Of a DNA stretch of 64,000 nucleotides, positions 1 to 64,000 are shown piece by piece. The translations under genes and the position numbers were made by a program. Origin of the DNA: Geobacter sp. SVR (lineage in GTDB: Bacteria; Desulfobacterota; Desulfuromonadia; Geobacterales; Pseudopelobacteraceae). How positions within the stretch are numbered: position 1 is the stretch's first letter; each line of letters begins with the position of its first letter. The notes below the pieces were generated by a model, which was given only the letters and a program-made list of their open reading frames with translations, had not been told where the DNA came from and did not search any database. Location: assembly GCF_016865365.1 (NCBI RefSeq), contig NZ_AP024469.1, positions 4,556,501-4,620,500 on the forward strand, in the 5' to 3' direction.

Positions 1-65
1 ACCGGATGCACAGACTAGGTTCGTTGTTGGAACTGTATCTTCAATAAACTCCCGCGAGGACATAC

Positions 66-470
66 ATGGATTCATTGATCGAACACATCACTTGGAACGA
101 GCAGCATATTGCCACCATAATTCGGCGCGATTTCATGCCCGAATCCACCGTATTCATCTCTCCGGACAGTTACTACCAGCAGCTCGGCTTCGTGTGCTAT
201 CCAGCCGGCGGAGAAGTTCCCCGCCACTCCCACCTGCCTCTGCAGCGGCATCTGGTCGGGACCCCGGAAACACTGCTTATCAGGAAGGGAAGTGCCTTTG
301 TCGAACTGTATGCTCTGGACAAGAGCCCACTCGGCACCTGGTTGCTCGAACAGGGAGATATCATTCAGCTGGTTTCAGGCGGCCATTGCTTCAAGTGCCA
401 GGAAGATACCATCTTTTTGGAGATTAAGCAGGGGCCCTATACCGGACTGATCGAAAAGGAGCGTTTCTGA
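66..470 (+). CDS. Small cupin-fold protein of polysaccharide clusters
   Basis: This 134-aa protein looks like a single cupin barrel. It has a His-x-His pair (HSHLPLQRH, residues about 56-64), a GTWLLEQGDII strand-turn typical of cupins, and a conserved GPYTG near the C-terminus. Proteins of this size and pattern often sit beside DegT-type sugar aminotransferases in surface-polysaccharide loci; their exact reaction is not established, and sugar isomerisation or metal-dependent binding is possible. A GAGGA ribosome site lies six bases before the ATG. The stop overlaps the first base of the aminotransferase start, so the two are translationally coupled. No signal peptide is seen, so it should be cytoplasmic. 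Function beyond cupin is inference. Confidence 0.7.
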   Translation: MDSLIEHITWNEQHIATIIRRDFMPESTVFISPDSYYQQLGFVCYPAGGEVPRHSHLPLQRHLVGTPETLLIRKGSAFVELYALDKSPLGTWLLEQGDIIQLVSGGHCFKCQEDTIFLEIKQGPYTGLIEKERF

Positions 471-1576
471 TGATTCCCGTAGCCGAGCCCTACCTGAGCG
501 AGCATGACATCGCGCTGGTCAACGAGGCGCTCCGGTCCGGCTGGATATCGTCGGCCGGAAAATTTCTCGACCTGTTCGAAGAGCGCTGGTCGGCATATTG
601 CGACATGCCGTTCGGCATTGCAGTCAGCAACGGATCGGTGGCATTGGATGTGGCGGTCGGCTTGCTGGACCTGCAGCCGGGAGATGAAGTGATCATGCCG
701 ACCTTCACGATTATTTCACCGGCCCAGTCCATTGTCAGGGCCGGAGGGGTACCGGTTCTCGTCGACAGCGATCCCTCTAACTTACAGATGGATGTTACTC
801 AGATTGAAGGCAAAATTACCGGGAGAACCAAGGCTATACTGGTAGTGCATATCTATGGCCATCCGGCCGATATGGATCCGATTCTTGAAATTGCCCGAAA
901 ATATGGCCTGAAGATCATCGAAGACGCCGCTGAAGTACATGGGGCAGAATACAAAGGGAAACGCTGCGGTAGTTTTGGCGACATCAGTACATTCAGTTTT
1001 TACGCCAACAAGCTGGTAACCACCGGCGAGGGGGGCATGGTGCTGGTACGCACGCCTGAACTCGCCGAACGCGCCCGGTCACTGCGCAATCTCTGTTTCC
1101 AAAAACAACAGCGCTTTCTGCACGACGAACTGGGCTTCAACTTCCGGCTCACCAATGTCCAAGCCGCCATGGGGGTGGGCCAGATTGAACGGATCGAAGA
1201 AATTGTGGCACGAAAGCGGGCTATTGCCGCTGCTTACCATACACTGCTGGGAGGCCTCCCCACAATCACCCTGCAGCGAGAGGAGACCTGGGCCAAAAAC
1301 GTGTACTGGGTCTATGCGTTGCTGATCGAAGAATCAACAGGTTTGACCGCAGCGCAGCTGTCATCCAGGCTGAGAGAGCATGGGATCGAGACGCGCCCGT
1401 TCTTTCTGGGCATGCATCAGCAACCCGCATTCCATCGCATGGGGCTCTTTCACGGCGAGTCGTATCCCGTTGCCGAACGTTTGGCCCTTCAGGGGCTCTA
1501 CATTCCCAGCGGGCTCACTCTCAGTGATAGCCAGATCACCCAAGTGGCCGATGCGGTAAAGGTGTGCCTGTCATGA
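470..1576 (+). CDS. DegT/DnrJ/EryC1/StrS-family sugar aminotransferase (perosamine synthase-like)
   Basis: This PLP-dependent aminotransferase is expected to convert a nucleotide-linked ketosugar to an aminosugar. The 368 aa match the family's usual length. The N-terminal MIPVAEPYL, the GWISSAGK loop and the motif FSFYANKLVTTGEGG around Lys181, the likely Schiff-base lysine, are those of GDP-perosamine synthase-type enzymes. EDAAEVHG (about 151-158) supplies the PLP-ring aspartate. The gene starts one base inside the cupin stop codon and ends in an ATGA overlap with the following methyltransferase. The ketosugar substrate cannot be read from sequence: no matching 4,6-dehydratase lies immediately beside it, so it may use a sugar made elsewhere in the cell. 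Confidence 0.88.
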   Translation: MIPVAEPYLSEHDIALVNEALRSGWISSAGKFLDLFEERWSAYCDMPFGIAVSNGSVALDVAVGLLDLQPGDEVIMPTFTIISPAQSIVRAGGVPVLVDSDPSNLQMDVTQIEGKITGRTKAILVVHIYGHPADMDPILEIARKYGLKIIEDAAEVHGAEYKGKRCGSFGDISTFSFYANKLVTTGEGGMVLVRTPELAERARSLRNLCFQKQQRFLHDELGFNFRLTNVQAAMGVGQIERIEEIVARKRAIAAAYHTLLGGLPTITLQREETWAKNVYWVYALLIEESTGLTAAQLSSRLREHGIETRPFFLGMHQQPAFHRMGLFHGESYPVAERLALQGLYIPSGLTLSDSQITQVADAVKVCLS

Positions 1577-2349
1577 AAGTTTTCGATCATTATGCCCGCT
1601 ATTACGATTTGCTGTATCGCGATAAAGATTATGAGAGTGAAACCGAGTACATTCATGCGCTGATCCAGAACCTGGTCCCCGGTGCCCGCACCGTTCTAAA
1701 TCTTGGATGCGGCTCCGGCCGTCACGATCGTTTGCTTGCCAAGCATGGATATACCGTTACCGGTGTGGATCTGTCTGCGGAGATGCTTTCTCTCGCAACT
1801 GCTTCTGCCATCGATGACGGTGCATTGGAGTATATCCGGGGAGATGTGCGCACCATCACCTTGGGCAGGCAGTTCGATGTCGTAGTGTCGCTTTTTCATG
1901 TCATGAGCTATCAAACGGCGAATGAAGATCTATTAGCGGCGTTCACAACGGCATATAAACATGTAAAGCCCGCTGGCGGCTTCATATTTGACTGCTGGTA
2001 TGGGCCGGGAGTGCTGACGGACCGGCCAGCGGTCCGGGTAAAGAAGCTCGAGGATGCCGACCTTGATGTTACTCGCATTGCAAGCCCAATGATGCATCCA
2101 CAGAACAATTTGGTCGATGTTGACTACCTGATCTTTATCAGGAACAAGATCAACGGAAGAGCGAATGAGATCAGGGAAACACATCATATGCGCTATCTGT
2201 TCGAACCGGAACTGCGACTGATGCTTAAAGCAGCAGGGTTCGATACGCTGCATTTTGCGGAATGGATGACGAATGCGGAACTGGACTTCAATAGCTGGAA
2301 CGCGGTTGTCACCGCAAAAGCCTCTTCAATTCAGGAGCAACGTACGTGA
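1573..2349 (+). CDS. Class I SAM-dependent methyltransferase
   Basis: A stand-alone methyltransferase of about 258 aa. Motif I is seen as TVLNLGCGSGRHD, followed by GVDLSAEML (motif post-I) and FDVVVSLFHVMSY (motif II). The opening YARYYDLLY and the C-terminal half resemble the small sugar N- or O-methyltransferases that follow sugar aminotransferases, for example those dimethylating amino sugars. I chose the ATG at 1573 over an in-frame GTG at 1564 because it makes an ATGA overlap with the aminotransferase stop. Position suggests it methylates the amino sugar made by the previous gene; that is inference. Confidence 0.85.
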   Translation: MKVFDHYARYYDLLYRDKDYESETEYIHALIQNLVPGARTVLNLGCGSGRHDRLLAKHGYTVTGVDLSAEMLSLATASAIDDGALEYIRGDVRTITLGRQFDVVVSLFHVMSYQTANEDLLAAFTTAYKHVKPAGGFIFDCWYGPGVLTDRPAVRVKKLEDADLDVTRIASPMMHPQNNLVDVDYLIFIRNKINGRANEIRETHHMRYLFEPELRLMLKAAGFDTLHFAEWMTNAELDFNSWNAVVTAKASSIQEQRT

Positions 2350-3842
2350 TTACTGGAATACATGTGGCATCTCCAAGCAAACAGATCGGAGGGGGCTATG
2401 TCTACCAGAAATGCCTCCTGCAAAGCATCATGAATCAGTACCTGGCTGCGAATTCAGCACAAAAGATAATTTTTTTTCATTCCGGGGATAACCTACTGAT
2501 TCAAGAGCTGCAGATTCCCTCAGTTGACTATGGAAACTATCAGGGCGGCCTTAACGAGGCAGTCTTGCGTCATGGTGTGGATATTCTGTGGTTTCTCTCG
2601 ATCTTCTATGAACAGGTGGATATCCCTTACATTGTCCCTGTATGGGATCTGCAACACCGCCTTCAGCCTTTCTTCCCGGAGGTAAGTGCAGGCCAGGAGC
2701 ACAATGTCAGAGAGCATATATACAGTCATGTATTACCACGGGCGACATTCATACTGACCGGCACGGAAACGGGTAAGCAGGAAATCTCTTTTTTCTACAG
2801 AGTCCCGCCCGAGAGGATCATCGTTAACCCAATGCCATTGCCCCAGTACATCTCAGATGAGCGTATCGAACAACCCAGTGAGTTGTTGGACAGTGGCCTG
2901 GAAAGCGGCAAGTTTATTTTTTATCCCGCCCAGTTCTGGCCACACAAGAACCAGATTGTGCTCCTTAAGGCGCTAAAAATCCTGATCGAGCAGAACCTTG
3001 GGTTCAGGCTGGTCCTGACAGGTTCTGACCAGGGAAACCTGGATTATATAAAGGAGACAATTTCGGCGATGGGCCTTGATCAGGAGGTCCTGCTGCTGGG
3101 ATTCGTTTCCGATCAGGCTCTCCTTTGGCTCTACCAGAATGCGGCTGCCTTGACGTATGCCAGCTTTTTCGGACCAGATAACATACCGCCTCTTGAGGCA
3201 TTCTCGGCAGGATGCCCGGTCATTGCGGCAAATGCAGCTGGCATCTACGAGCAACTTGGCGATGCCGCGATTCTTGTTGACCCTCGGGATGAGCGGGCCT
3301 TCGCAACGGCAGTCATGGAACTGAGCGATAACACTGCTTTAAGGCATTCATTGATCGCCAAGGGGCGTACGCTCGTTAAAACAAGAACAGCAGACCACTA
3401 TGTTCAGAGGGTACTCGCGCTTATTGATGAATTTGCGACAATCCGCAGGTGCTGGGGATCTTCCTGTCTGTCAAAATACACTCCCTCCTTGATTGAATGG
3501 TGTGAAAAATACATCACAAAAAAAGAGATCTACGCATTAATCACACTGCTTTCCGTGTGTCAGGATGCACACTTGAAGAAGATGTACGATGAGCTATTGC
3601 CGCTATTTAACAACATCACAGACCTGAACAGCAGGGCCGAAGCCGAACTGGCCGCAAACCGTCATCATATGGCCCAGGAACTGCTGAACAATGCACTTGA
3701 TCTATGCGTCGATTATCCACCGATTTACCTCAATCTTGCCAAAGCCTCTTATAAGTGTTCTGAAATTGACGGGGCAACCGAATTTATTGATAAAGCCCGT
3801 TATTACGAAAAAAGATCACTGAAGCCACTCGATCATCATTGA
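2346..3842 (+). CDS. GT4-type glycosyltransferase with helical-repeat tail
   Basis: A 498-aa retaining glycosyltransferase of the GT-B fold. The N-terminal GGGYVYQ loop is seen, and the C-terminal domain has FYPAQFWPHKN and FGPDNIPPLEAFSAGCPVIAA, the usual GT4 nucleotide-sugar site. Residues after about 370 leave the GT fold and form TPR-like helical hairpins (AEAELAANRHHMAQELLNNAL). The start is a GTG overlapping the preceding stop (GTGA), consistent with translational coupling. It probably adds one sugar of the glycan made by this cluster. The helical tail, shared in type with several unrelated enzymes here, suggests protein-protein contacts. Confidence 0.85.
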   Translation: MITGIHVASPSKQIGGGYVYQKCLLQSIMNQYLAANSAQKIIFFHSGDNLLIQELQIPSVDYGNYQGGLNEAVLRHGVDILWFLSIFYEQVDIPYIVPVWDLQHRLQPFFPEVSAGQEHNVREHIYSHVLPRATFILTGTETGKQEISFFYRVPPERIIVNPMPLPQYISDERIEQPSELLDSGLESGKFIFYPAQFWPHKNQIVLLKALKILIEQNLGFRLVLTGSDQGNLDYIKETISAMGLDQEVLLLGFVSDQALLWLYQNAAALTYASFFGPDNIPPLEAFSAGCPVIAANAAGIYEQLGDAAILVDPRDERAFATAVMELSDNTALRHSLIAKGRTLVKTRTADHYVQRVLALIDEFATIRRCWGSSCLSKYTPSLIEWCEKYITKKEIYALITLLSVCQDAHLKKMYDELLPLFNNITDLNSRAEAELAANRHHMAQELLNNALDLCVDYPPIYLNLAKASYKCSEIDGATEFIDKARYYEKRSLKPLDHH

Positions 3843-3852
3843 GCCTCCAAGC

Positions 3853-5190
3853 ATGCATCCTCCAACCATTTCCATCGTCACCCCTTCCTATAATCAAGCC
3901 CAATATCTGGAAGAGTGCATAGAGTCGGTGCTTGGCCAGGGATATCCAAACCTGGAATACGTCATTATGGATGGCGGCAGCACCGATGGCTCGGTCGAGA
4001 TCATCAGGAAATATGAAAAACACCTGACCTATTGGCAGTCACAGCCGGACGGTGGCCAATACCAAGCCATCACCGAGGGTTTTCGCCATACCACGGGCGA
4101 AATCATGGCCTGGCTCAATTCGGACGACAAATACCATCCGCTGGCCCTTGCCAAGGCGGCCTGCATCTTTTCCAACCATCCCCATATACGCTGGTTGACA
4201 GGGCGCATGAGCTACTGGGATGCCGACGGCAATCTGGACAGCATCTCCGCCAACCTGCCGATCTTCTCCCGTTCGAAAAACCTGGAGGGCAATTTCAACA
4301 AGCCATATGTCCAGCAGGAGAGCACCTTCTGGCACCGCTCTCTTTGGGAGCAGTCAAGAGGCGGACTATCGACCTCCTTTGACCTTGCCGGCGACTTTGA
4401 ATTGTGGATGCGCTTCTTCCGTCATGATTCACTCTTTACCGCCGATACCTTGCTCGGCGGTTATCGCTACCATGGCGATCAGCGCGGAATTGCGCACGCA
4501 GATGCCTACCAGCAGGAGGCCCGGAATATCGTCGTACGGGAACTGGAAGTCCGTGAGGGACAAATTCTTCCCTTGCCACCTGCCCCTGTTTCCCTCAGCC
4601 GCGGTCGCCTAGCAGCGTTCATCGCGGAAAACGGTATTGCTCCCGAGATGCCTTCCCTTCGCTCCTGCTGGCGCCATTATACCGAAAACCTGATCGGCCT
4701 CACCAATGTCCAGGCCCGAGAGAAGCGGCTTGAGCTTGAGCAGTTTTTTCAGAACGAAATCATGCTGTTCGGACTGGTCAAGCCGAGCGCCATTGCACTT
4801 ATGGCGGACCGGTTGGAGGAGCTGAAAGAGCTTTCCCGGCGGATCGACGAAATGAATCGCCAGGGCGAGGAGTATGCCGCTCAGGGCTGCTACGAGGGGG
4901 CGCTGGTCCTCTTCCGGAAAGCCTTCGAAATAGCCCCCTCATGCCCCCGAACCGCCGTGAACCTCGTGACGTGCCTTTGGCGGTATGGAGAACGGGAGGC
5001 CGCATTGAATCAACTGGTGCCTCTACTTGCCGCGCACTCCCACGACCGGGGCGCAGTGCTGGCAGCCGCCGAGATTCTCCAATGCTGCCACGCCCGCCAA
5101 CAGGCACTAATGGTTTGTGAAGAATATCTGACTATCAATCCTCACGATGACGACGTCCGGAGCATATGGGCCAGGCTTGCGGAGAGATGA
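3853..5190 (+). CDS. GT2 glycosyltransferase with C-terminal TPR
   Basis: A 445-aa protein whose first 220 residues are a family 2 (GT-A) transferase: ISIVTPSYNQAQYLEECI, then MDGGSTDGS, then LNSDDKY as the metal-binding DxD-like motif. The aspartates needed for nucleotide-sugar binding are present, so it should be active. The final ~110 residues (from about 330) are two or three TPR-type hairpins, with YEGALVLFRKAFEIAP as a classic example. It starts 10 bases after the GT4 stop and belongs to the same operon. Donor and acceptor are unknown. Confidence 0.85.
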   Translation: MHPPTISIVTPSYNQAQYLEECIESVLGQGYPNLEYVIMDGGSTDGSVEIIRKYEKHLTYWQSQPDGGQYQAITEGFRHTTGEIMAWLNSDDKYHPLALAKAACIFSNHPHIRWLTGRMSYWDADGNLDSISANLPIFSRSKNLEGNFNKPYVQQESTFWHRSLWEQSRGGLSTSFDLAGDFELWMRFFRHDSLFTADTLLGGYRYHGDQRGIAHADAYQQEARNIVVRELEVREGQILPLPPAPVSLSRGRLAAFIAENGIAPEMPSLRSCWRHYTENLIGLTNVQAREKRLELEQFFQNEIMLFGLVKPSAIALMADRLEELKELSRRIDEMNRQGEEYAAQGCYEGALVLFRKAFEIAPSCPRTAVNLVTCLWRYGEREAALNQLVPLLAAHSHDRGAVLAAAEILQCCHARQQALMVCEEYLTINPHDDDVRSIWARLAER

Positions 5191-5521
5191 AGGCCGGGAA
5201 TCTCAAGCCATTGTGACCACATTGTTTCCGAAATATTCAGCGAATACCTGGATGACCGGGGGAAGGCAGGCAATCACCGATCAGTTGGAGATTGTGGATT
5301 TGTCCTATCCCCCGAATGGGAGCTATTATTGAAATTCCGGCAATGCCACGACAATATCACCTGCATTCGTACCCTGAATGGACCGGCGAGTACTATTGTG
5401 GCGTATGGCGAAAATAGCCCGTTCAGATCACGTAAAAAATTGCGCGAGCCGTTAAAACGATTGCATATTATGACGATATGAGTAACTATTGACCGTATTA
5501 ATTTCTCAGGAGCACTGTAAT
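5191..5521 (+). other. 331-bp gap without a supported gene
   Basis: The only long break in the first block of tightly packed plus-strand genes. I see no gene with a ribosome site. A short open frame from 5147 to 5332 overlaps the end of the glycosyltransferase out of frame and has no family pattern. The second half is more AT-rich and could hold the promoter of the TPR gene at 5522: TTGCAT at 5461 with AACTAT 17 bases later is only a weak match. No strong terminator hairpin was found. Confidence 0.5.
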
Positions 5522-6478
5522 ATGAGTACATCACTTGCCCCCTATAACATGTACGAGGCCCAGAACGCCTATCAGCGTTTGCAGGCCACGCTGTCCGGCG
5601 ATTCGGTCGAGGCCGCCATCGCTGAAATAAAGACATTCCTGAAGATGTTCCCCGATGTAGCGCTGGCCCATAATGATCTGGGAGTGCTGTTCAGCAAGGC
5701 GGAGAACTCTCTGCTCGCACTGGCCCATTATGAAAAGGCCAACCGCCTTCAACCCAATAACCCTACCATCATAAAAAACATCGCCGAGTTTTATTTTGTT
5801 GTGCTGGGATGGGTGGATGATGCCATTGACTTATTGACGGGGCTTCTGAATACCTATCCACAGGACTTCGAAGTTCTGACAGCCTTGGCAAACATAAGTT
5901 CAAAGGTGGGCCGGCCCGAGGAGGCGCGCATCTTCTATCGCAGGGCCCTGCAGATTGACCCGGACAACCAGGAACTCAGGGAACTGCTTGCCCATCTGGA
6001 AGGACCGGTTTCAGCCGCTGAGTATCGTTCCGCCAGCACAATGCCACTGACCGTCTCTTACGATGCCGCACCAGTGGTCGAAGAAGACGAAACTGCCGCT
6101 TCTCTCCTGAAATTGATTGAACGAAATCCTCAAGATGCCGTGGCGCACAATAACCTGGGGATCGTCCGCTTCCGTCAGGGATGTTTGAATGAGGCCGCTG
6201 GCCATTACCAGAAGGCAGTTGATAGTGACCCTACCAATCCAATCTACCGAAAGAATTTGGCAGACCTCTGGTACACGCATCTGGGACGCACCGACGATGC
6301 TATCGAGCTGTATACTTCGCTTTTGAAAGAATATCCCAAGGATATCGAAGTATTGACAGCGCTGGCCATCGTTTCCAAGGCAAACCAGCTCAAGGAGCAA
6401 GCCCGCACCTTCATCCAAAAAGTGCTGGAACTGGAGCCGTGGAACAATGAAGCAAGAGACTTTCTTGCTGCTTTGTGA
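5522..6478 (+). CDS. TPR-repeat protein with two-fold internal duplication
   Basis: A 318-aa protein made almost entirely of tetratricopeptide repeats, with no catalytic domain or signal peptide. The two halves are clear duplicates: AHNDLGVLFSKAENS and LTALANISSKVGRPEEA in the first half correspond to AHNNLGIVRFRQGCLNEA and LTALAIVSKANQLKEQA in the second, about 165 residues apart. The start at 5522 follows an AGGAG at 5509-5513; an upstream TTG at 5489 is less likely. It lies between the glycosyltransferases and the CDP-sugar genes and may act as a scaffold for enzymes that also carry TPR tails. That role is inference. Confidence 0.8.
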   Translation: MSTSLAPYNMYEAQNAYQRLQATLSGDSVEAAIAEIKTFLKMFPDVALAHNDLGVLFSKAENSLLALAHYEKANRLQPNNPTIIKNIAEFYFVVLGWVDDAIDLLTGLLNTYPQDFEVLTALANISSKVGRPEEARIFYRRALQIDPDNQELRELLAHLEGPVSAAEYRSASTMPLTVSYDAAPVVEEDETAASLLKLIERNPQDAVAHNNLGIVRFRQGCLNEAAGHYQKAVDSDPTNPIYRKNLADLWYTHLGRTDDAIELYTSLLKEYPKDIEVLTALAIVSKANQLKEQARTFIQKVLELEPWNNEARDFLAAL

Positions 6479-6530
6479 TCATTTTTAAGACGTCGTTGTC
6501 AGACAGACAGATTGGGGCTCCTGAAAAAGT

Positions 6531-7307
6531 ATGAAAGCGGTTATTTTCGCCGGGGGGTTGGGGACACGCATATCTGAAGAATCGTATCTCAAACCAAAAC
6601 CGATGATTGAGGTTGGAGAGAGGCCCATTCTGTGGCATCTGATGAAAATCTTTGAGGCACAGGGCATCACTGACTTCATTATCTGCCTCGGTTATAAGGG
6701 CCACGTCATAAAGGAGTATTTTTTAAATTACTATGTCTACAACTCCGATGTAACCATCAACTTGCAGACCAACAGCTTCGAAGTCCATCGCACAAATTCC
6801 GAAAATTTCAGGGTAACCCTCGTTGATACCGGTCTGCACACCTGCACCTCCGGTCGCCTCAGAAGAATCCAGCATTACATCGGCAACGAAGAGTTCATGT
6901 TGACGTATGGGGACGGGCTATCCGATGTCCCGATCGCTGAGTTGATCAGTTATCACAGGGCGCACGGAAAGATTGCCACAGTGACGGCGGTACAACCTGC
7001 AGGGCGTTTTGGCCTGATGGGATTGGAGCACGATGATCTGGTCTCCAGCTTTCAGGAAAAGCCGGTTGGTGACGGAGGGTGGATCAATGGTGGATTCTTT
7101 GTCCTGAAACCGGAGGTATTTTCTTATCTGCCGGAGAATGCTGATGCTGTCATGTGGGAAGAATATCCGCTAAAAGCCCTGTCGCACGAGGGGCAGCTTA
7201 TTGCATACAAGCATCACGGTTTTTGGAAGTGCATGGATGCAATGCGCGACAAGGACGAACTGGAGACCCTGTGGAGGAACGGGCAGGCGAAGTGGAAGGT
7301 ATGGTAG
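6531..7307 (+). CDS. rfbF: Glucose-1-phosphate cytidylyltransferase
   Basis: Makes CDP-glucose from glucose-1-phosphate and CTP, the first step to CDP-3,6-dideoxyhexoses. The 258 aa are the normal length. The N-terminus AVIFAGGLGTRISEES with KPKPMIEVGERPILWH is the signature of the cytidylyltransferase branch of sugar nucleotidyltransferases, and LTYGDGLSDV carries the metal-binding aspartates. GGWINGGFFVLKPEVF and the final FWKCMDAMRDKDELE are also typical. The gene overlaps the next one by seven bases, and the order F-G-H is that of known O-antigen dideoxyhexose clusters. Confidence 0.95.
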   Translation: MKAVIFAGGLGTRISEESYLKPKPMIEVGERPILWHLMKIFEAQGITDFIICLGYKGHVIKEYFLNYYVYNSDVTINLQTNSFEVHRTNSENFRVTLVDTGLHTCTSGRLRRIQHYIGNEEFMLTYGDGLSDVPIAELISYHRAHGKIATVTAVQPAGRFGLMGLEHDDLVSSFQEKPVGDGGWINGGFFVLKPEVFSYLPENADAVMWEEYPLKALSHEGQLIAYKHHGFWKCMDAMRDKDELETLWRNGQAKWKVW

Positions 7308-8398
7308 ATCACTCCAAGACCCTGTCTTGGCCTAAAAGAAATTTTTGGAAGGGAAAGTCGGTGCTTCTTACCGGCCATACCGGCTTCAAGGGGGCATGGC
7401 TGGCAATTTGGCTTCATGCAATGGGTGCCCGCGTCTTTGGATATGCTCTCGATCCTCCAACTACACCTAACCTATTCCAGGCGGCAACCGTAGAAAACAG
7501 GGTAACCTCTTACCGTAATGACATAAGGGATGCTCAACGGCTGCAGCAGGCTGTTGAGTGTATAGAGCCTGAGATTGTCATGCATCTGGCCGCCCAGTCC
7601 TTGGTGCGGGAATCGTACAACTCCCCCGTCGATACCTATACAACGAATGTGATCGGTACAGTTAACCTGCTGGAAGCCCTCCGTTACAGCCGCTCGGTCA
7701 GAGCAGTTGTCATTGTGACCACTGATAAATGTTACGCAAACAGAGAGCATGGTACGCCTTTTACGGAAAATGAACCGCTGGGAGGGCAGGACCCGTATTC
7801 GAGCAGCAAAGCCTGCGCCGAGTTAGCGACTGCCGCTTGGCGTGCATCTTATTTTGATACTGGGCAACAGCGGGTGGCAGTAGCGACTGCTCGGGCCGGA
7901 AATGTGATCGGCGGGGGGGATTGGGCCGCTGACCGTCTTATTCCCGATTTTTTCAGGTCCTTATCGGCGGGAATGCCCATTCGCCTTAGGAACCCCCATG
8001 CCGTTCGTCCTTGGCAGCATGTCCTGGAGCCGCTCTCCGGCTATCTGCTTCTCGCCCAACTCCTCTTTGAGGACGGCTGTCAGTACGCTGAAGCATGGAA
8101 CTTCGGCCCTGCCGAGGAGGATGCGGTGACGGTAGCCCGTGTCGCGCATCTTCTCTGCGAGAAATGGGGCAATGGTGCCCGTTACGAGCAGGAAACGGCT
8201 AACCATCCCCATGAGGCGGGCATTCTGATGCTCGATAGCGACAAGTCCAGATCCCGCTTGGGGTGGCGACCACGATGGGGACTCGATAAAGCGCTTGATA
8301 CCACGGTGACATGGATGCAAGCTTTCCAAGCCGGTGAAAATCTTTTGGAGTTGACCTTGCAACAAATCGCCGACTACGAGGCAACGGAACTCCCGTAA
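7301..8398 (+). CDS. rfbG: CDP-glucose 4,6-dehydratase
   Basis: An extended short-chain dehydrogenase that turns CDP-glucose into CDP-4-keto-6-deoxyglucose. TGHTGFKGAWLAIWL near residue 25 is the NAD-binding glycine motif in the form typical of RfbG, TTDKCYANRE gives the catalytic threonine region, and DPYSSSKACAEL carries the YxxxK pair. RPWQHVLEPLSGYL near the C-terminus is also family-typical. The start at 7301 gives about 365 aa, the normal length; a longer open frame back to 7154 lies inside rfbF and is not needed. It overlaps the end of rfbF. Confidence 0.95.
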   Translation: MVDHSKTLSWPKRNFWKGKSVLLTGHTGFKGAWLAIWLHAMGARVFGYALDPPTTPNLFQAATVENRVTSYRNDIRDAQRLQQAVECIEPEIVMHLAAQSLVRESYNSPVDTYTTNVIGTVNLLEALRYSRSVRAVVIVTTDKCYANREHGTPFTENEPLGGQDPYSSSKACAELATAAWRASYFDTGQQRVAVATARAGNVIGGGDWAADRLIPDFFRSLSAGMPIRLRNPHAVRPWQHVLEPLSGYLLLAQLLFEDGCQYAEAWNFGPAEEDAVTVARVAHLLCEKWGNGARYEQETANHPHEAGILMLDSDKSRSRLGWRPRWGLDKALDTTVTWMQAFQAGENLLELTLQQIADYEATELP

Positions 8399-8412
8399 GA
8401 TAGGGTTGCTCA

Positions 8413-9780
8413 ATGCACACAAGTAGTGAACAATTGCTGCGGCAGCAGGTCATGGATGCCGTTATCGCTTACTATCAGGCATGTCATGTCCCATCAGGGC
8501 AGTTCGCACCTGGTGACCGTATTCCCTATGCCGGCAGGGTATTTGACGAGCGGGAGGTGTCGGCACTGGTCGATGCCTCCCTTGATTTCTGGCTGACCAG
8601 CGGACGGTATGCCGAACGGTTTGAGCGGGAGTTCGCCGCGCTTCTGGATATACGTCACTGCTCTCTGGCCAATTCCGGCTCATCCGCCAATCTGCTTGCC
8701 TTTATGGCCCTCACCGCGCCTACCTTGGGAGAGCGTCGCATCCGGCGGGGCGATGAGGTTATCACAGTGGCTGCCGGCTTTCCCACTACCGTAGCCCCTC
8801 TCGTCCAGTACGGAGCAATTCCCGTTTTCGTTGATGTGGAACTGCCATCATACAATATCGATTGCCGCTACCTCGAAGAGGCGCTGTCGCCCCGCACCAA
8901 GGCGGTAATGCTTGCACATACCCTGGGCAATCCCTTCGATCTGGCACAGGTGAAAGATTTTTGCAACCGTCATGAGCTGTGGCTGATCGAGGATAACTGC
9001 GACGCACTCGGCTCCCGCTACCGTCTGAACGGCACGTGGCGTTCCACCGGCACCATCGGACACATGGGGACCGCCAGTTTTTATCCGCCGCACCATATCA
9101 CCATGGGTGAGGGGGGCGCTGTCCTTACCAACGATACGCAGCTCAAACGGCTTGTCGAGTCTTTCCGTGACTGGGGACGGGACTGTTGGTGTCCTTCTGG
9201 GCATGACAACAGCTGTGGCCGGCGCTTCGAGCAGCAGTTCGGCCAGCTTCCTCCCGGTTATGATCATAAGTACGTTTACTCCCATTTCGGTTACAACCTG
9301 AAAGTCACCGATATGCAGGCGGCTGTCGGGTGTGCACAATTGGAAAAACTTCCCGGTTTCATCGAGGCACGCAAGCGGAACTGGCGCAGACTACGCGATG
9401 GTCTGGCCGGGCAGGAAGAGTTCTTTATCCTGCCCGAGTCAGGGCCGGACAGCGACCCATCCTGGTTCGGGTTTTTGCTGACCGTACACCGGGGAGCGGG
9501 GATCACCCGGGATCGGATCGTTGCCCACCTTGAGGGGCGCGGCATCCAGACCCGCATGTTGTTTGCCGGCAACCTGATCAAGCACCCCTGTTTTGACGAG
9601 TTTCGGCAGGCAGACACCGGCTACCGTGTTGTCGGGGCGCTGGAACAGACCGACAGGATCATGCACGACACCTTCTGGGTCGGTGTCTATCCCGGCATGA
9701 CCGATGCCATGCTGGACTATGTGATAGAGAGCCTGCTGGATGCCACCAGAGGCAGCAATCGGAAAGGTCGTACCCTATGA
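8413..9780 (+). CDS. rfbH: CDP-4-keto-6-deoxyglucose 3-dehydrase (E1)
   Basis: A PMP-dependent, [2Fe-2S]-containing dehydrase of the aminotransferase fold that removes the C3 hydroxyl on the way to CDP-3,6-dideoxy-4-ketohexose. The normal PLP lysine is replaced by histidine in [13 protein letters not shown] (His227/228), the hallmark of E1/RfbH. Cys196, Cys258, Cys260 and Cys268 match the E1 iron-sulfur cysteines (C, about 60 residues, CxC, seven residues, C). Length is 455 aa. It ends in an ATGA overlap with the NeuB-like gene. E1 normally needs an E3 reductase (ascD/ddhD type); none is seen in this window. Confidence 0.95.
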
Positions 9781-11285
9781 CGCAGAAGATTCCGCAGCCG
9801 CTGTTCGTGCTGGAAATGGCCAATAACCATATGGGTGACCTTCAGCATGGTCTTGAGGTCATCCGGCGCTTTGGCCAGGTGTGCAGGAGCCATCCCCGGT
9901 TCAGTTTTGCCTTCAAGTTGCAGTACCGGGATCTGGACACCTTCATCCATCCCTCGAAGCAGGGGCGGGACGACATCAAGTACATCAAGCGATTTTCGGA
10001 AACACGCCTCAGCCGCGAGCAGTTCGACCTGTTGATCGCCGAGATGCGCAGCAATGGCTTCATCACCATGGCAACACCATTCGACGAGCCGTCCGTTGAC
10101 GTGATCACCTCGCAGCAGTTGGACATCATCAAGATTGCCAGCTGTTCCTTCACAGACTGGCCCTTGTTGGAGAAAATCGCCGGCACCTGCCTGCCGATCG
10201 TGGCCTCGACCGCAGGAGCCGGCCTTGATGAGATAGACAAGGTAATCAGTTTCTTTGTGCACAGGAACAAGGAGTTCGCCATCATGCACTGCGTCGGGGA
10301 GTATCCGACCCCGGATGAGCATCTGCACCTGTCGCAGCTCGATTTCCTCAGAACCCGCTACCCAGGCGTTCGCATCGGGTTTTCCACCCACGAAAACCCT
10401 GATCACACCGATATCGTCAAGTTGGCCATCGCCAAAGGGGCATCCATCTTCGAGAAACATGTCGGTGTTGCCACGGAGCGTTGGCCTCTCAATGCCTACT
10501 CCGCGTCGCCTGAACAGGTCGACAAGTGGCTTGCGGCGGCAGAACAGACCTATGCGTTGTGCGGTATCGGCGAAGAACGCCTTCCGGAAAATCCTGTCGA
10601 AATTGCCAGTCTTCGTTCACTGCGGCGCGGGGTTTTTGCCAGAAGGGATATTGCCGCCAGTGAGCAGATCAGGACGGAGGACGTTTACTTTGCCTTCCCG
10701 CCCGAAGAGGGACAGATTACGGCCAATGAATGGTCGAAATATTGTCAATGCACCGCCCGGCAGAAGATAGGGACCGATGGCGCCATAACCGGCACGAATG
10801 CCGATCTGGTGGACCAGCAGAAGAAAGTGCTGCACATTGTGCAACACGTGAGAAAACTTCTGCGTGACAGCGGCATCACCTTCCCGGGATGCTCCGATCT
10901 GGAGATCTCCCACCATTACGGCATAGATCGCTTTTGGGAATGCGGCCTGACCATGCTGACCGTCGTTAACCGATCCTATTGCAAGAAATTGCTGATCGTC
11001 ATGCCAGGGCAGCGGCACCCGGAGCAGCACCACACCCAGAAGGAAGAAACGTTCCATGTGCTCTACGGCACGATTGAACTGGAACTCGACGGTTCGGTGC
11101 AGATCTGCCGGCCCGGGGACGTTGCTACGGTCAGTCCCGGCGTCCGCCATGCCTTCAGCTCGCCGGACGGTGCGATTATCGAGGAAATATCCAGTACCCA
11201 TTACCAGGATGACTCTTTCTACACGGACCCGTTGATCAGCCAGAATAAAGGTCGCAAAACCATGATCAGTTTCTGGATGGAATGA
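9777..11285 (+). CDS. NeuB-like nonulosonate synthase with SAF and cupin domains
   Basis: A 502-aa fusion. Residues 8-260 form the NeuB TIM barrel that condenses phosphoenolpyruvate with an aldose: [28 protein letters not shown] and EKHVG (about 226-230) replace the NeuB motifs. Residues about 282-345 are a SAF/antifreeze-like domain ([16 protein letters not shown]). Residues about 375-480 are a cupin with a His-rich metal site around H414, H418, H419, E424 and H458. It is coupled by ATGA overlaps to rfbH upstream and the ThDP enzyme downstream. The added cupin and the company of rfbFGH suggest a substrate other than N-acetylmannosamine. The product is unknown. Confidence 0.85.
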
Positions 11286-13108
11286 TGGACACCTATCGCA
11301 TTTCCGACTACATCGCCGATTTTGTGGCAGATCTCGGGGTCAGCCACGTCTTTTTATTGCCAGGCGGCGGAGCCATGCATCTGGTGGATGCAATGGGGAA
11401 ATGCCCCCGCCTCACGGCCGTCCCCTGCTTGCATGAACAGGCCTGCGCCATTGCCGCCGAGGCCTATTCCCGCATCAACGAGCACATTGGCGTAGCGGTC
11501 GTGACAACCGGCCCTGGCGCAACCAATGCCATCACCGGTGTTGCGGGCGCATGGATCGAATCCGTGCCGATGCTGGTGATCTCGGGACAGGTCAAGCGGT
11601 CCGACATGCTGGATGGTGCTCCTCTCCGCCAGAAAGGTGTGCAAGAGGTCGACATCATCAGCATGGTCAGGCCCATCACCAAGTACGCCGTCACCATCCG
11701 GCATCCTGAAGATATCCGCAGGGAGCTGGAAACGGCGGTGCATTGCGCGACCACCGGGAGAAAGGGGCCGGTCTGGATTGATGTGCCCCTGGATATCCAG
11801 GGGGCGCCGGTTGTGCCGACGACCCTGCCTAAGTGTGCAGAACCGTTGCCGAAAGCGCCCTTCTCCCCCACCGGTGAGATCATCGACAAGACCCTTTCAT
11901 TGCTCGCCCGGGCGGAGCGGCCGCTCATTCTGGCCGGTCACGGCATCCGGCTTGCCGGCGCTGCCGGGCAGTTCCGGGAACTGGTCGAGAGACTGGGAGT
12001 TCCGGTCGTAACCACCTGGAATGCCCTTGACCTCCTCCCTTACGATCATCCCCTGCTGGTGGGGAGGCCCGGCGTTGTCGCCTTACGCGCACCGAACTTT
12101 GCGGTACAGAATTGTGATCTGCTGCTCTCCATCGGCAGCCGGCTTGACAACATCATTACCGCATACAATCCCCGGGGGTTTGCCCGCGCCGCTAAAAAGA
12201 TCGTGGTAGATGCGGACATTCACGAGATTCAAAAGCTGGACATGAATGTGGAGTTGCCGATCGTGGCAGATGCAGCCATCTTTCTCCGTGAGCTCGACGC
12301 CCAAACGGCCGGCCACTCCTCGCTTGCCGTCTCTGACTGGCGTGACCGCTGCAAGGGCTGGAAACTGCGCTATGGAATCGAGGAAGAGGTGAGCTTTGCC
12401 GCGGAAGGGGAAATCACCCATTTCCAGGCCATGGATGCCTTGTCCGAAGCCATCCCGGCAGACACTCTGGTCAGCACCGGCAGTTCCGGCTTGGCGGTGG
12501 AGGTCTTCTACACCATCTTCCGCAATAAACCGGGGCAGCGGGTTTTTCTTACCTCCGGGCTCGGTTCGATGGGGTACGGCCTGCCGGCCGCCATCGGCGC
12601 CTGCTTTGCCAACGGTTGCCGGCCCATGGTCGCCATAGAAAGCGACGGCAGCCTCCAACTCAACATTCAGGAGCTGGCCACCCTGCGGGCCTTTAATCTC
12701 CCTATCTGCCTGATCGTCCTGAACAATGCCGGCTATGCCTCCATCCGCAACACCATGCGCAACTACTTTGACGGCCGCTACGTCGGCACCGGCCCCGAGG
12801 CCGGTCTGTGGCTGCCCGACCTTGAAGCGCTGGCCCGAACCTACGACATTCCCTTCCGTCGCATCAGCGATGCAGCGGAACTGGGCGCGCTGCACGAACT
12901 GATGGCCCTGCCCCGCCCGCTGCTGATTGACCTGCGACTTGTCTCCAACGAGGTCCTGGCGCCCAAGGTCGCCGCCCTGCCGCAGCCTGACGGTTCCATG
13001 CTCTCCATGCCGCTGGAGGATATGAGCCCGCTGCTGTCGCTCGACGTGCTCACGTCCGAGATGCTCATCCCCCTGAGCGAAGCCTCGTTGCGCTGTTCCC
13101 GCCGATGA
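11282..13108 (+). CDS. Thiamine-diphosphate-dependent enzyme, acetolactate synthase-like
   Basis: A 608-aa ThDP enzyme with the three domains of the acetohydroxyacid synthase family. HEQACAIAAEAY holds the cofactor-activating Glu52; the central domain has APNFAVQNCDLLLSIGSRL; the ThDP/Mg motif is ESDGSLQLNIQEL ending in LNN (about 453-482), with SDG where GDG is usual. In Yersinia, YerE of this superfamily transfers an acetyl unit from pyruvate to C4 of the CDP-3,6-dideoxy-4-ketohexose made by the RfbFGH route. The same gene company here makes a YerE-like carboligation plausible. Simple acetolactate synthase is less likely, given no ilvN/ilvC neighbours. It overlaps both neighbours by four bases. 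Confidence 0.85.
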   Translation: MMDTYRISDYIADFVADLGVSHVFLLPGGGAMHLVDAMGKCPRLTAVPCLHEQACAIAAEAYSRINEHIGVAVVTTGPGATNAITGVAGAWIESVPMLVISGQVKRSDMLDGAPLRQKGVQEVDIISMVRPITKYAVTIRHPEDIRRELETAVHCATTGRKGPVWIDVPLDIQGAPVVPTTLPKCAEPLPKAPFSPTGEIIDKTLSLLARAERPLILAGHGIRLAGAAGQFRELVERLGVPVVTTWNALDLLPYDHPLLVGRPGVVALRAPNFAVQNCDLLLSIGSRLDNIITAYNPRGFARAAKKIVVDADIHEIQKLDMNVELPIVADAAIFLRELDAQTAGHSSLAVSDWRDRCKGWKLRYGIEEEVSFAAEGEITHFQAMDALSEAIPADTLVSTGSSGLAVEVFYTIFRNKPGQRVFLTSGLGSMGYGLPAAIGACFANGCRPMVAIESDGSLQLNIQELATLRAFNLPICLIVLNNAGYASIRNTMRNYFDGRYVGTGPEAGLWLPDLEALARTYDIPFRRISDAAELGALHELMALPRPLLIDLRLVSNEVLAPKVAALPQPDGSMLSMPLEDMSPLLSLDVLTSEMLIPLSEASLRCSRR

Positions 13109-13791
13109 TGCACTCCGGCTCCCCATATCAAGCGGTAATCTTCGATCTGGACGGCACCCTGATCGACTCTTCCCCCAGCATTCTGAAATGCTTTGGCCGG
13201 ACGCTTGCCGCGGCAGGATTGCAGCCACTGGTTCCGCTCAGCGATTCGCTCATCGGCCCACCGCTGCGTCAAACATTGATAAACCTGACGGGATTGGCCG
13301 ACACTGCCCACCTGGACCGGCTGGTTGACGATTTCAAGCAATGCTACGATACGGAAGGCTACAAAGCGACGCGAGTGTATGACGGCATCGGGGAATTGCT
13401 CTCGCAGATGCACGCACTCCATATCCCCCTGGCTATCGCCACCAACAAGCGCCGCATCCCGACCATGAAGATTCTCGAACATCTCGGTTGGCGCGACTAC
13501 TTCCATATTGTGGGCACCCTCGATACGCCCACTCCTCCTCACGCAAATAAAGCTACGCTTATTAGCTACTTGCTAAAGGAACTGGGGGTTTATGCCGAAA
13601 AGTCGTTGTATGTGGGAGACAAATGGGAGGACGGCGAGGCCGCTGCTGCCAACGGCATGCGTTTCTGTGCCGCAGGATGGGGGTATGGGGCGTGGGATAG
13701 GGATAGAATGCCGCAGGACTGGCTCTTCATCCCCGATGCCGGGGAATTGGGGTGTAGATCAAGCACCCTGACGGTAGCACAGAGGGATTGA
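13105..13791 (+). CDS. HAD-superfamily phosphatase (Gph-like)
   Basis: A 228-aa haloacid dehalogenase-type hydrolase. Motif I is FDLDGTLIDS near the N-terminus (nucleophile and acid aspartates), motif II is IATNKR, motif III lysine is in HANKATLI, and motif IV is YVGDKWEDGEAA. The helical cap sits between motifs I and II, as in phosphoglycolate phosphatase. It begins inside the ThDP gene stop codon, so it is the last gene of the coupled CDP-sugar set. The likely role is to remove a phosphate from a sugar-phosphate intermediate, such as a NeuB-type product; the substrate is inferred only from context. Confidence 0.85.
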   Translation: MMHSGSPYQAVIFDLDGTLIDSSPSILKCFGRTLAAAGLQPLVPLSDSLIGPPLRQTLINLTGLADTAHLDRLVDDFKQCYDTEGYKATRVYDGIGELLSQMHALHIPLAIATNKRRIPTMKILEHLGWRDYFHIVGTLDTPTPPHANKATLISYLLKELGVYAEKSLYVGDKWEDGEAAAANGMRFCAAGWGYGAWDRDRMPQDWLFIPDAGELGCRSSTLTVAQRD

Positions 13792-13835
13792 TCGAAGTAT
13801 AGAGCCGGAACACATTCAAAAGGAGCATCAGAGCC

Positions 13836-14921
13836 ATGCCTGATACGCAGTTGAACCCCCAGGAAACAAACAACAGGAATAAGCTCAAGGCCGAGAAACC
13901 GTATGTCTATGAGAAGATCATCAGGTTCGACGAGAAATACAGGCGGGGCGAAAGCATCGCCATTATCCAGTTTCAATACAACTATACCTGTAACTTCACC
14001 TGCGAACACTGCTCGATCAAACGCTTCCAGGGCAAGGAAGACAAGCGTTCCTTCACCATTCCGGATGTCAGGGAACTCTTCCGCCAAGCCGATGAACTGG
14101 GCTTGGCACGGGTCACCATCACCGGCGGAGAGCCCTTGGTATTCAAGGACTTTGACGATCTGGTCGCCGCTATCGACCCGCAGAAATTCTATATCAATTG
14201 CGATACAAACGGCTGGCTGCTGGATGACAGCCGCGCACGGCATCTGAAGGAAATCGGCGTCGACCGGATTCAGTTGAGCATCGACAGCCTCAATGCCGAG
14301 GAGCACGACAGATTCCGCCAGGTAAAAGGTTCCTTTGACCGGGCCATCAAATCAATTGATTCCGCCATTGGAGCGGGATTGGCCATTTTCGTCCAAACGG
14401 TTGTTACCAAGCAGCGGCTGCACTCAAAAGAATTTCTGGAGTTTCTCGAATATTTCAATGGCAGGGGGATCGGTGTGTTTGTTACCTATGCCAAGCCGGT
14501 TGGAGCCTGGGAGGGGAACTTCGATTCGATGGTCGACCGTGCTGACATGGAGTACATGAAAGAACTGGAAAAAAAACACAACGTTTTTACGCACCTGACT
14601 CCGGCCTACGGGCTTGACATGGGATGCATCGCCGTCAAGGGGATGTTCTCGGTCACCCAGTACGGCGATGTCCTGCCATGCCCCTATATTCATGCATCCA
14701 TAGGCAACGTTTTTAAAGAGCCGTTAAAAGATATCCTAAAGCGGGGTATGAGTATCAAATACTTCGGGGAACACGTAGACACATGCATGATTGCCGAAGA
14801 CCGCGAGTTCATAGATAAATATGTCGTGAACCGAATTTATGGCAAACCACTACCTGTATCCTGCTCAGAGGTTTTTAACGACGAGGATGAAACAATCAAA
14901 CCATTCCACCAGGAGATATAG
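13836..14921 (+). CDS. Radical SAM/SPASM-type enzyme
   Basis: A 361-aa protein with the radical SAM cluster motif CNFTCEHC (Cys52, Cys56, Cys59) followed by TITGGEPLVF, the SAM-binding GGEP loop. The C-terminal part (GCIAVKGMFSVTQYGDVLPC, from about residue 268, then a later Cys) resembles a SPASM-type auxiliary cluster region. An AAAGGAG site lies about 10 bases before the ATG. It opens a run of four radical SAM genes mixed with glycan genes. Substrate unknown: a sugar, a nucleotide sugar or a peptide side chain are all possible. Confidence 0.85.
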   Translation: MPDTQLNPQETNNRNKLKAEKPYVYEKIIRFDEKYRRGESIAIIQFQYNYTCNFTCEHCSIKRFQGKEDKRSFTIPDVRELFRQADELGLARVTITGGEPLVFKDFDDLVAAIDPQKFYINCDTNGWLLDDSRARHLKEIGVDRIQLSIDSLNAEEHDRFRQVKGSFDRAIKSIDSAIGAGLAIFVQTVVTKQRLHSKEFLEFLEYFNGRGIGVFVTYAKPVGAWEGNFDSMVDRADMEYMKELEKKHNVFTHLTPAYGLDMGCIAVKGMFSVTQYGDVLPCPYIHASIGNVFKEPLKDILKRGMSIKYFGEHVDTCMIAEDREFIDKYVVNRIYGKPLPVSCSEVFNDEDETIKPFHQEI

Positions 14922-14923
14922 GA

Positions 14924-16573
14924 TTGGATACTATTCTCTTCATAGTGCCACCCAATATCAGTTTTAACAGTTTCATGCATCCGGCCGCGAATGAACGGGT
15001 GGTAGCTAAAAAATCAGGGAATTATGGTAGCATCGTTAACGAGATACCGATCGGATTGCTTGCCCTCAGTGCCTTCATAAAAGAAAAAATAGAGGTTCGA
15101 GCGAAGCTTATCGATTTCAATATCATTATTAACAAGTTAGATGAATTCGTCTGGGATTCCTTCGCCTCATTATTCCATGAGGTTCTCTCCTCCAAAGAAG
15201 TAACTGATTTTGCGCCAACTCTCATAGGAATTTCCGCACTGTTTACACCTTCATATCAAAGCATGCTGGACATCGCCCAATGCAGCAAAGAACTGTATCC
15301 GCACGCTCTTGTTGTTGCGGGTGGCGGCGTACCGACGAATATGTACGATGCCATTTTCAAAGACAGTCCATACTTCGATGCATTATGCTACGGCGAAGGC
15401 GAATTGCCGATGCTGGGACTGTTGCAGTCAGATGACAGGCACCGATACCTGGGTGAGAGCCCATCATGGATCACACGGGAAAAGGTGGCAGCTACTAGTA
15501 AGTTCACCCTTGATCTTATTGAAGATATTGACGATATACCGTTTCTTGATTTCGGTCTCCTCCGGATAGATGATTATATATCGAACTCCATCAATGCGCT
15601 CTTTCCCCTCGCGCAGAAGCAATTGAAGAATATCGGATACATGACTTCCAGGGGATGTGTGCACAGATGCTGTTTCTGCTCGTCGCATACCGTGCATGGC
15701 AGAAAAATGCGTTACCATAGTGTGCAAAGGGTGCAGGCCGAGCTTGAACACCTGAAAAATACCTACGGAATCGGAAATATTATCTTCTACGATGATCACT
15801 TCATGGCAGACAAGCAACGTGTTCTGAATATCATCGAGATCATGAAGTCGCAGAGTCTGACAGCCTTTTTTCCGAACTCGCTGGCTCTGTATGCTCTTGA
15901 CAAAAATATCCTTGAGGCGCTCAAGGGCATTGGCGTCGATCACCTTGTACTGTCTGTTGAATCCGGCAGTGGTCGTGTCTTGAAGGAGATCATGCACAAG
16001 CCGCTCAACCCCGCCATCATAAAACGGGTAGTCGATGATTGCCGCGATCTCGGCATCGCCACGGATCTCTCCATCCTGATCGGACTTCCAGGAGAGACGA
16101 AACAGGATATTGAAGATGCGAGAATATTTTTGCGGTCACTCATGCCGAACTGGTTCAGAATCAGCATTGCAACGCCATTGGCAGGAAGTGAAATGCTGGA
16201 TATATGTCTCAAAAATGATTATCTACGGGGAGATTACCTCAGTTGTGACTTTAAAAAGGCCATCATTGAAACCGATGATTTTACCCCTGAATATATCGTC
16301 GAAAAGGCCTACGAACTGAATCTTGAGCTCAATTTTGTCGCTAACAGCGATTTCAGGCTGGGTCAATACTCTGTCGCGCTAAAAGGATTTGAAAACACTA
16401 TCCGCGTAAAAAACGACCACGCCCTTGCCCATTATTATGCCGCGCAATGTTGCAAGCAGCTTCATATGGATAGCGAATATCAGAATCATAGAGAAATATA
16501 TTATCAGATAATTAGTGCATCGGAATACTGGGCCAGCTACGTTCACCACTTCAAGTTGGCAGATTTGGAGTGA
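14924..16573 (+). CDS. B12-binding-type radical SAM enzyme with TPR-like tail
   Basis: A 549-aa protein. Residues 1-170 have a Rossmann-like cobalamin-binding layout (IGISALFTPS, VVAGGGVPTN, CYGEGELPM) but no obvious DxHxxG cobalamin-ligand motif. The radical SAM core has TSRGCVHRCCFC (Cys245, Cys249, Cys252). The last 90 residues read as TPR-like helices (LGQYSVALKGFENTIRVKND). The start is a TTG at 14924 with AGGAG at 14911-14915, inside the end of the previous gene. Such proteins methylate or rearrange unactivated carbons; the target here is unknown. Confidence 0.85.
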   Translation: MDTILFIVPPNISFNSFMHPAANERVVAKKSGNYGSIVNEIPIGLLALSAFIKEKIEVRAKLIDFNIIINKLDEFVWDSFASLFHEVLSSKEVTDFAPTLIGISALFTPSYQSMLDIAQCSKELYPHALVVAGGGVPTNMYDAIFKDSPYFDALCYGEGELPMLGLLQSDDRHRYLGESPSWITREKVAATSKFTLDLIEDIDDIPFLDFGLLRIDDYISNSINALFPLAQKQLKNIGYMTSRGCVHRCCFCSSHTVHGRKMRYHSVQRVQAELEHLKNTYGIGNIIFYDDHFMADKQRVLNIIEIMKSQSLTAFFPNSLALYALDKNILEALKGIGVDHLVLSVESGSGRVLKEIMHKPLNPAIIKRVVDDCRDLGIATDLSILIGLPGETKQDIEDARIFLRSLMPNWFRISIATPLAGSEMLDICLKNDYLRGDYLSCDFKKAIIETDDFTPEYIVEKAYELNLELNFVANSDFRLGQYSVALKGFENTIRVKNDHALAHYYAAQCCKQLHMDSEYQNHREIYYQIISASEYWASYVHHFKLADLE

Positions 16574-16583
16574 TCTGAATCCA

Positions 16584-17078
16584 ATGAACCTTTTCCAGGC
16601 ACTCGAGTGTCTCGAACAGCATATACCAGCCCCCTCAGAGGGCTTGCCCGACGACGTCTTCTACTTCATCAGCAGGATGACACCGCTCGTGAATGTGGAT
16701 TTGCTGCTCAAGGATGAACAGGGACGGACCTTGCTCGCATGGCGTGACGACCCGTATGCAGGACAGGGATGGCACATACCGGGCGGGATCGTCAGATTCA
16801 AGGAAACCTTCGCGGAGAGAATCTGTAAAGTGGCCCAATCGGAGCTGGGATGCACCATTGAATTCGACCCCGAGCCAGTTGCCATTAATCAGCTTATTCA
16901 CAAGGAGCGAGATACCAGAGGGCATTTCATATCCCTGCTCTACCGGTGCCGCATCCCTGCCGCTTATATCCCGCAGAACGCACAATACCTGCCCGGTGAG
17001 CGCGGCTACCTCCAGTGGCATGATACCTGCCCTGACAATCTGATCGTGTACCACGAGATATATCGGGATTACATCTAA
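16584..17078 (+). CDS. Nudix hydrolase, GDP-mannose mannosyl hydrolase-like
   Basis: A 164-aa Nudix protein. The box begins WHIPGGIVRFKETFAER and continues to SELGC, the altered Nudix box of GDP-mannose mannosyl hydrolases rather than the standard G-x5-E-x7-RE-x2-EE form. Those enzymes cleave GDP-hexoses and often sit in capsule and O-antigen clusters. The start at 16584 is preferred over an upstream in-frame codon at 16515, which overlaps the radical SAM gene. The stop shares one base with the next ATG. It may hydrolyse a nucleotide sugar made here or control its level; which sugar is not known. Confidence 0.8.
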   Translation: MNLFQALECLEQHIPAPSEGLPDDVFYFISRMTPLVNVDLLLKDEQGRTLLAWRDDPYAGQGWHIPGGIVRFKETFAERICKVAQSELGCTIEFDPEPVAINQLIHKERDTRGHFISLLYRCRIPAAYIPQNAQYLPGERGYLQWHDTCPDNLIVYHEIYRDYI

Positions 17079-18127
17079 TGGAAACTGTTCCGGCCAGAGC
17101 TAAGATCATCAGCGGTACAGCTCCGGGGGGAGTGCGAACCAGACTTGCCGATGCCCTCCCCCTGGACACTCCGTTCGTTGTGCAGATATTCCCGGTCTAT
17201 GCCTGCAACTTCAAGTGCGGCTACTGCATCTTTCCGGTGCCGGCTGAAAAGCGCGGTTTCATATCAGACCGGACAGTCATGGATTCCGGACTCTTTGCCC
17301 GCTGCATGGAGGATCTCACCAGGTTCCCCCGAAAGGTCAAGGTGCTGCGCTTCGTCGGGATCGGCGAGCCGCTGCTCCACCGAGACATTGCAGACATGGT
17401 GCGTTGCGCCGTTTCAAACGACATAGCCGACGTTATTGAAATCCTCACCAATGGCGCCCTACTCACCCCGGCCATGTCCGACGCGCTCATCGCCGCAGGC
17501 CTTACAAGACTGGTGGTGTCTCTCCAAGGCACCTCCCGGAAAAAGTACCGTCAGGTGTGCGGGACCGATATCGATTTCGAGCAGTTCCGCGCCAACCTGA
17601 AGTATTTCCATGACCACAAAGGCAGTGCGCAGATGTATGTCAAGATAATCGACTGCGCCCTGGACGGAGAAGATGACCGGCAGCGGTTCTACGACCTGTT
17701 CGGCGACCGATGCGATACCATGGCCATCGAACATGCCGTTCCCATCCATTCTGGCGTCGATTACGACCATCTGCCGGGAGTCAAGGAACAGGAAGTCACC
17801 CAATTCGGCCTGCCGGTGTCGAACGTCAAAGTATGTCCGCAACCCTTCTTCACCATGCAGATCAACCCGGATGGCAAGGTTGTTCCCTGTTATTCGTTTG
17901 AGTATCCCGGCATCATGGGTGATTGCAATACCAATTCGGTTTGCGATATCTGGAACGGTGAAACCTTTCGGAAGTTCCGACGCAAGATGCTGGAAGGTAT
18001 CAACGGGGCGGGTGAACCGTGTGAAACTTGCAGTATTATCAAGTACAGATTGTTTCCCGAAGATGATTTGAAAGATTCCGTGGAAAAATTAAAACCGTTC
18101 TACGATCCTTATACAGGTGAGAAATGA
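17078..18127 (+). CDS. Radical SAM/SPASM enzyme
   Basis: A 349-aa protein with CNFKCGYC (Cys43, Cys47, Cys50) and RFVGIGEPLLH as the SAM-binding loop. The C-terminal domain has the SPASM arrangement of cysteines (VCPQPFFTMQINPDGKVVPC, then GDC, then EPCETC), expected to bind auxiliary [4Fe-4S] clusters. It overlaps the Nudix stop by one base and the next methyltransferase start by an ATGA. It is only distantly similar to the radical SAM protein at 13836, so the two are probably not a recent duplication. The reaction is unknown. Confidence 0.87.
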   Translation: METVPARAKIISGTAPGGVRTRLADALPLDTPFVVQIFPVYACNFKCGYCIFPVPAEKRGFISDRTVMDSGLFARCMEDLTRFPRKVKVLRFVGIGEPLLHRDIADMVRCAVSNDIADVIEILTNGALLTPAMSDALIAAGLTRLVVSLQGTSRKKYRQVCGTDIDFEQFRANLKYFHDHKGSAQMYVKIIDCALDGEDDRQRFYDLFGDRCDTMAIEHAVPIHSGVDYDHLPGVKEQEVTQFGLPVSNVKVCPQPFFTMQINPDGKVVPCYSFEYPGIMGDCNTNSVCDIWNGETFRKFRRKMLEGINGAGEPCETCSIIKYRLFPEDDLKDSVEKLKPFYDPYTGEK

Positions 18128-19293
18128 CCCGATTCTGCCCGATTTGTTTCAGCAGATATTCCAGGCATATGTTTACGCAACGTTTCGGTAAGAACAGCGC
18201 CATTTCTGTCATGGAGTCTTATGATGTTGTCGTCTGCTGCACGTGTGGGTTTGTATATGCCGATAACATTCCGTCACAGGAAGAGTTCAGCGCCTACTAT
18301 GCTCTGATGTCCAAGTATGAATTCGAGTACAAGGATGGCATTGTCGCACAGGACTACATGACGCAATATGCGAAGATCGTCGACTTCATTATTCCACACG
18401 TGGGTACTAGGGAGGCGAGAATACTCGATATCGGCTGTTCGACTGGCGCCCTGCTGTCCATCTTTGAGAAGAGAGGCTACCATCATCTGTTGGGGTTGGA
18501 TCCATCACCAAACTGTACGCACGTGGCGGAAAAAATTTATGGTATTCGCGCGATTACGGGAGATATTTCGTCCCTCAATGACGTGGGGAAATTCGATGCC
18601 ATCATATTGTCTGCCGTGCTTGAACATCTCGTGGATTTCGAGTATTCCATGAACAAAATCAAAGCGCTCCTATCCGACGGGGGGTTACTGTTTATAGAAG
18701 TTCCCGATGCGGAGAGATTTCATGAATTCATCTTTGCACCATTTCAACAATTCAGCGTTGAACATATTAACTATTTTTCCAGAACCTCCATATTGAATTT
18801 ATTGTCTGCCTACTCTTTCAAGATACTGGAAATGAAACAGAATGAAAGTAGTCTTAATTTAACTGTAGATCCAGACCTATTCGTTTTATCGGTAAAAACA
18901 GCTATTCCAGAAGAGCCTGAGATCGTTCCCGATGTAGTAAGCGAACCGACGCTCCTCAAATATATCCATGATTGTAGCGGGATTGATCAGAAAATACGAA
19001 CTATTATTAGTGAGAAGCTACTAGAACTTGATAGATTTATTGTCTGGGGAGCGGGCACGCATACACAACGACTTATAGGCGCAGGCCTGGATACTTCAAA
19101 AATATTATATATAGTTGATTCGAACAAAAGATATGCGGGCAAGAAACTTGATCACATCGACATCAGACTGCCGCAAGAAATTTCCGATGATGTCCCAATC
19201 CTGATATCAACATATTCATACCAGTCAGAGATAATGAACATGATCAGAAATAACCTGCGTCTCAGTAATGAAATAGTGGCATTATATGAATAG
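18124..19293 (+). CDS. Zinc-finger class I methyltransferase with C-terminal Rossmann-like domain
   Basis: A 389-aa protein in three parts. Residues 1-45 hold a CPIC ... CCTCGF zinc-ribbon pattern. Residues about 85-240 are a SAM methyltransferase (RILDIGCSTGALLS, FDAIILSAVLEHL). The last ~90 residues begin FIVWGAGTHTQRLI and form a small Rossmann-like domain. This layout recalls sugar C-methyltransferases of the TylC3/NovU type, which act on nucleotide-linked 4-ketosugars. The same C-terminal domain appears at the end of the radical SAM protein at 22364. The DNA becomes visibly AT-rich within this gene. It starts in an ATGA overlap. Confidence 0.82.
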   Translation: MTRFCPICFSRYSRHMFTQRFGKNSAISVMESYDVVVCCTCGFVYADNIPSQEEFSAYYALMSKYEFEYKDGIVAQDYMTQYAKIVDFIIPHVGTREARILDIGCSTGALLSIFEKRGYHHLLGLDPSPNCTHVAEKIYGIRAITGDISSLNDVGKFDAIILSAVLEHLVDFEYSMNKIKALLSDGGLLFIEVPDAERFHEFIFAPFQQFSVEHINYFSRTSILNLLSAYSFKILEMKQNESSLNLTVDPDLFVLSVKTAIPEEPEIVPDVVSEPTLLKYIHDCSGIDQKIRTIISEKLLELDRFIVWGAGTHTQRLIGAGLDTSKILYIVDSNKRYAGKKLDHIDIRLPQEISDDVPILISTYSYQSEIMNMIRNNLRLSNEIVALYE

Positions 19294-19302
19294 GTTACCT
19301 AT

Positions 19303-20358
19303 ATGAGAGATTACATGAGAACCGTAAAGCCTTTGGTTAGCATTATGATTCCCAATAGGAACCACTCAAAATTTCTGGGAACATGTATCGAAAGTGCCTT
19401 GAATCAAACATACCCGAACTTGGAAATAGTTGTTCTCGACAATTGCTCCGATGACAACTCTTTGAAAGTCGCTTCAAGATATGTCAACAGAGGTGTGAGA
19501 GTCTGTAAGAACCCTATAAATATTGGAAATAAGAACTTTAATCTGTTGACAGTGCTCACAGAAGGCGAATACATGATTCTGCTGTGCGCCGATGATGTGA
19601 TACAGCCGACTTTTATCGAAAAAAGTGTAGCTATCATGGAACAAAACCCTAACGTAGGATATGTCCATTGTGAGAGAGATTATATTGATGGAGATGATGT
19701 CATCACCGAACTTGATCCCTTCTACAACTGTAATTTTATCTGTCCTGGTGAATCAGTACTGCCCATATACATGCTTACTGATGTCGCGCAGCCATCGCAA
19801 TGCGTCATACGGAGAAGTATATTCCAGAAAGTTCTTGGCTATAATACGGAATTCGATCACAGCAATGCGGATAAGGCGTTGTGGTTTAGACTTTCGCTTG
19901 TCTCTGATTATGCATATATTCGGGAAAAATTAGCTCTTATTAGAGTCCACAGTGCACGAGAAACTGTGATCGCATTCAGAAGTTTTTATCATTCAATAGC
20001 ACTCTATCTGACACTAATGAATCAGGTAGAACTTGGTGGACAACTAAAAGGACATCGTAATGTGTATGAGAAACTTCCCGCCGCCTTTAGAAAGCTTGCT
20101 GATGAAACATTGCAAATTGCTCTATTTTGTATCCATGAAGACAATTTAAAACTAGCTAAACAGTATTTAGTTTTTGCAAAAATAATGGATAATTCAATCG
20201 TCGAAAGTGAAAATTATATCTTAATAAGTAATATTTATGACAGCTTACAATGTAAAAACGATTCTGAAAAAGAAAAAATAGAACTTTCAATGTTTGGAAA
20301 GCGTACTAGAAATTACGAACCACCAGAGAATTATATCAAAATTGAGATAAAACCATGA
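19303..20358 (+). CDS. GT2 glycosyltransferase
   Basis: A 351-aa GT-A family 2 transferase. SIMIPNRNHSKFLGTCIESA and LDNCSDDNS are the N-terminal motifs, and LLCADDVIQP is an intact DxD-like metal site near residue 95. The C-terminal 100 residues are helical (LKLAKQYLVFAKIMDNSIVE). The gene is AT-rich and its codon use differs from the GC-rich genes upstream. Starts at 19303 or 19315 are both possible. It is a paralogue of the next gene. Donor and acceptor are unknown. Confidence 0.82.
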   Translation: MRDYMRTVKPLVSIMIPNRNHSKFLGTCIESALNQTYPNLEIVVLDNCSDDNSLKVASRYVNRGVRVCKNPINIGNKNFNLLTVLTEGEYMILLCADDVIQPTFIEKSVAIMEQNPNVGYVHCERDYIDGDDVITELDPFYNCNFICPGESVLPIYMLTDVAQPSQCVIRRSIFQKVLGYNTEFDHSNADKALWFRLSLVSDYAYIREKLALIRVHSARETVIAFRSFYHSIALYLTLMNQVELGGQLKGHRNVYEKLPAAFRKLADETLQIALFCIHEDNLKLAKQYLVFAKIMDNSIVESENYILISNIYDSLQCKNDSEKEKIELSMFGKRTRNYEPPENYIKIEIKP

Positions 20359-21416
20359 CACTTGATAATTTTAATATTATAGTGCTAATACCAACAGAAG
20401 ATTGCATCAATTACATTGATGCAAGCATTAATAGTGTTCTTATTCAGACTTACAATAGGAATAATATAAAAATTGTTGCTATTGATAATTGTTCAACGGA
20501 TGGCACTTATGAAAAATTGTTGAATTATTCGATTAATCACGGAATATCTGTCTATAGGTTAAAAGAAAAATGTTCCCGAGCAATGTTACTGTATGAATCA
20601 ATTTCGTATATAGAGCCTGTCAATTATAAATATATTACCGTTTTATCCCCTGGTGATATATTTTATTCTAATTTTATAGAAGATTCTGTTAAAGTTATGG
20701 AAAAATATTCAAACGCAAAGAGGAGAATGCTCATTTGCGAGGTTAGTATTATCGACAGCAATGCCAGAATATCGTCACAATTACCGATTTTTACTGACAG
20801 CTGTATTCTAAAAAGTAGCTGGAGTTTATTACAATTTTTTACATTCGGTTTTGATCATAGAGTGCAGTGGATTTGCCTTAAAGATACTCTTCCGTCTGAT
20901 TTAGCAGATTTAGTATTCTGCGTCGACAACACAGATTGGTTCAACAAGGCATTATTCTCATTTAATTCAGAAATTATCTATCTAGATAAACCGCTTGCGT
21001 CTGCCGTATTATCGTATCCCGATGACAGATTATATAAACTAATGTTAAAGCTGTCTCTGGTAACAAGATTTAAGTTGATACGCGGAACTATGGATAACAA
21101 AAATTTTGAAGACTTAGATGAGCTTGAAGATCAAAAACTATCTAATTATAAATTATCATTATTAGCACTTAAATACGCTTATGATGATTTAATCGAAATT
21201 AAAATAGATTCTGCACGTAAAATTTTACTATTTGCAGAAATGGTCTTCTCTGATATAGTCGAAACTGAGTTGTATTCAACTATTTGCAATTTAATAGAAA
21301 AACCAGAGTATTGTTCGGTAGTGCTGGATCAGCATTTTGATTTTTTATTAAGGCCATCAAACCCACCAACTAATTCAATTTCAATGAATTTGATAGCAAC
21401 TGATATCCAGGTATGA
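20355..21416 (+). CDS. Divergent GT2-like protein, DxD degenerate
   Basis: A 353-aa paralogue of the preceding transferase: ALNQTYPNLEIVVLDNCSDD there corresponds to LIQTYNRNNIKIVAIDNCST here, and SARKILLFAEMVFSDIVETE matches the helical tail of the neighbour. The motif that is CADDVI in the neighbour is SPGDIF here, so the first metal-binding aspartate is lost. It may be catalytically weak, use another residue, or act as a partner subunit. The DNA is the most AT-rich coding stretch of the window. ATGA overlaps join it to the genes on both sides. Confidence 0.72.
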   Translation: MTLDNFNIIVLIPTEDCINYIDASINSVLIQTYNRNNIKIVAIDNCSTDGTYEKLLNYSINHGISVYRLKEKCSRAMLLYESISYIEPVNYKYITVLSPGDIFYSNFIEDSVKVMEKYSNAKRRMLICEVSIIDSNARISSQLPIFTDSCILKSSWSLLQFFTFGFDHRVQWICLKDTLPSDLADLVFCVDNTDWFNKALFSFNSEIIYLDKPLASAVLSYPDDRLYKLMLKLSLVTRFKLIRGTMDNKNFEDLDELEDQKLSNYKLSLLALKYAYDDLIEIKIDSARKILLFAEMVFSDIVETELYSTICNLIEKPEYCSVVLDQHFDFLLRPSNPPTNSISMNLIATDIQV

Positions 21417-22363
21417 GCACAGTAAATATTACAATATTAGGCGCGTGTTCCCATATTGCAAAAGGTCTTATATATAATTTAAAGCCATCGGCAAAATCCA
21501 AACTCCATCTTTACACAACATCTCCACAACAATCCTACATCTTTGCCCACGACATTTGTAGATTGCCAGAACATGCTTATTCTATCAATGAGGGATATCA
21601 TAGCTTCATGTCGAAAAAACATGATGTAATTATAAATTGCATTGGTGTTGGCACTCAGAGAAAAATACGCGGTGATTATACTAAATATTTCATTGTAGGT
21701 GAAAAATTTGACAACATGATTATTGAATACCTACAAAATTATTCACCAGAGACGTTATATATAAATATTAGTAGCGGTGCCGTATATGGCCGTTCATTTA
21801 CAGGGCCAGTGTCAGAATGGAGTGAAAATGCTCTCACCGTGAATCATATAATGCAAGAAGATTATTATTCTATTTGCAAATTGAATTCAGAAGCGAAACA
21901 CCGCGCCTTTAGTCATTTAAAAATAGTTGATCTAAGATTGTTTTCATATTTCAGTAGATTCGCAGATATATCAGATGGATATTTTATTACCGATATCATT
22001 GACAGTATAAAAAGCAATAAAAAGCTTAAGACAAATACCACTAATATTATTAGAGATTATGTACATCCGGTAGATCTGTGTTCAATTGTTCATATATGTA
22101 TCCAAATAAATAATATAAACGATGCATATGATGTAATGAGTACAAAACCTGTAAACAAAACGGAAATATTAGACTATTTTTCAAAAAATTATGGCCTAAA
22201 ATATTCAATAGATAGTTCTATTGTTGAACAGACTCCGACAGGGGTGAAGGATATATATTATTCTAAATACTTTAAAATTGCAAAAATAGGCTATATCCCG
22301 TCGTATAGTTCTCTGGACACTGTGATACAAGAAGCAAGTTATTTATTAGAGGATAAAAAGTAA
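21413..22363 (+). CDS. NAD-dependent epimerase/dehydratase-like SDR
   Basis: A 316-aa protein of the extended short-chain dehydrogenase type. The N-terminal ITILGACSHIAKGL is an altered glycine motif, INISSGAVYGRSF is the catalytic serine strand, and YYSICKLNSEAKHR gives the YxxxK pair. YVHPVDLCSIV in the C-terminal half is typical of sugar epimerases and reductases. It could reduce or epimerise a nucleotide-linked ketosugar; its distance from rfbH means a link to that pathway is only a guess. AT-rich, and coupled by an ATGA overlap to the gene before it. Confidence 0.8.
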   Translation: MSTVNITILGACSHIAKGLIYNLKPSAKSKLHLYTTSPQQSYIFAHDICRLPEHAYSINEGYHSFMSKKHDVIINCIGVGTQRKIRGDYTKYFIVGEKFDNMIIEYLQNYSPETLYINISSGAVYGRSFTGPVSEWSENALTVNHIMQEDYYSICKLNSEAKHRAFSHLKIVDLRLFSYFSRFADISDGYFITDIIDSIKSNKKLKTNTTNIIRDYVHPVDLCSIVHICIQINNINDAYDVMSTKPVNKTEILDYFSKNYGLKYSIDSSIVEQTPTGVKDIYYSKYFKIAKIGYIPSYSSLDTVIQEASYLLEDKK

Positions 22364-24154
22364 ATGAATTTGCTGTTTGTCCAACCAAAAGCTCGCGATA
22401 TTGCTGGTATTGCAACTGGTATCTGTTATGTTGCTACAGCCACTAAAGAGGCTGGATACAACATATTCGGGGTGAATCTTAATTACTTTAGTTCATCAGG
22501 GTATCGAGACATACTTGCAAGTGCTATCAATACGAATAACATCGATGTGGTATTTATTGGTGGTACTTCCGGTGATTTTAACGAAATTAAAAGAATAATC
22601 TCAATTTTGAAAGGCCTTAATAATGAGTTGGTTTTAGTACTTGGTGGCTATTTAGTTTCGACAGAGCCAGAATTAGTTATTAGAAATACAGGCGCTGATT
22701 TTGGGGTAATTGGACTGGGCGAAACAGCGTCTGTAGAATTGTTAAATCTGTTGAGTCAAAAATGCGCTAAATCATCGTATTCCACGATTTCTGGATTGGT
22801 TTATATTGATGATAATAATGATCTTGTAATAACGTCTAACAGAAAGGCATGCTCATTCAATTTTAATAGGATACCGGCTCTTGACCTTTTATTTGATGAT
22901 TATATAAGAAACAATAAGCACATTGACCTTGTAGGAAGTATTGGTTGCCCGTTCAGTTGTACCTTTTGTTCACGTCCTGTTGGAACAAAAAAGTACGATC
23001 AACGCCCTTTGGATTCTCTTTTTTATGAATTAGATTATTGGCTAACTGTCTATGATATAAAAACTATTGGTATTAATGACGAATTGTTTTCGTTGGATGA
23101 AGAGCGCGTTCGTGAATTTTGCTCTCGTATTCGAAAATATCAAATCGGTTTTGGACTTCAAGGTAGAGTAGATACTATTACTGAAGAAATACTTACCATG
23201 CTTAAAGATGCGGGATGCTATTCTATCAGTTATGGTCTTGAAAGTGCTAATAATTCAATTCTGGCAAGTATGAAAAAGGGGATTACAATAGAACAAATTG
23301 AAAAGGCACTGTCTGCAACACGTCAACATGGAATATCCATTATTGGGAACTTCATTTTTGGAGATATTCAAGAAACTTATGAAACAGCAAACGACACCTT
23401 GAATTGGTGGACTAACCACATGTCAGAGTATGACATACATTTAACCATGATCGTGCCATTTCCGGGCTCATATATCTATGATTATGCTGTGCAGAAGGGG
23501 ATGATATCAGATAAGCTTAAATTTCTAAATGATGGCTGCCCTCCGGTAAACTGTTCAAAGATGTCAGAAAGCGAGATATTACGGTTAAAGCGAAGAATAA
23601 ACAGCTTATTACAAATTAAATCCAGGGCATCAACTATATCAATAAAATATATCCATCCAGACAATACCATTGATCTAACGTTGGAGTGCGGGCACTGTTT
23701 TAAAAAGTTTAACGTATTTAAAAAAGATCTGGCAAATGACTCACGATGGTCGTTCGACCGCTGTCCCTCATGCGGTGGACATAACTCCCTTTCCCCCACT
23801 GATATATTCAAACCTTCCTTGTACAAACAAGTGCTTGACCATATGTCCGAACAATATTTCAAAACATTTCAGATGAAAAATAAGAAAATTGTAATGTGGG
23901 GCGCTAAAGAACGTGGTCAACTTTTGATTGCTTCATCGGAAAATTTGCGGAAATGCCTTGTTAAAGTAGTTGATAGTGCCCATGAAGAATATCACGACAA
24001 ACTACTGCTCGGTATTATTAGAGTTGATCCACCTGAAACACTTAAAGATCTGGATTTTGATTATTTAATAATAGCTTCTACCAACTATAGGGACGAGATT
24101 AAATCTATCATTAGAGATAAATTCCAATTAAATATTGAAATATTAGACATTTAA
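22364..24154 (+). CDS. B12-binding-type radical SAM enzyme with zinc ribbon and Rossmann-like tail
   Basis: A 596-aa protein. Residues 1-150 have the cobalamin-domain layout (VFIGGTSGDFNEI, VLGGYLVSTEPE, GVIGLGETASVELL). The radical SAM core has GCPFSCTFC (Cys195, Cys199, Cys202). After it come a four-cysteine zinc ribbon (CGHC ... CPSC, roughly 440-480) and a final domain beginning IVMWGAKERGQLLI, which matches the tail of the methyltransferase at 18124. Such a tail on a radical SAM protein is unusual. The gene is AT-rich and begins directly after the SDR stop. The substrate is probably a glycan or nucleotide sugar, by context only. Confidence 0.84.
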   Translation: MNLLFVQPKARDIAGIATGICYVATATKEAGYNIFGVNLNYFSSSGYRDILASAINTNNIDVVFIGGTSGDFNEIKRIISILKGLNNELVLVLGGYLVSTEPELVIRNTGADFGVIGLGETASVELLNLLSQKCAKSSYSTISGLVYIDDNNDLVITSNRKACSFNFNRIPALDLLFDDYIRNNKHIDLVGSIGCPFSCTFCSRPVGTKKYDQRPLDSLFYELDYWLTVYDIKTIGINDELFSLDEERVREFCSRIRKYQIGFGLQGRVDTITEEILTMLKDAGCYSISYGLESANNSILASMKKGITIEQIEKALSATRQHGISIIGNFIFGDIQETYETANDTLNWWTNHMSEYDIHLTMIVPFPGSYIYDYAVQKGMISDKLKFLNDGCPPVNCSKMSESEILRLKRRINSLLQIKSRASTISIKYIHPDNTIDLTLECGHCFKKFNVFKKDLANDSRWSFDRCPSCGGHNSLSPTDIFKPSLYKQVLDHMSEQYFKTFQMKNKKIVMWGAKERGQLLIASSENLRKCLVKVVDSAHEEYHDKLLLGIIRVDPPETLKDLDFDYLIIASTNYRDEIKSIIRDKFQLNIEILDI

Positions 24155-24156
24155 TT

Positions 24157-24189
24157 TCATCTCCAGATGGCTTGAGGAGAGATGATTTA
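24157..24189 (+). terminator. Weak hairpin after the AT-rich block
   Basis: TCATCTC at 24157 can pair with GAGATGA at 24179, with a 15-base loop, followed by TTTAT. The stem is short and the T run poor, so this may be an attenuator or chance. Confidence 0.25.
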
Positions 24190-24203
24190 TCAGTTGAGAT
24201 ACT

Positions 24204-27200
24204 ATGAGATATGTGATTATAGCACCTACTTATAACGAGCGATCAGCTGGAATAAGAGTACTTCAGGAACTCCAGAAGTGGCTTATTCGATTTGGTAAAG
24301 AGGCAATTATTCCAAACATCGACGTAAATGCACCTTATCGTATTGAAGATGACGATATCGTTGTATACCCGGAAATCATTAAGGGTAATCCTCTCAAGGC
24401 GAAAAGGGTCGTCAGATATATTCTTAATGATCCTGGCAAATTAGGTGGTGACAGAGAATACGATAGAAATGAAATTTTGTTCGCCTACGATGGTGAGCTC
24501 AGTCGTTATTGCAAGAGCTCGAATAATGTGCTGCGTCTACCATGCACAGAAGATTTTTTTACCAACACTGGTAGGTCGCGCGCAGTTGATTGCTTTTGGA
24601 TCGGCAAAGGCCGGTTCACTCCACATCCAGCTATCAGAAACGCCCTCGAGATAAGCTATACATGGCCGGCAAAACGTAAGGAGCTCGCTGAACTCCTGAA
24701 TCGGACAAAAACGTTTTATACGTATGACGACCGTACGGCCCTCACACTAGAGGCTTCTCTCTGTGGTTGCGAGATCAAGGAAATAAGGAATGGCGAAATA
24801 ATCGACATCCGCCCAATGCTTTCCGTTGACCAAGAAAGTCTTAATATTCAACTTAACAACTTCATTCAGATGACCTGGTATCCGGAAATGGATGCCGACG
24901 CCAAGGCAACCGAATACATCGAGTCGATAGTTTCGAACCACACCACCGAGCTTGCCACCAAAGATCTGACCTCAATCATCATCCTCACCTGGAACCAGTT
25001 GCACTGCACCCGGGAGTGTCTGGCGTCCATCGCGGCGCATACGCTCGAACCATACGAACTCATCGTCGTAGATAACGGCTCCACTGACGGCACCGTGGCG
25101 TGGTTGCACGAGCAGACGTGCCGGGATGATCGTATCCGGCTCATCGAGAACCCATCCAACCACGGTTTCGCCGCCGGCTGCAACCAGGGGTTGTCAGTTG
25201 CCCGGGGCAATTATCTGGTGCTGCTGAACAACGACGTAGTGGTCACGCCCGAATGGCTTTCCGGATTGCTGGAGTGCCACCGACTGGATCCCTTTGCCGG
25301 GATTGTGGGACCAATGACCAATAACGCCAGCGGCATCCAGGGGCTGGGCAACCCAATATACGACCCCGGCGGTCTTGACGGCTTCGCCCGCCAGTTCCGT
25401 GACCGCAACCGGCATCGCCGCGTCGCCAGCCGACGACTGGTGGGGTTCTGCATGCTGCTCACCCGGCAGTTGTATGTCGAAATCGGCGGGCTGGACGAGC
25501 GGTTCGGCAGCGGGAACTTCGAAGACGATGATTTCTGTCTGCGAGCTGCCATTGTCGGTCGCCGCAACATGATCGCTGCTGACGTCTACGTGCACCACTA
25601 TGGAGGGGCTTCCTTCGCCGCTGGCGGTATCGATTACCGTGCTGCTATTGGCGGCAACTGGGCCTTGTTCCGTGACAAATGGAGCGCTCCCGTGGCTATG
25701 CCTGCAGAGGCGGAACTGATTGCACGCTGCCGTCTCAGGGAGGAACTGGAACGGCTGATCATGGAGGAACGCCCTGTTGAAGCGCTGCAGCGGCTGGCCC
25801 AGGCGGGAGGGGTGATGGAGCGCGACCCGCTGGTTACGGAACTGCGGGCCCAGGCCCTCTGGTCCATGGGACGTGAGCAGGAGGCAGCCTCGCTGCTTGG
25901 AAGTGACAGTACGTTCCAGTCCATTTTAGAGGGTCGACTCGCTCTGGAGTCGGGCGATCTGGAAACAGCCGGTATCCAGTTTCAGACCGCCCGTTCCCGC
26001 CTTCCGGGGTGTGGTCTCCCGTATCTCCATCTTGCGCTCTTGGCCCGGCAGCAAGGAGAAATGGGCCGCGCCGTGGCCCTGCTGTTGAAGGGGATTAATC
26101 TCTCGCCAACCATGCCCGGATACGAACCGCTACTGGACACGCTCATTGCAACGGACCAGTGTGGCGAATTGGTGCGCATCCTTAAGGAAGCGGCACATCT
26201 CTATCCGGACAGTCGCCAGGTCGGCCGCCTGCTGGTTGCGTGGGCGAATCGGGCAGGACAGTGCGAGGAGGTCGTGGCCGCTGCAGAACGCTTCTGCATA
26301 CGTTTCGGACCTGATGAACAGGTACTTGCATTCGGCTTGTCAGCTCGCCGTCGTCTGGGTGAATACCGTTCAGCTGCTCCTCAGGGAAGGCGGATATCGC
26401 TCTGTATGATCGTCAGAGACGAGGAACTGCATATCGCACGCTGCCTGACCTCCTGCCGGCCGCTGGTACATGAGATGGTCGTAGTGGATACCGGCTCCAA
26501 TGACAGAACTCCCGAGCTGGCGGAATTGCTGGGGGCACGCCTGATCCGCCATCAGTGGCGGGATGACTTCTCCGAGGCGCGCAATGCCTCCTTGGAAGCC
26601 GCCACTGGCGACTGGCTTCTGGTAATGGATGGAGACGAGGCTCTTTCACCGCGGGATTATTCCGCTTTCCAGAAAGCCCTGGAAGGAGCTGCCTGTCCTG
26701 CCGCCTTCACCATCCTCACCCGTAACTACACCAATGTGGCCACACTTGATGGCTTCACCCCGCTGGATAGCTCCTATCCTGAGGAGGAGGCAGGCTCCGG
26801 TTGGACCCCCAGCGTCAAGGTCCGTCTCTTTCCCAATCATTGCGGGATTCATTTTGAGGGAGTAGTACACGAAATGGTGGAAGGGACGATCGCCCAAGCC
26901 GGCTTGCCTCTACGAGAGCACCCGGTACCGATCCACCACTATGGAGGGTTGGAGAACCAGCGCCTGAACCGTAAGCGGACTCTCTACTATACCTTGGGGC
27001 AACAAAAATTACAGGTGGGAAACCGGGACCCGAAAGCCCTATACGAACTGGCGGTCCAGGCGGCTGAGCTTGAACGCTTTATCGAGGCGGAGGAGTTGTG
27101 GCTGACCTTGCTGGAGCAGGAGCCAGAATTTTCCGTTGCCTGGTTCAACCTCGGCTACATCTATCTGAAAATAAACCGTCTGAGGGAGGCCATGGCAGCT

Positions 27201-27533
27201 ACCGAACGCGCCCTGGTGCTTGATCCGGGCTACAAGGCCGCTCTGCTCAACCTGACGTTGTGCCGCTTCTGCCTGTTACCGGCGCCGGAAGCTCTTGCAG
27301 CCGTAGACGGGGTAGCCGCGCTCCATCCTGAAGATCGCAGCATCCGCATCCTCCGTCATGTTGCGCTATGCCTCAGCGGACGCCTGCAGGAGGGGATTGA
27401 AGGGCTGCGCATGTTGGCTGCCGACGGATGCGGTATGACAGACTTTCTGAAATCCGTCGCGAGACTGTTGTACGCGGTTGAAAGGCCCGAGGAGGGAAAG
27501 ATTCTGGAGGCGTTGTCGGGTGTGTTTGCTTAG
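24204..27533 (+). CDS. Multidomain glycosyltransferase: unknown N-terminus, GT2, TPR, GT2, TPR
   Basis: A 1109-aa protein with at least five parts. Residues 1-245 look like a divergent GT-B-type domain (RYVIIAPTYNERSAGIRVLQ, TYDDRTALTLEASLCG). Residues about 250-520 are a GT2 domain (SIIILTWNQLHCTRECL, VDNGSTDGTV, LLNNDVVVTP). Residues about 530-720 are TPR-like. Residues about 730-930 are a second GT2 domain (SLCMIVRDEELHIARCL, DTGSNDRT, LVMDGDEALS). The rest is TPR again. DNA composition shifts from AT-rich to GC-rich near 24900, close to the first domain boundary. It could add two or more sugars. The ribosome site is weak. Its stop overlaps the convergent flbT stop. Confidence 0.85.
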   Translation: MRYVIIAPTYNERSAGIRVLQELQKWLIRFGKEAIIPNIDVNAPYRIEDDDIVVYPEIIKGNPLKAKRVVRYILNDPGKLGGDREYDRNEILFAYDGELSRYCKSSNNVLRLPCTEDFFTNTGRSRAVDCFWIGKGRFTPHPAIRNALEISYTWPAKRKELAELLNRTKTFYTYDDRTALTLEASLCGCEIKEIRNGEIIDIRPMLSVDQESLNIQLNNFIQMTWYPEMDADAKATEYIESIVSNHTTELATKDLTSIIILTWNQLHCTRECLASIAAHTLEPYELIVVDNGSTDGTVAWLHEQTCRDDRIRLIENPSNHGFAAGCNQGLSVARGNYLVLLNNDVVVTPEWLSGLLECHRLDPFAGIVGPMTNNASGIQGLGNPIYDPGGLDGFARQFRDRNRHRRVASRRLVGFCMLLTRQLYVEIGGLDERFGSGNFEDDDFCLRAAIVGRRNMIAADVYVHHYGGASFAAGGIDYRAAIGGNWALFRDKWSAPVAMPAEAELIARCRLREELERLIMEERPVEALQRLAQAGGVMERDPLVTELRAQALWSMGREQEAASLLGSDSTFQSILEGRLALESGDLETAGIQFQTARSRLPGCGLPYLHLALLARQQGEMGRAVALLLKGINLSPTMPGYEPLLDTLIATDQCGELVRILKEAAHLYPDSRQVGRLLVAWANRAGQCEEVVAAAERFCIRFGPDEQVLAFGLSARRRLGEYRSAAPQGRRISLCMIVRDEELHIARCLTSCRPLVHEMVVVDTGSNDRTPELAELLGARLIRHQWRDDFSEARNASLEAATGDWLLVMDGDEALSPRDYSAFQKALEGAACPAAFTILTRNYTNVATLDGFTPLDSSYPEEEAGSGWTPSVKVRLFPNHCGIHFEGVVHEMVEGTIAQAGLPLREHPVPIHHYGGLENQRLNRKRTLYYTLGQQKLQVGNRDPKALYELAVQAAELERFIEAEELWLTLLEQEPEFSVAWFNLGYIYLKINRLREAMAATERALVLDPGYKAALLNLTLCRFCLLPAPEALAAVDGVAALHPEDRSIRILRHVALCLSGRLQEGIEGLRMLAADGCGMTDFLKSVARLLYAVERPEEGKILEALSGVFA

Positions 27534-27934
27534 CCTTCTGTGGGATCAGGTATCCGGGATACCAGGCACTTCTCATATTCCATGAGCCTGCGGGCAGCCT
27601 TGAGGGCGTGGTAGTAATCCTGCTCGAGAATGAGCGAGCTGATCTCCTCCAGGTACTGACGGGTACTGGCGGCCGCCGAGACTATTTGCTTCACCTGCTC
27701 CCAGTAGGTGTGGTGGTATTTTACAAGATTATCCCCGTCGATATACATCAGCTGGATGAGGAAATAGAGCCGTTCTCCCGGCGTGGAGGCATCTTCCTCC
27801 TTCATGATGTCCTTTTCGCGCAGGATGGCTATCTTGTTTTCGATGTGGAACTCACTCGTCTTATCGCCGTTGCGCAGAACTGCGTGCCCGATGAGTACCT
27901 TTTCGTGAGGCTTCAGACGGATCTTGAGAGACAT
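27530..27934 (-). CDS. flbT: Flagellin regulator FlbT
   Basis: A 134-aa protein of the FlbT family. In Caulobacter, FlbT binds the leader of flagellin mRNA and limits its translation and stability. MSLKIRLKPHEKVLIGHAVL, GERLYFLIQLMYID and the YYHALKAARRLMEYE tail are family-typical. I chose the ATG at 27934; a longer frame to 28006 would overlap the upstream gene with no conserved residues. It starts four bases after that gene's stop, so the two are one operon, and it is two genes downstream of flagellin. Its end overlaps the convergent glycosyltransferase end by four bases. A role in coupling flagellin synthesis to assembly is likely. Confidence 0.85.
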   Translation of the reverse strand: MSLKIRLKPHEKVLIGHAVLRNGDKTSEFHIENKIAILREKDIMKEEDASTPGERLYFLIQLMYIDGDNLVKYHHTYWEQVKQIVSAAASTRQYLEEISSLILEQDYYHALKAARRLMEYEKCLVSRIPDPTEG

Positions 27935-27938
27935 ATGG

Positions 27939-28571
27939 CTATCGCTGGAGCAACATCTGAGTGATGTCGGAACTGAGGCTTGCCAGCGTTTCTCCAGTAC
28001 TGTCAAGCTGTGTTGCAGCGGCCTTCACATGACTGTCGGGGCTGGCTGGGCCGAGATCGGGGACGGAGTCATTCAGCATCTGACCGCTGGTATCGAACAG
28101 GGATGACCAAGTACTTTTTACCTTCTCATAGACAGGCTGCGGAGGAGCTGGAACAGTCATTTTAAGGATTTCTTTTCTGATGGAGGCGTAGCTCATCAGG
28201 ATTTCCTTCCGCCTCTCGCTATCTGCCGAGAAGGGGGGGAAATTCTTGACAATGGCCGTCACTGCCGACGTCATGTCGCTCACTTGATCCGCGAACCGCC
28301 CCAGTTCCTCGTTGGTTTTCCGGACGCCCTTAGCCAATTGGTTCAGCCTGGCGTGTTCCTGCTCGATGGCGCTCACCATATCCAGGTTTTTCCGGATAAC
28401 AGGAGAAGTTGCCAAGCGCACCTGATCGGTAACCTTCGTCCTCCCCTGGCTGTCGGCATCCGGAGGAGTCGGGTTCTGTTCGTTTCCGGTCGCGTTTGAC
28501 TGACTGGTGAACTGTTGTTGTAATGTGAAATATGCAGTGGACGCGATTGCGTTTATTTTATCGACTTCCAT
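27939..28571 (-). CDS. Uncharacterised protein between flagellin and FlbT
   Basis: A 210-aa protein I do not recognise. It has no signal peptide or membrane segment. The first 60 residues are polar and low-complexity (QQQFTSQSNATGNEQNP), followed by a mostly helical region with heptad-like spacing (NLDMVSAIEQEHARLNQLA, VRKTNEELGRFADQVSDMT) that may form a coiled coil, then a proline-rich link (PAPPQP) and a helical tail. That helical character resembles flagellar chaperones or axial proteins in general terms only. It lies between the flagellin terminator and flbT, so a flagellar role is likely. A GGGGGA-type ribosome site precedes the ATG. Confidence 0.65.
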   Translation of the reverse strand: MEVDKINAIASTAYFTLQQQFTSQSNATGNEQNPTPPDADSQGRTKVTDQVRLATSPVIRKNLDMVSAIEQEHARLNQLAKGVRKTNEELGRFADQVSDMTSAVTAIVKNFPPFSADSERRKEILMSYASIRKEILKMTVPAPPQPVYEKVKSTWSSLFDTSGQMLNDSVPDLGPASPDSHVKAAATQLDSTGETLASLSSDITQMLLQR

Positions 28572-28612
28572 TGCCGGTCCCCCGTCGGGTTAACTAGGTC
28601 GAAGCGGGTAAA

Positions 28613-28646
28613 ATAATGGGGAGATGGTAACCCATCTCCCCATTAT
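28613..28646 (-). terminator. Flagellin terminator hairpin
   Basis: A perfect 15-bp stem (ATAATGGGGAGATGG at 28613-28627 pairs with 28632-28646) with a four-base loop, followed on the minus strand by a short T run. It lies 30 bases past the flagellin stop, so flagellin mRNA should end here, with partial read-through to the next two genes possible. Confidence 0.85.
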
Positions 28647-28676
28647 CACATCTGTTCGCTAGAAGCGAAATCCCTC

Positions 28677-29498
28677 TTAGAACAGTCTCAGAACTGCCTG
28701 GGCAGCCTGGGAGGCCATGCTCAGAGAGGAGATGCCCAGATTCTGACGGGTCTGCAGCATCAGCATGTTGGCACCTTCCTGGTTCATATCGGCCAGTGTC
28801 AGGTTGTCCGCACCAGTGGTCAGTGTGCTGATCATGGAATCGGTGAAGTCCTGACGGGTGGTAACAACGCTCAGGTTGGAGGAAAGCGCTGCAGACTGAG
28901 TACGCAGTGTGCTGAGGGCCGATTCAAGCTGGCCACTGGCGGTGCTGATCTGAGCGGTGCTGGTCCAGTCCGTGGAGCTGACGGTGCCCAGCGAGAGACC
29001 GGATGAGGTAGCGTCGAAACCGGTTACCTGCAGGGTAGCGGCGTTGGTACGCTGACCGAATTCAACGGTCTGAGAGCCGTTGGTCAGGAAGTTGGTCCCT
29101 TTGTAGCCGGAATCACTGGCCAGCTGGGAGATCTGCGACAACAGGGTCGAGTAGGTGGCAGAGTAGGCGGAACGCTCGACCGTGTCGGCGGTGCCCAGTG
29201 CGGCGGCAGCAACACCTTGTGCAGACTGGATCAGGGAGGTGATGCCTTTGATGCCGGCGGTGGCTGCGCTCAGCATCTGGACAGCCTCGGACATGCCGTC
29301 TTTGCGGGTGTCGAGATCGTTGGCGCGTGCAACGGCGTTCTGGGCGGCAAAATAGTTGGTCGGATTGTCCAACGGGGTGTTGACCTTTTTGCCTGTGGAA
29401 AGACGATTTTGCGTCGTGGTGATGCCCTTTGATGTCTGGGACAGGGAGAGCAGGTTGTTTCTCATACCTGCCGTAAGGGAGATGTCGCTGAGTGCCAT
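28677..29498 (-). CDS. fliC: Flagellin
   Basis: The filament subunit, exported by the flagellar type III apparatus. The 273 aa hold only the conserved D0/D1 ends: MALSDISLTAGMRNNLLSLS and RLSTGKKVNTPLDNPTNYFA at the N-terminus, and NMLMLQTRQNLGISSLSMAS followed by QAVLRLF at the C-terminus. The usual variable D2/D3 domain is nearly absent. The Ser/Thr-rich centre (about 150-215) would be the surface-exposed region available for O-glycosylation. The ATG at 29498 follows an AAAGGAG; a 15-codon upstream extension is not supported. The ALSDISLT start resembles flagellins that occur with FlaF/FlbT. The promoter is a near-consensus sigma-28 site. Confidence 0.95.
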   Translation of the reverse strand: MALSDISLTAGMRNNLLSLSQTSKGITTTQNRLSTGKKVNTPLDNPTNYFAAQNAVARANDLDTRKDGMSEAVQMLSAATAGIKGITSLIQSAQGVAAAALGTADTVERSAYSATYSTLLSQISQLASDSGYKGTNFLTNGSQTVEFGQRTNAATLQVTGFDATSSGLSLGTVSSTDWTSTAQISTASGQLESALSTLRTQSAALSSNLSVVTTRQDFTDSMISTLTTGADNLTLADMNQEGANMLMLQTRQNLGISSLSMASQAAQAVLRLF

Positions 29499-29524
29499 GG
29501 TTAAGCTCCTTTCTGGATTAAGGC

Positions 29525-29543
29525 GTGCGGGCTTCTGCCGCAC
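29525..29543 (-). promoter_or_regulatory. Hairpin in flagellin leader
   Basis: GTGCGG and CCGCAC (29525-29530 and 29538-29543) form a six-bp stem with a seven-base loop within the predicted 5' leader of flagellin mRNA, about 27 bases before the ATG. In Caulobacter, FlbT acts on a structured flagellin leader, so this is a candidate site. No binding evidence. Confidence 0.45.
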
Positions 29544-29561
29544 TTTGTATTGTTACTATCT

Positions 29562-29588
29562 TTTTCGGCTGGAATGGTGGTAACTTTA
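29562..29588 (-). promoter_or_regulatory. Sigma-28 (FliA) promoter of flagellin
   Basis: On the minus strand TAAAGTTA (29588-29581), an 11-base spacer and GCCGAAAA (29569-29562) match the sigma-28 consensus TAAAGTTT-N11-GCCGATAA at nearly every base. Transcription would start near 29555, giving a leader of about 57 bases. Confidence 0.88.
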
Positions 29589-29617
29589 GAAAAAAAAAAA
29601 CAGAGGTGCTTTTATAC

Positions 29618-31564
29618 ATGCATGGCGCATCCAAGCTCGCACTGGAGCACGCCGAACAGCTTTGCACAGAAGGGCGGGACCTAGAGGCGGCAGCGCTGTG
29701 CCGGGACCTGCTGTCACGTGATCCCGAAAATCTTGAAGCCCACTTTCTTCTCGGCAACATGGCCTTTCGCGCCAGAGACTGGAAAATTGCAATTTTCCAC
29801 TTCCGCGAGGCCTGCTGTTTGGGCGGCGAAAATCCCGTGCTATTCAACAACCTGGGACTGGCCCTGTTGGAAGGAGCTCAAAATAGCGCCCCCGTTGCCG
29901 ACGCCTCGCTGGAGGAGGCCCGCCATGTGCTGAAAAAGGCTTTGGCCATTCGACCGGACTATGTGGCTGCCTGGAAAAACCTTGGCCTCCTTCTGCGTGA
30001 ACAAGGAGACACTGCCGGGGCCCATCACTGCTTTGACCAAGCCCTCGCCATCGCCCCTGATGATTTTTCCCTCTGGCTGCACAAGGGGGCGCTTTATACT
30101 TCAAGTTACCATTTCGACCTGGCGGTTGGATGTTACCAACGGGTACTTGCACTCAGTCCCGATGATCCGGCCGAAATGCTGAACCGGTTGGCTACGCTGC
30201 GCTGCTATCTGGGTGAAATTGCCGATGCGGTCGTTACCTTTGAGCAGGCCATCTCGCACGCCCCCATCAGAGAACAACAGATATGCTATGCCAGCAATCG
30301 GCTCTTCACATTACACTATGTGCCGGATATGCCTCCCCCTGAAATTGCCCGCGCGCACCGCGAGTGGGGAACGACATATTTCCCTGTTGCCCCTCCTCCT
30401 CGCTTTGCAAACAGTCTTGATCCACATCGCCGGCTCCGGGTGGGCTACGTTTCTCCTGATCTGCGCATGAATGCCGTATCATTTTTCATCCAACCGGTAC
30501 TGGCAGCCCATGACCCTGCCCAGGTGGAAGTGTTCTGTTACGCCAACGTGAAAAAACCGGACATAGTGACTGCACAGTTGCAGGAGGGATGCCGGGTGAT
30601 CTGGCGCGACATCGTCAGCCTGAGCGACGACGAGACACTACGCCTGATCCGTAACGACCGCATCGATATCCTGGTGGACTTGACCGGTCATGGGGGAGAA
30701 AATCGACTGCCCCTTTTCGGGCTATGCCCCGCTCCGGTGCAGGTCACCTGGATCGGATATCCCGATACGACCGGTCTGCCTGCCATGGACTACCGTATCA
30801 CCGATGCCAAAGCCGATCCGCCGGGCATGACCGAGCACCTGCATACCGAGGAACTGGTTCGCCTCCCCCACTCCTTCCTCTGCTATAGTCCCGGTGGCGA
30901 CTTTCCCCCCGAGGGACCCTTGCCGCTCTTGACAAACCGGTACGTGACCTTCGGCACCATGAGCAATTTCAGTAAGATCAATGCACCACTCATGGACATC
31001 TGGTGCAACATTCTGGCACAGGTGCCCTTCTCACGGCTGGTACTGCGCTATCGCGGCCAGGAACGGGACCGGATCTACGGAGAGCTGAGCAGGCATCTGG
31101 CCAACAGGGGAATCGAACCGGGGCGGCTTCTGCTTCTGGGGCACGCCCGTTCGGTGGTGGAGCAGATGCGGGCATACCACCTGCTGGATGTCAGTCTGGA
31201 CACCTTCCCCTACAATGGGACCACCACCACCTGCGAGGCGCTGTATATGGGGGTGCCGGTCATTACTCTGGCTGGCCGTTCGCATATGGCACGTGTCGGG
31301 GCGAGCCTGCTGGAAACCGTCGGGCTGGAGGATCTGGTGGCCGAATCAGCCGAAGAATATGTCGAAAAAGCCGTCAGATTGGCAGGAGATCTGAGGCGGC
31401 TTCTGGAACTGCGCAAAGGACTGCGCGGGATGCTGATGGCCAGCCCTTTGACGGACAGGGTCACATTTACGGCTCAGGTGGAGCAGGCCTATCGCCGGAT
31501 GTGGCACCGCTGGTGCCGGATACATGGTAACGGTGACATCTGCCGAGAGAAGACCCACCCATGA
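29618..31564 (+). CDS. SPINDLY/OGT-type protein O-glycosyltransferase (GT41)
   Basis: A 648-aa cytoplasmic glycosyltransferase of the O-GlcNAc transferase family. Residues 1-250 are TPRs (DLEAAALCRDLLSRDPENLE, AAWKNLGLLLREQGD). The catalytic GT41 part follows: RVGYVSPDLRMNAVSFFIQP, DLTGHGGENRLPLFGLCPAP with VTWIGYPDTTGLPAMDYRIT, and LDTFPYNGTTTTCEALYMG, the UDP-sugar site. The ATG at 29618 has AGAGGTG upstream and avoids a meaningless N-terminal extension. It diverges from flagellin across a 119-base gap that contains the flagellin promoter. This position makes flagellin Ser/Thr a likely target. Confidence 0.88.
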   Translation: MHGASKLALEHAEQLCTEGRDLEAAALCRDLLSRDPENLEAHFLLGNMAFRARDWKIAIFHFREACCLGGENPVLFNNLGLALLEGAQNSAPVADASLEEARHVLKKALAIRPDYVAAWKNLGLLLREQGDTAGAHHCFDQALAIAPDDFSLWLHKGALYTSSYHFDLAVGCYQRVLALSPDDPAEMLNRLATLRCYLGEIADAVVTFEQAISHAPIREQQICYASNRLFTLHYVPDMPPPEIARAHREWGTTYFPVAPPPRFANSLDPHRRLRVGYVSPDLRMNAVSFFIQPVLAAHDPAQVEVFCYANVKKPDIVTAQLQEGCRVIWRDIVSLSDDETLRLIRNDRIDILVDLTGHGGENRLPLFGLCPAPVQVTWIGYPDTTGLPAMDYRITDAKADPPGMTEHLHTEELVRLPHSFLCYSPGGDFPPEGPLPLLTNRYVTFGTMSNFSKINAPLMDIWCNILAQVPFSRLVLRYRGQERDRIYGELSRHLANRGIEPGRLLLLGHARSVVEQMRAYHLLDVSLDTFPYNGTTTTCEALYMGVPVITLAGRSHMARVGASLLETVGLEDLVAESAEEYVEKAVRLAGDLRRLLELRKGLRGMLMASPLTDRVTFTAQVEQAYRRMWHRWCRIHGNGDICREKTHP

Positions 31565-33246
31565 CTAGGCAATGCGTGCCGGAACACGGCCACCAGGGAA
31601 ATGATTTCTCCTCATTCCTGATTGGTGAAGCAACTTCCTGCATCACGCAGCACCGCCACGTCCAGGCCTTGATGCTCCTGACCAAAGCATTTCTCACGGA
31701 TCCGTCCTCACCGCAAGGGTTCGCCCCTTTAGCGGGAGTCTGCCAATTCCTGCGGCGCTGGGACGACCTGGAGCGTTTCTGCCGCCTGCGTCTGTCCCAC
31801 TGTCCAGATGACGATCACGCCTGGTATCATCTGGCCGGAGCCGAACTCTCCCGCCGGCGTTTTCTGGCAGGGGTGTGGGCGCTCCGCGAGGCGGTAACGC
31901 GCAATCCGCGGCATGTGGATGCCTGGATCGATCTCGGATGTGCCTGGAAAAAGCTACGTGAAATCCAGCAGGCCATCGACTGCTTCCAGCGGGCAGTAGA
32001 CCTGAATCCCCAGTCATGCATCGCCCATGACAACCTGATTTTCACCATGCTGTTCAGCGACCGCATCTCTCCGGACGAGATATTCGCAGCGCATAAGAAT
32101 TGGGGTATCCTGCATGACGTGGCGCCTCTTCCGCATCCACCGGCACCGCTCCGCACAGGACGGCTGCGCATTGGCTACCTGTCCCCCGATTTCCGGGAGC
32201 ACTCGGTGGCATCGTTCATCGAGCCGGTACTGGCCTCCCATGACCGTTCCCGATTCGAGATCTTCTGTTATCACTGCCATCAAGACCATGACCGCGTCAC
32301 TGCCCGCATTCAGACACTGACCGATGGCTGGCGCGAACTGAACGATGTGAGCGATGATGTGGCAGCAGAGCTCATCCGCAACGATGGCATTCATATCCTA
32401 GTGGAACTGGCTGGCCACACCGCCTTCAACAGATTGCCTCTTCTGGCCCGGCGCCCGGCCCCGATCCAGGTCACCTGGCTCGGTTATCCCCACTCTACGG
32501 GGTTACCGGCCATCGACTACCGTCTTACCGATGCCGTCGCCGACCCCCCCGGCATAAGCGAACAGTGGCACAGCGAACGCCCTGTCCGCCTGCCCGGGCC
32601 GTTTCTCTGTTTCCACCCCCCCGAAGCTCCCGATCCTCCCGAAGCCCTTCCCTGCAGCAAAAACGGGTTCATTACCCTGGCCTCCTTCAACAATCTGGCC
32701 AAGGCAAGCCCGACCATTTTGCGGTGCTGGCGGCACATTCTGGCTGCCATACCCGACGCCAGACTTTTGATCAAGTCGGAGATTTTCAGCGACCGGGAGT
32801 CGTCCGATTGGGCGGCAGAACGGCTCCAACTTCCCACTGACAGGCTTCTGTTCCTGGGCAAGACCCCGGACCGCACGTCGCATCTCGCCTTGTACAGCCA
32901 GGCAGACCTTGCCCTGGACACATTCCCCTACAACGGCACCACCACTACCTGCGAGTCACTGTACATGGGGGTACCGGTAGTCTCGCTGGCAGGACGGCGC
33001 CATGCGTCGCGGGTGGGTGCTACGATTCTCGAGGCTGTGGGACTTGGTGACCTGGTGACCTGGACGGAGGAGCAGTACGTTGCAACTGCTGTAAAGCTGG
33101 CTAAGGACTTGCCGCGCCTGTCCAGCCTGAGACGCAATCTGCGCGGCATGATGGCGGCATCTCCCCTGATGGATCGGCAGCGGTTTACCGACGGCCTGGA
33201 GGCGGAGTACCGGCTGATGTGGGAGCGATTCGCCTCTTCCAGGTAG
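31561..33246 (+). CDS. SPINDLY/OGT-type protein O-glycosyltransferase (GT41), second copy
   Basis: A 561-aa paralogue of the preceding gene, joined to it by an ATGA overlap. The TPR part is shorter. The catalytic motifs are retained: RIGYLSPDFREHSVASFIEP, ELAGHTAFNRLPLLARRPAP, WLGYPHSTGLPAIDYRLTDA and LDTFPYNGTTTTCESLYMGV. The close match over the whole catalytic half indicates tandem duplication and divergence, perhaps to use different donors or sites. Its end faces the convergent GT4 gene across 90 bases with no clear terminator. Confidence 0.88.
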   Translation: MTRQCVPEHGHQGNDFSSFLIGEATSCITQHRHVQALMLLTKAFLTDPSSPQGFAPLAGVCQFLRRWDDLERFCRLRLSHCPDDDHAWYHLAGAELSRRRFLAGVWALREAVTRNPRHVDAWIDLGCAWKKLREIQQAIDCFQRAVDLNPQSCIAHDNLIFTMLFSDRISPDEIFAAHKNWGILHDVAPLPHPPAPLRTGRLRIGYLSPDFREHSVASFIEPVLASHDRSRFEIFCYHCHQDHDRVTARIQTLTDGWRELNDVSDDVAAELIRNDGIHILVELAGHTAFNRLPLLARRPAPIQVTWLGYPHSTGLPAIDYRLTDAVADPPGISEQWHSERPVRLPGPFLCFHPPEAPDPPEALPCSKNGFITLASFNNLAKASPTILRCWRHILAAIPDARLLIKSEIFSDRESSDWAAERLQLPTDRLLFLGKTPDRTSHLALYSQADLALDTFPYNGTTTTCESLYMGVPVVSLAGRRHASRVGATILEAVGLGDLVTWTEEQYVATAVKLAKDLPRLSSLRRNLRGMMAASPLMDRQRFTDGLEAEYRLMWERFASSR

Positions 33247-33336
33247 CCTGCGAGAAGAATACAGCCGCAAATCCGACGGAAAAAGATTTACAGATCCGCT
33301 CCCCTTTGGGTTAGTAAAAAAGGTGGCGGGCTGTCA

Positions 33337-34383
33337 CTACAATGTGGAAACTGGATGGGGACGGCTTACAAGCGCCCGGCCGATGGCATGGAATCGCCGG
33401 GCCGCCTCCCGCCAGGATAGACGCGCCATGTCCGTCACGGCCCGCAGCCCCTTCAGGCGCAGTTCGCGTCGATGACGGTAGGCATGTTCAAGCAGTTCGA
33501 TAACCTCCGCCACATCCGGCTCGAACCAGATCCCTTCGGCATAATGCCGGTAGTGGTGCGGAGCATACCGAGTGAGGGGCAGCGCATTGTCCGCCGTGAT
33601 GACATCGGCATGACCCGTCAGGTTCGAGGCAATCACGGTTCTGCCGCAGGCCATGTACTCACACATCACCATATTGTTGCCTCCTTCGCATCGATTGGGA
33701 AAGAGGCCGATGTCGGTGTTGACGTAGACCTGGCGCATCAGGCTGTTGTCCATGGGAGGGTACAGCACCACACGCTCCAGAGGAATTGAGTTATTGGCAA
33801 GAGTCTCTGCCAGGAGGTTCTGGCACGGCAGTTCATGATATTTAAAGGTCACATGCGGGGACATCTCCATAGTGGTCAGGGAAAACGGCCACTGGTTATG
33901 CCATGCGCAGGCGAGAATCGCATCCTCGTGCCGGGCCATGAATGTCTTCATGGCAGCGATCACCACGTCCTGGCCTTTCCGGATCTCGAACTTTCCCCCT
34001 GAAAATACGACGAACTCCTCCTGATGGGCGTTTTTTGCGCCAGGGTAGAACTGATCAGGATCCACTCCCTGCAGAATGGTGGTGCAATTGCGGACGCCGC
34101 CGATACGCAGCTGATATTCACACCAGCGGGAACCAGTCACGATCATGTCCCAGCGCCGGCCCGCTGCGGCGGCATGCTCGAGCACCGAAATGGCATCCTC
34201 GAAGAAGCAGTAGCCGATATTGACGCGATCCCAGTGAGCCGGCTCGAAAGGCTGCAGATCGTTGCCGCGCATACAGTGCAAGGTCACCCCCTCAATGGGG
34301 GGGAGGAGGGCGATCTCCCGGCTGAGGTATTCACCGGCTATCCCCCAGCCATGGGCCCGCCCCCGGGGCATTGAAACATTCAT
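33337..34383 (-). CDS. GT4 glycosyltransferase
   Basis: A 348-aa GT-B protein. The N-terminal GRAHGWGIAGEYLSREIAL and the C-terminal NRCEGGNNMVMCEYMACG, the E-x7-E-type donor site, are typical. VVFSGGKFEIRKGQDVVI marks the domain linker and start of the donor half. The ATG follows GAGG six bases upstream. It is the last gene of the minus-strand block that begins at 50312, separated from the methyltransferase upstream of it by 241 bases in which I see no further gene. Donor and acceptor are unknown. Confidence 0.82.
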   Translation of the reverse strand: MNVSMPRGRAHGWGIAGEYLSREIALLPPIEGVTLHCMRGNDLQPFEPAHWDRVNIGYCFFEDAISVLEHAAAAGRRWDMIVTGSRWCEYQLRIGGVRNCTTILQGVDPDQFYPGAKNAHQEEFVVFSGGKFEIRKGQDVVIAAMKTFMARHEDAILACAWHNQWPFSLTTMEMSPHVTFKYHELPCQNLLAETLANNSIPLERVVLYPPMDNSLMRQVYVNTDIGLFPNRCEGGNNMVMCEYMACGRTVIASNLTGHADVITADNALPLTRYAPHHYRHYAEGIWFEPDVAEVIELLEHAYRHRRELRLKGLRAVTDMARLSWREAARRFHAIGRALVSRPHPVSTL

Positions 34384-34624
34384 CGCAATCCTCGTCTATG
34401 GTTTCCGTATCCGGCTGCAATCGCAACCGGCCGATTCCTGTTGGTGTTGTACGGCTTCGGAAATTTCTCTTTATACCACATGGTCAGATCCAGCCTTATA
34501 GGTCAATTGCACCCCTAGTACTGTACAACATTCCTTCTCCTGGTGGAAAAGGGCTGTTACTAACTCCTGGTACCACCGCCCCGAATCCCATCAAGCGATG
34601 AACTAGATGAGGGCAGGTAGGCTA

Positions 34625-35380
34625 TCAGAGCGTTGGCATTTCTGCCGGGTGCGCCCGGACAAAGAATTGAAGGGCGATCAGCTCGAGAATATCGATGGCA
34701 GTCAGGCCATTCAGTTGCAAAGGACCGGCCTCAAGGGCGTTGATGGTGTTAATATCTTTGCCTTGATAAACGGCGGACAGTTGAGGGTCCGGATTGATGC
34801 GGATCTCATCCACAATCCAGCCGGTCTGAGTGAACATATCGATGATTTGGGCCCGGGTAAAAAATCGAAGGTGGCTTATATCCAAAATCCCCGCCCCTTC
34901 ATAAAGCCATTTCCCTTCGGCAAGTCCCTGCAGCACGCGCAGATTACGCACATTGGGGATACTGGCATAGATTGCCCCGCCCGGCATGAGCAGCTGTCCG
35001 AGCCGCTCCAGGGACGCCCAGGGGTTAACCATATGTTCGAGTACGTCAGCTGCAATGATGGTGTCGAAACGTCCCTGATCGATACCCTCCCCCTTGAAGT
35101 CGATCTGCTCCAAAGGTTTATTGATGATCCGCTCATAGATTACGGCCGCTTGTTCGGCGGCAGCAGACAGCGGCTCGATTCCCACCACCTCGCAACCGGC
35201 GTATTTCATTTTGAGCCAACGGCCGCTACCGCCGCAGAAGCAACCCACATCGAGCACGCGGCAAGGATGACCCTGGATCATCTCAAGCAGACCGACAGGA
35301 GCGTACTCATGATTGAGGGTATGCATGTGAAGGTCAGCATCCAGCAAGCGCCAAACAGGGGGTGGGTGCATAAATTTCAT
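34625..35380 (-). CDS. Class I SAM-dependent methyltransferase
   Basis: A 251-aa methyltransferase: CRVLDVGCFCGGSGRWLKM is motif I, VVGIEPLSAAAEQA is the acidic ribose-binding strand, and FDTIIAADVLEHMVNP is motif II. The core is of the Methyltransf_11/23 type seen in glycan loci, with a C-terminal extension of about 60 residues. An AAAAAGGAAGA site precedes the ATG. Likely an O-methyltransferase capping a sugar; the position of the methyl group cannot be told. Confidence 0.84.
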   Translation of the reverse strand: MKFMHPPPVWRLLDADLHMHTLNHEYAPVGLLEMIQGHPCRVLDVGCFCGGSGRWLKMKYAGCEVVGIEPLSAAAEQAAVIYERIINKPLEQIDFKGEGIDQGRFDTIIAADVLEHMVNPWASLERLGQLLMPGGAIYASIPNVRNLRVLQGLAEGKWLYEGAGILDISHLRFFTRAQIIDMFTQTGWIVDEIRINPDPQLSAVYQGKDINTINALEAGPLQLNGLTAIDILELIALQFFVRAHPAEMPTL

Positions 35381-35454
35381 TCTTCCTTTTTGGACGTACC
35401 GTTATCCGCCATGTCCTTAAAACATCCTACGCAGCAGGCCGAGCGAGGCTTGGG

Positions 35455-36282
35455 TCACGGCATCCTAATCATTCGGGCGCCTCGGCGCGCCATTTCTATG
35501 TCATGCGCCACATTGGCAGGCAAGGCTTCAAGGCTCCAGCTTGTCGCCCCCGGCAGCGTATGAGCACGGTAATACTCCAACTCAGTACTCGGATGGTCGG
35601 AATCAATATACCAGTCAAGGTGGCGCGCCAGATACGGTGCGCCAGTGCGGACGGCATTATGTTTTGCGGCCTCGAACGTCGGCTGGTCCCAGATGATGTT
35701 GCCGCCCCGGTAAAGCGCGAATGTGGTATCTATCGGCGCTAAATACTCGTCAGTGGCAACCCGGATGTCCCAGAACTGCTTTTCCCATGCCTGTACTTCA
35801 TTCCTGAAACGATAACAGTCGGGCAGGTCATCGATGATCAGTCCGAATCCTGCTTTCATTATTGTCGGATGCCGACCCAGAATGGTCGCAAACCTGCCGA
35901 TGAAATCCTTCGGACAATTGTCGTCGGGCAGCACGTCCGGGTCGGTATAGACGTACGGTTGAGACCAGTTGAGACGATGCAGGATGCCGCATGCCCACAA
36001 TGATACATGACCGAAGTTCAGCGGAAGCCGCACCACCGTCACACGGGGCTCACTGCCCAACTCTTCGTAATAGCGCAATAACGGCGGATAGGTGGAGACA
36101 TTATCGAGTAATACGATCCGCTGCTGGCCGGCGTGGAGCAGCCAATCGACCAAACGCCGCAACGGAGTCACCCGGTTGAAACAGTTGATGAAGATCGGGG
36201 TCGACATCGCGGTGAGCGGCTCTGTGGCCGCCGCAACGGCATTGAACCGCGCGATCAATGCCGGATCTTCAAGGTTGATCAT
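35455..36282 (-). CDS. GT2-like glycosyltransferase
   Basis: A 275-aa protein with a GT-A core: TPIFINCFNRVTPLRRLVDW and VLLDNVSTYPP at the N-terminus, and YVYTDPDVLPDDNCP as a DxD-type metal site near residue 130. It lacks the longer acceptor domain of many GT2 enzymes, so it is close to a minimal transferase. A GAGG site lies upstream of the ATG. It sits between a methyltransferase and a GT41-like gene in the minus-strand block. The sugar it transfers is unknown. Confidence 0.72.
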   Translation of the reverse strand: MINLEDPALIARFNAVAAATEPLTAMSTPIFINCFNRVTPLRRLVDWLLHAGQQRIVLLDNVSTYPPLLRYYEELGSEPRVTVVRLPLNFGHVSLWACGILHRLNWSQPYVYTDPDVLPDDNCPKDFIGRFATILGRHPTIMKAGFGLIIDDLPDCYRFRNEVQAWEKQFWDIRVATDEYLAPIDTTFALYRGGNIIWDQPTFEAAKHNAVRTGAPYLARHLDWYIDSDHPSTELEYYRAHTLPGATSWSLEALPANVAHDIEMARRGARMIRMP

Positions 36283-36356
36283 AATTGCCTCTAAAGTGGA
36301 ACGATCCTATTTCCAGGACCGTTATCGATCTGCCCGTTTCAAAGGATTTTGTCCTG

Positions 36357-38630
36357 CTATTTGGCCACATGGCCTGCTGTGAAGCCCGAACCCACCTTAC
36401 GCTCAATCAAAGCGTTCATGACAATTGCTTCAAAGGTCCGTACCACACGTATGTCCCCGTCTGCCTGCGAAACGGCTCCCGGCAGATGGGCACGTAACGC
36501 TTTCCGACATTCGGGGTCATTGGCAAGAGCAGCCGCCTTATTCACATATCCTGCCACATCGGCGGCGATGGTCTCTGTAAAACCGATCCTGCGCAACAGC
36601 CCCGCCGCCAGCCGCTGGCGCATGAATCTTCCCTCGAGCGTCACGACCGGCAATCCCCGGTGCAGTGCCTGCCATGCGGTAGTATACCCGGAGAAGGCAG
36701 GGGTATCGAGGTAAATATCCATCATGTCGAGGAGGCCCCAAAACTGATCGCCAGGCAGCCAGTCGATAAACCGCACGTAATCCGCCGGATCAAACCCGCC
36801 CGCCTGGAAAGCGGCTTTGATTCGCCTCTCGACAACTGTCGTTGCCCAGGGGTACTTTGCATCCCTCACGAACCAAAACCGGCACGGACCAGCCGCACTG
36901 GCAATACGCGGATATATCTCGTCAAAGGCCGGGTCAAACTTCAGCGCCTGCTGACAGACCAGGAAGCGGGTAATGTTTCGATCCCCAGGCACATTGATTA
37001 TGGCAGGATAAGGCGCAACCGCCTCGACCCCCATGAGAATGGTGCATGCCCCCGTACCGGGAAGCCGTACCAGCTGTTCGCAATAATCGGCGTCAGCATC
37101 CTCCCGCTCTATCAGCTCACCCGAGACGTAAAGGTCGATGGTCGGCAGGCCGGTCGTGACGGGATGCCCCCAGCAGGCTACCTGCAGCGGCGCCAGGCGC
37201 AGCGTGGCCAGCTTGAGAGTGGCCGGATCCATGGCGATCTCCGGATAGAAGATGATATCAGGCATATCGGCTTGGACCTGCTCAAGCCAGTCCACATTCC
37301 CCTGCACCAGGCGATCCACCAGCGTCCGGGCGTAATCAGCCTCAACGCTTGGTCTGGCGCCGGTATGATAGAGAATCACTTCGAAACGACTGCGGTCCAG
37401 GTGGCGCAGCAAGCCGTGCAGGATAACATTCCACACCGAGTGCTGACTCACCTGCCCGGAAACGATCACCATCCGCACGCGGTCTCTCGCAGGTATCACA
37501 GTGGCAGGAACACAGTAACGACTCGCCTTCATCCATGCCGCGCGGGCGCGACAGATAATGGCGCCGTAGCGGGCAAGTGAAGCGGTATGACTTCCCAGGC
37601 GATAGGCGAGGTTGAAGGGTTGGGCAACTCCCACCACCGCCCCCAGGCCGGGCCAGCCGGCAAAGCCCGTCCCCTGCTCCAAAGTGTCGAGGGCGCGACC
37701 GAAGGAGAGCAAGACCTCGTCCCCCTGCCGGGTGGATTCCACCACTGCCGGGAGCAGCGTGGCCAGCTTCAGACGGCATTCGTGCAAGTCGGGTTTGAGG
37801 GACAATGCCTGAAGGTAGGCCCGCTCCGCCTCTCCAAGCAGCCCCAACTCCTTCAAGGCAGTACCAAGGCCGCTGTATGTCGGAGCGGATCCGGGGGCAA
37901 GTTCGATCGCCCGCCGGTATGCCGCCACAGCCTCCTCAAGCCGTCCCTGCTCCTTCAGCGCAATGCCCAGGTTGCATTGGGCAGATGCAAAGCCAGGATT
38001 AAGCATGATGGCCTGACGGCAGGCCTGTTCCGCCTCGTGCGATCGTCCCAGATCGTTGAGCGCCACGCCGAGATTGCTGTAGGCTGCCGCAAAATCGGGC
38101 TTGAGCGTGATGGCCCGCTGACAGGACAGTACTGACTCCTCAAGCCTGCCGAGGCTTTGGAGCGCATTCCCCAGGTTGCCATGGGCCTCGGCAAAGTCCG
38201 GCTTGATGGCCAGAGCGCGCCGATAGGCCTGTTCCGCTTCTGCGGCGCGCCCGAGGTCGTCGAGCATGATGCCGAGATTGTTGTATGCCTCGGCGTAATC
38301 CGGTTTGAGGGCAATGGCCCGTTGGTAGCACTGTTCCGCATCACCGAACCGCTGAAGCGCCCGCAGTGCCTCTCCCAGGTTGATGAAGGCTGCCGGGGAA
38401 GCGGCATTTTTCTGCACCGCCGTGCCGATCAACTCCACTGCCACGTCATGTTTTCCGACCTGATGTGCCAGGACCCCCAGCAGATGCAGTGCATCGAAGT
38501 TTTCAGGATCGATGTCCAGGATACGACGGTAGATCGCCTCGGCCTCCTGGAGCTGTCCGGACTGGTGGTGCTTAATGGCGACGGCCACTGCCTGGGTGGA
38601 GGAAATTCCCGATGCTATGGAAGGTTTCAT
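36357..38630 (-). CDS. TPR/OGT-like glycosyltransferase (divergent GT41)
   Basis: A 757-aa protein. Residues 1-300 carry about eight near-perfect TPRs (PDYAEAYNNLGIMLDDLGRA, PDFAEAHGNLGNALQSLGRL). The C-terminal half has a GT41-like catalytic region with changed motifs: VIVSGQVSQHSVWNVILHGL, ACWGHPVTTGLPTIDLYVSG, and LDTPAFSGYTTAWQALHRG where the flagellin-adjacent copies have the PYNGTTTTCE loop. The changes suggest a different donor. Its ATG directly follows the stop of the upstream gene, so they are coupled. It is the third OGT-type enzyme of the island. Confidence 0.85.
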   Translation of the reverse strand: MKPSIASGISSTQAVAVAIKHHQSGQLQEAEAIYRRILDIDPENFDALHLLGVLAHQVGKHDVAVELIGTAVQKNAASPAAFINLGEALRALQRFGDAEQCYQRAIALKPDYAEAYNNLGIMLDDLGRAAEAEQAYRRALAIKPDFAEAHGNLGNALQSLGRLEESVLSCQRAITLKPDFAAAYSNLGVALNDLGRSHEAEQACRQAIMLNPGFASAQCNLGIALKEQGRLEEAVAAYRRAIELAPGSAPTYSGLGTALKELGLLGEAERAYLQALSLKPDLHECRLKLATLLPAVVESTRQGDEVLLSFGRALDTLEQGTGFAGWPGLGAVVGVAQPFNLAYRLGSHTASLARYGAIICRARAAWMKASRYCVPATVIPARDRVRMVIVSGQVSQHSVWNVILHGLLRHLDRSRFEVILYHTGARPSVEADYARTLVDRLVQGNVDWLEQVQADMPDIIFYPEIAMDPATLKLATLRLAPLQVACWGHPVTTGLPTIDLYVSGELIEREDADADYCEQLVRLPGTGACTILMGVEAVAPYPAIINVPGDRNITRFLVCQQALKFDPAFDEIYPRIASAAGPCRFWFVRDAKYPWATTVVERRIKAAFQAGGFDPADYVRFIDWLPGDQFWGLLDMMDIYLDTPAFSGYTTAWQALHRGLPVVTLEGRFMRQRLAAGLLRRIGFTETIAADVAGYVNKAAALANDPECRKALRAHLPGAVSQADGDIRVVRTFEAIVMNALIERKVGSGFTAGHVAK

Positions 38631-40499
38631 TCAGAGGGCCTTTTTTATTGCCGGACTTCGGGACGGCTGCAGCAACAGATATCGACAGACGACTCCTAAA
38701 AAGTACCTCGCGCGGGCAGTTGTCGTGTGATATTTCAAATAGTGGTCATAGCCATTCGATGCAATCTGCGCCGCCTCGTCCGGCCGCCTTGCGTAGTAAT
38801 CCAGCTTGGCTTCCATCTCGGCAAGATCTTCGAAGAAGACAGCCGATACGTTATCTGTAAAATTGTTGGGAATATGGATAGGAGGTCGCTCTGCCAGCAG
38901 CATGACGCCATTGGCGGGTAACTCCCAATAGCGGACCGTGTCGAAGCCCACGCCGAAAAAGCTGAGTCCGATCAGACTGCAGCGAAGTTTTTGTTGATAC
39001 TCGGCCTGGCTAAAACGAACGCTCAGCGAATGACCGGTGATTTTTTCCAAACTGCGTACATAGAGCGGCCTTAAACCGAACTCGTTTCGGCCCGCCCAGA
39101 AGGGCACGCGGCTTTTATGCTCTCTATGACGCGTGGCGGTGCAGCTGAAGGTTTCCGGGTAACCGAACGGCAACGGATGGGTGTGTTCATCGTACTCGAC
39201 ACCTTCCAGCATTTCACGTTTGAAGACAAGCTCTGCCCTTGGCCGGTCGATATATTTCAATATCTTGCCCATCGGAGTGTAACAATCGTCCCAGGGATCG
39301 TACACCACTACCGGCAGTTGTGGTACGGCGTTTACCAGGCGCCGTACATCCTCCCGGTGTGCCATGCCTATTACGTCGGCATACACGATAACATCAAAAC
39401 GACCCGCCCGTAACTGGGTCACCAGATCATCGGCAGTCGCAGGTGCACCAGGATAATTGAACACGCAGGGATAGTTATTGGCAGACTCGACATCGCAGCC
39501 GTGCAAGGTGGGCTTCCAGGGATACTCGACGACATTGTCCTTTCCCAGGAGCGTGCACAGTCCATGGTAGAGGGTATCCTGGCCGTAATCGCTACCGCCG
39601 TGGGTGATGAACAAAATCCGTAGGAGTGGCCATCCATCCTGCCATTCGACACTTTCCTGCCCAGTAGTGCCTGATATGTCCGCTTTATCATCCTTGTGCT
39701 GGAGTATCTGCAACATATGCCGGGTTGAGGCGTCCGGGCATATATGTTCAATGGATCGCAAAGTACGCAGTGCCATGTCATTCCGGCCGATATGCGACCA
39801 GAATCGGCTATGGATGCGATAGCTTTCCGCTACATCAGGGCAGATTGACGTGACCTGGGCAAATTCGCGTCGTTCTTTACTGAAATATGAATGAGCAGGC
39901 ACGCGCCCGTGCAGTATTTGCTGCCATTTCAAATAGTGCCGCTGCTTTTCCACAGCCAATCTGGCCACAGCGGCTTCGGTAGCAACCAGTTGTTCGGGAA
40001 TTTCGTTCAAAATCGAGATTGAGCAATCAGGTCTGCCGAGATCGGCGAGCGCTTGAGCATGACGAACAGGATTGTACATCTGCCGGACGATAACGATTCC
40101 CCATGCTGACGACGCTTCGCTGGCGGAATGTACTATCCCGGAATGATATCGAATATAACCGCACCCTGACAGAAAGAGATCCCATTGCTCATCCGCCCAG
40201 GGTGATTGTTCAGTGCCTTGGAAGATAAGGGCGATTCGAGCGTTGGCATCCAATACCAGTTGAAGATGCTCGAGCGAGGTTTTAAGCCGCGAAAATTCCC
40301 ATATGGTTGGCGCAAATACCGCTCCATCGAATCTTTCCTCAGCGTTCCCCGGGGGTGACAGTACTTCGGCATCCTGCGAACACCATGTTTGTACGCCCCC
40401 CTCATGGCACGCAGCATGGATTGATGGCGGTATTACGCCAAACAGCGCCAGCCGCTGGACAAAGAGGGGTACGATCCGCCGTGTTTCAAGGAATGTCAT
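38631..40499 (-). CDS. CgeB-like GT4 glycosyltransferase with extended N-terminus
   Basis: A 622-aa protein. The C-terminal half (about 290-622) is a CgeB/GT1-type transferase: LRILFITHGGSDYGQDTLYH, VVVYDPWDDCYTPMGK, and FFGVGFDTVRYWELPANGVM followed by ALLAERPP-like residues. The N-terminal 130 residues resemble the second half of a methyltransferase (EFSRLKTSLEHLQLVLDANA) but lack a SAM-binding glycine motif, so that part is probably not catalytic. A helical region links the two. GAGGTG precedes the ATG. Its stop touches the next gene's start. Acceptor unknown. Confidence 0.72.
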   Translation of the reverse strand: MTFLETRRIVPLFVQRLALFGVIPPSIHAACHEGGVQTWCSQDAEVLSPPGNAEERFDGAVFAPTIWEFSRLKTSLEHLQLVLDANARIALIFQGTEQSPWADEQWDLFLSGCGYIRYHSGIVHSASEASSAWGIVIVRQMYNPVRHAQALADLGRPDCSISILNEIPEQLVATEAAVARLAVEKQRHYLKWQQILHGRVPAHSYFSKERREFAQVTSICPDVAESYRIHSRFWSHIGRNDMALRTLRSIEHICPDASTRHMLQILQHKDDKADISGTTGQESVEWQDGWPLLRILFITHGGSDYGQDTLYHGLCTLLGKDNVVEYPWKPTLHGCDVESANNYPCVFNYPGAPATADDLVTQLRAGRFDVIVYADVIGMAHREDVRRLVNAVPQLPVVVYDPWDDCYTPMGKILKYIDRPRAELVFKREMLEGVEYDEHTHPLPFGYPETFSCTATRHREHKSRVPFWAGRNEFGLRPLYVRSLEKITGHSLSVRFSQAEYQQKLRCSLIGLSFFGVGFDTVRYWELPANGVMLLAERPPIHIPNNFTDNVSAVFFEDLAEMEAKLDYYARRPDEAAQIASNGYDHYLKYHTTTARARYFLGVVCRYLLLQPSRSPAIKKAL

Positions 40500-40578
40500 T
40501 GCCGGTACACCTCGGTAATGGGGACGACTATATGCCTTTGGATTGGTGGTTATTGATGGCTTTCATCGAAGGACATGT

Positions 40579-42621
40579 TCAGGACCGCATCTCTTCCAAC
40601 TCAACCACAAGCCCGTTCACTAACCCTTCTACATCGAACGAACCATCCAGCCGCACTGTCTGCTTGAGATATGGAAGCGCCTCCACTGCCCGCCCGAGAT
40701 GCCCCAGGACAAAACCTGCCATTCCCTGGAGATCTGCCCGGTAAGGGGCGGCCGCGGCAAGGTTCAGGATGGCCTGTTCAGCCTCTGTCCCCCGCCCCGA
40801 TTGCAGCAGCTTCAGGATCAGTTGCCGGCCGTAGTGCCCGATGCCGCTCTCCAGCAGCAGATCGGTTCCCTCTCCCCGGCCTATTTCACGCCACTTTGCC
40901 AGAAACAGGAGCCTGTTTCGCCCCAGAATCTCCTGGGGAGTCTCGCTGCGTCCCATGCAGGCGATTTCGCGCCTGGCGGCGATCGAACCGCTCCAGTGAT
41001 GCGTGTAGGCACTGGTCGGGACAACGTAGCTCTTGAGGCCCGCGCGTCTGATCTGCAATCCCAGGTCCCATTCTTCGAAATAACAAGGAGTATAGGCATC
41101 TTCGAAACGAAGGCCGGCCGGACCAAAATGTTCGCGCTTGACGGCAAACAGGAACCCGGAGACCGCATCCACCTCCACCGGTGCATCGAATTCACCCTGC
41201 CCGAAGTAGAGGTAGTCCCTGGTCAGACGAAGGTTGACGAACGATCCCTGAGGACCGACACAGGCCGCCCGCTCCAGGGTGCGCAGTCCCTGCTCCATCA
41301 CCTCGACCGCTTCACGCTCCACATGCAGATCGGCATTGAGGATGAAGACAAAGGGGGTCGCCGCCATCTCGATCCCTACGTTCCAGGCCCTGGCCACGCC
41401 GATATTTTCGGTCATGACTGCAGCGCGTGTAATGCGGGGATGCCCCTTAAGCTCGGCTGCGACCGCTTCATCGTTGAAAACCACCAGCACGTCGCCGGGT
41501 ATGTTTTCCAGATCCTTTAAGAGGGTAGTTATATTGAACTCACTGGCCGGCGAGTAGTCCAGTACCGGGATGACGAAACTCCGACTCTGGCCGCTGAAAT
41601 CGATCCGGGGAGTGACAGCGGTGCCGAAAAGCGTACCCAGACCGCCAGTGGAACGTTCACGCAACTCGCCGGCGGAGCAGGTCGTCGGTTTGCTCCCTTG
41701 GGCCACGGCCACGAGATCGGCAACGCGATGATCATAGGTGTGGGCCTTCAGCACCACCTCTCTCCCCCGTGCGGCAACCAGCTCCCTCAATTCAGGATTG
41801 TTCAGATAGAACCGGACCACATCCTCCACCTCGGCATCACAACGGTAGAGGGCAAGTTCCTCTCCATCCCGGAACAGTTCCTCAAGACCGCTTTGCCGTG
41901 CCCTGTCGGTAAGCAGCAGGGTACCGGTCGCCATGACCTCGAAAACCCGCATGTTGAGATCATGGTTGACGGCGTTGTTGAAGACGATCCGGGAGGCGGA
42001 AAAAACACGGGCCATTTCATCCCAGAAGCATCGTTCGTAGTGGAGTTGTACCTTTTCTTCAAGGCTCTGCAGCAACTGCTGCCGGCGCGGATTAAGAACA
42101 AGACTCCCGACAAAGCCGACATCATGACATTTGGGCAGATCGAGTTTTGCATGAATTCCGGGATCGCACGCCAGGGGCAGCCAATGGACATTGGGGTGTA
42201 CCTGCCTGAAGCGGGGGAGGTACTCGCGTTGGGCGATGAAAACGCAGTCGAAGCGTTGCGCCCATTCCAGGTGCCATGAGATGTTGTCCAGGTGGGAGTC
42301 GATCAGGTAACAGGCCCGGGGGCAGGGAAGCGCCTCCAGATTTGTAGGGTAATGCCCTCCCACCGATTCTATCCAGAGGTAGAGGTCAGGTTGCTCCCCT
42401 GCCGGAATTGAAGCCAGAACAGCCCCCATGTCCGGGGTGAAGTCCGTGGGGATATCGTGGTCGGTCAGCGCCAGCTTCATATTCTGGAGTTGCCAACGAT
42501 CGATCAGCTCATGGGGAAAGCGCGGGCCGATGGTGGTGACCCGGTATTGTCGCCGCAGCGCCCGCTCAAAATAAACGGCAGTGGTGATCGGATAGTTGAC
42601 GTAGGAAAGCCAGATATTCAT
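40579..42621 (-). CDS. Bifunctional CgeB-like/GT2 glycosyltransferase with TPR tail
   Basis: A 680-aa fusion. Residues 1-310 are a CgeB-like GT-B domain (MNIWLSYVNYPITTAVYF, HDLNMRVFEVMATGTLLLTD). Residues about 350-570 are a GT2 domain (SFVIPVLDYSPASEFNITTL, FVFILNADLHVEREAVEVME). The last 100 residues are TPR-like (ILKLLQSGRGTEAEQAILNL). Two complete transferase domains in one chain suggest it adds two successive sugars. A GAGGT site lies five bases before the ATG. It is part of the minus-strand block. Confidence 0.82.
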   Translation of the reverse strand: MNIWLSYVNYPITTAVYFERALRRQYRVTTIGPRFPHELIDRWQLQNMKLALTDHDIPTDFTPDMGAVLASIPAGEQPDLYLWIESVGGHYPTNLEALPCPRACYLIDSHLDNISWHLEWAQRFDCVFIAQREYLPRFRQVHPNVHWLPLACDPGIHAKLDLPKCHDVGFVGSLVLNPRRQQLLQSLEEKVQLHYERCFWDEMARVFSASRIVFNNAVNHDLNMRVFEVMATGTLLLTDRARQSGLEELFRDGEELALYRCDAEVEDVVRFYLNNPELRELVAARGREVVLKAHTYDHRVADLVAVAQGSKPTTCSAGELRERSTGGLGTLFGTAVTPRIDFSGQSRSFVIPVLDYSPASEFNITTLLKDLENIPGDVLVVFNDEAVAAELKGHPRITRAAVMTENIGVARAWNVGIEMAATPFVFILNADLHVEREAVEVMEQGLRTLERAACVGPQGSFVNLRLTRDYLYFGQGEFDAPVEVDAVSGFLFAVKREHFGPAGLRFEDAYTPCYFEEWDLGLQIRRAGLKSYVVPTSAYTHHWSGSIAARREIACMGRSETPQEILGRNRLLFLAKWREIGRGEGTDLLLESGIGHYGRQLILKLLQSGRGTEAEQAILNLAAAAPYRADLQGMAGFVLGHLGRAVEALPYLKQTVRLDGSFDVEGLVNGLVVELEEMRS

Positions 42622-42737
42622 GAAATACCTCGGAAAGCCTATTTTCTAAATTTTCATTGCCAGAGAAAACATCCAATTCACGGGATGGATCTCATGTCAC
42701 CATGCATCTCACCCGGAATTCGCAGACGTTTCGGTTT

Positions 42738-43373
42738 TCATTGCCGCTCCGCTTCCGGATTAAGACAGAAAAAACCCCAATATTCGTCAGCCATGCCATC
42801 GGCGACCTTCAGGAAGTAGCTCATCCTCTCCCTGACACTGAAGCCACTGCGTTCCAGTAACGCCAGCCACATTTCCTGACCAAGCACACTGTAGTGGTTC
42901 CGGTTGTGCTCGTGCTTGACGGCGGTGACTCCCGGAACCTCAAGGTACAAAAAGCCACCGGGCCGCAGAACGCGCCGGAACTCCACGAGTGTGTAATAAG
43001 GCATGATACTGTGCTCCACCACGTGCCGTGCCCATACCACATCAAAGGAGCCGTCCCCGAACTCCAGGAAAGATTGGTCCATCTTACGGACATCGAACCC
43101 CTGTGCACGGCAAGCCGCCAGATCGGTATCATTGAGGGTCACGCCCGTTGCAATGCATCCCCGCTGCCGAAAGGGGATCAACGCAACCCCCTGACCACAG
43201 CCCACGTCTAGAACTCGGGCGCGGGGAGGAATGGCGCAGGTGGCAAAAAGATGCTCCATTGCCTGTTTGCTGACGTTCTCGTGTAAAGGAGATGGCGCTT
43301 CGGCGTACGTCTCTCCTTCGAGGCTATCCAGGAAATTCAGAAAACGGCTCAGTGAACGGAGTGAAAAGTCCAT
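42738..43373 (-). CDS. Class I SAM-dependent methyltransferase
   Basis: A 211-aa methyltransferase: RVLDVGCGQGVALIPFRQRG (motif I), GVTLNDTDLAACRAQG (ribose-binding strand), and FDVVWARHVVEHSIMPYYTL with LRPGGFLYLEVPG (motifs II and III). The ATG at 43373 is preferred over 43391 because GGGAGA sits five bases before it. Small Methyltransf_11 enzymes of this kind methylate sugars or lipids; here a sugar hydroxyl is likely. It lies between a double glycosyltransferase and another methyltransferase. Confidence 0.84.
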   Translation of the reverse strand: MDFSLRSLSRFLNFLDSLEGETYAEAPSPLHENVSKQAMEHLFATCAIPPRARVLDVGCGQGVALIPFRQRGCIATGVTLNDTDLAACRAQGFDVRKMDQSFLEFGDGSFDVVWARHVVEHSIMPYYTLVEFRRVLRPGGFLYLEVPGVTAVKHEHNRNHYSVLGQEMWLALLERSGFSVRERMSYFLKVADGMADEYWGFFCLNPEAERQ

Positions 43374-43396
43374 GGGGTCTCCCGACGCCAAATGGG

Positions 43397-44227
43397 CTAG
43401 TGGTGCTCGGTTTTATACAACTCCAATTTCAAATTGGAAATTATATTCGGCAGCTCATCGTTTTTGTATGCGGTATTGGCTTTCAGTGCGACCTGTAAAG
43501 CCCCGGATATGTCACCGGAGTCATGGAGACTGTAAATTTCAGCTATCATATGTTCATACTGTGGCTCGTCAATTACCGCAAACCACAGAGTGGTTTCCTT
43601 TATGCAACCTTTAATGGGTATGGTTTCTGCGGATACAATAACTTTATTCACCGCTTCTCGGACACCATGTCCCATGTTGTGGTAATCGTGTCCACACAGG
43701 AATCCGCCCGGCTTCAAAGCAGAGAAGGCAATTCTGATATCTTTTGCCACCGATTCATAATCATGGGCTCCGTCTATAAAAATAAAATCGAACATTTGCC
43801 CTTTGAGCATCTGTTCAAAATCTTTGGATTCCCCCCGTAACATGCGAAGCTGCTTATCAATAAACAGGGTATTGGCGATAAAGTTTCTCATTATCTTCAT
43901 ATCGTCAGCAATACGCTCTCGCCCGAAATCCTGAAAATCCTTCTGCTGGAGATAATCTGCCCATTTATCAATGCAGAATATATTCGTATTTTTGCCCAGA
44001 ATGGCATGTCCCAAGGCAACCGTGGAAGCGCCCTGGAATGACCCTATCTCCAGCAGTTGCGCAGGCTCCGAGAGTCTTCTGCAAAGCCTGAACAGCGCAA
44101 GCGCTTCTTTCGGTTGAATCAGACTGTCAATGCGGGCCAGCCGGTCAAGCATCTGCCGTTCTTCAGGATTGGCAGGAGCTGATGTTATGGCGATGATGTC
44201 ATCCAATTCCAGATCTATTGTTCTCAT
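43397..44227 (-). CDS. Methyltransf_24-type SAM methyltransferase
   Basis: A 276-aa protein. LLEIGSFQGASTVALGHAI is motif I and FDFIFIDGAHDYESVAKDI with LKPGGFLCGHDYHN are the features of the Methyltransf_24 group, which includes metal-dependent sugar O-methyltransferases. HDYHN and the nearby DGAHDY could supply metal ligands. A helical extension follows (SLHDSGDISGALQVALKANT), which looks like one TPR-type hairpin. AAGGAG precedes the ATG, and the start overlaps the upstream gene's stop by four bases. Confidence 0.82.
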   Translation of the reverse strand: MRTIDLELDDIIAITSAPANPEERQMLDRLARIDSLIQPKEALALFRLCRRLSEPAQLLEIGSFQGASTVALGHAILGKNTNIFCIDKWADYLQQKDFQDFGRERIADDMKIMRNFIANTLFIDKQLRMLRGESKDFEQMLKGQMFDFIFIDGAHDYESVAKDIRIAFSALKPGGFLCGHDYHNMGHGVREAVNKVIVSAETIPIKGCIKETTLWFAVIDEPQYEHMIAEIYSLHDSGDISGALQVALKANTAYKNDELPNIISNLKLELYKTEHH

Positions 44228-45060
44228 AATCCACTCCTTGTCGCCGCTGCTTCATGCTCCAGGACCTTCAACAGTTCGGCAAGTCTCGATAGCCCATCAC
44301 TTCCCACCTCTGTCTTGATCCGGTACATGGCGGCATCGAACTCCAAATAAGCCAGGATCGATTCCAGCAGTGCCTGATTATGGTCCCGGTGCCTCAGGTA
44401 CAGTTCGTAGCCCGGTGGTATCTGCTTCAGGACCATCCCTTCATCCATGAGCACATAGCTGAAGAGCCGCTCGCAGACTTCTCCGGCCTTATAGTCATTC
44501 GTATGAGTATGCGGTACGCCATCGCGCTGCAGAAGTCTCCTGATCGCCCTTCCCCGGTATATCCCTGCCATTCCCTGCAGGAAATGGGGAAACATCTCTG
44601 CAGAATACCTGCTGTCATTCATGATGACCCTGCAGAACTGCTCGAACGACGACTCGAACGATCCCGAGCCATAGGGACAGGTGGTTATCAGGTTGCCATA
44701 GGCATCGACGGAATCGTCCTCATCCAGCAGCCGGATCAGGTAATCGAGCCAGTGTGGTACATGAAACCAGTGATCGTCATGCAGGACAAGGTAATACTCG
44801 TACTGCGGGAGCGTTTTCAAGGCAAAATCCAAAGCTGCCGGGTCTCGCCCCACATTCGGACGCTGGAGCAGATATTCGGGGTCCAGCAGGGCCGCTTGCG
44901 AAAGAGATATACTGACATTGCCATTGAAAACGATGCACAGATCCACTCTGTCCCGGCTGGCACGGAAATGTCCGTTGAAACAGTACCGAGCCAGGTTGTG
45001 CCAAGTGCGTTCCGAGGTAATGACAACCACGACGACGTTATTGTGTGTTTTTCGATCCAT
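44224..45060 (-). CDS. GT2-like glycosyltransferase
   Basis: A 278-aa protein with a compact GT-A-like core: NVVVVVITSERTWHNLARY, LCIVFNGNVS, QRPNVGRDPAALDFAL and YLVLHDDHWFHVPHW, where HDDH stands at the usual DxD site near residue 100. NVGRDPAALDF recalls rhamnan-synthesis-type transferases, but I cannot assign it to one. The start has only a weak AGGG site. It is 23 bases downstream of the giant GT9 gene and overlaps the next methyltransferase. Function beyond a likely glycosyltransferase is unknown. Confidence 0.68.
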   Translation of the reverse strand: MDRKTHNNVVVVVITSERTWHNLARYCFNGHFRASRDRVDLCIVFNGNVSISLSQAALLDPEYLLQRPNVGRDPAALDFALKTLPQYEYYLVLHDDHWFHVPHWLDYLIRLLDEDDSVDAYGNLITTCPYGSGSFESSFEQFCRVIMNDSRYSAEMFPHFLQGMAGIYRGRAIRRLLQRDGVPHTHTNDYKAGEVCERLFSYVLMDEGMVLKQIPPGYELYLRHRDHNQALLESILAYLEFDAAMYRIKTEVGSDGLSRLAELLKVLEHEAAATRSGL

Positions 45061-45083
45061 TGATACCCTGAATTCGTGAAATG

Positions 45084-48000
45084 CTATGGTGTCTCCCTGC
45101 CGTCGTGCGAAACTACGGCATGCGACGCAGCATATGCGAGTTCACGCCGCACTCTTTCCAGGACAGGGGGCCATTCTTGTGACCGATCCTGCCGGAAGAG
45201 GCGCATGGAAGGATACCAGGGGGTGTCCTCACGGTCCCGCATCCAGCGCCATTCGGGAGGATCGTATGCCAGGACCCATACCGGTTTTCCCAACGCTCCC
45301 GCCAGATGTGCGGTAGCCGTATCGACCGATATGACCAGGTCTAGATTGGCAATAAACGCGGCAGTATCGCTGAAATCATGGATATACGGGGTCAAATCCG
45401 TAATGGAATTGCCGCTGATCCGGGCACCTTCGGGGGTGAGGGCATCGGGACCGATCTGGAGGCTGAAGAAGGTAACTCCCTGGACATCCAGGAGTGCACC
45501 GAACTGCCGGAAAGGAATCGAACGCTTCTTATCGGCTTTCAATGTCCTGCTGCCCGCCCAGACCAGGCCGATCTTAAGGCCCCGGTAGGATTCCAGGCGT
45601 TCCCGCCAGCGATCTGACTTTTCCTCATCCGGTGTGCAGTAGGATGCCGAGGGGATGGTTTCCGACACAGTGCCGAAGACGTGCGCCAAGCTTATCATCG
45701 GTATCTGAAAATCTGTTGCCGGGCAAGACTCGCCCCGGATAATCACTCGCTCCACGCCACGCACGCTGTTAGCCAGCCCCCTCAGACGCTCGTCCTGCAC
45801 CTCGACGGAGACCCGGGTGCCCCGCTCTGCCAGGAGCGGCACATAACGGAGGAACTGGATGGTATCGCCATAGCCCTGCTCGGCATGAACCAGCAAAGTT
45901 TTTCCGCGGATATCCTCCCCATTCCAGCAGGGCAGATCGGCATGACGCAGGGAGATGGGATCGGTCTTGCGGAACCTCGCCTCGATATTTTTGAAGCCCT
46001 CACGGTATTCCCCCAGCAGCAATTGCAGCAGGCCCAGATTCCAGAGAGCCGTGTCATAACCGGGTCGCAAGCTCAGGGCGCGGCGGAAGCAGATGTAGGC
46101 TTCGGCCAGTTCCCCGAGGGCTTGGTGCAAGAGCCCCAGGTTCTGGTAGGCCTCCGGGTAGGCAGGATCAAGCGCCACAGCCCGTTTCAGGGCGTCCCGT
46201 CCCTCGGCGGTCCGGCCTTCGGCATCCAGATAAATCCCCAGGTTGAGCCATGCCGCGGCCGAAGGGTCGGGAACGGCAGCCGCCTCCTGGAACAGTTCGA
46301 TGGCCTCCTGTCGGCGTCCCTGGCTCCCCAGCTCATTGCCGCGCCGGATAAGAATTTCCGGCTTCAAGGCAGCGCAGAGATCTGACACAACCCCGCCCCA
46401 TTCGCCAGGGGCTGCCTGACGGAAGAGACGCAGCGAGGGATACCATCCGCTTTGTTTCCGGTCGAACGGATGCCAGCGCCAGTCCGGAGCGTGGAGCAGC
46501 GCTACCCAGCAGGCCCGGCCCAGCGCTCCGGCCAGATGGGCAACGGCGGTGTCAATGGTGATCACGAGGTCGAGATTGGCGATCAGAGCCGCGGTATCGG
46601 CGAAATCGCCGAGGTACGGGGAACAGTCGCAGATGGTGCCATAAGCGGCGGCTTCGGCCGAGCTCCCCGGCAGCAGGGTGACGAAGGAACAGCCCGGCAT
46701 GGCCAGCAGGGGAGCCAGTTGTTCCAGCGAAAGGGAGCGGCGATAACCGCTCTTGTTCATGTCGCGTCCCTGCCAGGCCAGGCCGATTCTCACGCCTTCC
46801 AGCCCTTCCAGCCGGCATCGCCACTCCTCCACCATCTGCGGTTCGGCAGCAAGATACGGTACGTCGGTCGCCTCCGGTTGGGCAACTGCGGCCATCAGAT
46901 GGGGCAGGCTCATCAACAGCGTTTGGAAGTCCGTGGCAGGCAGATGCTCTCCGTGGGGGACGATCAGCTCTATTCCGGCGCAGGAGTGGAACAACCGCAC
47001 AAGCTCCTGCGGCACGGAGAGGACGACCCGGCCACCCAACCCGGCCAGCAACGGAACATAGCGTACAAACTGCAGCATGTCACCGAAGCCCTGCTCCATA
47101 TGCACGAGAATGGTAGCCCCTTCCAGGCGTTCTCCCGGCTTGAGCGGGGGAAGTTCCGGGATGGAGGGAATGGAGCCGCCGATGTAGCGCCTGCGCCATT
47201 CGAACTCCTCCCACCCCTCGCGCAGGCAGCCGGTAGCCAGATGGGCGATGGCCAAGTTGACATGGGCATCGGCCTCTTCAGGGGCCAGTTCGATGGCCCG
47301 TTGCAAATGCACCTTGGCTTCGGCATGGCGGTTGAGAAAAATCAGCGAGGCGCCTGCGCGGAGGCAGGCCAGCCAATCCAGCGGATCCCGGGCCAGAGCC
47401 AGAAGGTACCACCGGTGCGCCTCTTCCCAGGCCTCCTCCTGCCGGCAGGAGTCGCCCCGTTCCAGGCAAACCGCGACCTCGGGGTTTCCTCGGCGCGCTG
47501 CGATCATCTCCAGCTCCCGTGACAACCGATCAATGACCTGCTCCCAGCCACCGTCCACTTCCTGGCGCAGCAGGCGCATGGTCGGATACCAAGGGGAATC
47601 CTCCCGTCCGGTCAGCCAGCGCCAGTCGGCCGCCACCGGCAGCAGCACGATGACCGGTTTGCCCATGGCACCGGCCAGATGGGCCACCGAGGTGTCGATC
47701 GTGACGATCAGGTCCAGACGTTCCATGATGGCCGCCGTATCGGCGAAATCGGCGATATGCGGGGTCAGGTCCCGCAAGGCCATTCCAGGCGGGGGTGTGG
47801 CTGCCTCCACGGCCTGGTCCCCCACCTGAAGGCTGTACCAGGTAATGCCGGCCAGTCTTCCCAAGGGGGCAAAATCGTCCAGGCGGCAGCTACGGCGCCG
47901 GTTGCGCAGAGTCTGACGCCCCCCCCAGACCAGCCCTGCCCGGAAATGTTCCCCCGCCGGGATCAGGTTTGCCCACCGCCTGCGCCGCCCCTCCGGTGTA

Positions 48001-50312
48001 CCCAGATAAGGGATCGATGACGGGAGCGTTTCCAGGGTTATTCCCAGCAGGCGAGGCAACGAAAGCAGAGGAGCCTGGCAGTCCACGTCAGGCAACGGTT
48101 CTCCGCGGGCAATCACCGCCCCGGCTCCGACGGCGGATTCGAGCAGAAGAGTCAATGCAGAAGACTGACATTCGATGACGACGCGCTCCGCCTGCTTCGC
48201 CACCAGCGAGACGAAACGGATAAACTGGATGGTGTCCCCGAATCCCTGTTCGGCCCAAAGCAGGATGGTGCGGCCGGCAAGAGGGGAGCCGTCCCAGAGG
48301 GGGATGTGTCGGTGCCGCTCCTGGATGGGACTGTGCTTGCGCCAGCGCCATTCGTATTCCCCCCACCCTTCCCGGTAGCGGCCGCAAGCCAGCAGACAGC
48401 AGGACAGGTTCCAGTGACCATCGGCATAATCGGGCGTCAGCGCCACAAGCCGCTGCAGATGTTCGATCCCTTCCTCCGGCCGCCCCAGGGAAAGGCAGAC
48501 CGCCCCCAGGTTGTTGAGGGCGTGCAGGTGGTCAGGATCGTGCTCCAGCGCCTGACGGTAACAGATCTCTGCCTCACGGTCATGCTCCGCGCTTTGATAG
48601 ACGATGCCGAGAGAATTCCAGGTCCTGGCCCCCCGGGGATTGATCCGTAATGCAGCCTGAAAGGCCTCAACCGCCTCCTCGAACCGTTCCTCCGCCTGCA
48701 GCAGCTCTCCCCGGGTGTGAAGAGCATCGGAAAAGCGGGGGCGCAGTTCCAGAGCCAGATCGATCCGACGGTGCGCCTTCTGCAGCTCGCCCAGCTCTTG
48801 ATGAATGATCGCCAGATTGTGATGCGCCTCCGGTATGCGGGGATCCAGCTCCAGCGCGCGCTCGTAGGCGTGCTGGGCCTGGTCGATGTGCTTCAGGTTC
48901 TTGAGTGTGTTGCCCATGTTGTAATGGGCTATTGCCATGTCCCCGTCGCGGGCGATGGCCGCCTGATAGCAGGCCAGGGCTTCCTCGTGGCGACCACGGT
49001 TGTCCAGAGCCGCCCCCAGATTTATGAGAGCCTGGACAGCCTGGGGGAGGCGCCCGGCCAATTCCCGCCCCACTTCGGAGAGCGGCGTTTCCCAGTCCCC
49101 CGCGTGGGGCTGACGCAACAGACGCATGGATGGATACCAGGGAGAATCTTCGCACTCCAGCAACCAGCGCCAGTCCGGCACAAAGGGGAGCAACAGCCAG
49201 GTCGGCTTCCCCAGGGTACCAGCCAGGTGGGCGACAGCGGTATCGATGGTCACCACCAGATCGAGATTGGCAATCAGAGCGGCGGTATGGTGGAAATCAT
49301 GGAGTTCCCCCTCCAGATTGAGCAGCCGGGGATCCACCAAGCTGAATTGCTCGGGAGTTTCCTGATGCAGACTCACAAAGGTGATGTCCGGAATGTCCAG
49401 GAGCGTGGCGATCAGAGGAGCGGGACAGCTCCTCTTGCGGTTGACGGGCAGATCGAGCCGGCCCGCCCAGGCCAAGCCCACCCGCAGAGCGCCCCCCGCC
49501 GGCAGCAACTCCGCCATGCGGTCCACCAGTTCCTCGTCTGGCTCAAGCTGCGGCAAGGGAGGAATTGTCTCCAGGGTGGTCCTCATGAGTCCCGGCAGGC
49601 TCATGATAGGGACCTGGGCATCCACCGGCGGCAGGGGCACTCCGCGCAGCAGGCAGCCCTCCAGGCCCGGAAGCCGCTCCAGCAGGGGAGCGAGCGGGGT
49701 GCTGGTTTCCAGCCAGATACGCAGACCGGCGCGTGTGAGCAGTGGCAGATAGCGGATCATCTGCAGGGCATCGCCGTATCCCTGTTCGGTGTGCACCAGC
49801 AACCGCAGACCCGGACAGATGATGCCGTCCCAGCGGGGGATGGCGGCATGGCGATTCATAACTGGCTGTTGGGTGAAAAAACGGAGTTCGTAGTCACTCC
49901 ATCCGCCCGGCAACTCTCCGTTCAAGAGACGCAGGCAGGCCAAGTTGAAGCGCGGATCAGGAAGTTCAGGATGCTGGCGGACCAATTCACCGCAAGCGGC
50001 GATAGATTCACTGATCCTGCCCTGTTCCTGCAGGCAGAAGGCCTGATTCAGCGCTGCCTCGACAAGGTCCGGTTCCGCAGCCAGAGCTTTGCAAAACCAT
50101 TCCTCCGCCTCAGCGTATTGTTCCTGATCCTTGAGGATATTTCCCAAGTTATAGGCGGTACGGGAGAGGCGGGGATTTTCGGCCAGGATAGCCCGATAAA
50201 GGCTGGCGGCGCGCAGATGGTCTCCGGCGGCGTGGAAACTCTCTGCCTCCCTCAGGATATTCTCCAGGGTTCGCGCCTCCCTCTCGTCGGGGAATTGTGG
50301 AATTGACTTCAA
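45084..50312 (-). CDS. Giant protein with four TPR-GT9 modules
   Basis: A 1742-aa protein in which a TPR segment plus a GT9 (heptosyltransferase-like) domain occurs four times. The GT9 domains span about 138-425, 645-935, 1030-1315 and 1435-1730. Each has the EQGYGD/EQGFGD loop (176, 688, 1073, 1478) and the donor-site motif DTAVAHLAGALGKP or close variant (356, 873, 1254, 1664), followed by DWRW or EWRW and SPWYPSMRLFRQ-like residues. TPRs fill the gaps, with the longest run at 430-640. The start is TTG at 50312 with GGAG six bases upstream. No signal peptide is seen. It may add several sugars in one pass or be partly structural. Confidence 0.88.
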   Translation of the reverse strand: MKSIPQFPDEREARTLENILREAESFHAAGDHLRAASLYRAILAENPRLSRTAYNLGNILKDQEQYAEAEEWFCKALAAEPDLVEAALNQAFCLQEQGRISESIAACGELVRQHPELPDPRFNLACLRLLNGELPGGWSDYELRFFTQQPVMNRHAAIPRWDGIICPGLRLLVHTEQGYGDALQMIRYLPLLTRAGLRIWLETSTPLAPLLERLPGLEGCLLRGVPLPPVDAQVPIMSLPGLMRTTLETIPPLPQLEPDEELVDRMAELLPAGGALRVGLAWAGRLDLPVNRKRSCPAPLIATLLDIPDITFVSLHQETPEQFSLVDPRLLNLEGELHDFHHTAALIANLDLVVTIDTAVAHLAGTLGKPTWLLLPFVPDWRWLLECEDSPWYPSMRLLRQPHAGDWETPLSEVGRELAGRLPQAVQALINLGAALDNRGRHEEALACYQAAIARDGDMAIAHYNMGNTLKNLKHIDQAQHAYERALELDPRIPEAHHNLAIIHQELGELQKAHRRIDLALELRPRFSDALHTRGELLQAEERFEEAVEAFQAALRINPRGARTWNSLGIVYQSAEHDREAEICYRQALEHDPDHLHALNNLGAVCLSLGRPEEGIEHLQRLVALTPDYADGHWNLSCCLLACGRYREGWGEYEWRWRKHSPIQERHRHIPLWDGSPLAGRTILLWAEQGFGDTIQFIRFVSLVAKQAERVVIECQSSALTLLLESAVGAGAVIARGEPLPDVDCQAPLLSLPRLLGITLETLPSSIPYLGTPEGRRRRWANLIPAGEHFRAGLVWGGRQTLRNRRRSCRLDDFAPLGRLAGITWYSLQVGDQAVEAATPPPGMALRDLTPHIADFADTAAIMERLDLIVTIDTSVAHLAGAMGKPVIVLLPVAADWRWLTGREDSPWYPTMRLLRQEVDGGWEQVIDRLSRELEMIAARRGNPEVAVCLERGDSCRQEEAWEEAHRWYLLALARDPLDWLACLRAGASLIFLNRHAEAKVHLQRAIELAPEEADAHVNLAIAHLATGCLREGWEEFEWRRRYIGGSIPSIPELPPLKPGERLEGATILVHMEQGFGDMLQFVRYVPLLAGLGGRVVLSVPQELVRLFHSCAGIELIVPHGEHLPATDFQTLLMSLPHLMAAVAQPEATDVPYLAAEPQMVEEWRCRLEGLEGVRIGLAWQGRDMNKSGYRRSLSLEQLAPLLAMPGCSFVTLLPGSSAEAAAYGTICDCSPYLGDFADTAALIANLDLVITIDTAVAHLAGALGRACWVALLHAPDWRWHPFDRKQSGWYPSLRLFRQAAPGEWGGVVSDLCAALKPEILIRRGNELGSQGRRQEAIELFQEAAAVPDPSAAAWLNLGIYLDAEGRTAEGRDALKRAVALDPAYPEAYQNLGLLHQALGELAEAYICFRRALSLRPGYDTALWNLGLLQLLLGEYREGFKNIEARFRKTDPISLRHADLPCWNGEDIRGKTLLVHAEQGYGDTIQFLRYVPLLAERGTRVSVEVQDERLRGLANSVRGVERVIIRGESCPATDFQIPMISLAHVFGTVSETIPSASYCTPDEEKSDRWRERLESYRGLKIGLVWAGSRTLKADKKRSIPFRQFGALLDVQGVTFFSLQIGPDALTPEGARISGNSITDLTPYIHDFSDTAAFIANLDLVISVDTATAHLAGALGKPVWVLAYDPPEWRWMRDREDTPWYPSMRLFRQDRSQEWPPVLERVRRELAYAASHAVVSHDGRETP

Positions 50313-50425
50313 CTATTGCTCCAGGAACCGATAGATAACTCAGGAGTAAAAAATGTACCATTTCACCCCGGACTATGGCAATATTTTGCGATCGATATCC
50401 GGCAGGCAATCAGGAGGTTAATACC

Positions 50426-51706
50426 ATGGCAACCGGCTGGACAACTGGCGGAACCGATGCGTTCACTGCACTCTCGCTCCAGGAAAGCGTCCGTGAGGGT
50501 GTTGCCAATTCCGCCCTTTCCGCAGGCATCACTTACTACTCTCAGAAAAAGTACGCTCTGGCCGAACGGGCCTTCAAACAGGCGTCGGCCTTGAATCCTG
50601 CTATGCCGCAGGCCTACACCTATCTTGGATATGCCCAGAGAGAGCAGGGAAAACGGCAGGATGCAGTAAAGTCCCTGACCCTGTCGCTCAAGGTCGATAA
50701 AACACAGGATCAGGTTTACACCGATCTTGCCAATCTCTACATCGATTTGAAGAAGCCCGCGGACGCAGAAAAAACCCTGCAGAACGCCGTAAAGGAAAAT
50801 GACCAGCATACTCCGGCATACTATATCCTGGGGCAGTTACAGGCACAACGGAAGGACTACGTTGATGCCGAAAAACAATTCCGCAAGGTCATCAAGCTCG
50901 AGCCTAAGGACGGCAACGGTTACTATGCCTTGGGAATGGCATTGAACGGCCAGGGACGCTCCAGCGATGCGATCAGTGTTCTGAAAAAGGCAATTTCACT
51001 GAAAAAAAATTTTGTCCCCGCACTTTCCGAGTTGGGAATGGCCTATGCCGCAACCGGGGATACGACAAATGCCAAGAAACAGGTCGATCTGCTGAACAAG
51101 ATCAGCACCTCCGATGCCCGGCTTGCTGCCATGAATCTTACCAATACACTTACGAAACCGGGCATTTCCTATATCAATCAATCGGGCACCACATTGCCGA
51201 TGGCATTACCCACCATGTCCCTTGCCCTTCTTGATGCGACAAAATTGAACATGGCCGGCACAAGCATGGACTTTTCGGTGAAGATTGCATTCAACAGCGA
51301 CATGGATGCCGATTCTGTGAAAAATATAGCCAATTGGGTAATTTCAAAGGCTTCTGGAGGGACGGGAGGGCTGTACAACAACGGCATTTACAGGTCTACC
51401 GACGTTGCAATCCCCGTCCTGCCCAAGATGGTTACGTACGATCCGGTCAACAGAGAAGCTCGCTTGGTATTCACACTGAACCAGCATTCCTCGATCCTTA
51501 CCAATGATACGGTCTACAACAGGGCCGTCTTTGTGAACGGTCAGCCCGTTGCGGCCGGAACAACCATTCCGGCGGGAACCACTGTGGTCGACGGAACCAT
51601 TGACCCTTCTCATCTTGTGTTCAAGTTCAACGGCACGGATGCTAATGGCGATGCAATGGATCCGGATGCCGATGAGATCAACGGCTTTAGCGGAAGCCCA
51701 TTCTGA
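50426..51706 (+). CDS. TPR protein with Ig-like C-terminal domain
   Basis: A 426-aa protein. Residues about 25-235 are TPRs (YALAERAFKQASALNPAMPQ, PADAEKTLQNAVKEND). Residues about 275-426 form a beta-rich domain resembling an Ig-like fold (FSVKIAFNSDMDADSVKNIA, YDPVNREARLVFTLN), as in surface and S-layer proteins. There is no clear signal peptide, which is odd if that domain is exposed. AGGAGGT lies seven bases before the ATG; an upstream ATG at 50375 is not supported. It is divergent from the giant GT9 gene and just before flaF, so a role in flagellin handling is possible. Confidence 0.75.
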   Translation: MATGWTTGGTDAFTALSLQESVREGVANSALSAGITYYSQKKYALAERAFKQASALNPAMPQAYTYLGYAQREQGKRQDAVKSLTLSLKVDKTQDQVYTDLANLYIDLKKPADAEKTLQNAVKENDQHTPAYYILGQLQAQRKDYVDAEKQFRKVIKLEPKDGNGYYALGMALNGQGRSSDAISVLKKAISLKKNFVPALSELGMAYAATGDTTNAKKQVDLLNKISTSDARLAAMNLTNTLTKPGISYINQSGTTLPMALPTMSLALLDATKLNMAGTSMDFSVKIAFNSDMDADSVKNIANWVISKASGGTGGLYNNGIYRSTDVAIPVLPKMVTYDPVNREARLVFTLNQHSSILTNDTVYNRAVFVNGQPVAAGTTIPAGTTVVDGTIDPSHLVFKFNGTDANGDAMDPDADEINGFSGSPF

Positions 51707-51796
51707 TGCCATCATAAAATGGTCTTGCTTTTCTTGCCGAAGACGTTACTATGGTTGGCGAAATTTGTATTTCGTGCTTAAGGAGCACCAAAGGTT

Positions 51797-52174
51797 ATGC
51801 AACAACACGCTCTGAATACCTACAATACCATGCAGAAAGAGAACTTGTCCGGCCGCGAGTTGGAGGCCTCGGTTCTGAGCCGCGCCGGCCTGATGCTGAA
51901 GCAGGTACAGGACAATTGGGATGCACCCGATATGCATCAAAAATTGATGGAAGCCATCAAATTCAACCAGAAGGTCTGGAGCTTTTTCCAGGCTGAATTG
52001 TCCGATCCGGAGAACCCCCTCCCCAGGAACATCAGGCAAGACATCCTCAATCTCAGCATCTTCATCGACAAGCGACTCTTCGAGGTCATGGCTGTTCCTG
52101 ACCGCGAAAAGCTGTCCATCGTCGTAGACATCAATTTCAATCTCGCCGCAGGCCTGCGAACCAAACCGGAATAA
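51797..52174 (+). CDS. flaF: Flagellar biosynthesis regulator FlaF
   Basis: A 125-aa protein of the FlaF family, which in alphaproteobacteria is needed for flagellin secretion and works opposite FlbT. LSGRELEASVLSRAGLMLKQ, FNQKVWSFFQAELSDPENPL and RQDILNLSIFIDKRLFEVMA are family-typical. AGGAG lies 11 bases before the ATG, with AAGG closer. It is about 24 kb from flbT but in the same island, so the FlaF-FlbT-flagellin set is split by glycosylation genes. It converges on the threonine ammonia-lyase gene with six bases between stops. Confidence 0.85.
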   Translation: MQQHALNTYNTMQKENLSGRELEASVLSRAGLMLKQVQDNWDAPDMHQKLMEAIKFNQKVWSFFQAELSDPENPLPRNIRQDILNLSIFIDKRLFEVMAVPDREKLSIVVDINFNLAAGLRTKPE

Positions 52175-52180
52175 CGAAAT

Positions 52181-53386
52181 TCACTCGACCTTAAGGCTGT
52201 ACCCCTTCCTCTCCAGTTCCTGCACTATTTCGCGGATGTGCTCGTAGCCCCGTGTCTCCAATTCCAGTGACACATCCGTCCTGCCCAGGGGGAGAGATTT
52301 CGACCTGCGGTCATGGTTGATCAGGAAGATATTGGCCCGCGTGGCGGCGATATCAGCCGACAGCGTGGCCAGCGCTCCGGGAAGGTCGTCCAGCTCTATC
52401 GACAGCTTCAAGTAGCGACCGGCGGCCAGCAGACCACGCTCAACGACCAGGGCAATGGTCTTGACATCGATATTGCCGCCGGACAACAGGCACACCGTCT
52501 TGCCGGACAATCCCTGAATCCGGTCATGCAGAACGGCTGCCAGCGGCACCGCGCCAGCCCCCTCCACCAGGAGTTTCGTCTTTTCCAGCAAAGAAACAAT
52601 CGCCTGCGCTATCTCCTCTTCTTCAACCAGCACAATCTCATCTACCGATCCTCGTATCACCGGAACAGTCAACGCTCCCGGTCGCTTTACCGCAATGCCG
52701 TCGGCCAATGTCACGCTGACCGGAGTTTCGCATGGCTTTCCGGCCTTAAATGAAGCCGACATGGATGGCGCTGCCATCGACTCGACACCTATTATCCGCA
52801 CATGAGGCGCAATGACTCGCACCGCTGCAGCGATGCCGGCAATCAGCCCGCCGCCGCCTACCGGAACAATCAGGTTCTTGAGATCGGGCAGGTCTTCCAG
52901 AATCTCCAGGGCAATCGTACCTTGTCCGGCCATTACAAGCGGGTCGTCGAAAGGGTGTACGAACAGGGCACCAGTCGAATGTTGGGCCTGCAAGGCTGCC
53001 TGGCAGGCCTCGTCGAAATTCCTGCCGGTCAACACGACTTCGGCCCCGTAGTCTCTGGTCGATTGCACCTTTTGCGGTGGGGTGATCTCAGGCATGTAGA
53101 TGCTCGCCTTCACCCCCAGCAGGTCCGCCGAGAATGCCACCCCTTGGGCATGATTTCCCGCAGAAGCGGTAATTACGCCATGCTTCAAGGCCTCCCTGGA
53201 CTGGGCAGTCATGAAATTAAGGGCGCCCCTGATCTTGAAGGAGCCGGTTCGCTGCAGGTTTTCACACTTGAAAAGCAGAGGCGCTCCCAGTTTCTCACTG
53301 TAGTAGTGGGAATGGATCAGCTCCGTGCGACGGATGCGTTTTTTAAGGCGTTCATGGGCCTCCAGGATTAGTTCGTACAGTTGCAT
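52181..53386 (-). CDS. ilvA: Threonine ammonia-lyase
   Basis: A PLP enzyme converting threonine to 2-oxobutanoate and ammonia, the first committed step to isoleucine. CENLQRTGSFKIRGA holds Lys51, the Schiff-base lysine; SAGNHAQGVA and CLLSGGNID bind the substrate and PLP phosphate. The last ~75 residues form one ACT domain (SIELDDLPGALATLSADIA), as in the single-ACT ilvA type. The ATG at 53386 gives 401 aa, the family's normal size, and has GGAG upstream; a 31-codon extension to 53479 is not supported. Isolated from other ilv genes. Confidence 0.92.
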   Translation of the reverse strand: MQLYELILEAHERLKKRIRRTELIHSHYYSEKLGAPLLFKCENLQRTGSFKIRGALNFMTAQSREALKHGVITASAGNHAQGVAFSADLLGVKASIYMPEITPPQKVQSTRDYGAEVVLTGRNFDEACQAALQAQHSTGALFVHPFDDPLVMAGQGTIALEILEDLPDLKNLIVPVGGGGLIAGIAAAVRVIAPHVRIIGVESMAAPSMSASFKAGKPCETPVSVTLADGIAVKRPGALTVPVIRGSVDEIVLVEEEEIAQAIVSLLEKTKLLVEGAGAVPLAAVLHDRIQGLSGKTVCLLSGGNIDVKTIALVVERGLLAAGRYLKLSIELDDLPGALATLSADIAATRANIFLINHDRRSKSLPLGRTDVSLELETRGYEHIREIVQELERKGYSLKVE

Positions 53387-53406
53387 GTCAGCTCCGCTCC
53401 TTGTGA

Positions 53407-54474
<1,068 letters not shown>

Positions 54475-54485
54475 AGGAGCGTGGC

Positions 54486-54659
54486 ATGACGGCCGTCACC
54501 GACGATCTCGAGAAACTGCTTGCCGAAGTGCGTAGTACCATCCGGGACAACGAAAAATTTCTGAAGTCTCTTGGTGACGACAGCGCTGATCCTGATGATC
54601 CGGCAGAGGAAGCCGAAGAGGAAAAGGCCCTGGAGGAGGGGGATTTCGAGGAGCTATAA
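54486..54659 (+). CDS. Small acidic protein downstream of trxB
   Basis: A 57-aa protein that starts 12 bases after trxB, with AAAGGAG six bases before the ATG. It is helical at first (DDLEKLLAEVRSTIRDNEKF) and then strongly acidic (DPDDPAEEAEEEKALEEGDF). I recognise no family. The strong ribosome site and tight spacing support that it is real and co-expressed with trxB. It might be a small partner or metal-binding peptide; there is no direct evidence. Confidence 0.6.
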   Translation: MTAVTDDLEKLLAEVRSTIRDNEKFLKSLGDDSADPDDPAEEAEEEKALEEGDFEEL

Positions 54660-54661
54660 AA

Positions 54662-54687
54662 CCGGCGTCCATATACCCGGACGCCGG
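54662..54687 (-). terminator. Hairpin with T run on the minus strand
   Basis: A nine-bp perfect stem (CCGGCGTCC at 54662-54670 with GGACGCCGG at 54679-54687). On the minus strand it is followed by TTTTAT, so it may end the imcH-like transcript. It has no T run on the plus strand. Confidence 0.5.
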
Positions 54688-54756
54688 GGCAGAGCCCAGC
54701 GCGCGAAATTCTTTTCAGACAAGCGCGGTAGCAACCGATTTCAGACATATAAAACA

Positions 54757-54786
54757 AGAGCCCCCGGAGATTTCTCCGGGGGCTCT
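54757..54786 (+). terminator. Strong terminator after trxB and the 57-aa gene
   Basis: A 13-bp GC-rich stem (AGAGCCCCCGGAG at 54757-54769 with 54774-54786), loop of four, followed by a T run on the plus strand. On the minus strand the hairpin is followed by TTGTTTT, so it may also work for the converging cytochrome gene. Confidence 0.88.
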
Positions 54787-54811
54787 TTTACTTCAGCCAC
54801 ACAGGTGGGAC

Positions 54812-56332
54812 TTAGTGCTTGCCCCCGCCCGCCACGTCGTGCCCACCGGCAGAGTGGCACTCACTGCAGTTCGTCTTGAACAATTCATCGCCAATGTCGA
54901 CCGGATGGACGAAATCGGTCACCTTCTGTCCTGCCGGAATGTTTTCCTGGGTCTGTTTCAGGACATCGTGGCAAAGCTTGCAGTCCTTGGAAATGACCCT
55001 GCCTTCCGGAGACTTGTGTTTGCCGTCATGGCAACGGAAGCAACCAGGCGTGTAGAAGTGGCCGATATGGTTGGGATAGGTGTTCCATTTCACCTTCATC
55101 TTCGGGAAGTAATTGCGCTTGTAGATCGCCTGGATACGCTCCGAGGCCTGAGCGATGGCATCAGCCTTTTTAGAGGCTACCTCAGGATAATTCTTGGCGT
55201 AATAATCCTTGATACCGGCATCGATGGCCTTTACCGCTTCCTCGGTCGAGGTGTAGGGCTTCTCAAGCAACTCCACCGCTACCTTCTTCACAAAGGGGAG
55301 ACTGCGGTCGATGGTATTGGATGCGAAATTCCGGTCCATTTCCTCGCCCGGCGAATAATAGATATGGGTCGGCTTGTTGTGGCAATCGGTACAGTCCATC
55401 AGCCGCTTTTCAGCCTTGCCGATCTCCTCGCGGGTCAACGGCTTGCTCGAATCCATATACTCGGTAATTTTTCCATCTGCGCCTTTGACGGCAACATAAG
55501 GGATGGTAAGCCGCTGCTTATCGCCGGCAATGAAATGTACCTCACGCCCGATGTGCCAGTGAATTCCCATGGCATTCGGGGTCTTCGGCGTCCCGCCGAT
55601 CTTGATCAGCATGTCGATTTCACGCGGGGTATTGGTCTCGTTGGGTGCGTAGTGATAGAAGATCTTCTGCCGTCCGGCATAGAATTTCTGCGGCCAGTGA
55701 CAGTGTTCGCAGGTGCCGCGGGACGGGCGCAGGTTCTCGATCGGGGTGTGGATCGGGGTCGGCCATGAGTGGGTGGCGACGGCCCAGAGTTGGCGCATAC
55801 CGGAGATCTTGGCTTTGACATACCAGGCGGCGCCGGGACCAACGTGGCATTCGACGCACTTGACATTGGCGTGGGGAGAATTCTTCCAGGCGGTGTATTC
55901 CGGCTGCATCACCGTATGGCACAGTTCGCCGCAGAAGGTCGGAGATTCGGTGAACTCAAACCCCTTGATGGAAGCGACACCGATAACGGCGAAAAATACC
56001 ACCGTTGCAAAGGCAAAGAAAACGGTAAGGCGCAGTTTCTGGGGGTCGTTAAAGTCCAAACGGGGCAGCGGAGGCAGCTCCACGTCCGGATGCATGCGCT
56101 CCTGCTTGCGCACCCGCCAGGCTCCCAGATACGTCAGCACGCCGCCCAAAATAATGCCGCCGGGCAGCGCCAGATAGGTAAACATTTCAAGGTACGGGTT
56201 CTCCACACCCATGAAAGCCTGCAGGGCCAGCACAAGAACGATCACCAGGGCCGAAACCGCGGAAATCAGCATGCCGATCAGACTGATCGGATTCATGTAA
56301 TACTTGAAAATACCTCTCTTCGCCTTACTCAT
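54812..56332 (-). CDS. imcH: ImcH-like seven-heme NapC/NirT cytochrome c
   Basis: A 506-aa inner-membrane multiheme cytochrome expected to oxidise menaquinol and pass electrons to periplasmic cytochromes. Three hydrophobic segments lie at about 19-41, 51-72 and 102-122. Heme sites are CGELCH (134, a CX3CH form) and CXXCH at 159, 208, 314, 431, 451 and 489, so seven in all. In Geobacter sulfurreducens ImcH is a NapC/NirT-type seven-heme cytochrome needed for high-potential extracellular acceptors; length and layout fit. The assignment is by layout, so a related paralogue is possible. It converges on the trxB operon across two hairpins. Confidence 0.75.
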   Translation of the reverse strand: MSKAKRGIFKYYMNPISLIGMLISAVSALVIVLVLALQAFMGVENPYLEMFTYLALPGGIILGGVLTYLGAWRVRKQERMHPDVELPPLPRLDFNDPQKLRLTVFFAFATVVFFAVIGVASIKGFEFTESPTFCGELCHTVMQPEYTAWKNSPHANVKCVECHVGPGAAWYVKAKISGMRQLWAVATHSWPTPIHTPIENLRPSRGTCEHCHWPQKFYAGRQKIFYHYAPNETNTPREIDMLIKIGGTPKTPNAMGIHWHIGREVHFIAGDKQRLTIPYVAVKGADGKITEYMDSSKPLTREEIGKAEKRLMDCTDCHNKPTHIYYSPGEEMDRNFASNTIDRSLPFVKKVAVELLEKPYTSTEEAVKAIDAGIKDYYAKNYPEVASKKADAIAQASERIQAIYKRNYFPKMKVKWNTYPNHIGHFYTPGCFRCHDGKHKSPEGRVISKDCKLCHDVLKQTQENIPAGQKVTDFVHPVDIGDELFKTNCSECHSAGGHDVAGGGKH

Positions 56333-56742
56333 TGCTCCTCCAAACCATACCGATTATTTTGCACGAGGGAACCGACGCTTAAGCTCCCCATCTCCCTTTT
56401 GCAAACGAAGTCTTTTATCATGCCATAGGGCCTTTTGCAACCCAAATTAAACCGCATAGCTCAGGGAAAATTTCGACATTTAATTGAGGCTTTGGAATCC
56501 CAACCCTCAATTGCTCCAACCTCCGACCCACTCTACCTAATTCCCATATAACTCCTTTCTACAAAACAGCTTATTAAATATACACAAGGACAACAGGCCT
56601 GAATTATTGTATAAATAAGTGAGTACCTCTGAATTTTTAATTGACAAACCAACATCGTCACTATTAATTTAACATTGTTTTATTTATCAAATCATTGCTT
56701 GCAGCACCGGTGGCGAATCAACCTGTTAAGGGGGTGGGGAGA
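56333..56742. other. AT-rich 410-bp divergent intergenic region
   Basis: This region separates the imcH-like gene (minus) from the tetraheme/FeS/NrfD operon (plus) and is clearly AT-rich against its surroundings, as expected for back-to-back promoters. TTGACA at 56641 is a perfect -35 for the plus strand. TATAAA at 56610 could be a -10 element but lacks a matching -35. No further gene is seen. Confidence 0.6.
56641..56669 (+). promoter_or_regulatory. Candidate sigma-70 promoter of the tetraheme/FeS/NrfD operon
   Basis: TTGACA at 56641-56646, 17 bases, then TTAATT at 56664-56669. The -35 is perfect and the -10 weak. It lies about 75 bases before the likely start of the cytochrome gene. Confidence 0.4.
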
Positions 56743-57231
56743 TTGAAAAATCATGTTTTGCGTCCGTTGTACGTTGCCCTGGCCTTGGTGGGGTTCATCC
56801 TTTTTGTGAGGAAGCTGTTGGTCCCTGTTGATTTCGGCATCTACGAGCGGGGATACATGTACGGCTGGCACCGCAAGTCCAATGAGGCAGAGTGGAAAGG
56901 GGTCAGGATCAAGTACAAGACTGACAAGGGGTGCCGTGACTGTCATCGGGACAAGTACGAGGAAATCTCGAAATCGGGCCACAGCATCATCAGCTGCGAA
57001 AACTGCCACGGCCCCAGATATGAGCACCCCAAAGATCCGCCGGGCCTGACTGTCGACCGCAGCAGAGGGCTGTGTGTCCGCTGCCACGCCCACATCCCGT
57101 ACATGACCGGCGGCAGGGGTGATATTCCGGGGATCGACCCGGAGAAACACTACCCCCAGGCGGAATGCGTCATGTGCCACTTGTCCCATAATCCAAAACC
57201 GATGAATCAGAAGCGGGAGGCCAGATCATGA
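56743..57231 (+). CDS. Membrane-anchored tetraheme cytochrome c
   Basis: About 162 aa, with an N-terminal membrane anchor (VLRPLYVALALVGFILFV) and four CXXCH heme sites: CRDCH, CENCH, CVRCH and CVMCH. It is the probable electron-output subunit of a quinol oxidoreductase with the following FeS and NrfD-like genes. The start is uncertain: TTG at 56743 has a purine-rich AAGGGGGTGG upstream and keeps the anchor intact; GTG at 56734 or TTG at 56695 are alternatives. Its stop overlaps the next gene's ATG (ATGA). Confidence 0.85.
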   Translation: MKNHVLRPLYVALALVGFILFVRKLLVPVDFGIYERGYMYGWHRKSNEAEWKGVRIKYKTDKGCRDCHRDKYEEISKSGHSIISCENCHGPRYEHPKDPPGLTVDRSRGLCVRCHAHIPYMTGGRGDIPGIDPEKHYPQAECVMCHLSHNPKPMNQKREARS

Positions 57232-58013
57232 TCAATCGCCGCCAATTCTGCAAACGTGCCATCATCGCCGTCGGAGGGCTGATGCTGCCGCTGGCCGCTC
57301 TGGAGATATTCGATCCCCGCACCCTTCAGGCCGAGAAAGAGACAGGCAACAAAACTCGCTGGGGTTTTCTGGTGGACACCCGCAAGTGCGTCGGATGCGG
57401 CTTCTGCGTCAAGGCCTGCAAGATCGAAAACGAAGTTCCGTACGATGCCAATGTCACTAGAACCTGGGTGGAGCGCTACGTCGTCACCCGGGACGGCAAG
57501 ACCTACATCGACTCCCCCAAGGGAGCCCGCGACGGCTTCACGTCCCCGAAGATCGACCAGAACCATCACGGTATGCATGAAATCCCCCCCCAGGAGGTAA
57601 CCAAGGCTTTTTTTGTCCCCAAGTTGTGCAACCAGTGTGAAAATCCCCCCTGCGTGCAGGTCTGCCCGGTGGGGGCCACGTACCAGACCGAGGATGGTGT
57701 GGTTCTGATCGACCGTACGTGGTGCATCGGCTGTGGCTACTGCATCATGGGGTGCCCCTACAGCGTCCGCTTCTTTCACCCGGTCCACCACGTGGCCGAG
57801 AAGTGCAACTTTTGCTACCACCGCATCTCACAGGGGATGAAAACCGCCTGCGTCGACGCCTGCCCATTCGGCGCCCGCAGCGTTGGCAACTTGAAGGACC
57901 CGGATGATCCGGTCACAAGGATCATAATGACCGAACGGGTCAGCGTGCTCAAAGAGGAGTACGGCACCAAGCCACAGGTGTTCTACCTGGGATTATCCAA
58001 GGAGGTGAAATAG
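57228..58013 (+). CDS. Periplasmic four-cluster ferredoxin subunit with Tat signal
   Basis: A 261-aa protein of the HybA/PsrB/DmsB group. The N-terminus INRRQFCKRAIIAVGG is a twin-arginine signal, so export is predicted. Four [4Fe-4S] sites are seen: CVGCGFCVKAC, CNQCENPPCVQVC, CIGCGYCIMGC and CNFCYHRI ending in ACVDACPFGA. It links the NrfD-like quinol site to the tetraheme cytochrome. This cytochrome-FeS-NrfD set resembles the Cbc-type complexes described in Geobacter; which one it matches cannot be told here. Confidence 0.9.
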   Translation: MINRRQFCKRAIIAVGGLMLPLAALEIFDPRTLQAEKETGNKTRWGFLVDTRKCVGCGFCVKACKIENEVPYDANVTRTWVERYVVTRDGKTYIDSPKGARDGFTSPKIDQNHHGMHEIPPQEVTKAFFVPKLCNQCENPPCVQVCPVGATYQTEDGVVLIDRTWCIGCGYCIMGCPYSVRFFHPVHHVAEKCNFCYHRISQGMKTACVDACPFGARSVGNLKDPDDPVTRIIMTERVSVLKEEYGTKPQVFYLGLSKEVK

Positions 58014-58014
58014 C

Positions 58015-59274
58015 ATGGGACACGGCGAGGTCTGGACCCTGAAGGAATTTTTCGTCTACCCCAACGAGTATATCTACTGGTCGATCCAGATCGTGATGTA
58101 CCCGTTTATGACCGGTCTCGTGGCCGGTGCGTTCGTGCTCTCTTCTCTCTACCACGTCTTCGGCCTGAAGCAGCTAAAGGACATCGCACGCTTCTCGCTG
58201 GTCTTTTCGCTGGCGCTGCTGCCGGTGGCGATGATGCCGCTCATGCTGCACCTGCAGCAGCCCCTGCGGGGCATCAACGTCATGATGACCCCGCATTTCA
58301 CCTCCGCCATCGCTGCCTTCGGCATTGTCTTCACCACCTATGGCCTGATCGTGGCCTCGGAGATCTGGTTTGTCTACCGGCGGTTCATCGTGGAAAGCGT
58401 TCTGGAATTGCGTGCCAAGGGCGAAAAGACATCGGCCGAATGGCTGAAGTTGACCATCTATTCGGTCCTGTCCATGGGGGCCATGGACCTGAGCCCCGAA
58501 GCCCTGAACAAGGATGAGCGTGCAGTGACCATACTGGCTGGCGTGGGAATCCCGGTGGCCTGCTTCCTTCATGGTTATGCGGGCTTCATCTTCGGGTCGG
58601 TCAAGGCCAATGCCCTTTGGATGACACCGCTGATGCCGGTCATCTTCATCTGCTCCGCCGTGGTCTCCGGCATTGCCTTATGCCTGCTGACCTACATCCT
58701 GACCATGGAAATTCGCAAGCTGATCGCCGCCTACAATCGCAAGACCTACCCCAAGGAGCAACATCCCTCTCCCGAAGAATTGGGGAGTGTTGAACTGCAC
58801 GTGGTGAAGACAACCGCAAAGTACCTGGTCATGTTCCTGGTGCTGGCGATTACGCTGGAGCTGCTGGATCTGATCTTCAGGGGCTATACGGCAGTCAGGT
58901 CGTGGGACATCCTGCGGCGGGTGATTTATGAAAAGGACTTCGTCAAGATCTTCGTACTTCAGTACGGCATGGGCAACCTGATCCCCTTCCTCCTCTTCCT
59001 CGTACCGGGGCTCACGGTCAGGCGGGCCGCTGTCGGCTGCGCCCTCTGTCTGGTCGGCATCTTCATGATGCGCTGGAACGTGGTCATCGGAGGCCAGGCA
59101 TTTTCGGGGTCTTTTGCCGGATTCATGGAGTACAAACTGCCGCTGTGGCCCGATGACCTGGAGACCTTCAAAGAGGGGCTGATGGGCGCACTGATGGTGG
59201 CCGCGACCCCCTTTGTACTATTTTACACGATCACCAGAATCCTGCCGGTATTCGGTGTAAAGGATTCCCACTGA
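58015..59274 (+). CDS. NrfD/PsrC-like quinol-oxidising membrane subunit
   Basis: A 419-aa integral membrane protein with about nine or ten hydrophobic segments, beginning with YWSIQIVMYPFMTGLVAGAF and ending with LMGALMVAATPFVLFYTITR. The pattern fits the NrfD/PsrC family, which holds the menaquinone site of complexes with FeS partners. It starts just after the FeS gene stop with GGAGGTGAAA upstream. No heme or catalytic cysteine motif is seen, as is usual in the family. Direction, quinol oxidation or quinone reduction, is not certain from sequence. Confidence 0.88.
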   Translation: MGHGEVWTLKEFFVYPNEYIYWSIQIVMYPFMTGLVAGAFVLSSLYHVFGLKQLKDIARFSLVFSLALLPVAMMPLMLHLQQPLRGINVMMTPHFTSAIAAFGIVFTTYGLIVASEIWFVYRRFIVESVLELRAKGEKTSAEWLKLTIYSVLSMGAMDLSPEALNKDERAVTILAGVGIPVACFLHGYAGFIFGSVKANALWMTPLMPVIFICSAVVSGIALCLLTYILTMEIRKLIAAYNRKTYPKEQHPSPEELGSVELHVVKTTAKYLVMFLVLAITLELLDLIFRGYTAVRSWDILRRVIYEKDFVKIFVLQYGMGNLIPFLLFLVPGLTVRRAAVGCALCLVGIFMMRWNVVIGGQAFSGSFAGFMEYKLPLWPDDLETFKEGLMGALMVAATPFVLFYTITRILPVFGVKDSH

Positions 59275-59345
59275 TGGATCCTCGGGAGAAATCCAAATAT
59301 CCAGGACTGGAGTGTCATCAGATGACCTGAGTCACAATCGAGCTG

Positions 59346-59367
59346 CAGGCCCGTCCTTGCGGGCCTG
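59346..59367 (+). other. GC-rich hairpin before the DUF2339-like gene
   Basis: CAGGCCCG at 59346-59353 pairs with CGGGCCTG at 59360-59367, loop of six. No T run follows, so it is not a typical terminator. It lies seven bases before a GGGAGG ribosome site and could affect translation. Confidence 0.4.
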
Positions 59368-59384
59368 TCCGCCGGGAGGTGCGC

Positions 59385-61244
59385 ATGTCTCATACAGCGG
59401 AAACCCCTGAAGAAAAGGTCGACGAACTTTCCGCCCGGATACGGGCTCTGGAACGCCAGCTGGAGGCCATGACCGAGCGGACAGGATCGGGTGAGGCGGC
59501 CAAAACCGCGTCACCGGATTCTCACCCCCCGGCGACGACCAGCACACTACATTCCGACGAAGAGTCACCCGATTTTTCGGAGGAGGTTCTGTCATGGGTT
59601 CGTCGCGCTGCTCTTCTGCCGCGCCTCTCAACCCTGTGCTTCATGCTGGTGGTGGCACTCATCCTGCGCACCATCACCGACAGCGGCCTGATCGCCAGAT
59701 CGGCCGGGGTCAGCCTCGGCATGTTCTATGCCGCCGGACTGATCGCCTTCGGCTACTACAAGTATGGCAGAAGCAGTCCCCTGGCGCCGGTACTCACCGC
59801 CTGCGGCGCACTGCTGATGCCGGTCATCGTGGTCGAGACCCACACGCATTTCCAGTCGCTTCCACTGGTGCCTGCCTATCTGGCCCTGATCGGCACCGGC
59901 ATCGGCACGGCATACATCAGCCGGCGGTTCAACGTCTTCACCCCCATTTCGGTCGGCATTCTCGGCATGGCCCTGGGAGGGGCCGCCATAGACTACCCCC
60001 ACCCCTATTTCCCGTATCTCTGCATGGTACTCATCACTGCAAATGTCATGGGGTATTATGCCGCCGGCCTGAAGCAATGTTCATGGCTGCGCTGGACCAC
60101 GCTCGTGGTCACCATGCTCATGCTCCTGCTCTGGGGATTACGGCTTGGTCAGGGATTGAGTCAGGGGGAGACTCCTACACCGGATCTGGCAGTCGCCTGG
60201 TTCCTCCCGGTTCTGACCGTCTTTGCCCTGACCTTCCCGGTTCTCGGCCTGCTCGGCATCATTCGCAGCAAATCGTCAAAGACCTCGCGATTCGACCTCA
60301 TGCTTCCTATACTCAACGCCGCCTGGGCATTTACCGTGGCATACCATGCGATCGAGGCGCCTGGAAAACGAATAGTCGGGATAATCGGAATCATTGCGGC
60401 CATCGCTCATCTGGCCCTATCCTTCTGGCTGGCGCGACGAAATGTTATGGGTGCTCCGGGAACCGGTTCCTTCGCCTTTGCCGGCGGAATACTGTTGGCA
60501 CTGGCACTTCCGGCCGCCACGGGCATGTTTACCCTTTCGCTGGCAGCCATCTCACTCGTAGCCATTTTCCTGGCGGTCATGTCACGTGTATGGAAAAACG
60601 GCGGGGTCAGGCTGTGCACCTACCTGTTTCATATCTACAGCTGCACCGCACTCGTGATAATGCTCCGCGGCGAAGGTGCCGCCGCGACCGATCTCATCAA
60701 CATACTTCCAGCCGGTTTGCTCGCCATCGTCATCCTGTACCAGTACCAGTGGTGCCGCCGGAATCCTCCGCCCGCCGGTCATATATTCTTTTCCAGTATT
60801 GACGACAAGGACCGCAGTGCCGCGCTGCTCCTCGTTGCTGCATTGCTGTGCGGTTATTATGCCATGCGAATCGGCATGTATCACGGCGTGCACCTGCTCG
60901 CAGCAGACGCGCGACACGAGGCCTTCCGGTGCGGGGAGTCAGTACTGATCAATCTTTCGGCGGCGGGATTGATGCTGTTCGCCTACCTGCGGGCTAACCG
61001 GGAGATCCGGAACATCGCCGTTCTGGTCACCATTACAGGGGGGCTCAAGGTCTTCCTGTCCGACCTTATCGGTGCCCATGGACTCCCGCTGGTGCTGAGC
61101 GTGTTCTCATTCGGACTGACTGCGGCCATCGAATCGGTTGCCCTGGGCAAATGGCCGAAACATGCGGTAGAAAGAGAAGAGGAACCGGAGCTGCCGTCCC
61201 AGGCAGCGGTCCCTCTGGTGTCATCTTCGGAAGGGATGGGTTGA
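59385..61244 (+). CDS. DUF2339-like polytopic membrane protein
   Basis: About 619 aa. The first ~35 residues form a coiled-coil (EEKVDELSARIRALERQLEA), followed by a polar link and then many hydrophobic segments from about residue 85 to the end. An N-terminal coiled-coil with a long array of membrane helices matches the DUF2339 type of predicted membrane proteins, whose function is unknown. The ATG at 59385 has GGGAGG five bases before it. It lies 110 bases after the NrfD gene on the same strand, so possible co-transcription is the only hint of a role. Confidence 0.6.
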   Translation: MSHTAETPEEKVDELSARIRALERQLEAMTERTGSGEAAKTASPDSHPPATTSTLHSDEESPDFSEEVLSWVRRAALLPRLSTLCFMLVVALILRTITDSGLIARSAGVSLGMFYAAGLIAFGYYKYGRSSPLAPVLTACGALLMPVIVVETHTHFQSLPLVPAYLALIGTGIGTAYISRRFNVFTPISVGILGMALGGAAIDYPHPYFPYLCMVLITANVMGYYAAGLKQCSWLRWTTLVVTMLMLLLWGLRLGQGLSQGETPTPDLAVAWFLPVLTVFALTFPVLGLLGIIRSKSSKTSRFDLMLPILNAAWAFTVAYHAIEAPGKRIVGIIGIIAAIAHLALSFWLARRNVMGAPGTGSFAFAGGILLALALPAATGMFTLSLAAISLVAIFLAVMSRVWKNGGVRLCTYLFHIYSCTALVIMLRGEGAAATDLINILPAGLLAIVILYQYQWCRRNPPPAGHIFFSSIDDKDRSAALLLVAALLCGYYAMRIGMYHGVHLLAADARHEAFRCGESVLINLSAAGLMLFAYLRANREIRNIAVLVTITGGLKVFLSDLIGAHGLPLVLSVFSFGLTAAIESVALGKWPKHAVEREEEPELPSQAAVPLVSSSEGMG

Positions 61245-61335
61245 GTATGCAATTCCATGCATCAAAAAGAAGGCAAACGCCGTAACAAGACAAGCCACTT
61301 TCAATCGTTATATTCCCGAAATTCCACAAAAAAAA

Positions 61336-61357
61336 GGGGGGGCTCACAAGCCCCCCC
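61336..61357 (-). terminator. Strong terminator of the cbcL-like gene
   Basis: A nine-bp stem of a G run with its C run (61336-61344 with 61349-61357) and a four-base loop, followed on the minus strand by eight Ts. It lies 23 bases past the cytochrome stop. Confidence 0.9.
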
Positions 61358-61380
61358 AAGGTTTTCACTGCTGTGGATTG

Positions 61381-63237
61381 TCAGTGCCCGCCGCCGCTCA
61401 GGAAGGCCATGATCATCAGAGCCAGCAGCCCCAGGCCGATCGCTACGGCCGTGAAGCCGAAGCCCTTCAGGAAGAAGTCATAGATGACCCCGCTGGTTTT
61501 ACGGCAGGCGAACTGCTCGGTGATGCCGGCCTCTTCATAACGCTTCCACTGATCGCCACGCTCCTCGATCATCTCTTCCTTGCCGATCTGGCCGTTGAAG
61601 ATGACGAAATCCATCGGGAACTTCTCGGGCCTTCCATGGGTGTTGAAGAAATGGACCGAGAATATGAACCCTGTCGCCAGAAGCGCTTCGTCCGAGTGGA
61701 TGATGGTGGCCACGTTAAAGGCCCAGCCAGGCAGGAAGAGGCCGAAGAATTCGGGGAACCAGAGCATCAGGCCGGATCCTCCGATGGCAAACATACCCCA
61801 GAAGACCGCGATGAAGTCGAATTTCTCCCAATAGGTCCAGCGCTCGAAGGTCGGTTTCGGTCCTTTGAAGAGGAACCACTTGACCATGCCGATCACGTCC
61901 TTGATATCGCGGAGGTTCGGACAGAGTGAATCAGGGCCGAACAGCCGCTGCAGGAAGTTGCCCGGGATGTCTTTCCTGATGAAGAGGAAGTGAATGCTCA
62001 TGGCCAGCGCAGAACCGAAATAGACGAAGGTAATTCCGGCGCAGATACGGTGGATCAGGCCGGCATTGGCCGAACCGCCATACATCTTCATCATGGCCAC
62101 CGCCCATGGCTGTCCGGCGAATTTGAGCGGCAGACCGGTCAGCGAGAGTCCCAGGAAACTGGTGATCACCAGGAAGTGCAGGAAGATGTGGATCCGGTTG
62201 AAACGGCGGTACTGCTTATGGGCATCGGGCATGACATGATGATGTTCGCCCCTTTGCAGGAGTGCTGCTTTCTCCCTGTTCTCCACGAAACCGCGGAACA
62301 TCCACAACAGGGTGTGGACCCAGAAAACGGCGAAGGTACTGACCAGCAGCCCGGTCATGCTGATAAAGGTGTAGTACAGGATCGGGTATTTTTCCCGGTC
62401 GGTCATTTCGCCGTGGGCGTAGAACTTGGTGAACAGCCCGCTCGCATTGGCGTGACAGCGGCCGCAGACCTTGGTCAGATTATTCGGATTGACGCTGGAC
62501 TGGGGGTCTGCTTTGGGAAGCACCGAATGGGCCGTGTGGCAGTCAGCGCATCCGGCCACCTTCTCAGGGAAACCGAGGCGATAGTTCTTGCCGTGGTAGC
62601 TTTCCATGTAGGATTTGACCGCCACGGTGGTGACCTTGTTCTTGGCCATCAGCTTCTCGTCGCTGTGGCACTTCATGCACACCTTGGTATGAAACTCGCG
62701 GTTGGCGCGGCTGTTTGGATCGCCCAGCGGCTTGATATCGTGCAGGTTGTGGCAGTCATGGCAGGCTGCCGAATCCATGTTGCCCGCGGCAACACCTTTG
62801 CCATGAACCGATTTCCGATATACCGATTCCTTGTCGTGGCACTGGATACATTTGGCAACCGCAATGCGTTTGTCGTTTTTCCAGTAGGTGTGAGTATGGA
62901 TGTCGGTGTGGCACTGCGCGCAGGTGACCCCTTTTTCGGCGTGGATGCTGGCGAAGTGTTCGGAGTTCTGCTTCTTGTGACAGCGCTCGCACTGCACTTT
63001 CTCGACCTTGATCTCCTTCTTCATGTGCTTGAGGAGATCGGTGATGTCCACATGACAGCTGGTGCAGGCGTTCTTGCCATGAACAGAGGAGGCAAAGGCC
63101 TGAACGGAGATCTTGTCAGAATGACAACCAAGGCAGGTGGCGGGGTCGATGGCCATGCCCTGTTCGGAACGGGCCGGGCCGGCCCAGAGGACAACGAGGA
63201 ACAAAAGCGGCAGGGTGCGACGGAATAACACAAACAT
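61381..63237 (-). CDS. cbcL: CbcL-like nine-heme cytochrome c fused to cytochrome b
   Basis: A 618-aa inner-membrane protein. A signal peptide (FVLFRRTLPLLFLVVLWAGP) precedes nine CXXCH sites at residues 35, 58, 83, 106, 130, 159, 187, 230 and 258. The second half has about five or six membrane helices of a HydC/FdnI-type diheme cytochrome b (histidines in RIHIFLHFLVI, LIHRICAG and TIIHSDEALL). In Geobacter sulfurreducens CbcL has this same nine-heme plus cytochrome b layout and serves low-potential acceptors. Layout supports the name, but paralogues exist. AAGGAGGGAG precedes the ATG. Confidence 0.78.
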   Translation of the reverse strand: MFVLFRRTLPLLFLVVLWAGPARSEQGMAIDPATCLGCHSDKISVQAFASSVHGKNACTSCHVDITDLLKHMKKEIKVEKVQCERCHKKQNSEHFASIHAEKGVTCAQCHTDIHTHTYWKNDKRIAVAKCIQCHDKESVYRKSVHGKGVAAGNMDSAACHDCHNLHDIKPLGDPNSRANREFHTKVCMKCHSDEKLMAKNKVTTVAVKSYMESYHGKNYRLGFPEKVAGCADCHTAHSVLPKADPQSSVNPNNLTKVCGRCHANASGLFTKFYAHGEMTDREKYPILYYTFISMTGLLVSTFAVFWVHTLLWMFRGFVENREKAALLQRGEHHHVMPDAHKQYRRFNRIHIFLHFLVITSFLGLSLTGLPLKFAGQPWAVAMMKMYGGSANAGLIHRICAGITFVYFGSALAMSIHFLFIRKDIPGNFLQRLFGPDSLCPNLRDIKDVIGMVKWFLFKGPKPTFERWTYWEKFDFIAVFWGMFAIGGSGLMLWFPEFFGLFLPGWAFNVATIIHSDEALLATGFIFSVHFFNTHGRPEKFPMDFVIFNGQIGKEEMIEERGDQWKRYEEAGITEQFACRKTSGVIYDFFLKGFGFTAVAIGLGLLALMIMAFLSGGGH

Positions 63238-63547
63238 AAACCTACTCCCTCCTTGAAAGAAAGATTAACAGATCATGTGTGCATGCGATCGATACGTACT
63301 AACTACACAAGAGAGAGTGGAAATGCAATGTAAAACTGAATACAGCATACAGATTTAACGACGTTTTATTCCTGTGTTTTTGATGACTTATAAAGCTGTC
63401 CCTGCCCCAAACCAGAAAACATTCCGCCAGCTTGGAGCATTCAGGGAGTCTATCTTGACTTTAGATAGCCCTTTTGCTAGCTTTTAACACTGATTGAGAA
63501 ACACTATCAACGGCAGTAAGTTAAGAGCCCGAGCCGCAGGAGCAGGT
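63238..63547. other. 310-bp divergent intergenic region
   Basis: Between the cbcL-like gene (minus) and the aminotransferase (plus). It is fairly AT-rich and has no supported gene. It should hold promoters for both; a plus-strand candidate is given separately, and none was convincing on the minus strand. Confidence 0.55.
63455..63483 (+). promoter_or_regulatory. Candidate sigma-70 promoter of the aminotransferase
   Basis: TTGACT at 63455-63460, 17 bases, then TAGCTT at 63478-63483. A fair -35 with a poor -10, 65 bases before the start codon. Confidence 0.35.
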
Positions 63548-64000
63548 ATGTCGAAAAGATTGTTCATTCCCGGTCCCGTCCCTGTCCACCCCGAGATACT
63601 CGCAGCCATGGCCACCCCCATGATCGGGCACCGCATGAAGGAATACGCTCAGTTGCACGAGCGGGTCACTACCGGCCTTAAAAAGGTGCTCTTCACCAGC
63701 GACAGGGTTTTCCTGGCCACCTCCAGCGCCTTCGGGGTCATGGAAGGTGCCGTCCGCAACTTGGTCGGGACCCGCTGCGCCAACTTCTGCAATGGCGCCT
63801 TCTCCGACAAATGGCATGACGTTACAGTGCGTTGCGGTAAACAGGCAGACGCCTTCCGGTTCGACTGGGGCACGCCGGTTACGCCCGAAGCTGTCGAAAA
63901 GGCGCTCTCCACCGGCAAATACGACAGCATGACTCTGATCCACAATGAAACATCCACCGGCGTCATGTCCCCCTTGCCAGAGATCGCCGCCGTGATGCGC
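63548..64000 (+). CDS. Class V aminotransferase, partial (cut by window end)
   Basis: The first 151 aa of a class V PLP aminotransferase; the gene runs off the window. RLFIPGPVPVHPEILAAMAT at the start and TLIHNETSTGVMSPLPEI near residue 135 are typical of the alanine-glyoxylate/serine-pyruvate aminotransferase group. The PLP lysine would lie beyond the window. CAGGAG precedes the ATG. Exact substrate is not known from this fragment. Confidence 0.85.
   Translation, partial: MSKRLFIPGPVPVHPEILAAMATPMIGHRMKEYAQLHERVTTGLKKVLFTSDRVFLATSSAFGVMEGAVRNLVGTRCANFCNGAFSDKWHDVTVRCGKQADAFRFDWGTPVTPEAVEKALSTGKYDSMTLIHNETSTGVMSPLPEIAAVMR

Follow-up and report, generated by a model that had tools for sequence, protein, structure and literature searches.

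The window analysed here is the whole 64,000-nt stretch of Geobacter sp. SVR (assembly GCF_016865365.1, contig NZ_AP024469.1, positions 4,556,501-4,620,500), and its relevant features are listed in Table 1, with genes referred to by their first position in the window. A run of plus-strand genes spans positions 66 to 27533, within which a sugar pathway starts at 6531. The sequence-only reading of this DNA had set its borders at 13836-24154, which enclose the radical SAM (rSAM) genes but cut the same-strand run and leave upstream the RfbF-RfbG-RfbH genes, a NeuB-cupin, a YerE/JanthE-like carboligase and a HAD phosphatase. Successive 4-nt overlaps are present between RfbH and NeuB, NeuB and YerE, and YerE and HAD. 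A sharp GC border at 13.8 kb was ruled out, as the upstream genes range from 0.50 to 0.62.

Table 1. Features of the locus, in window coordinates, with the supporting matches.
Feature	Position	Strand	Evidence
RfbF, glucose-1-phosphate cytidylyltransferase	6531..7307	+	NCBIfam TIGR02623, 393 bits (cut-off 300)
RfbG, CDP-glucose 4,6-dehydratase	7301..8398	+	TIGR02622, 485 bits (cut-off 278); start chosen within longest ORF
RfbH, CDP-6-deoxy-4-hexulose 3-dehydrase (E1)	8413..9780	+	NF011936, 730 bits (cut-off 423)
NeuB-type PEP-condensing synthase with cupin related to D-lyxose isomerase	9777..11285	+	PF03102 7e-38; Cupin_2; Lyx_isomer
YerE/JanthE-like ThDP carboligase	11282..13108	+	best PDB match 8rph, 405 bits
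HAD phosphatase	13105..13791	+	PF13419 6e-30
rSAM/SPASM enzyme, putative 3-Cys auxiliary site (survey anchor)	13836..14921	+	Radical_SAM 91 bits
B12-domain rSAM, helical TPR-like tail, AprD4-like fold	14924..16573	+	Radical_SAM 74 bits
Nudix, GDP-mannose mannosyl hydrolase-like	16515..17078	+	PF00293 24 bits (cut-off 21.1); NF011963 39 bits (cut-off 146)
rSAM with BtrN-like 4-Cys twitch/SPASM	17078..18127	+	Radical_SAM 62 bits; SPASM 54.3 bits
Methyltransferase	18124..19293	+	PF13489 2e-23
GT2 glycosyltransferase	19303..20358	+	PF00535
GT2 glycosyltransferase, AT-rich (GC 0.311)	20355..21416	+	PF00535
SDR, proposed ketoreductase	21413..22363	+	PF01370
B12-domain rSAM with paired CxxC and Rossmann-like tail	22364..24154	+	Radical_SAM 62 bits; B12-binding 53.8 bits
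GT2 + TPR glycosyltransferase, candidate flagellin glycosyltransferase	24204..27533	+	two GT2 stretches and TPR
Flagellin	28677..29543	-	Flagellin_N; NF009330 190 bits (cut-off 614); FlgL model 33 bits
Two GT41 (OGT/SPINDLY-type) TPR glycosyltransferases	29525-31564, 31561-33246	+	PF13844

The four rSAM genes claimed by that reading (13836, 14924, 17078 and 22364) are all found, each scoring above the Pfam Radical_SAM cut-off and carrying a CxxxCxxC motif, and its division of them into two with SPASM domains (13836, 17078) and two with B12-type domains (14924, 22364) agrees with the Pfam cut-offs, as do the Nudix, SDR and glycosyltransferase genes (two of GT2 type). The methyltransferases that it listed in the plural reduce to one stand-alone gene by Pfam, 18124, the tail of 22364 matching Methyltransf_14 at 19.8 bits, under the cut-off of 23.5. 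The whole genome has 64 rSAM matches, from which 0.14 would be expected by chance in 10.3 kb; the probability of at least four is 1.4e-5 for one preset stretch, uncorrected for the choice of stretch. Another rSAM foursome lies at 2.773-2.780 Mb of the same genome.

RfbF, RfbG and RfbH all score over their cut-offs, so that genes for CDP-4-keto-3,6-dideoxyglucose accompany the carboligase 11282. The PDB match scores of 11282 are higher for YerE-like enzymes than for acetolactate synthases: 8rph is followed at 277 bits by 5ahk, titled acetolactate synthase II, which we take to be PpYerE, and plant and bacterial AHAS score 244 bits or less. Structure 8rph is JanthE (PMC12188165). The ThDP motif of 11282 reads SDG instead of GDG. 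Both YerE and ErwE use CDP-4-keto-3,6-dideoxyglucose as the acceptor for units derived from 2-keto acids, and ErwE favours longer hydroxylated donors (a portion of PMC12247030). We propose 11282 as the C-branching step, by a putative ketone-accepting carboligation.

The preceding gene, 9777, joins a NeuB domain (PF03102; PDB match 3g8r, 8e-132) to a cupin part matching 2y0o and 7nzo, whose Lyx_isomer match is barely above cut-off. Residues H205, E226 and H228, of the type that is catalytic in NeuB enzymes, are kept in all 54 rows aligned. We propose that 9777 makes a 2-keto acid donor, and that HAD 13105 dephosphorylates the NeuB product.

The distribution of these genes was followed in 80 loci that were reached from 13836 relatives at 60-80% identity; because the loci were picked in this way, they cannot show how often YerE and NeuB occur without 13836, and in one further locus (L129) the remaining cassette is present with 13836 absent in view. 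Relatives of YerE are found in 57 of the 80 loci, NeuB-cupin in 53, Nudix in 43 and RfbH in 42. YerE is present in 49 of the 53 NeuB loci and lies within 1.5 kb of NeuB in 45 of them; eight of the 57 YerE loci have no NeuB and four of the 53 NeuB loci no YerE in view, some of which may be explained by contig ends. In the NeuB tree a clade of 57 rows, 54 with YerE and three without, has support of 100/100. Of the 49 loci with both NeuB and YerE, 26 have a HAD-type gene beside the pair. The commonest of these genes, about 197 aa long and lying between the two, is named solely from a DxDD motif; Pfam and NCBIfam gave no match for one member, and the profile of this gene gave none in the PDB.

It is also conceivable that two separate sugars are made here, RfbFGH and YerE giving a short pyruvate-derived branch of the yersiniose type, NeuB-cupin and HAD giving an independent nonulosonic acid, and the rSAM enzymes tailoring one of them. 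Yersinia YerE prefers pyruvate and JanthE accepts it (PMC12247030, in part), and 11282 may simply use pyruvate, with NeuB serving another sugar. Elsewhere, relatives of the NeuB-cupin do accompany a CMP-sugar-type cytidylyltransferase: one lies nearby in four of five assessable loci with a NeuB-cupin and no YerE, and seven rows standing apart in the tree (100/100) comprise four with this gene, one without and two at contig edges. In the window, however, a cytidylyltransferase profile built from 20 sequences matches no ORF, and it finds one gene each in only two of the 80 cassette loci. The cassette has the NeuB-cupin and HAD of NeuB-HAD-CMP-sugar clusters but lacks the cytidylyltransferase, and YerE adjoins NeuB instead, the two genes overlapping in the window and lying close together in most NeuB loci. 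We consider two separate sugars unlikely, and infer that the product of NeuB is handed over to YerE.

Both SPASM parts are reduced. That of 13836 (25.1 bits against a Pfam cut-off of 21.5) has three conserved cysteines, C264 and C282 in 78 of 78 rows and C317 in 77 of 77, with C343 conserved in just 29 of 76. The auxiliary cluster of MoaA is held by three cysteines, and 13836 may have a site of this kind. MoaA is among the PDB matches of 13836 (1.9e-15); the NCBIfam MoaA model gives 102 bits against a cut-off of 284. In 17078 four extra cysteines are kept in 22 of 22 rows, the window included, and their spacing (C253-x12-G266-x4-C271, C315-x2-C318) matches the motif of BtrN-type twitch enzymes, CX9-15GX4C ... 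CX2C, which hold one auxiliary cluster; such a cluster is predicted here too. Among solved structures 17078 is matched best by BtrN, at a weak 1e-12, and its rSAM core and 4-Cys twitch domain are those of BtrN, DesII and cytosylglucuronate decarboxylase, the similarity again being weak. BtrN oxidises a hydroxyl to a ketone, and we propose that 17078 is a dehydrogenase of this kind; DesII likewise dehydrogenates a sugar nucleotide (PMC11434129, in part).

Many SPASM proteins act on peptides, and the rSAM enzymes could have a peptide or other small molecule as substrate. The peptide maturase SkfB is a PDB match of 13836 (1.9e-10), but it stands behind MoaA and cytosylglucuronate decarboxylase, and the peptide maturases among the NCBIfam matches are all far under cut-off. 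The solved matches of the four rSAM enzymes also include BtrN, DesII and AprD4, and 13836 is linked to YerE in most of the loci surveyed; a non-sugar substrate is in our judgement very improbable, and a RiPP role for the SPASM proteins is disfavoured by their linkage to YerE and NeuB.

Genes 14924 and 22364 both place a B12-type Rossmann domain ahead of the rSAM core, as seen in Pfam (48.9 bits for 14924 against a cut-off of 32.1) and fold matches, and they may bind cobalamin. AprD4 and the class-1 cobalamin rSAM enzymes (OxsB, TsrM, TokK, CysS, MgmA) have the same arrangement, but 14924 adds a helical tail, called TPR-like by eye (Pfam lists no TPR there), and 22364 adds a paired CxxC, judged zinc-ribbon-like by eye, and a Rossmann-like tail. 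Both are far under the cut-offs of the NCBIfam families listed for them; the top name for 14924, P-methylation (NF038361), was dropped at 136 bits against 575.

Both could instead be AprD4-type enzymes, with a Rossmann domain that holds no cobalamin and a reaction that removes a hydroxyl rather than adding a methyl group; to our knowledge AprD4 needs no cobalamin. AprD4, a dehydratase that acts on a sugar, is the best solved match by sequence for both, heads the VIA structural alignments (Z 27.1, rmsd 3.3 over 415 residues for 14924; Z 30.4, rmsd 3.4 over 393 residues for 22364), and goes without mention in a 2025 review on the B12-binding domain of rSAM enzymes. It is a radical SAM diol dehydratase that works with an NADPH reductase (PMC5461906, in part), and the SDR gene 21413 immediately precedes 22364. 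However, the methylase MgmA reaches Z 25.9 for 14924 and is level with AprD4 for 22364 (29.6), with TsrM (29.2), CysS (28.8) and OxsB (28.4) all within 2 Z of AprD4 and TsrM ranked first by Foldseek; the NCBIfam AprD4 model (NF033070) gives only 79 and 71 bits for 14924 and 22364 against a cut-off of 500; and 14924 aligns with TokK across the B12 domain, GEGE included. An AprD4-AprD3-like pairing of 22364 with the SDR was rejected, relatives of the SDR occurring in 13 of 20 loci with a 17078 relative but in four of ten with 22364 relatives. An AprD4-type reaction is a serious contender, toward which we do not lean. The residue under the cobalt varies (Asn, Arg, Trp; PMC13331322), so that no motif decides cobalamin use, and AprD4 shares the fold; 14924 and 22364 are candidate B12 users.

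That the rSAM genes belong to a sugar locus is borne out for 13836, 14924 and 17078, which recur with the sugar cassette in distant organisms. Genes 14924 and 17078 are optional members (relatives in 23 and 20 of the 80 loci); 22364, with relatives in ten, was rejected as part of the core. The window order 13836-14924-Nudix-17078-C-methyltransferase is kept in four loci (L034, L035, L044, L052), all from other phyla, and relatives of 18124 (at least 48% identity) immediately follow 17078 in seven of seven loci. Close relatives of this gene set occur in very distant microbes. Gene 18124 is probably a sugar C-methyltransferase; its best PDB match is 3cc8 (1.9e-9), with a weak match to TcaB9 (3.5e-6), a three-domain sugar 3-C-methyltransferase, and Pfam at E 0.01 finds neither Methyltransf_13 nor Methyltransf_14 in it. 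The true start of the Nudix gene is likely the ATG near 16584.

Downstream, the flagellin gene is flanked by glycosyltransferases in the layout of a glycosylation island, and by genome count it is the sole Flagellin_N gene besides FlgL; a sugar on flagellin is predicted from this layout. The sugar might instead be destined for a surface polysaccharide, with flagellin merely a neighbour. In one locus (L017) the cassette has ABC transporter and ABC-2 membrane genes as immediate neighbours, an ABC-ATPase-like protein, named by eye from the sequence start, is seen in three, and the window flagellin has no match within the 80 loci. On the other hand, Pfam lists no polymerase, flippase or exporter in the part of the window's ORFs that was scanned, and the flagellin is flanked by GT41/TPR glycosyltransferases. 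In one genome (G123) the contig of the cassette also carries a flagellin relative, and in two others (G122, G075) such a relative lies near related islands. A polysaccharide destination seems to us rather unlikely, and flagellin, a candidate that fits the neighbourhood, is probably the target.

Taken together, we suggest, at roughly even confidence, that the run 6531-22363 makes a CDP-linked, C-branched higher-carbon deoxysugar, which rSAM enzymes then tailor together with a C-methyltransferase and an SDR. RfbF, RfbG and RfbH would convert glucose-1-phosphate to CDP-4-keto-3,6-dideoxyglucose, as established for these families. NeuB-cupin would form a long 2-keto-3-deoxy acid by condensing PEP with an aldose or its phosphate, and the HAD enzyme would strip off a phosphate. 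By analogy with the YerE family, the JanthE-like enzyme would decarboxylate this acid and attach the resulting acyl unit at the C4 ketone, so that a tertiary alcohol with a branch of several carbons is formed. Gene 17078 could then, like BtrN, turn a hydroxyl into a ketone, 18124 methylate beside it and SDR 21413 re-reduce it; 13836 would make a modification common to many of these cassettes, perhaps using an auxiliary-cluster site left open to the substrate, and 14924 would methylate or deoxygenate the sugar. The AT-rich 22364 would be more loosely attached to the set, with this sugar or a neighbouring one as its substrate. From their position, the GT2-TPR and GT41 enzymes would place the sugar on flagellin.

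The yersiniose, erwiniose and caryophyllose pathways likewise combine RfbFGH with a YerE-like enzyme, but here a NeuB-cupin lies beside YerE and rSAM tailoring is added, neither of which appears in the available portion of PMC12247030. Since these branched sugars are already known (PMC12247030, same portion), the sequence-only reading goes too far in placing the changes beyond ordinary sugar chemistry. A change in the carbon skeleton is nonetheless likely on the reading that joins NeuB, YerE and rSAM tailoring, mainly through ThDP and PEP chemistry; its best evidence is the upstream carboligase and NeuB, and not the rSAM genes to which it had been attributed. For aurantose and ropiose, the passage seen of PMC9133744 gives no structure, and the titles and abstract openings listed from the open-licence literature yielded nothing on this system, whether for rSAM with flagellin glycosylation, branched sugars, O-antigen or Geobacter, or for sialic acid synthase with branched sugars.

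More broadly, and with somewhat less confidence than we attach to the locus itself, this may be a widespread, unrecognised sugar family in which the NeuB sugar acid is not CMP-activated but spent as the acyl donor of a ThDP carboligase, so that two sugars are joined in a single C-branched chain of some 12-14 carbons for rSAM enzymes to remodel. The family would be carried by some archaeal bins as well as by very distant bacteria, and would have passed between phyla in modules. If so, two textbook enzymes, one a synthase of the sialic-acid type and the other a carboligase of the acetolactate-synthase type, would act in a single pathway that leads to very large branched sugars, three uncharacterised rSAM groups would gain testable roles, and many uncultured lineages would be expected to carry the same class of sugar on their surfaces.

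Domain searches confirmed the four radical SAM genes that the sequence-only reading had placed in a glycosylation island, at the same positions: 13836 and 17078 of the SPASM type, and 14924 and 22364 with B12-type domains (genes are named by their start positions). The genome, a single contig of 4.72 Mb, contains 64 Radical_SAM matches in total, and the four within 10.3 kb compare with 0.14 expected (P = 1.4e-5 for one preset stretch, uncorrected for the reader's choice of it). A further four-gene radical SAM cluster, three B12-binding matches among its genes, lies elsewhere in the genome. The borders proposed for the island, 13836-24154, are too tight; the run of plus-strand genes is much longer (see table), with 4-nt overlaps at RfbH/NeuB, NeuB/YerE and YerE/HAD and likewise at 17078/18124, 19303/20355 and 20355/21413. 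A glycan of unusual carbon skeleton had been proposed from this island, and that interpretation is partly supported. The gene families, their order, linkage and conservation are established; the sugar donor, the product, the reaction of each radical SAM enzyme and the target are predictions.

Positions of the features discussed (in the window unless another locus or the genome is named; single numbers are gene starts)
Feature	Position
Plus-strand gene run	66-27533
Cupin, DegT aminotransferase, methyltransferase trio	66-2349
RfbF, RfbG, RfbH	6531-9780
NeuB-cupin	9777
YerE/JanthE-like ThDP carboligase	11282
HAD phosphatase	13105
Radical SAM/SPASM	13836
Radical SAM, B12-domain	14924
Nudix hydrolase	16515
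Radical SAM/SPASM	17078
Methyltransferase	18124
SDR	21413
Radical SAM, B12-domain	22364
TPR protein with GT9 match	45084-50312
FlgL, next to FlgK	genome, 4.370 Mb
Second four-gene radical SAM cluster	genome, 2.773-2.780 Mb
Member of ~197-aa family	L033, 9353-9955
1377-aa open frame	L021, 5169-9302
Three 22364 relatives	L022 (G123:C1), 45000-64900

A three-sequence 13836 alignment, scanned against named genome contigs, had 196 pattern matches and yielded 108 relatives; we used the 80 best of these relatives. Over 20 phylum-level names occur in the titles of these 80 loci by our own count, but nearly all are metagenome bins and certain phylum labels may therefore be wrong; no bin label is attached to Marinitoga lauensis (L096) or to L108 and L111, both strains of Lachnospiraceae. 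Partners were scored at 25% identity over half of the window protein, within up to 10 kb of the 13836 relative, and because many contigs end sooner the counts are lower bounds; ORF calling did not recover 13836 in three of the 80. The sugar genes are present in at least 57 (YerE), 53 (NeuB-cupin), 42 (RfbH), 34 (RfbF) and 33 (RfbG) loci, the Nudix gene in at least 43, 14924 in 23, SDR 21413 in 22 and 17078 in 20, with at least 16, 10 and 5 for relatives of 18124, 22364 and the HAD phosphatase. A second C-methyltransferase type is found in 42 of the 80, and one or other type, including 18124-like, in 56. The window order 13836-14924-Nudix-17078-18124 is kept, at 48-77% identity, in two Omnitrophica (L034, L044), one Kiritimatiellaeota (L035) and one Endomicrobiales (L052) locus.

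RfbF, RfbG and RfbH pass the curated NCBIfam cut-offs, and the product of these families is CDP-4-keto-3,6-dideoxyglucose. The adjoining gene encodes a NeuB synthase with a fused cupin, and the relatives of known structure for this cupin are D-lyxose isomerases. For the carboligase, the closest NCBIfam model is acetolactate synthase, at 351 bits far short of the cut-off of 538, and the top solved relative (405 bits) is 8rph, which PMC12188165 gives as JanthE, a YerE-like enzyme. Among 57 YerE sequences in the alignment, the window's own and those of 56 relatives, the ThDP motif is GDG in 54 and SDG in three, of which the window is one. A family of ~197 aa, with 26 members and a DxDD start motif, has NeuB immediately upstream in 23/26 and YerE immediately downstream in 23/26; one member had no match in Pfam and NCBIfam, nor the family profile in the PDB.

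YerE is present in 49 of the 53 NeuB-cupin loci, at no more than 1.5 kb in 45. Of 277 genomes in the class, 16 were positive in a separate NeuB-cupin search, and all of these but G157 were inspected. Five (G000, G100, G123, G054, G135) have the cassette type with YerE, and three others (G151, G194, G201) are at contig edges. G113 has a shorter NeuB next to a YerE piece; in G063 the NeuB is likewise shorter and is accompanied by RfbFGH, on an 8.6-kb contig that lacks YerE. The remaining five (L131-L135) have no YerE in the stretch examined, and all of them except L132 have a CMP-sugar-type cytidylyltransferase (CTP_transf_3) near NeuB. A profile of 20 such proteins has no match in the window and, of the 80 cassette loci, matches one protein each in two, L052 and L111; in whole genomes the family is common (36 of 40). 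The NeuB tree of 64 rows (omitting G063, G113, G157 and G194, and with L088 and L017 a single gene entered twice) splits 57 cassette rows from seven others with 100/100 support. YerE is in view for 54 of the 57, partial ones included, and not in view for three; of the seven, four have a cytidylyltransferase, one has none and two are at contig edges. Since most rows were recruited through 13836, the tree tells NeuB's partner there, not the overall pairing frequency. From this pattern of partners we infer that the 2-keto acid made by NeuB would be spent by YerE in place of CMP activation.

In 13836 the CxxxCxxC motif and three more cysteines are each conserved in at least 77 of 78 rows, and a fourth in 29/76; the three recall the auxiliary cluster of MoaA and mark a putative site, on sequence grounds. 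Solved matches include MoaA, cytosylglucuronate decarboxylase and the peptide maturase SkfB. The top solved match of 17078 is BtrN (1e-12), and its four additional cysteines, in 22/22 rows, are spaced as in that enzyme. SDR 21413 is alongside 17078 relatives in 13 of 20 loci and an 18124-like gene in nine. On the 13836 tree, whose bootstrap is unsettled, loci with 17078 group together (6 changes versus 17.9 shuffled, 0/500 as low); the 10 rows with 14924 and without 17078 show no clustering. In the proposed pathway 17078 would oxidise, 18124 methylate and SDR 21413 reduce.

The predicted model of 14924 (pLDDT 92) gives VIA Z scores of 27.1 to AprD4, 25.9 to MgmA, 24.4 to CysS, 24.0 to OxsB, 22.9 to TsrM and 21.4 to TokK. 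A helical TPR-like C-terminal tail (helices at about residues 455-542) is also seen in aligned relatives, and its Pfam matches include no TPR. The 22364 model (pLDDT 80.6) gives 30.4 to AprD4, 29.6 to MgmA, 29.2 to TsrM, 28.8 to CysS and 28.4 to OxsB, and Foldseek ranks TsrM first. After its radical SAM core come a paired CxxC, all four cysteines present in the 12/12 rows having a letter there, and a Rossmann-like tail; the tail is akin to the domain that ends sugar C-methyltransferases at the C-terminus, with a match to Methyltransf_14 that falls below cut-off. According to PMC13331322, the residue under the cobalt differs among OxsB, TsrM and TokK, so B12 use is undecidable by motif. One locus has three 22364 relatives in ~10 kb, two of them neighbours, and the L021 open frame, with a stretch 24-27% identical to B12-type radical SAM proteins, is possibly a fusion.

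Two genes in the genome have Flagellin_N, FlgL and a window gene that matches flagellin models better than FlgL. The GT2-TPR and GT41-type glycosyltransferases on either side of the latter support a flagellin island; the identity of the attached sugar lies beyond that support. Relatives differ in island contents. The large TPR protein has 1742 aa and a TTG start. The leftmost trio, separate from the radical SAM cassette, is conserved in L020/L032 and L023, from two related genomes, with identities of 84-85, 76-77 and 63-64%.

Identities to six stretches from the same order (G100, G123, G054, G135) were compared with those to 78 named loci, omitting the own-family L079 and L088. The own order is closest for RfbF, RfbG, NeuB, YerE (77% versus 47%) and HAD (68 versus 28), and RfbH is almost even (75 versus 72). 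The closest relative of 13836 is in an Omnitrophota bin (80 versus 65 for the own order); 17078 (66 versus 57) and 14924 (58 versus 53) are likewise nearer to outsiders, Nudix is even (62 versus 64), and 18124 has 59% outside the own order and 26% in L017. The gene trees agree: the NeuB tree places the window among Desulfuromonad rows (5 rows, 100/96), and the 13836 tree in a mixed clade of 15 (95/89), away from L079 and L088. GC content is 0.50-0.62 over 6531-13791, 0.46-0.54 over 13836-18127 and 0.31-0.43 over 18124-24154, and composition thus marks out the last segment only. The tailoring half of the cassette and its AT-rich end look to have been acquired later.
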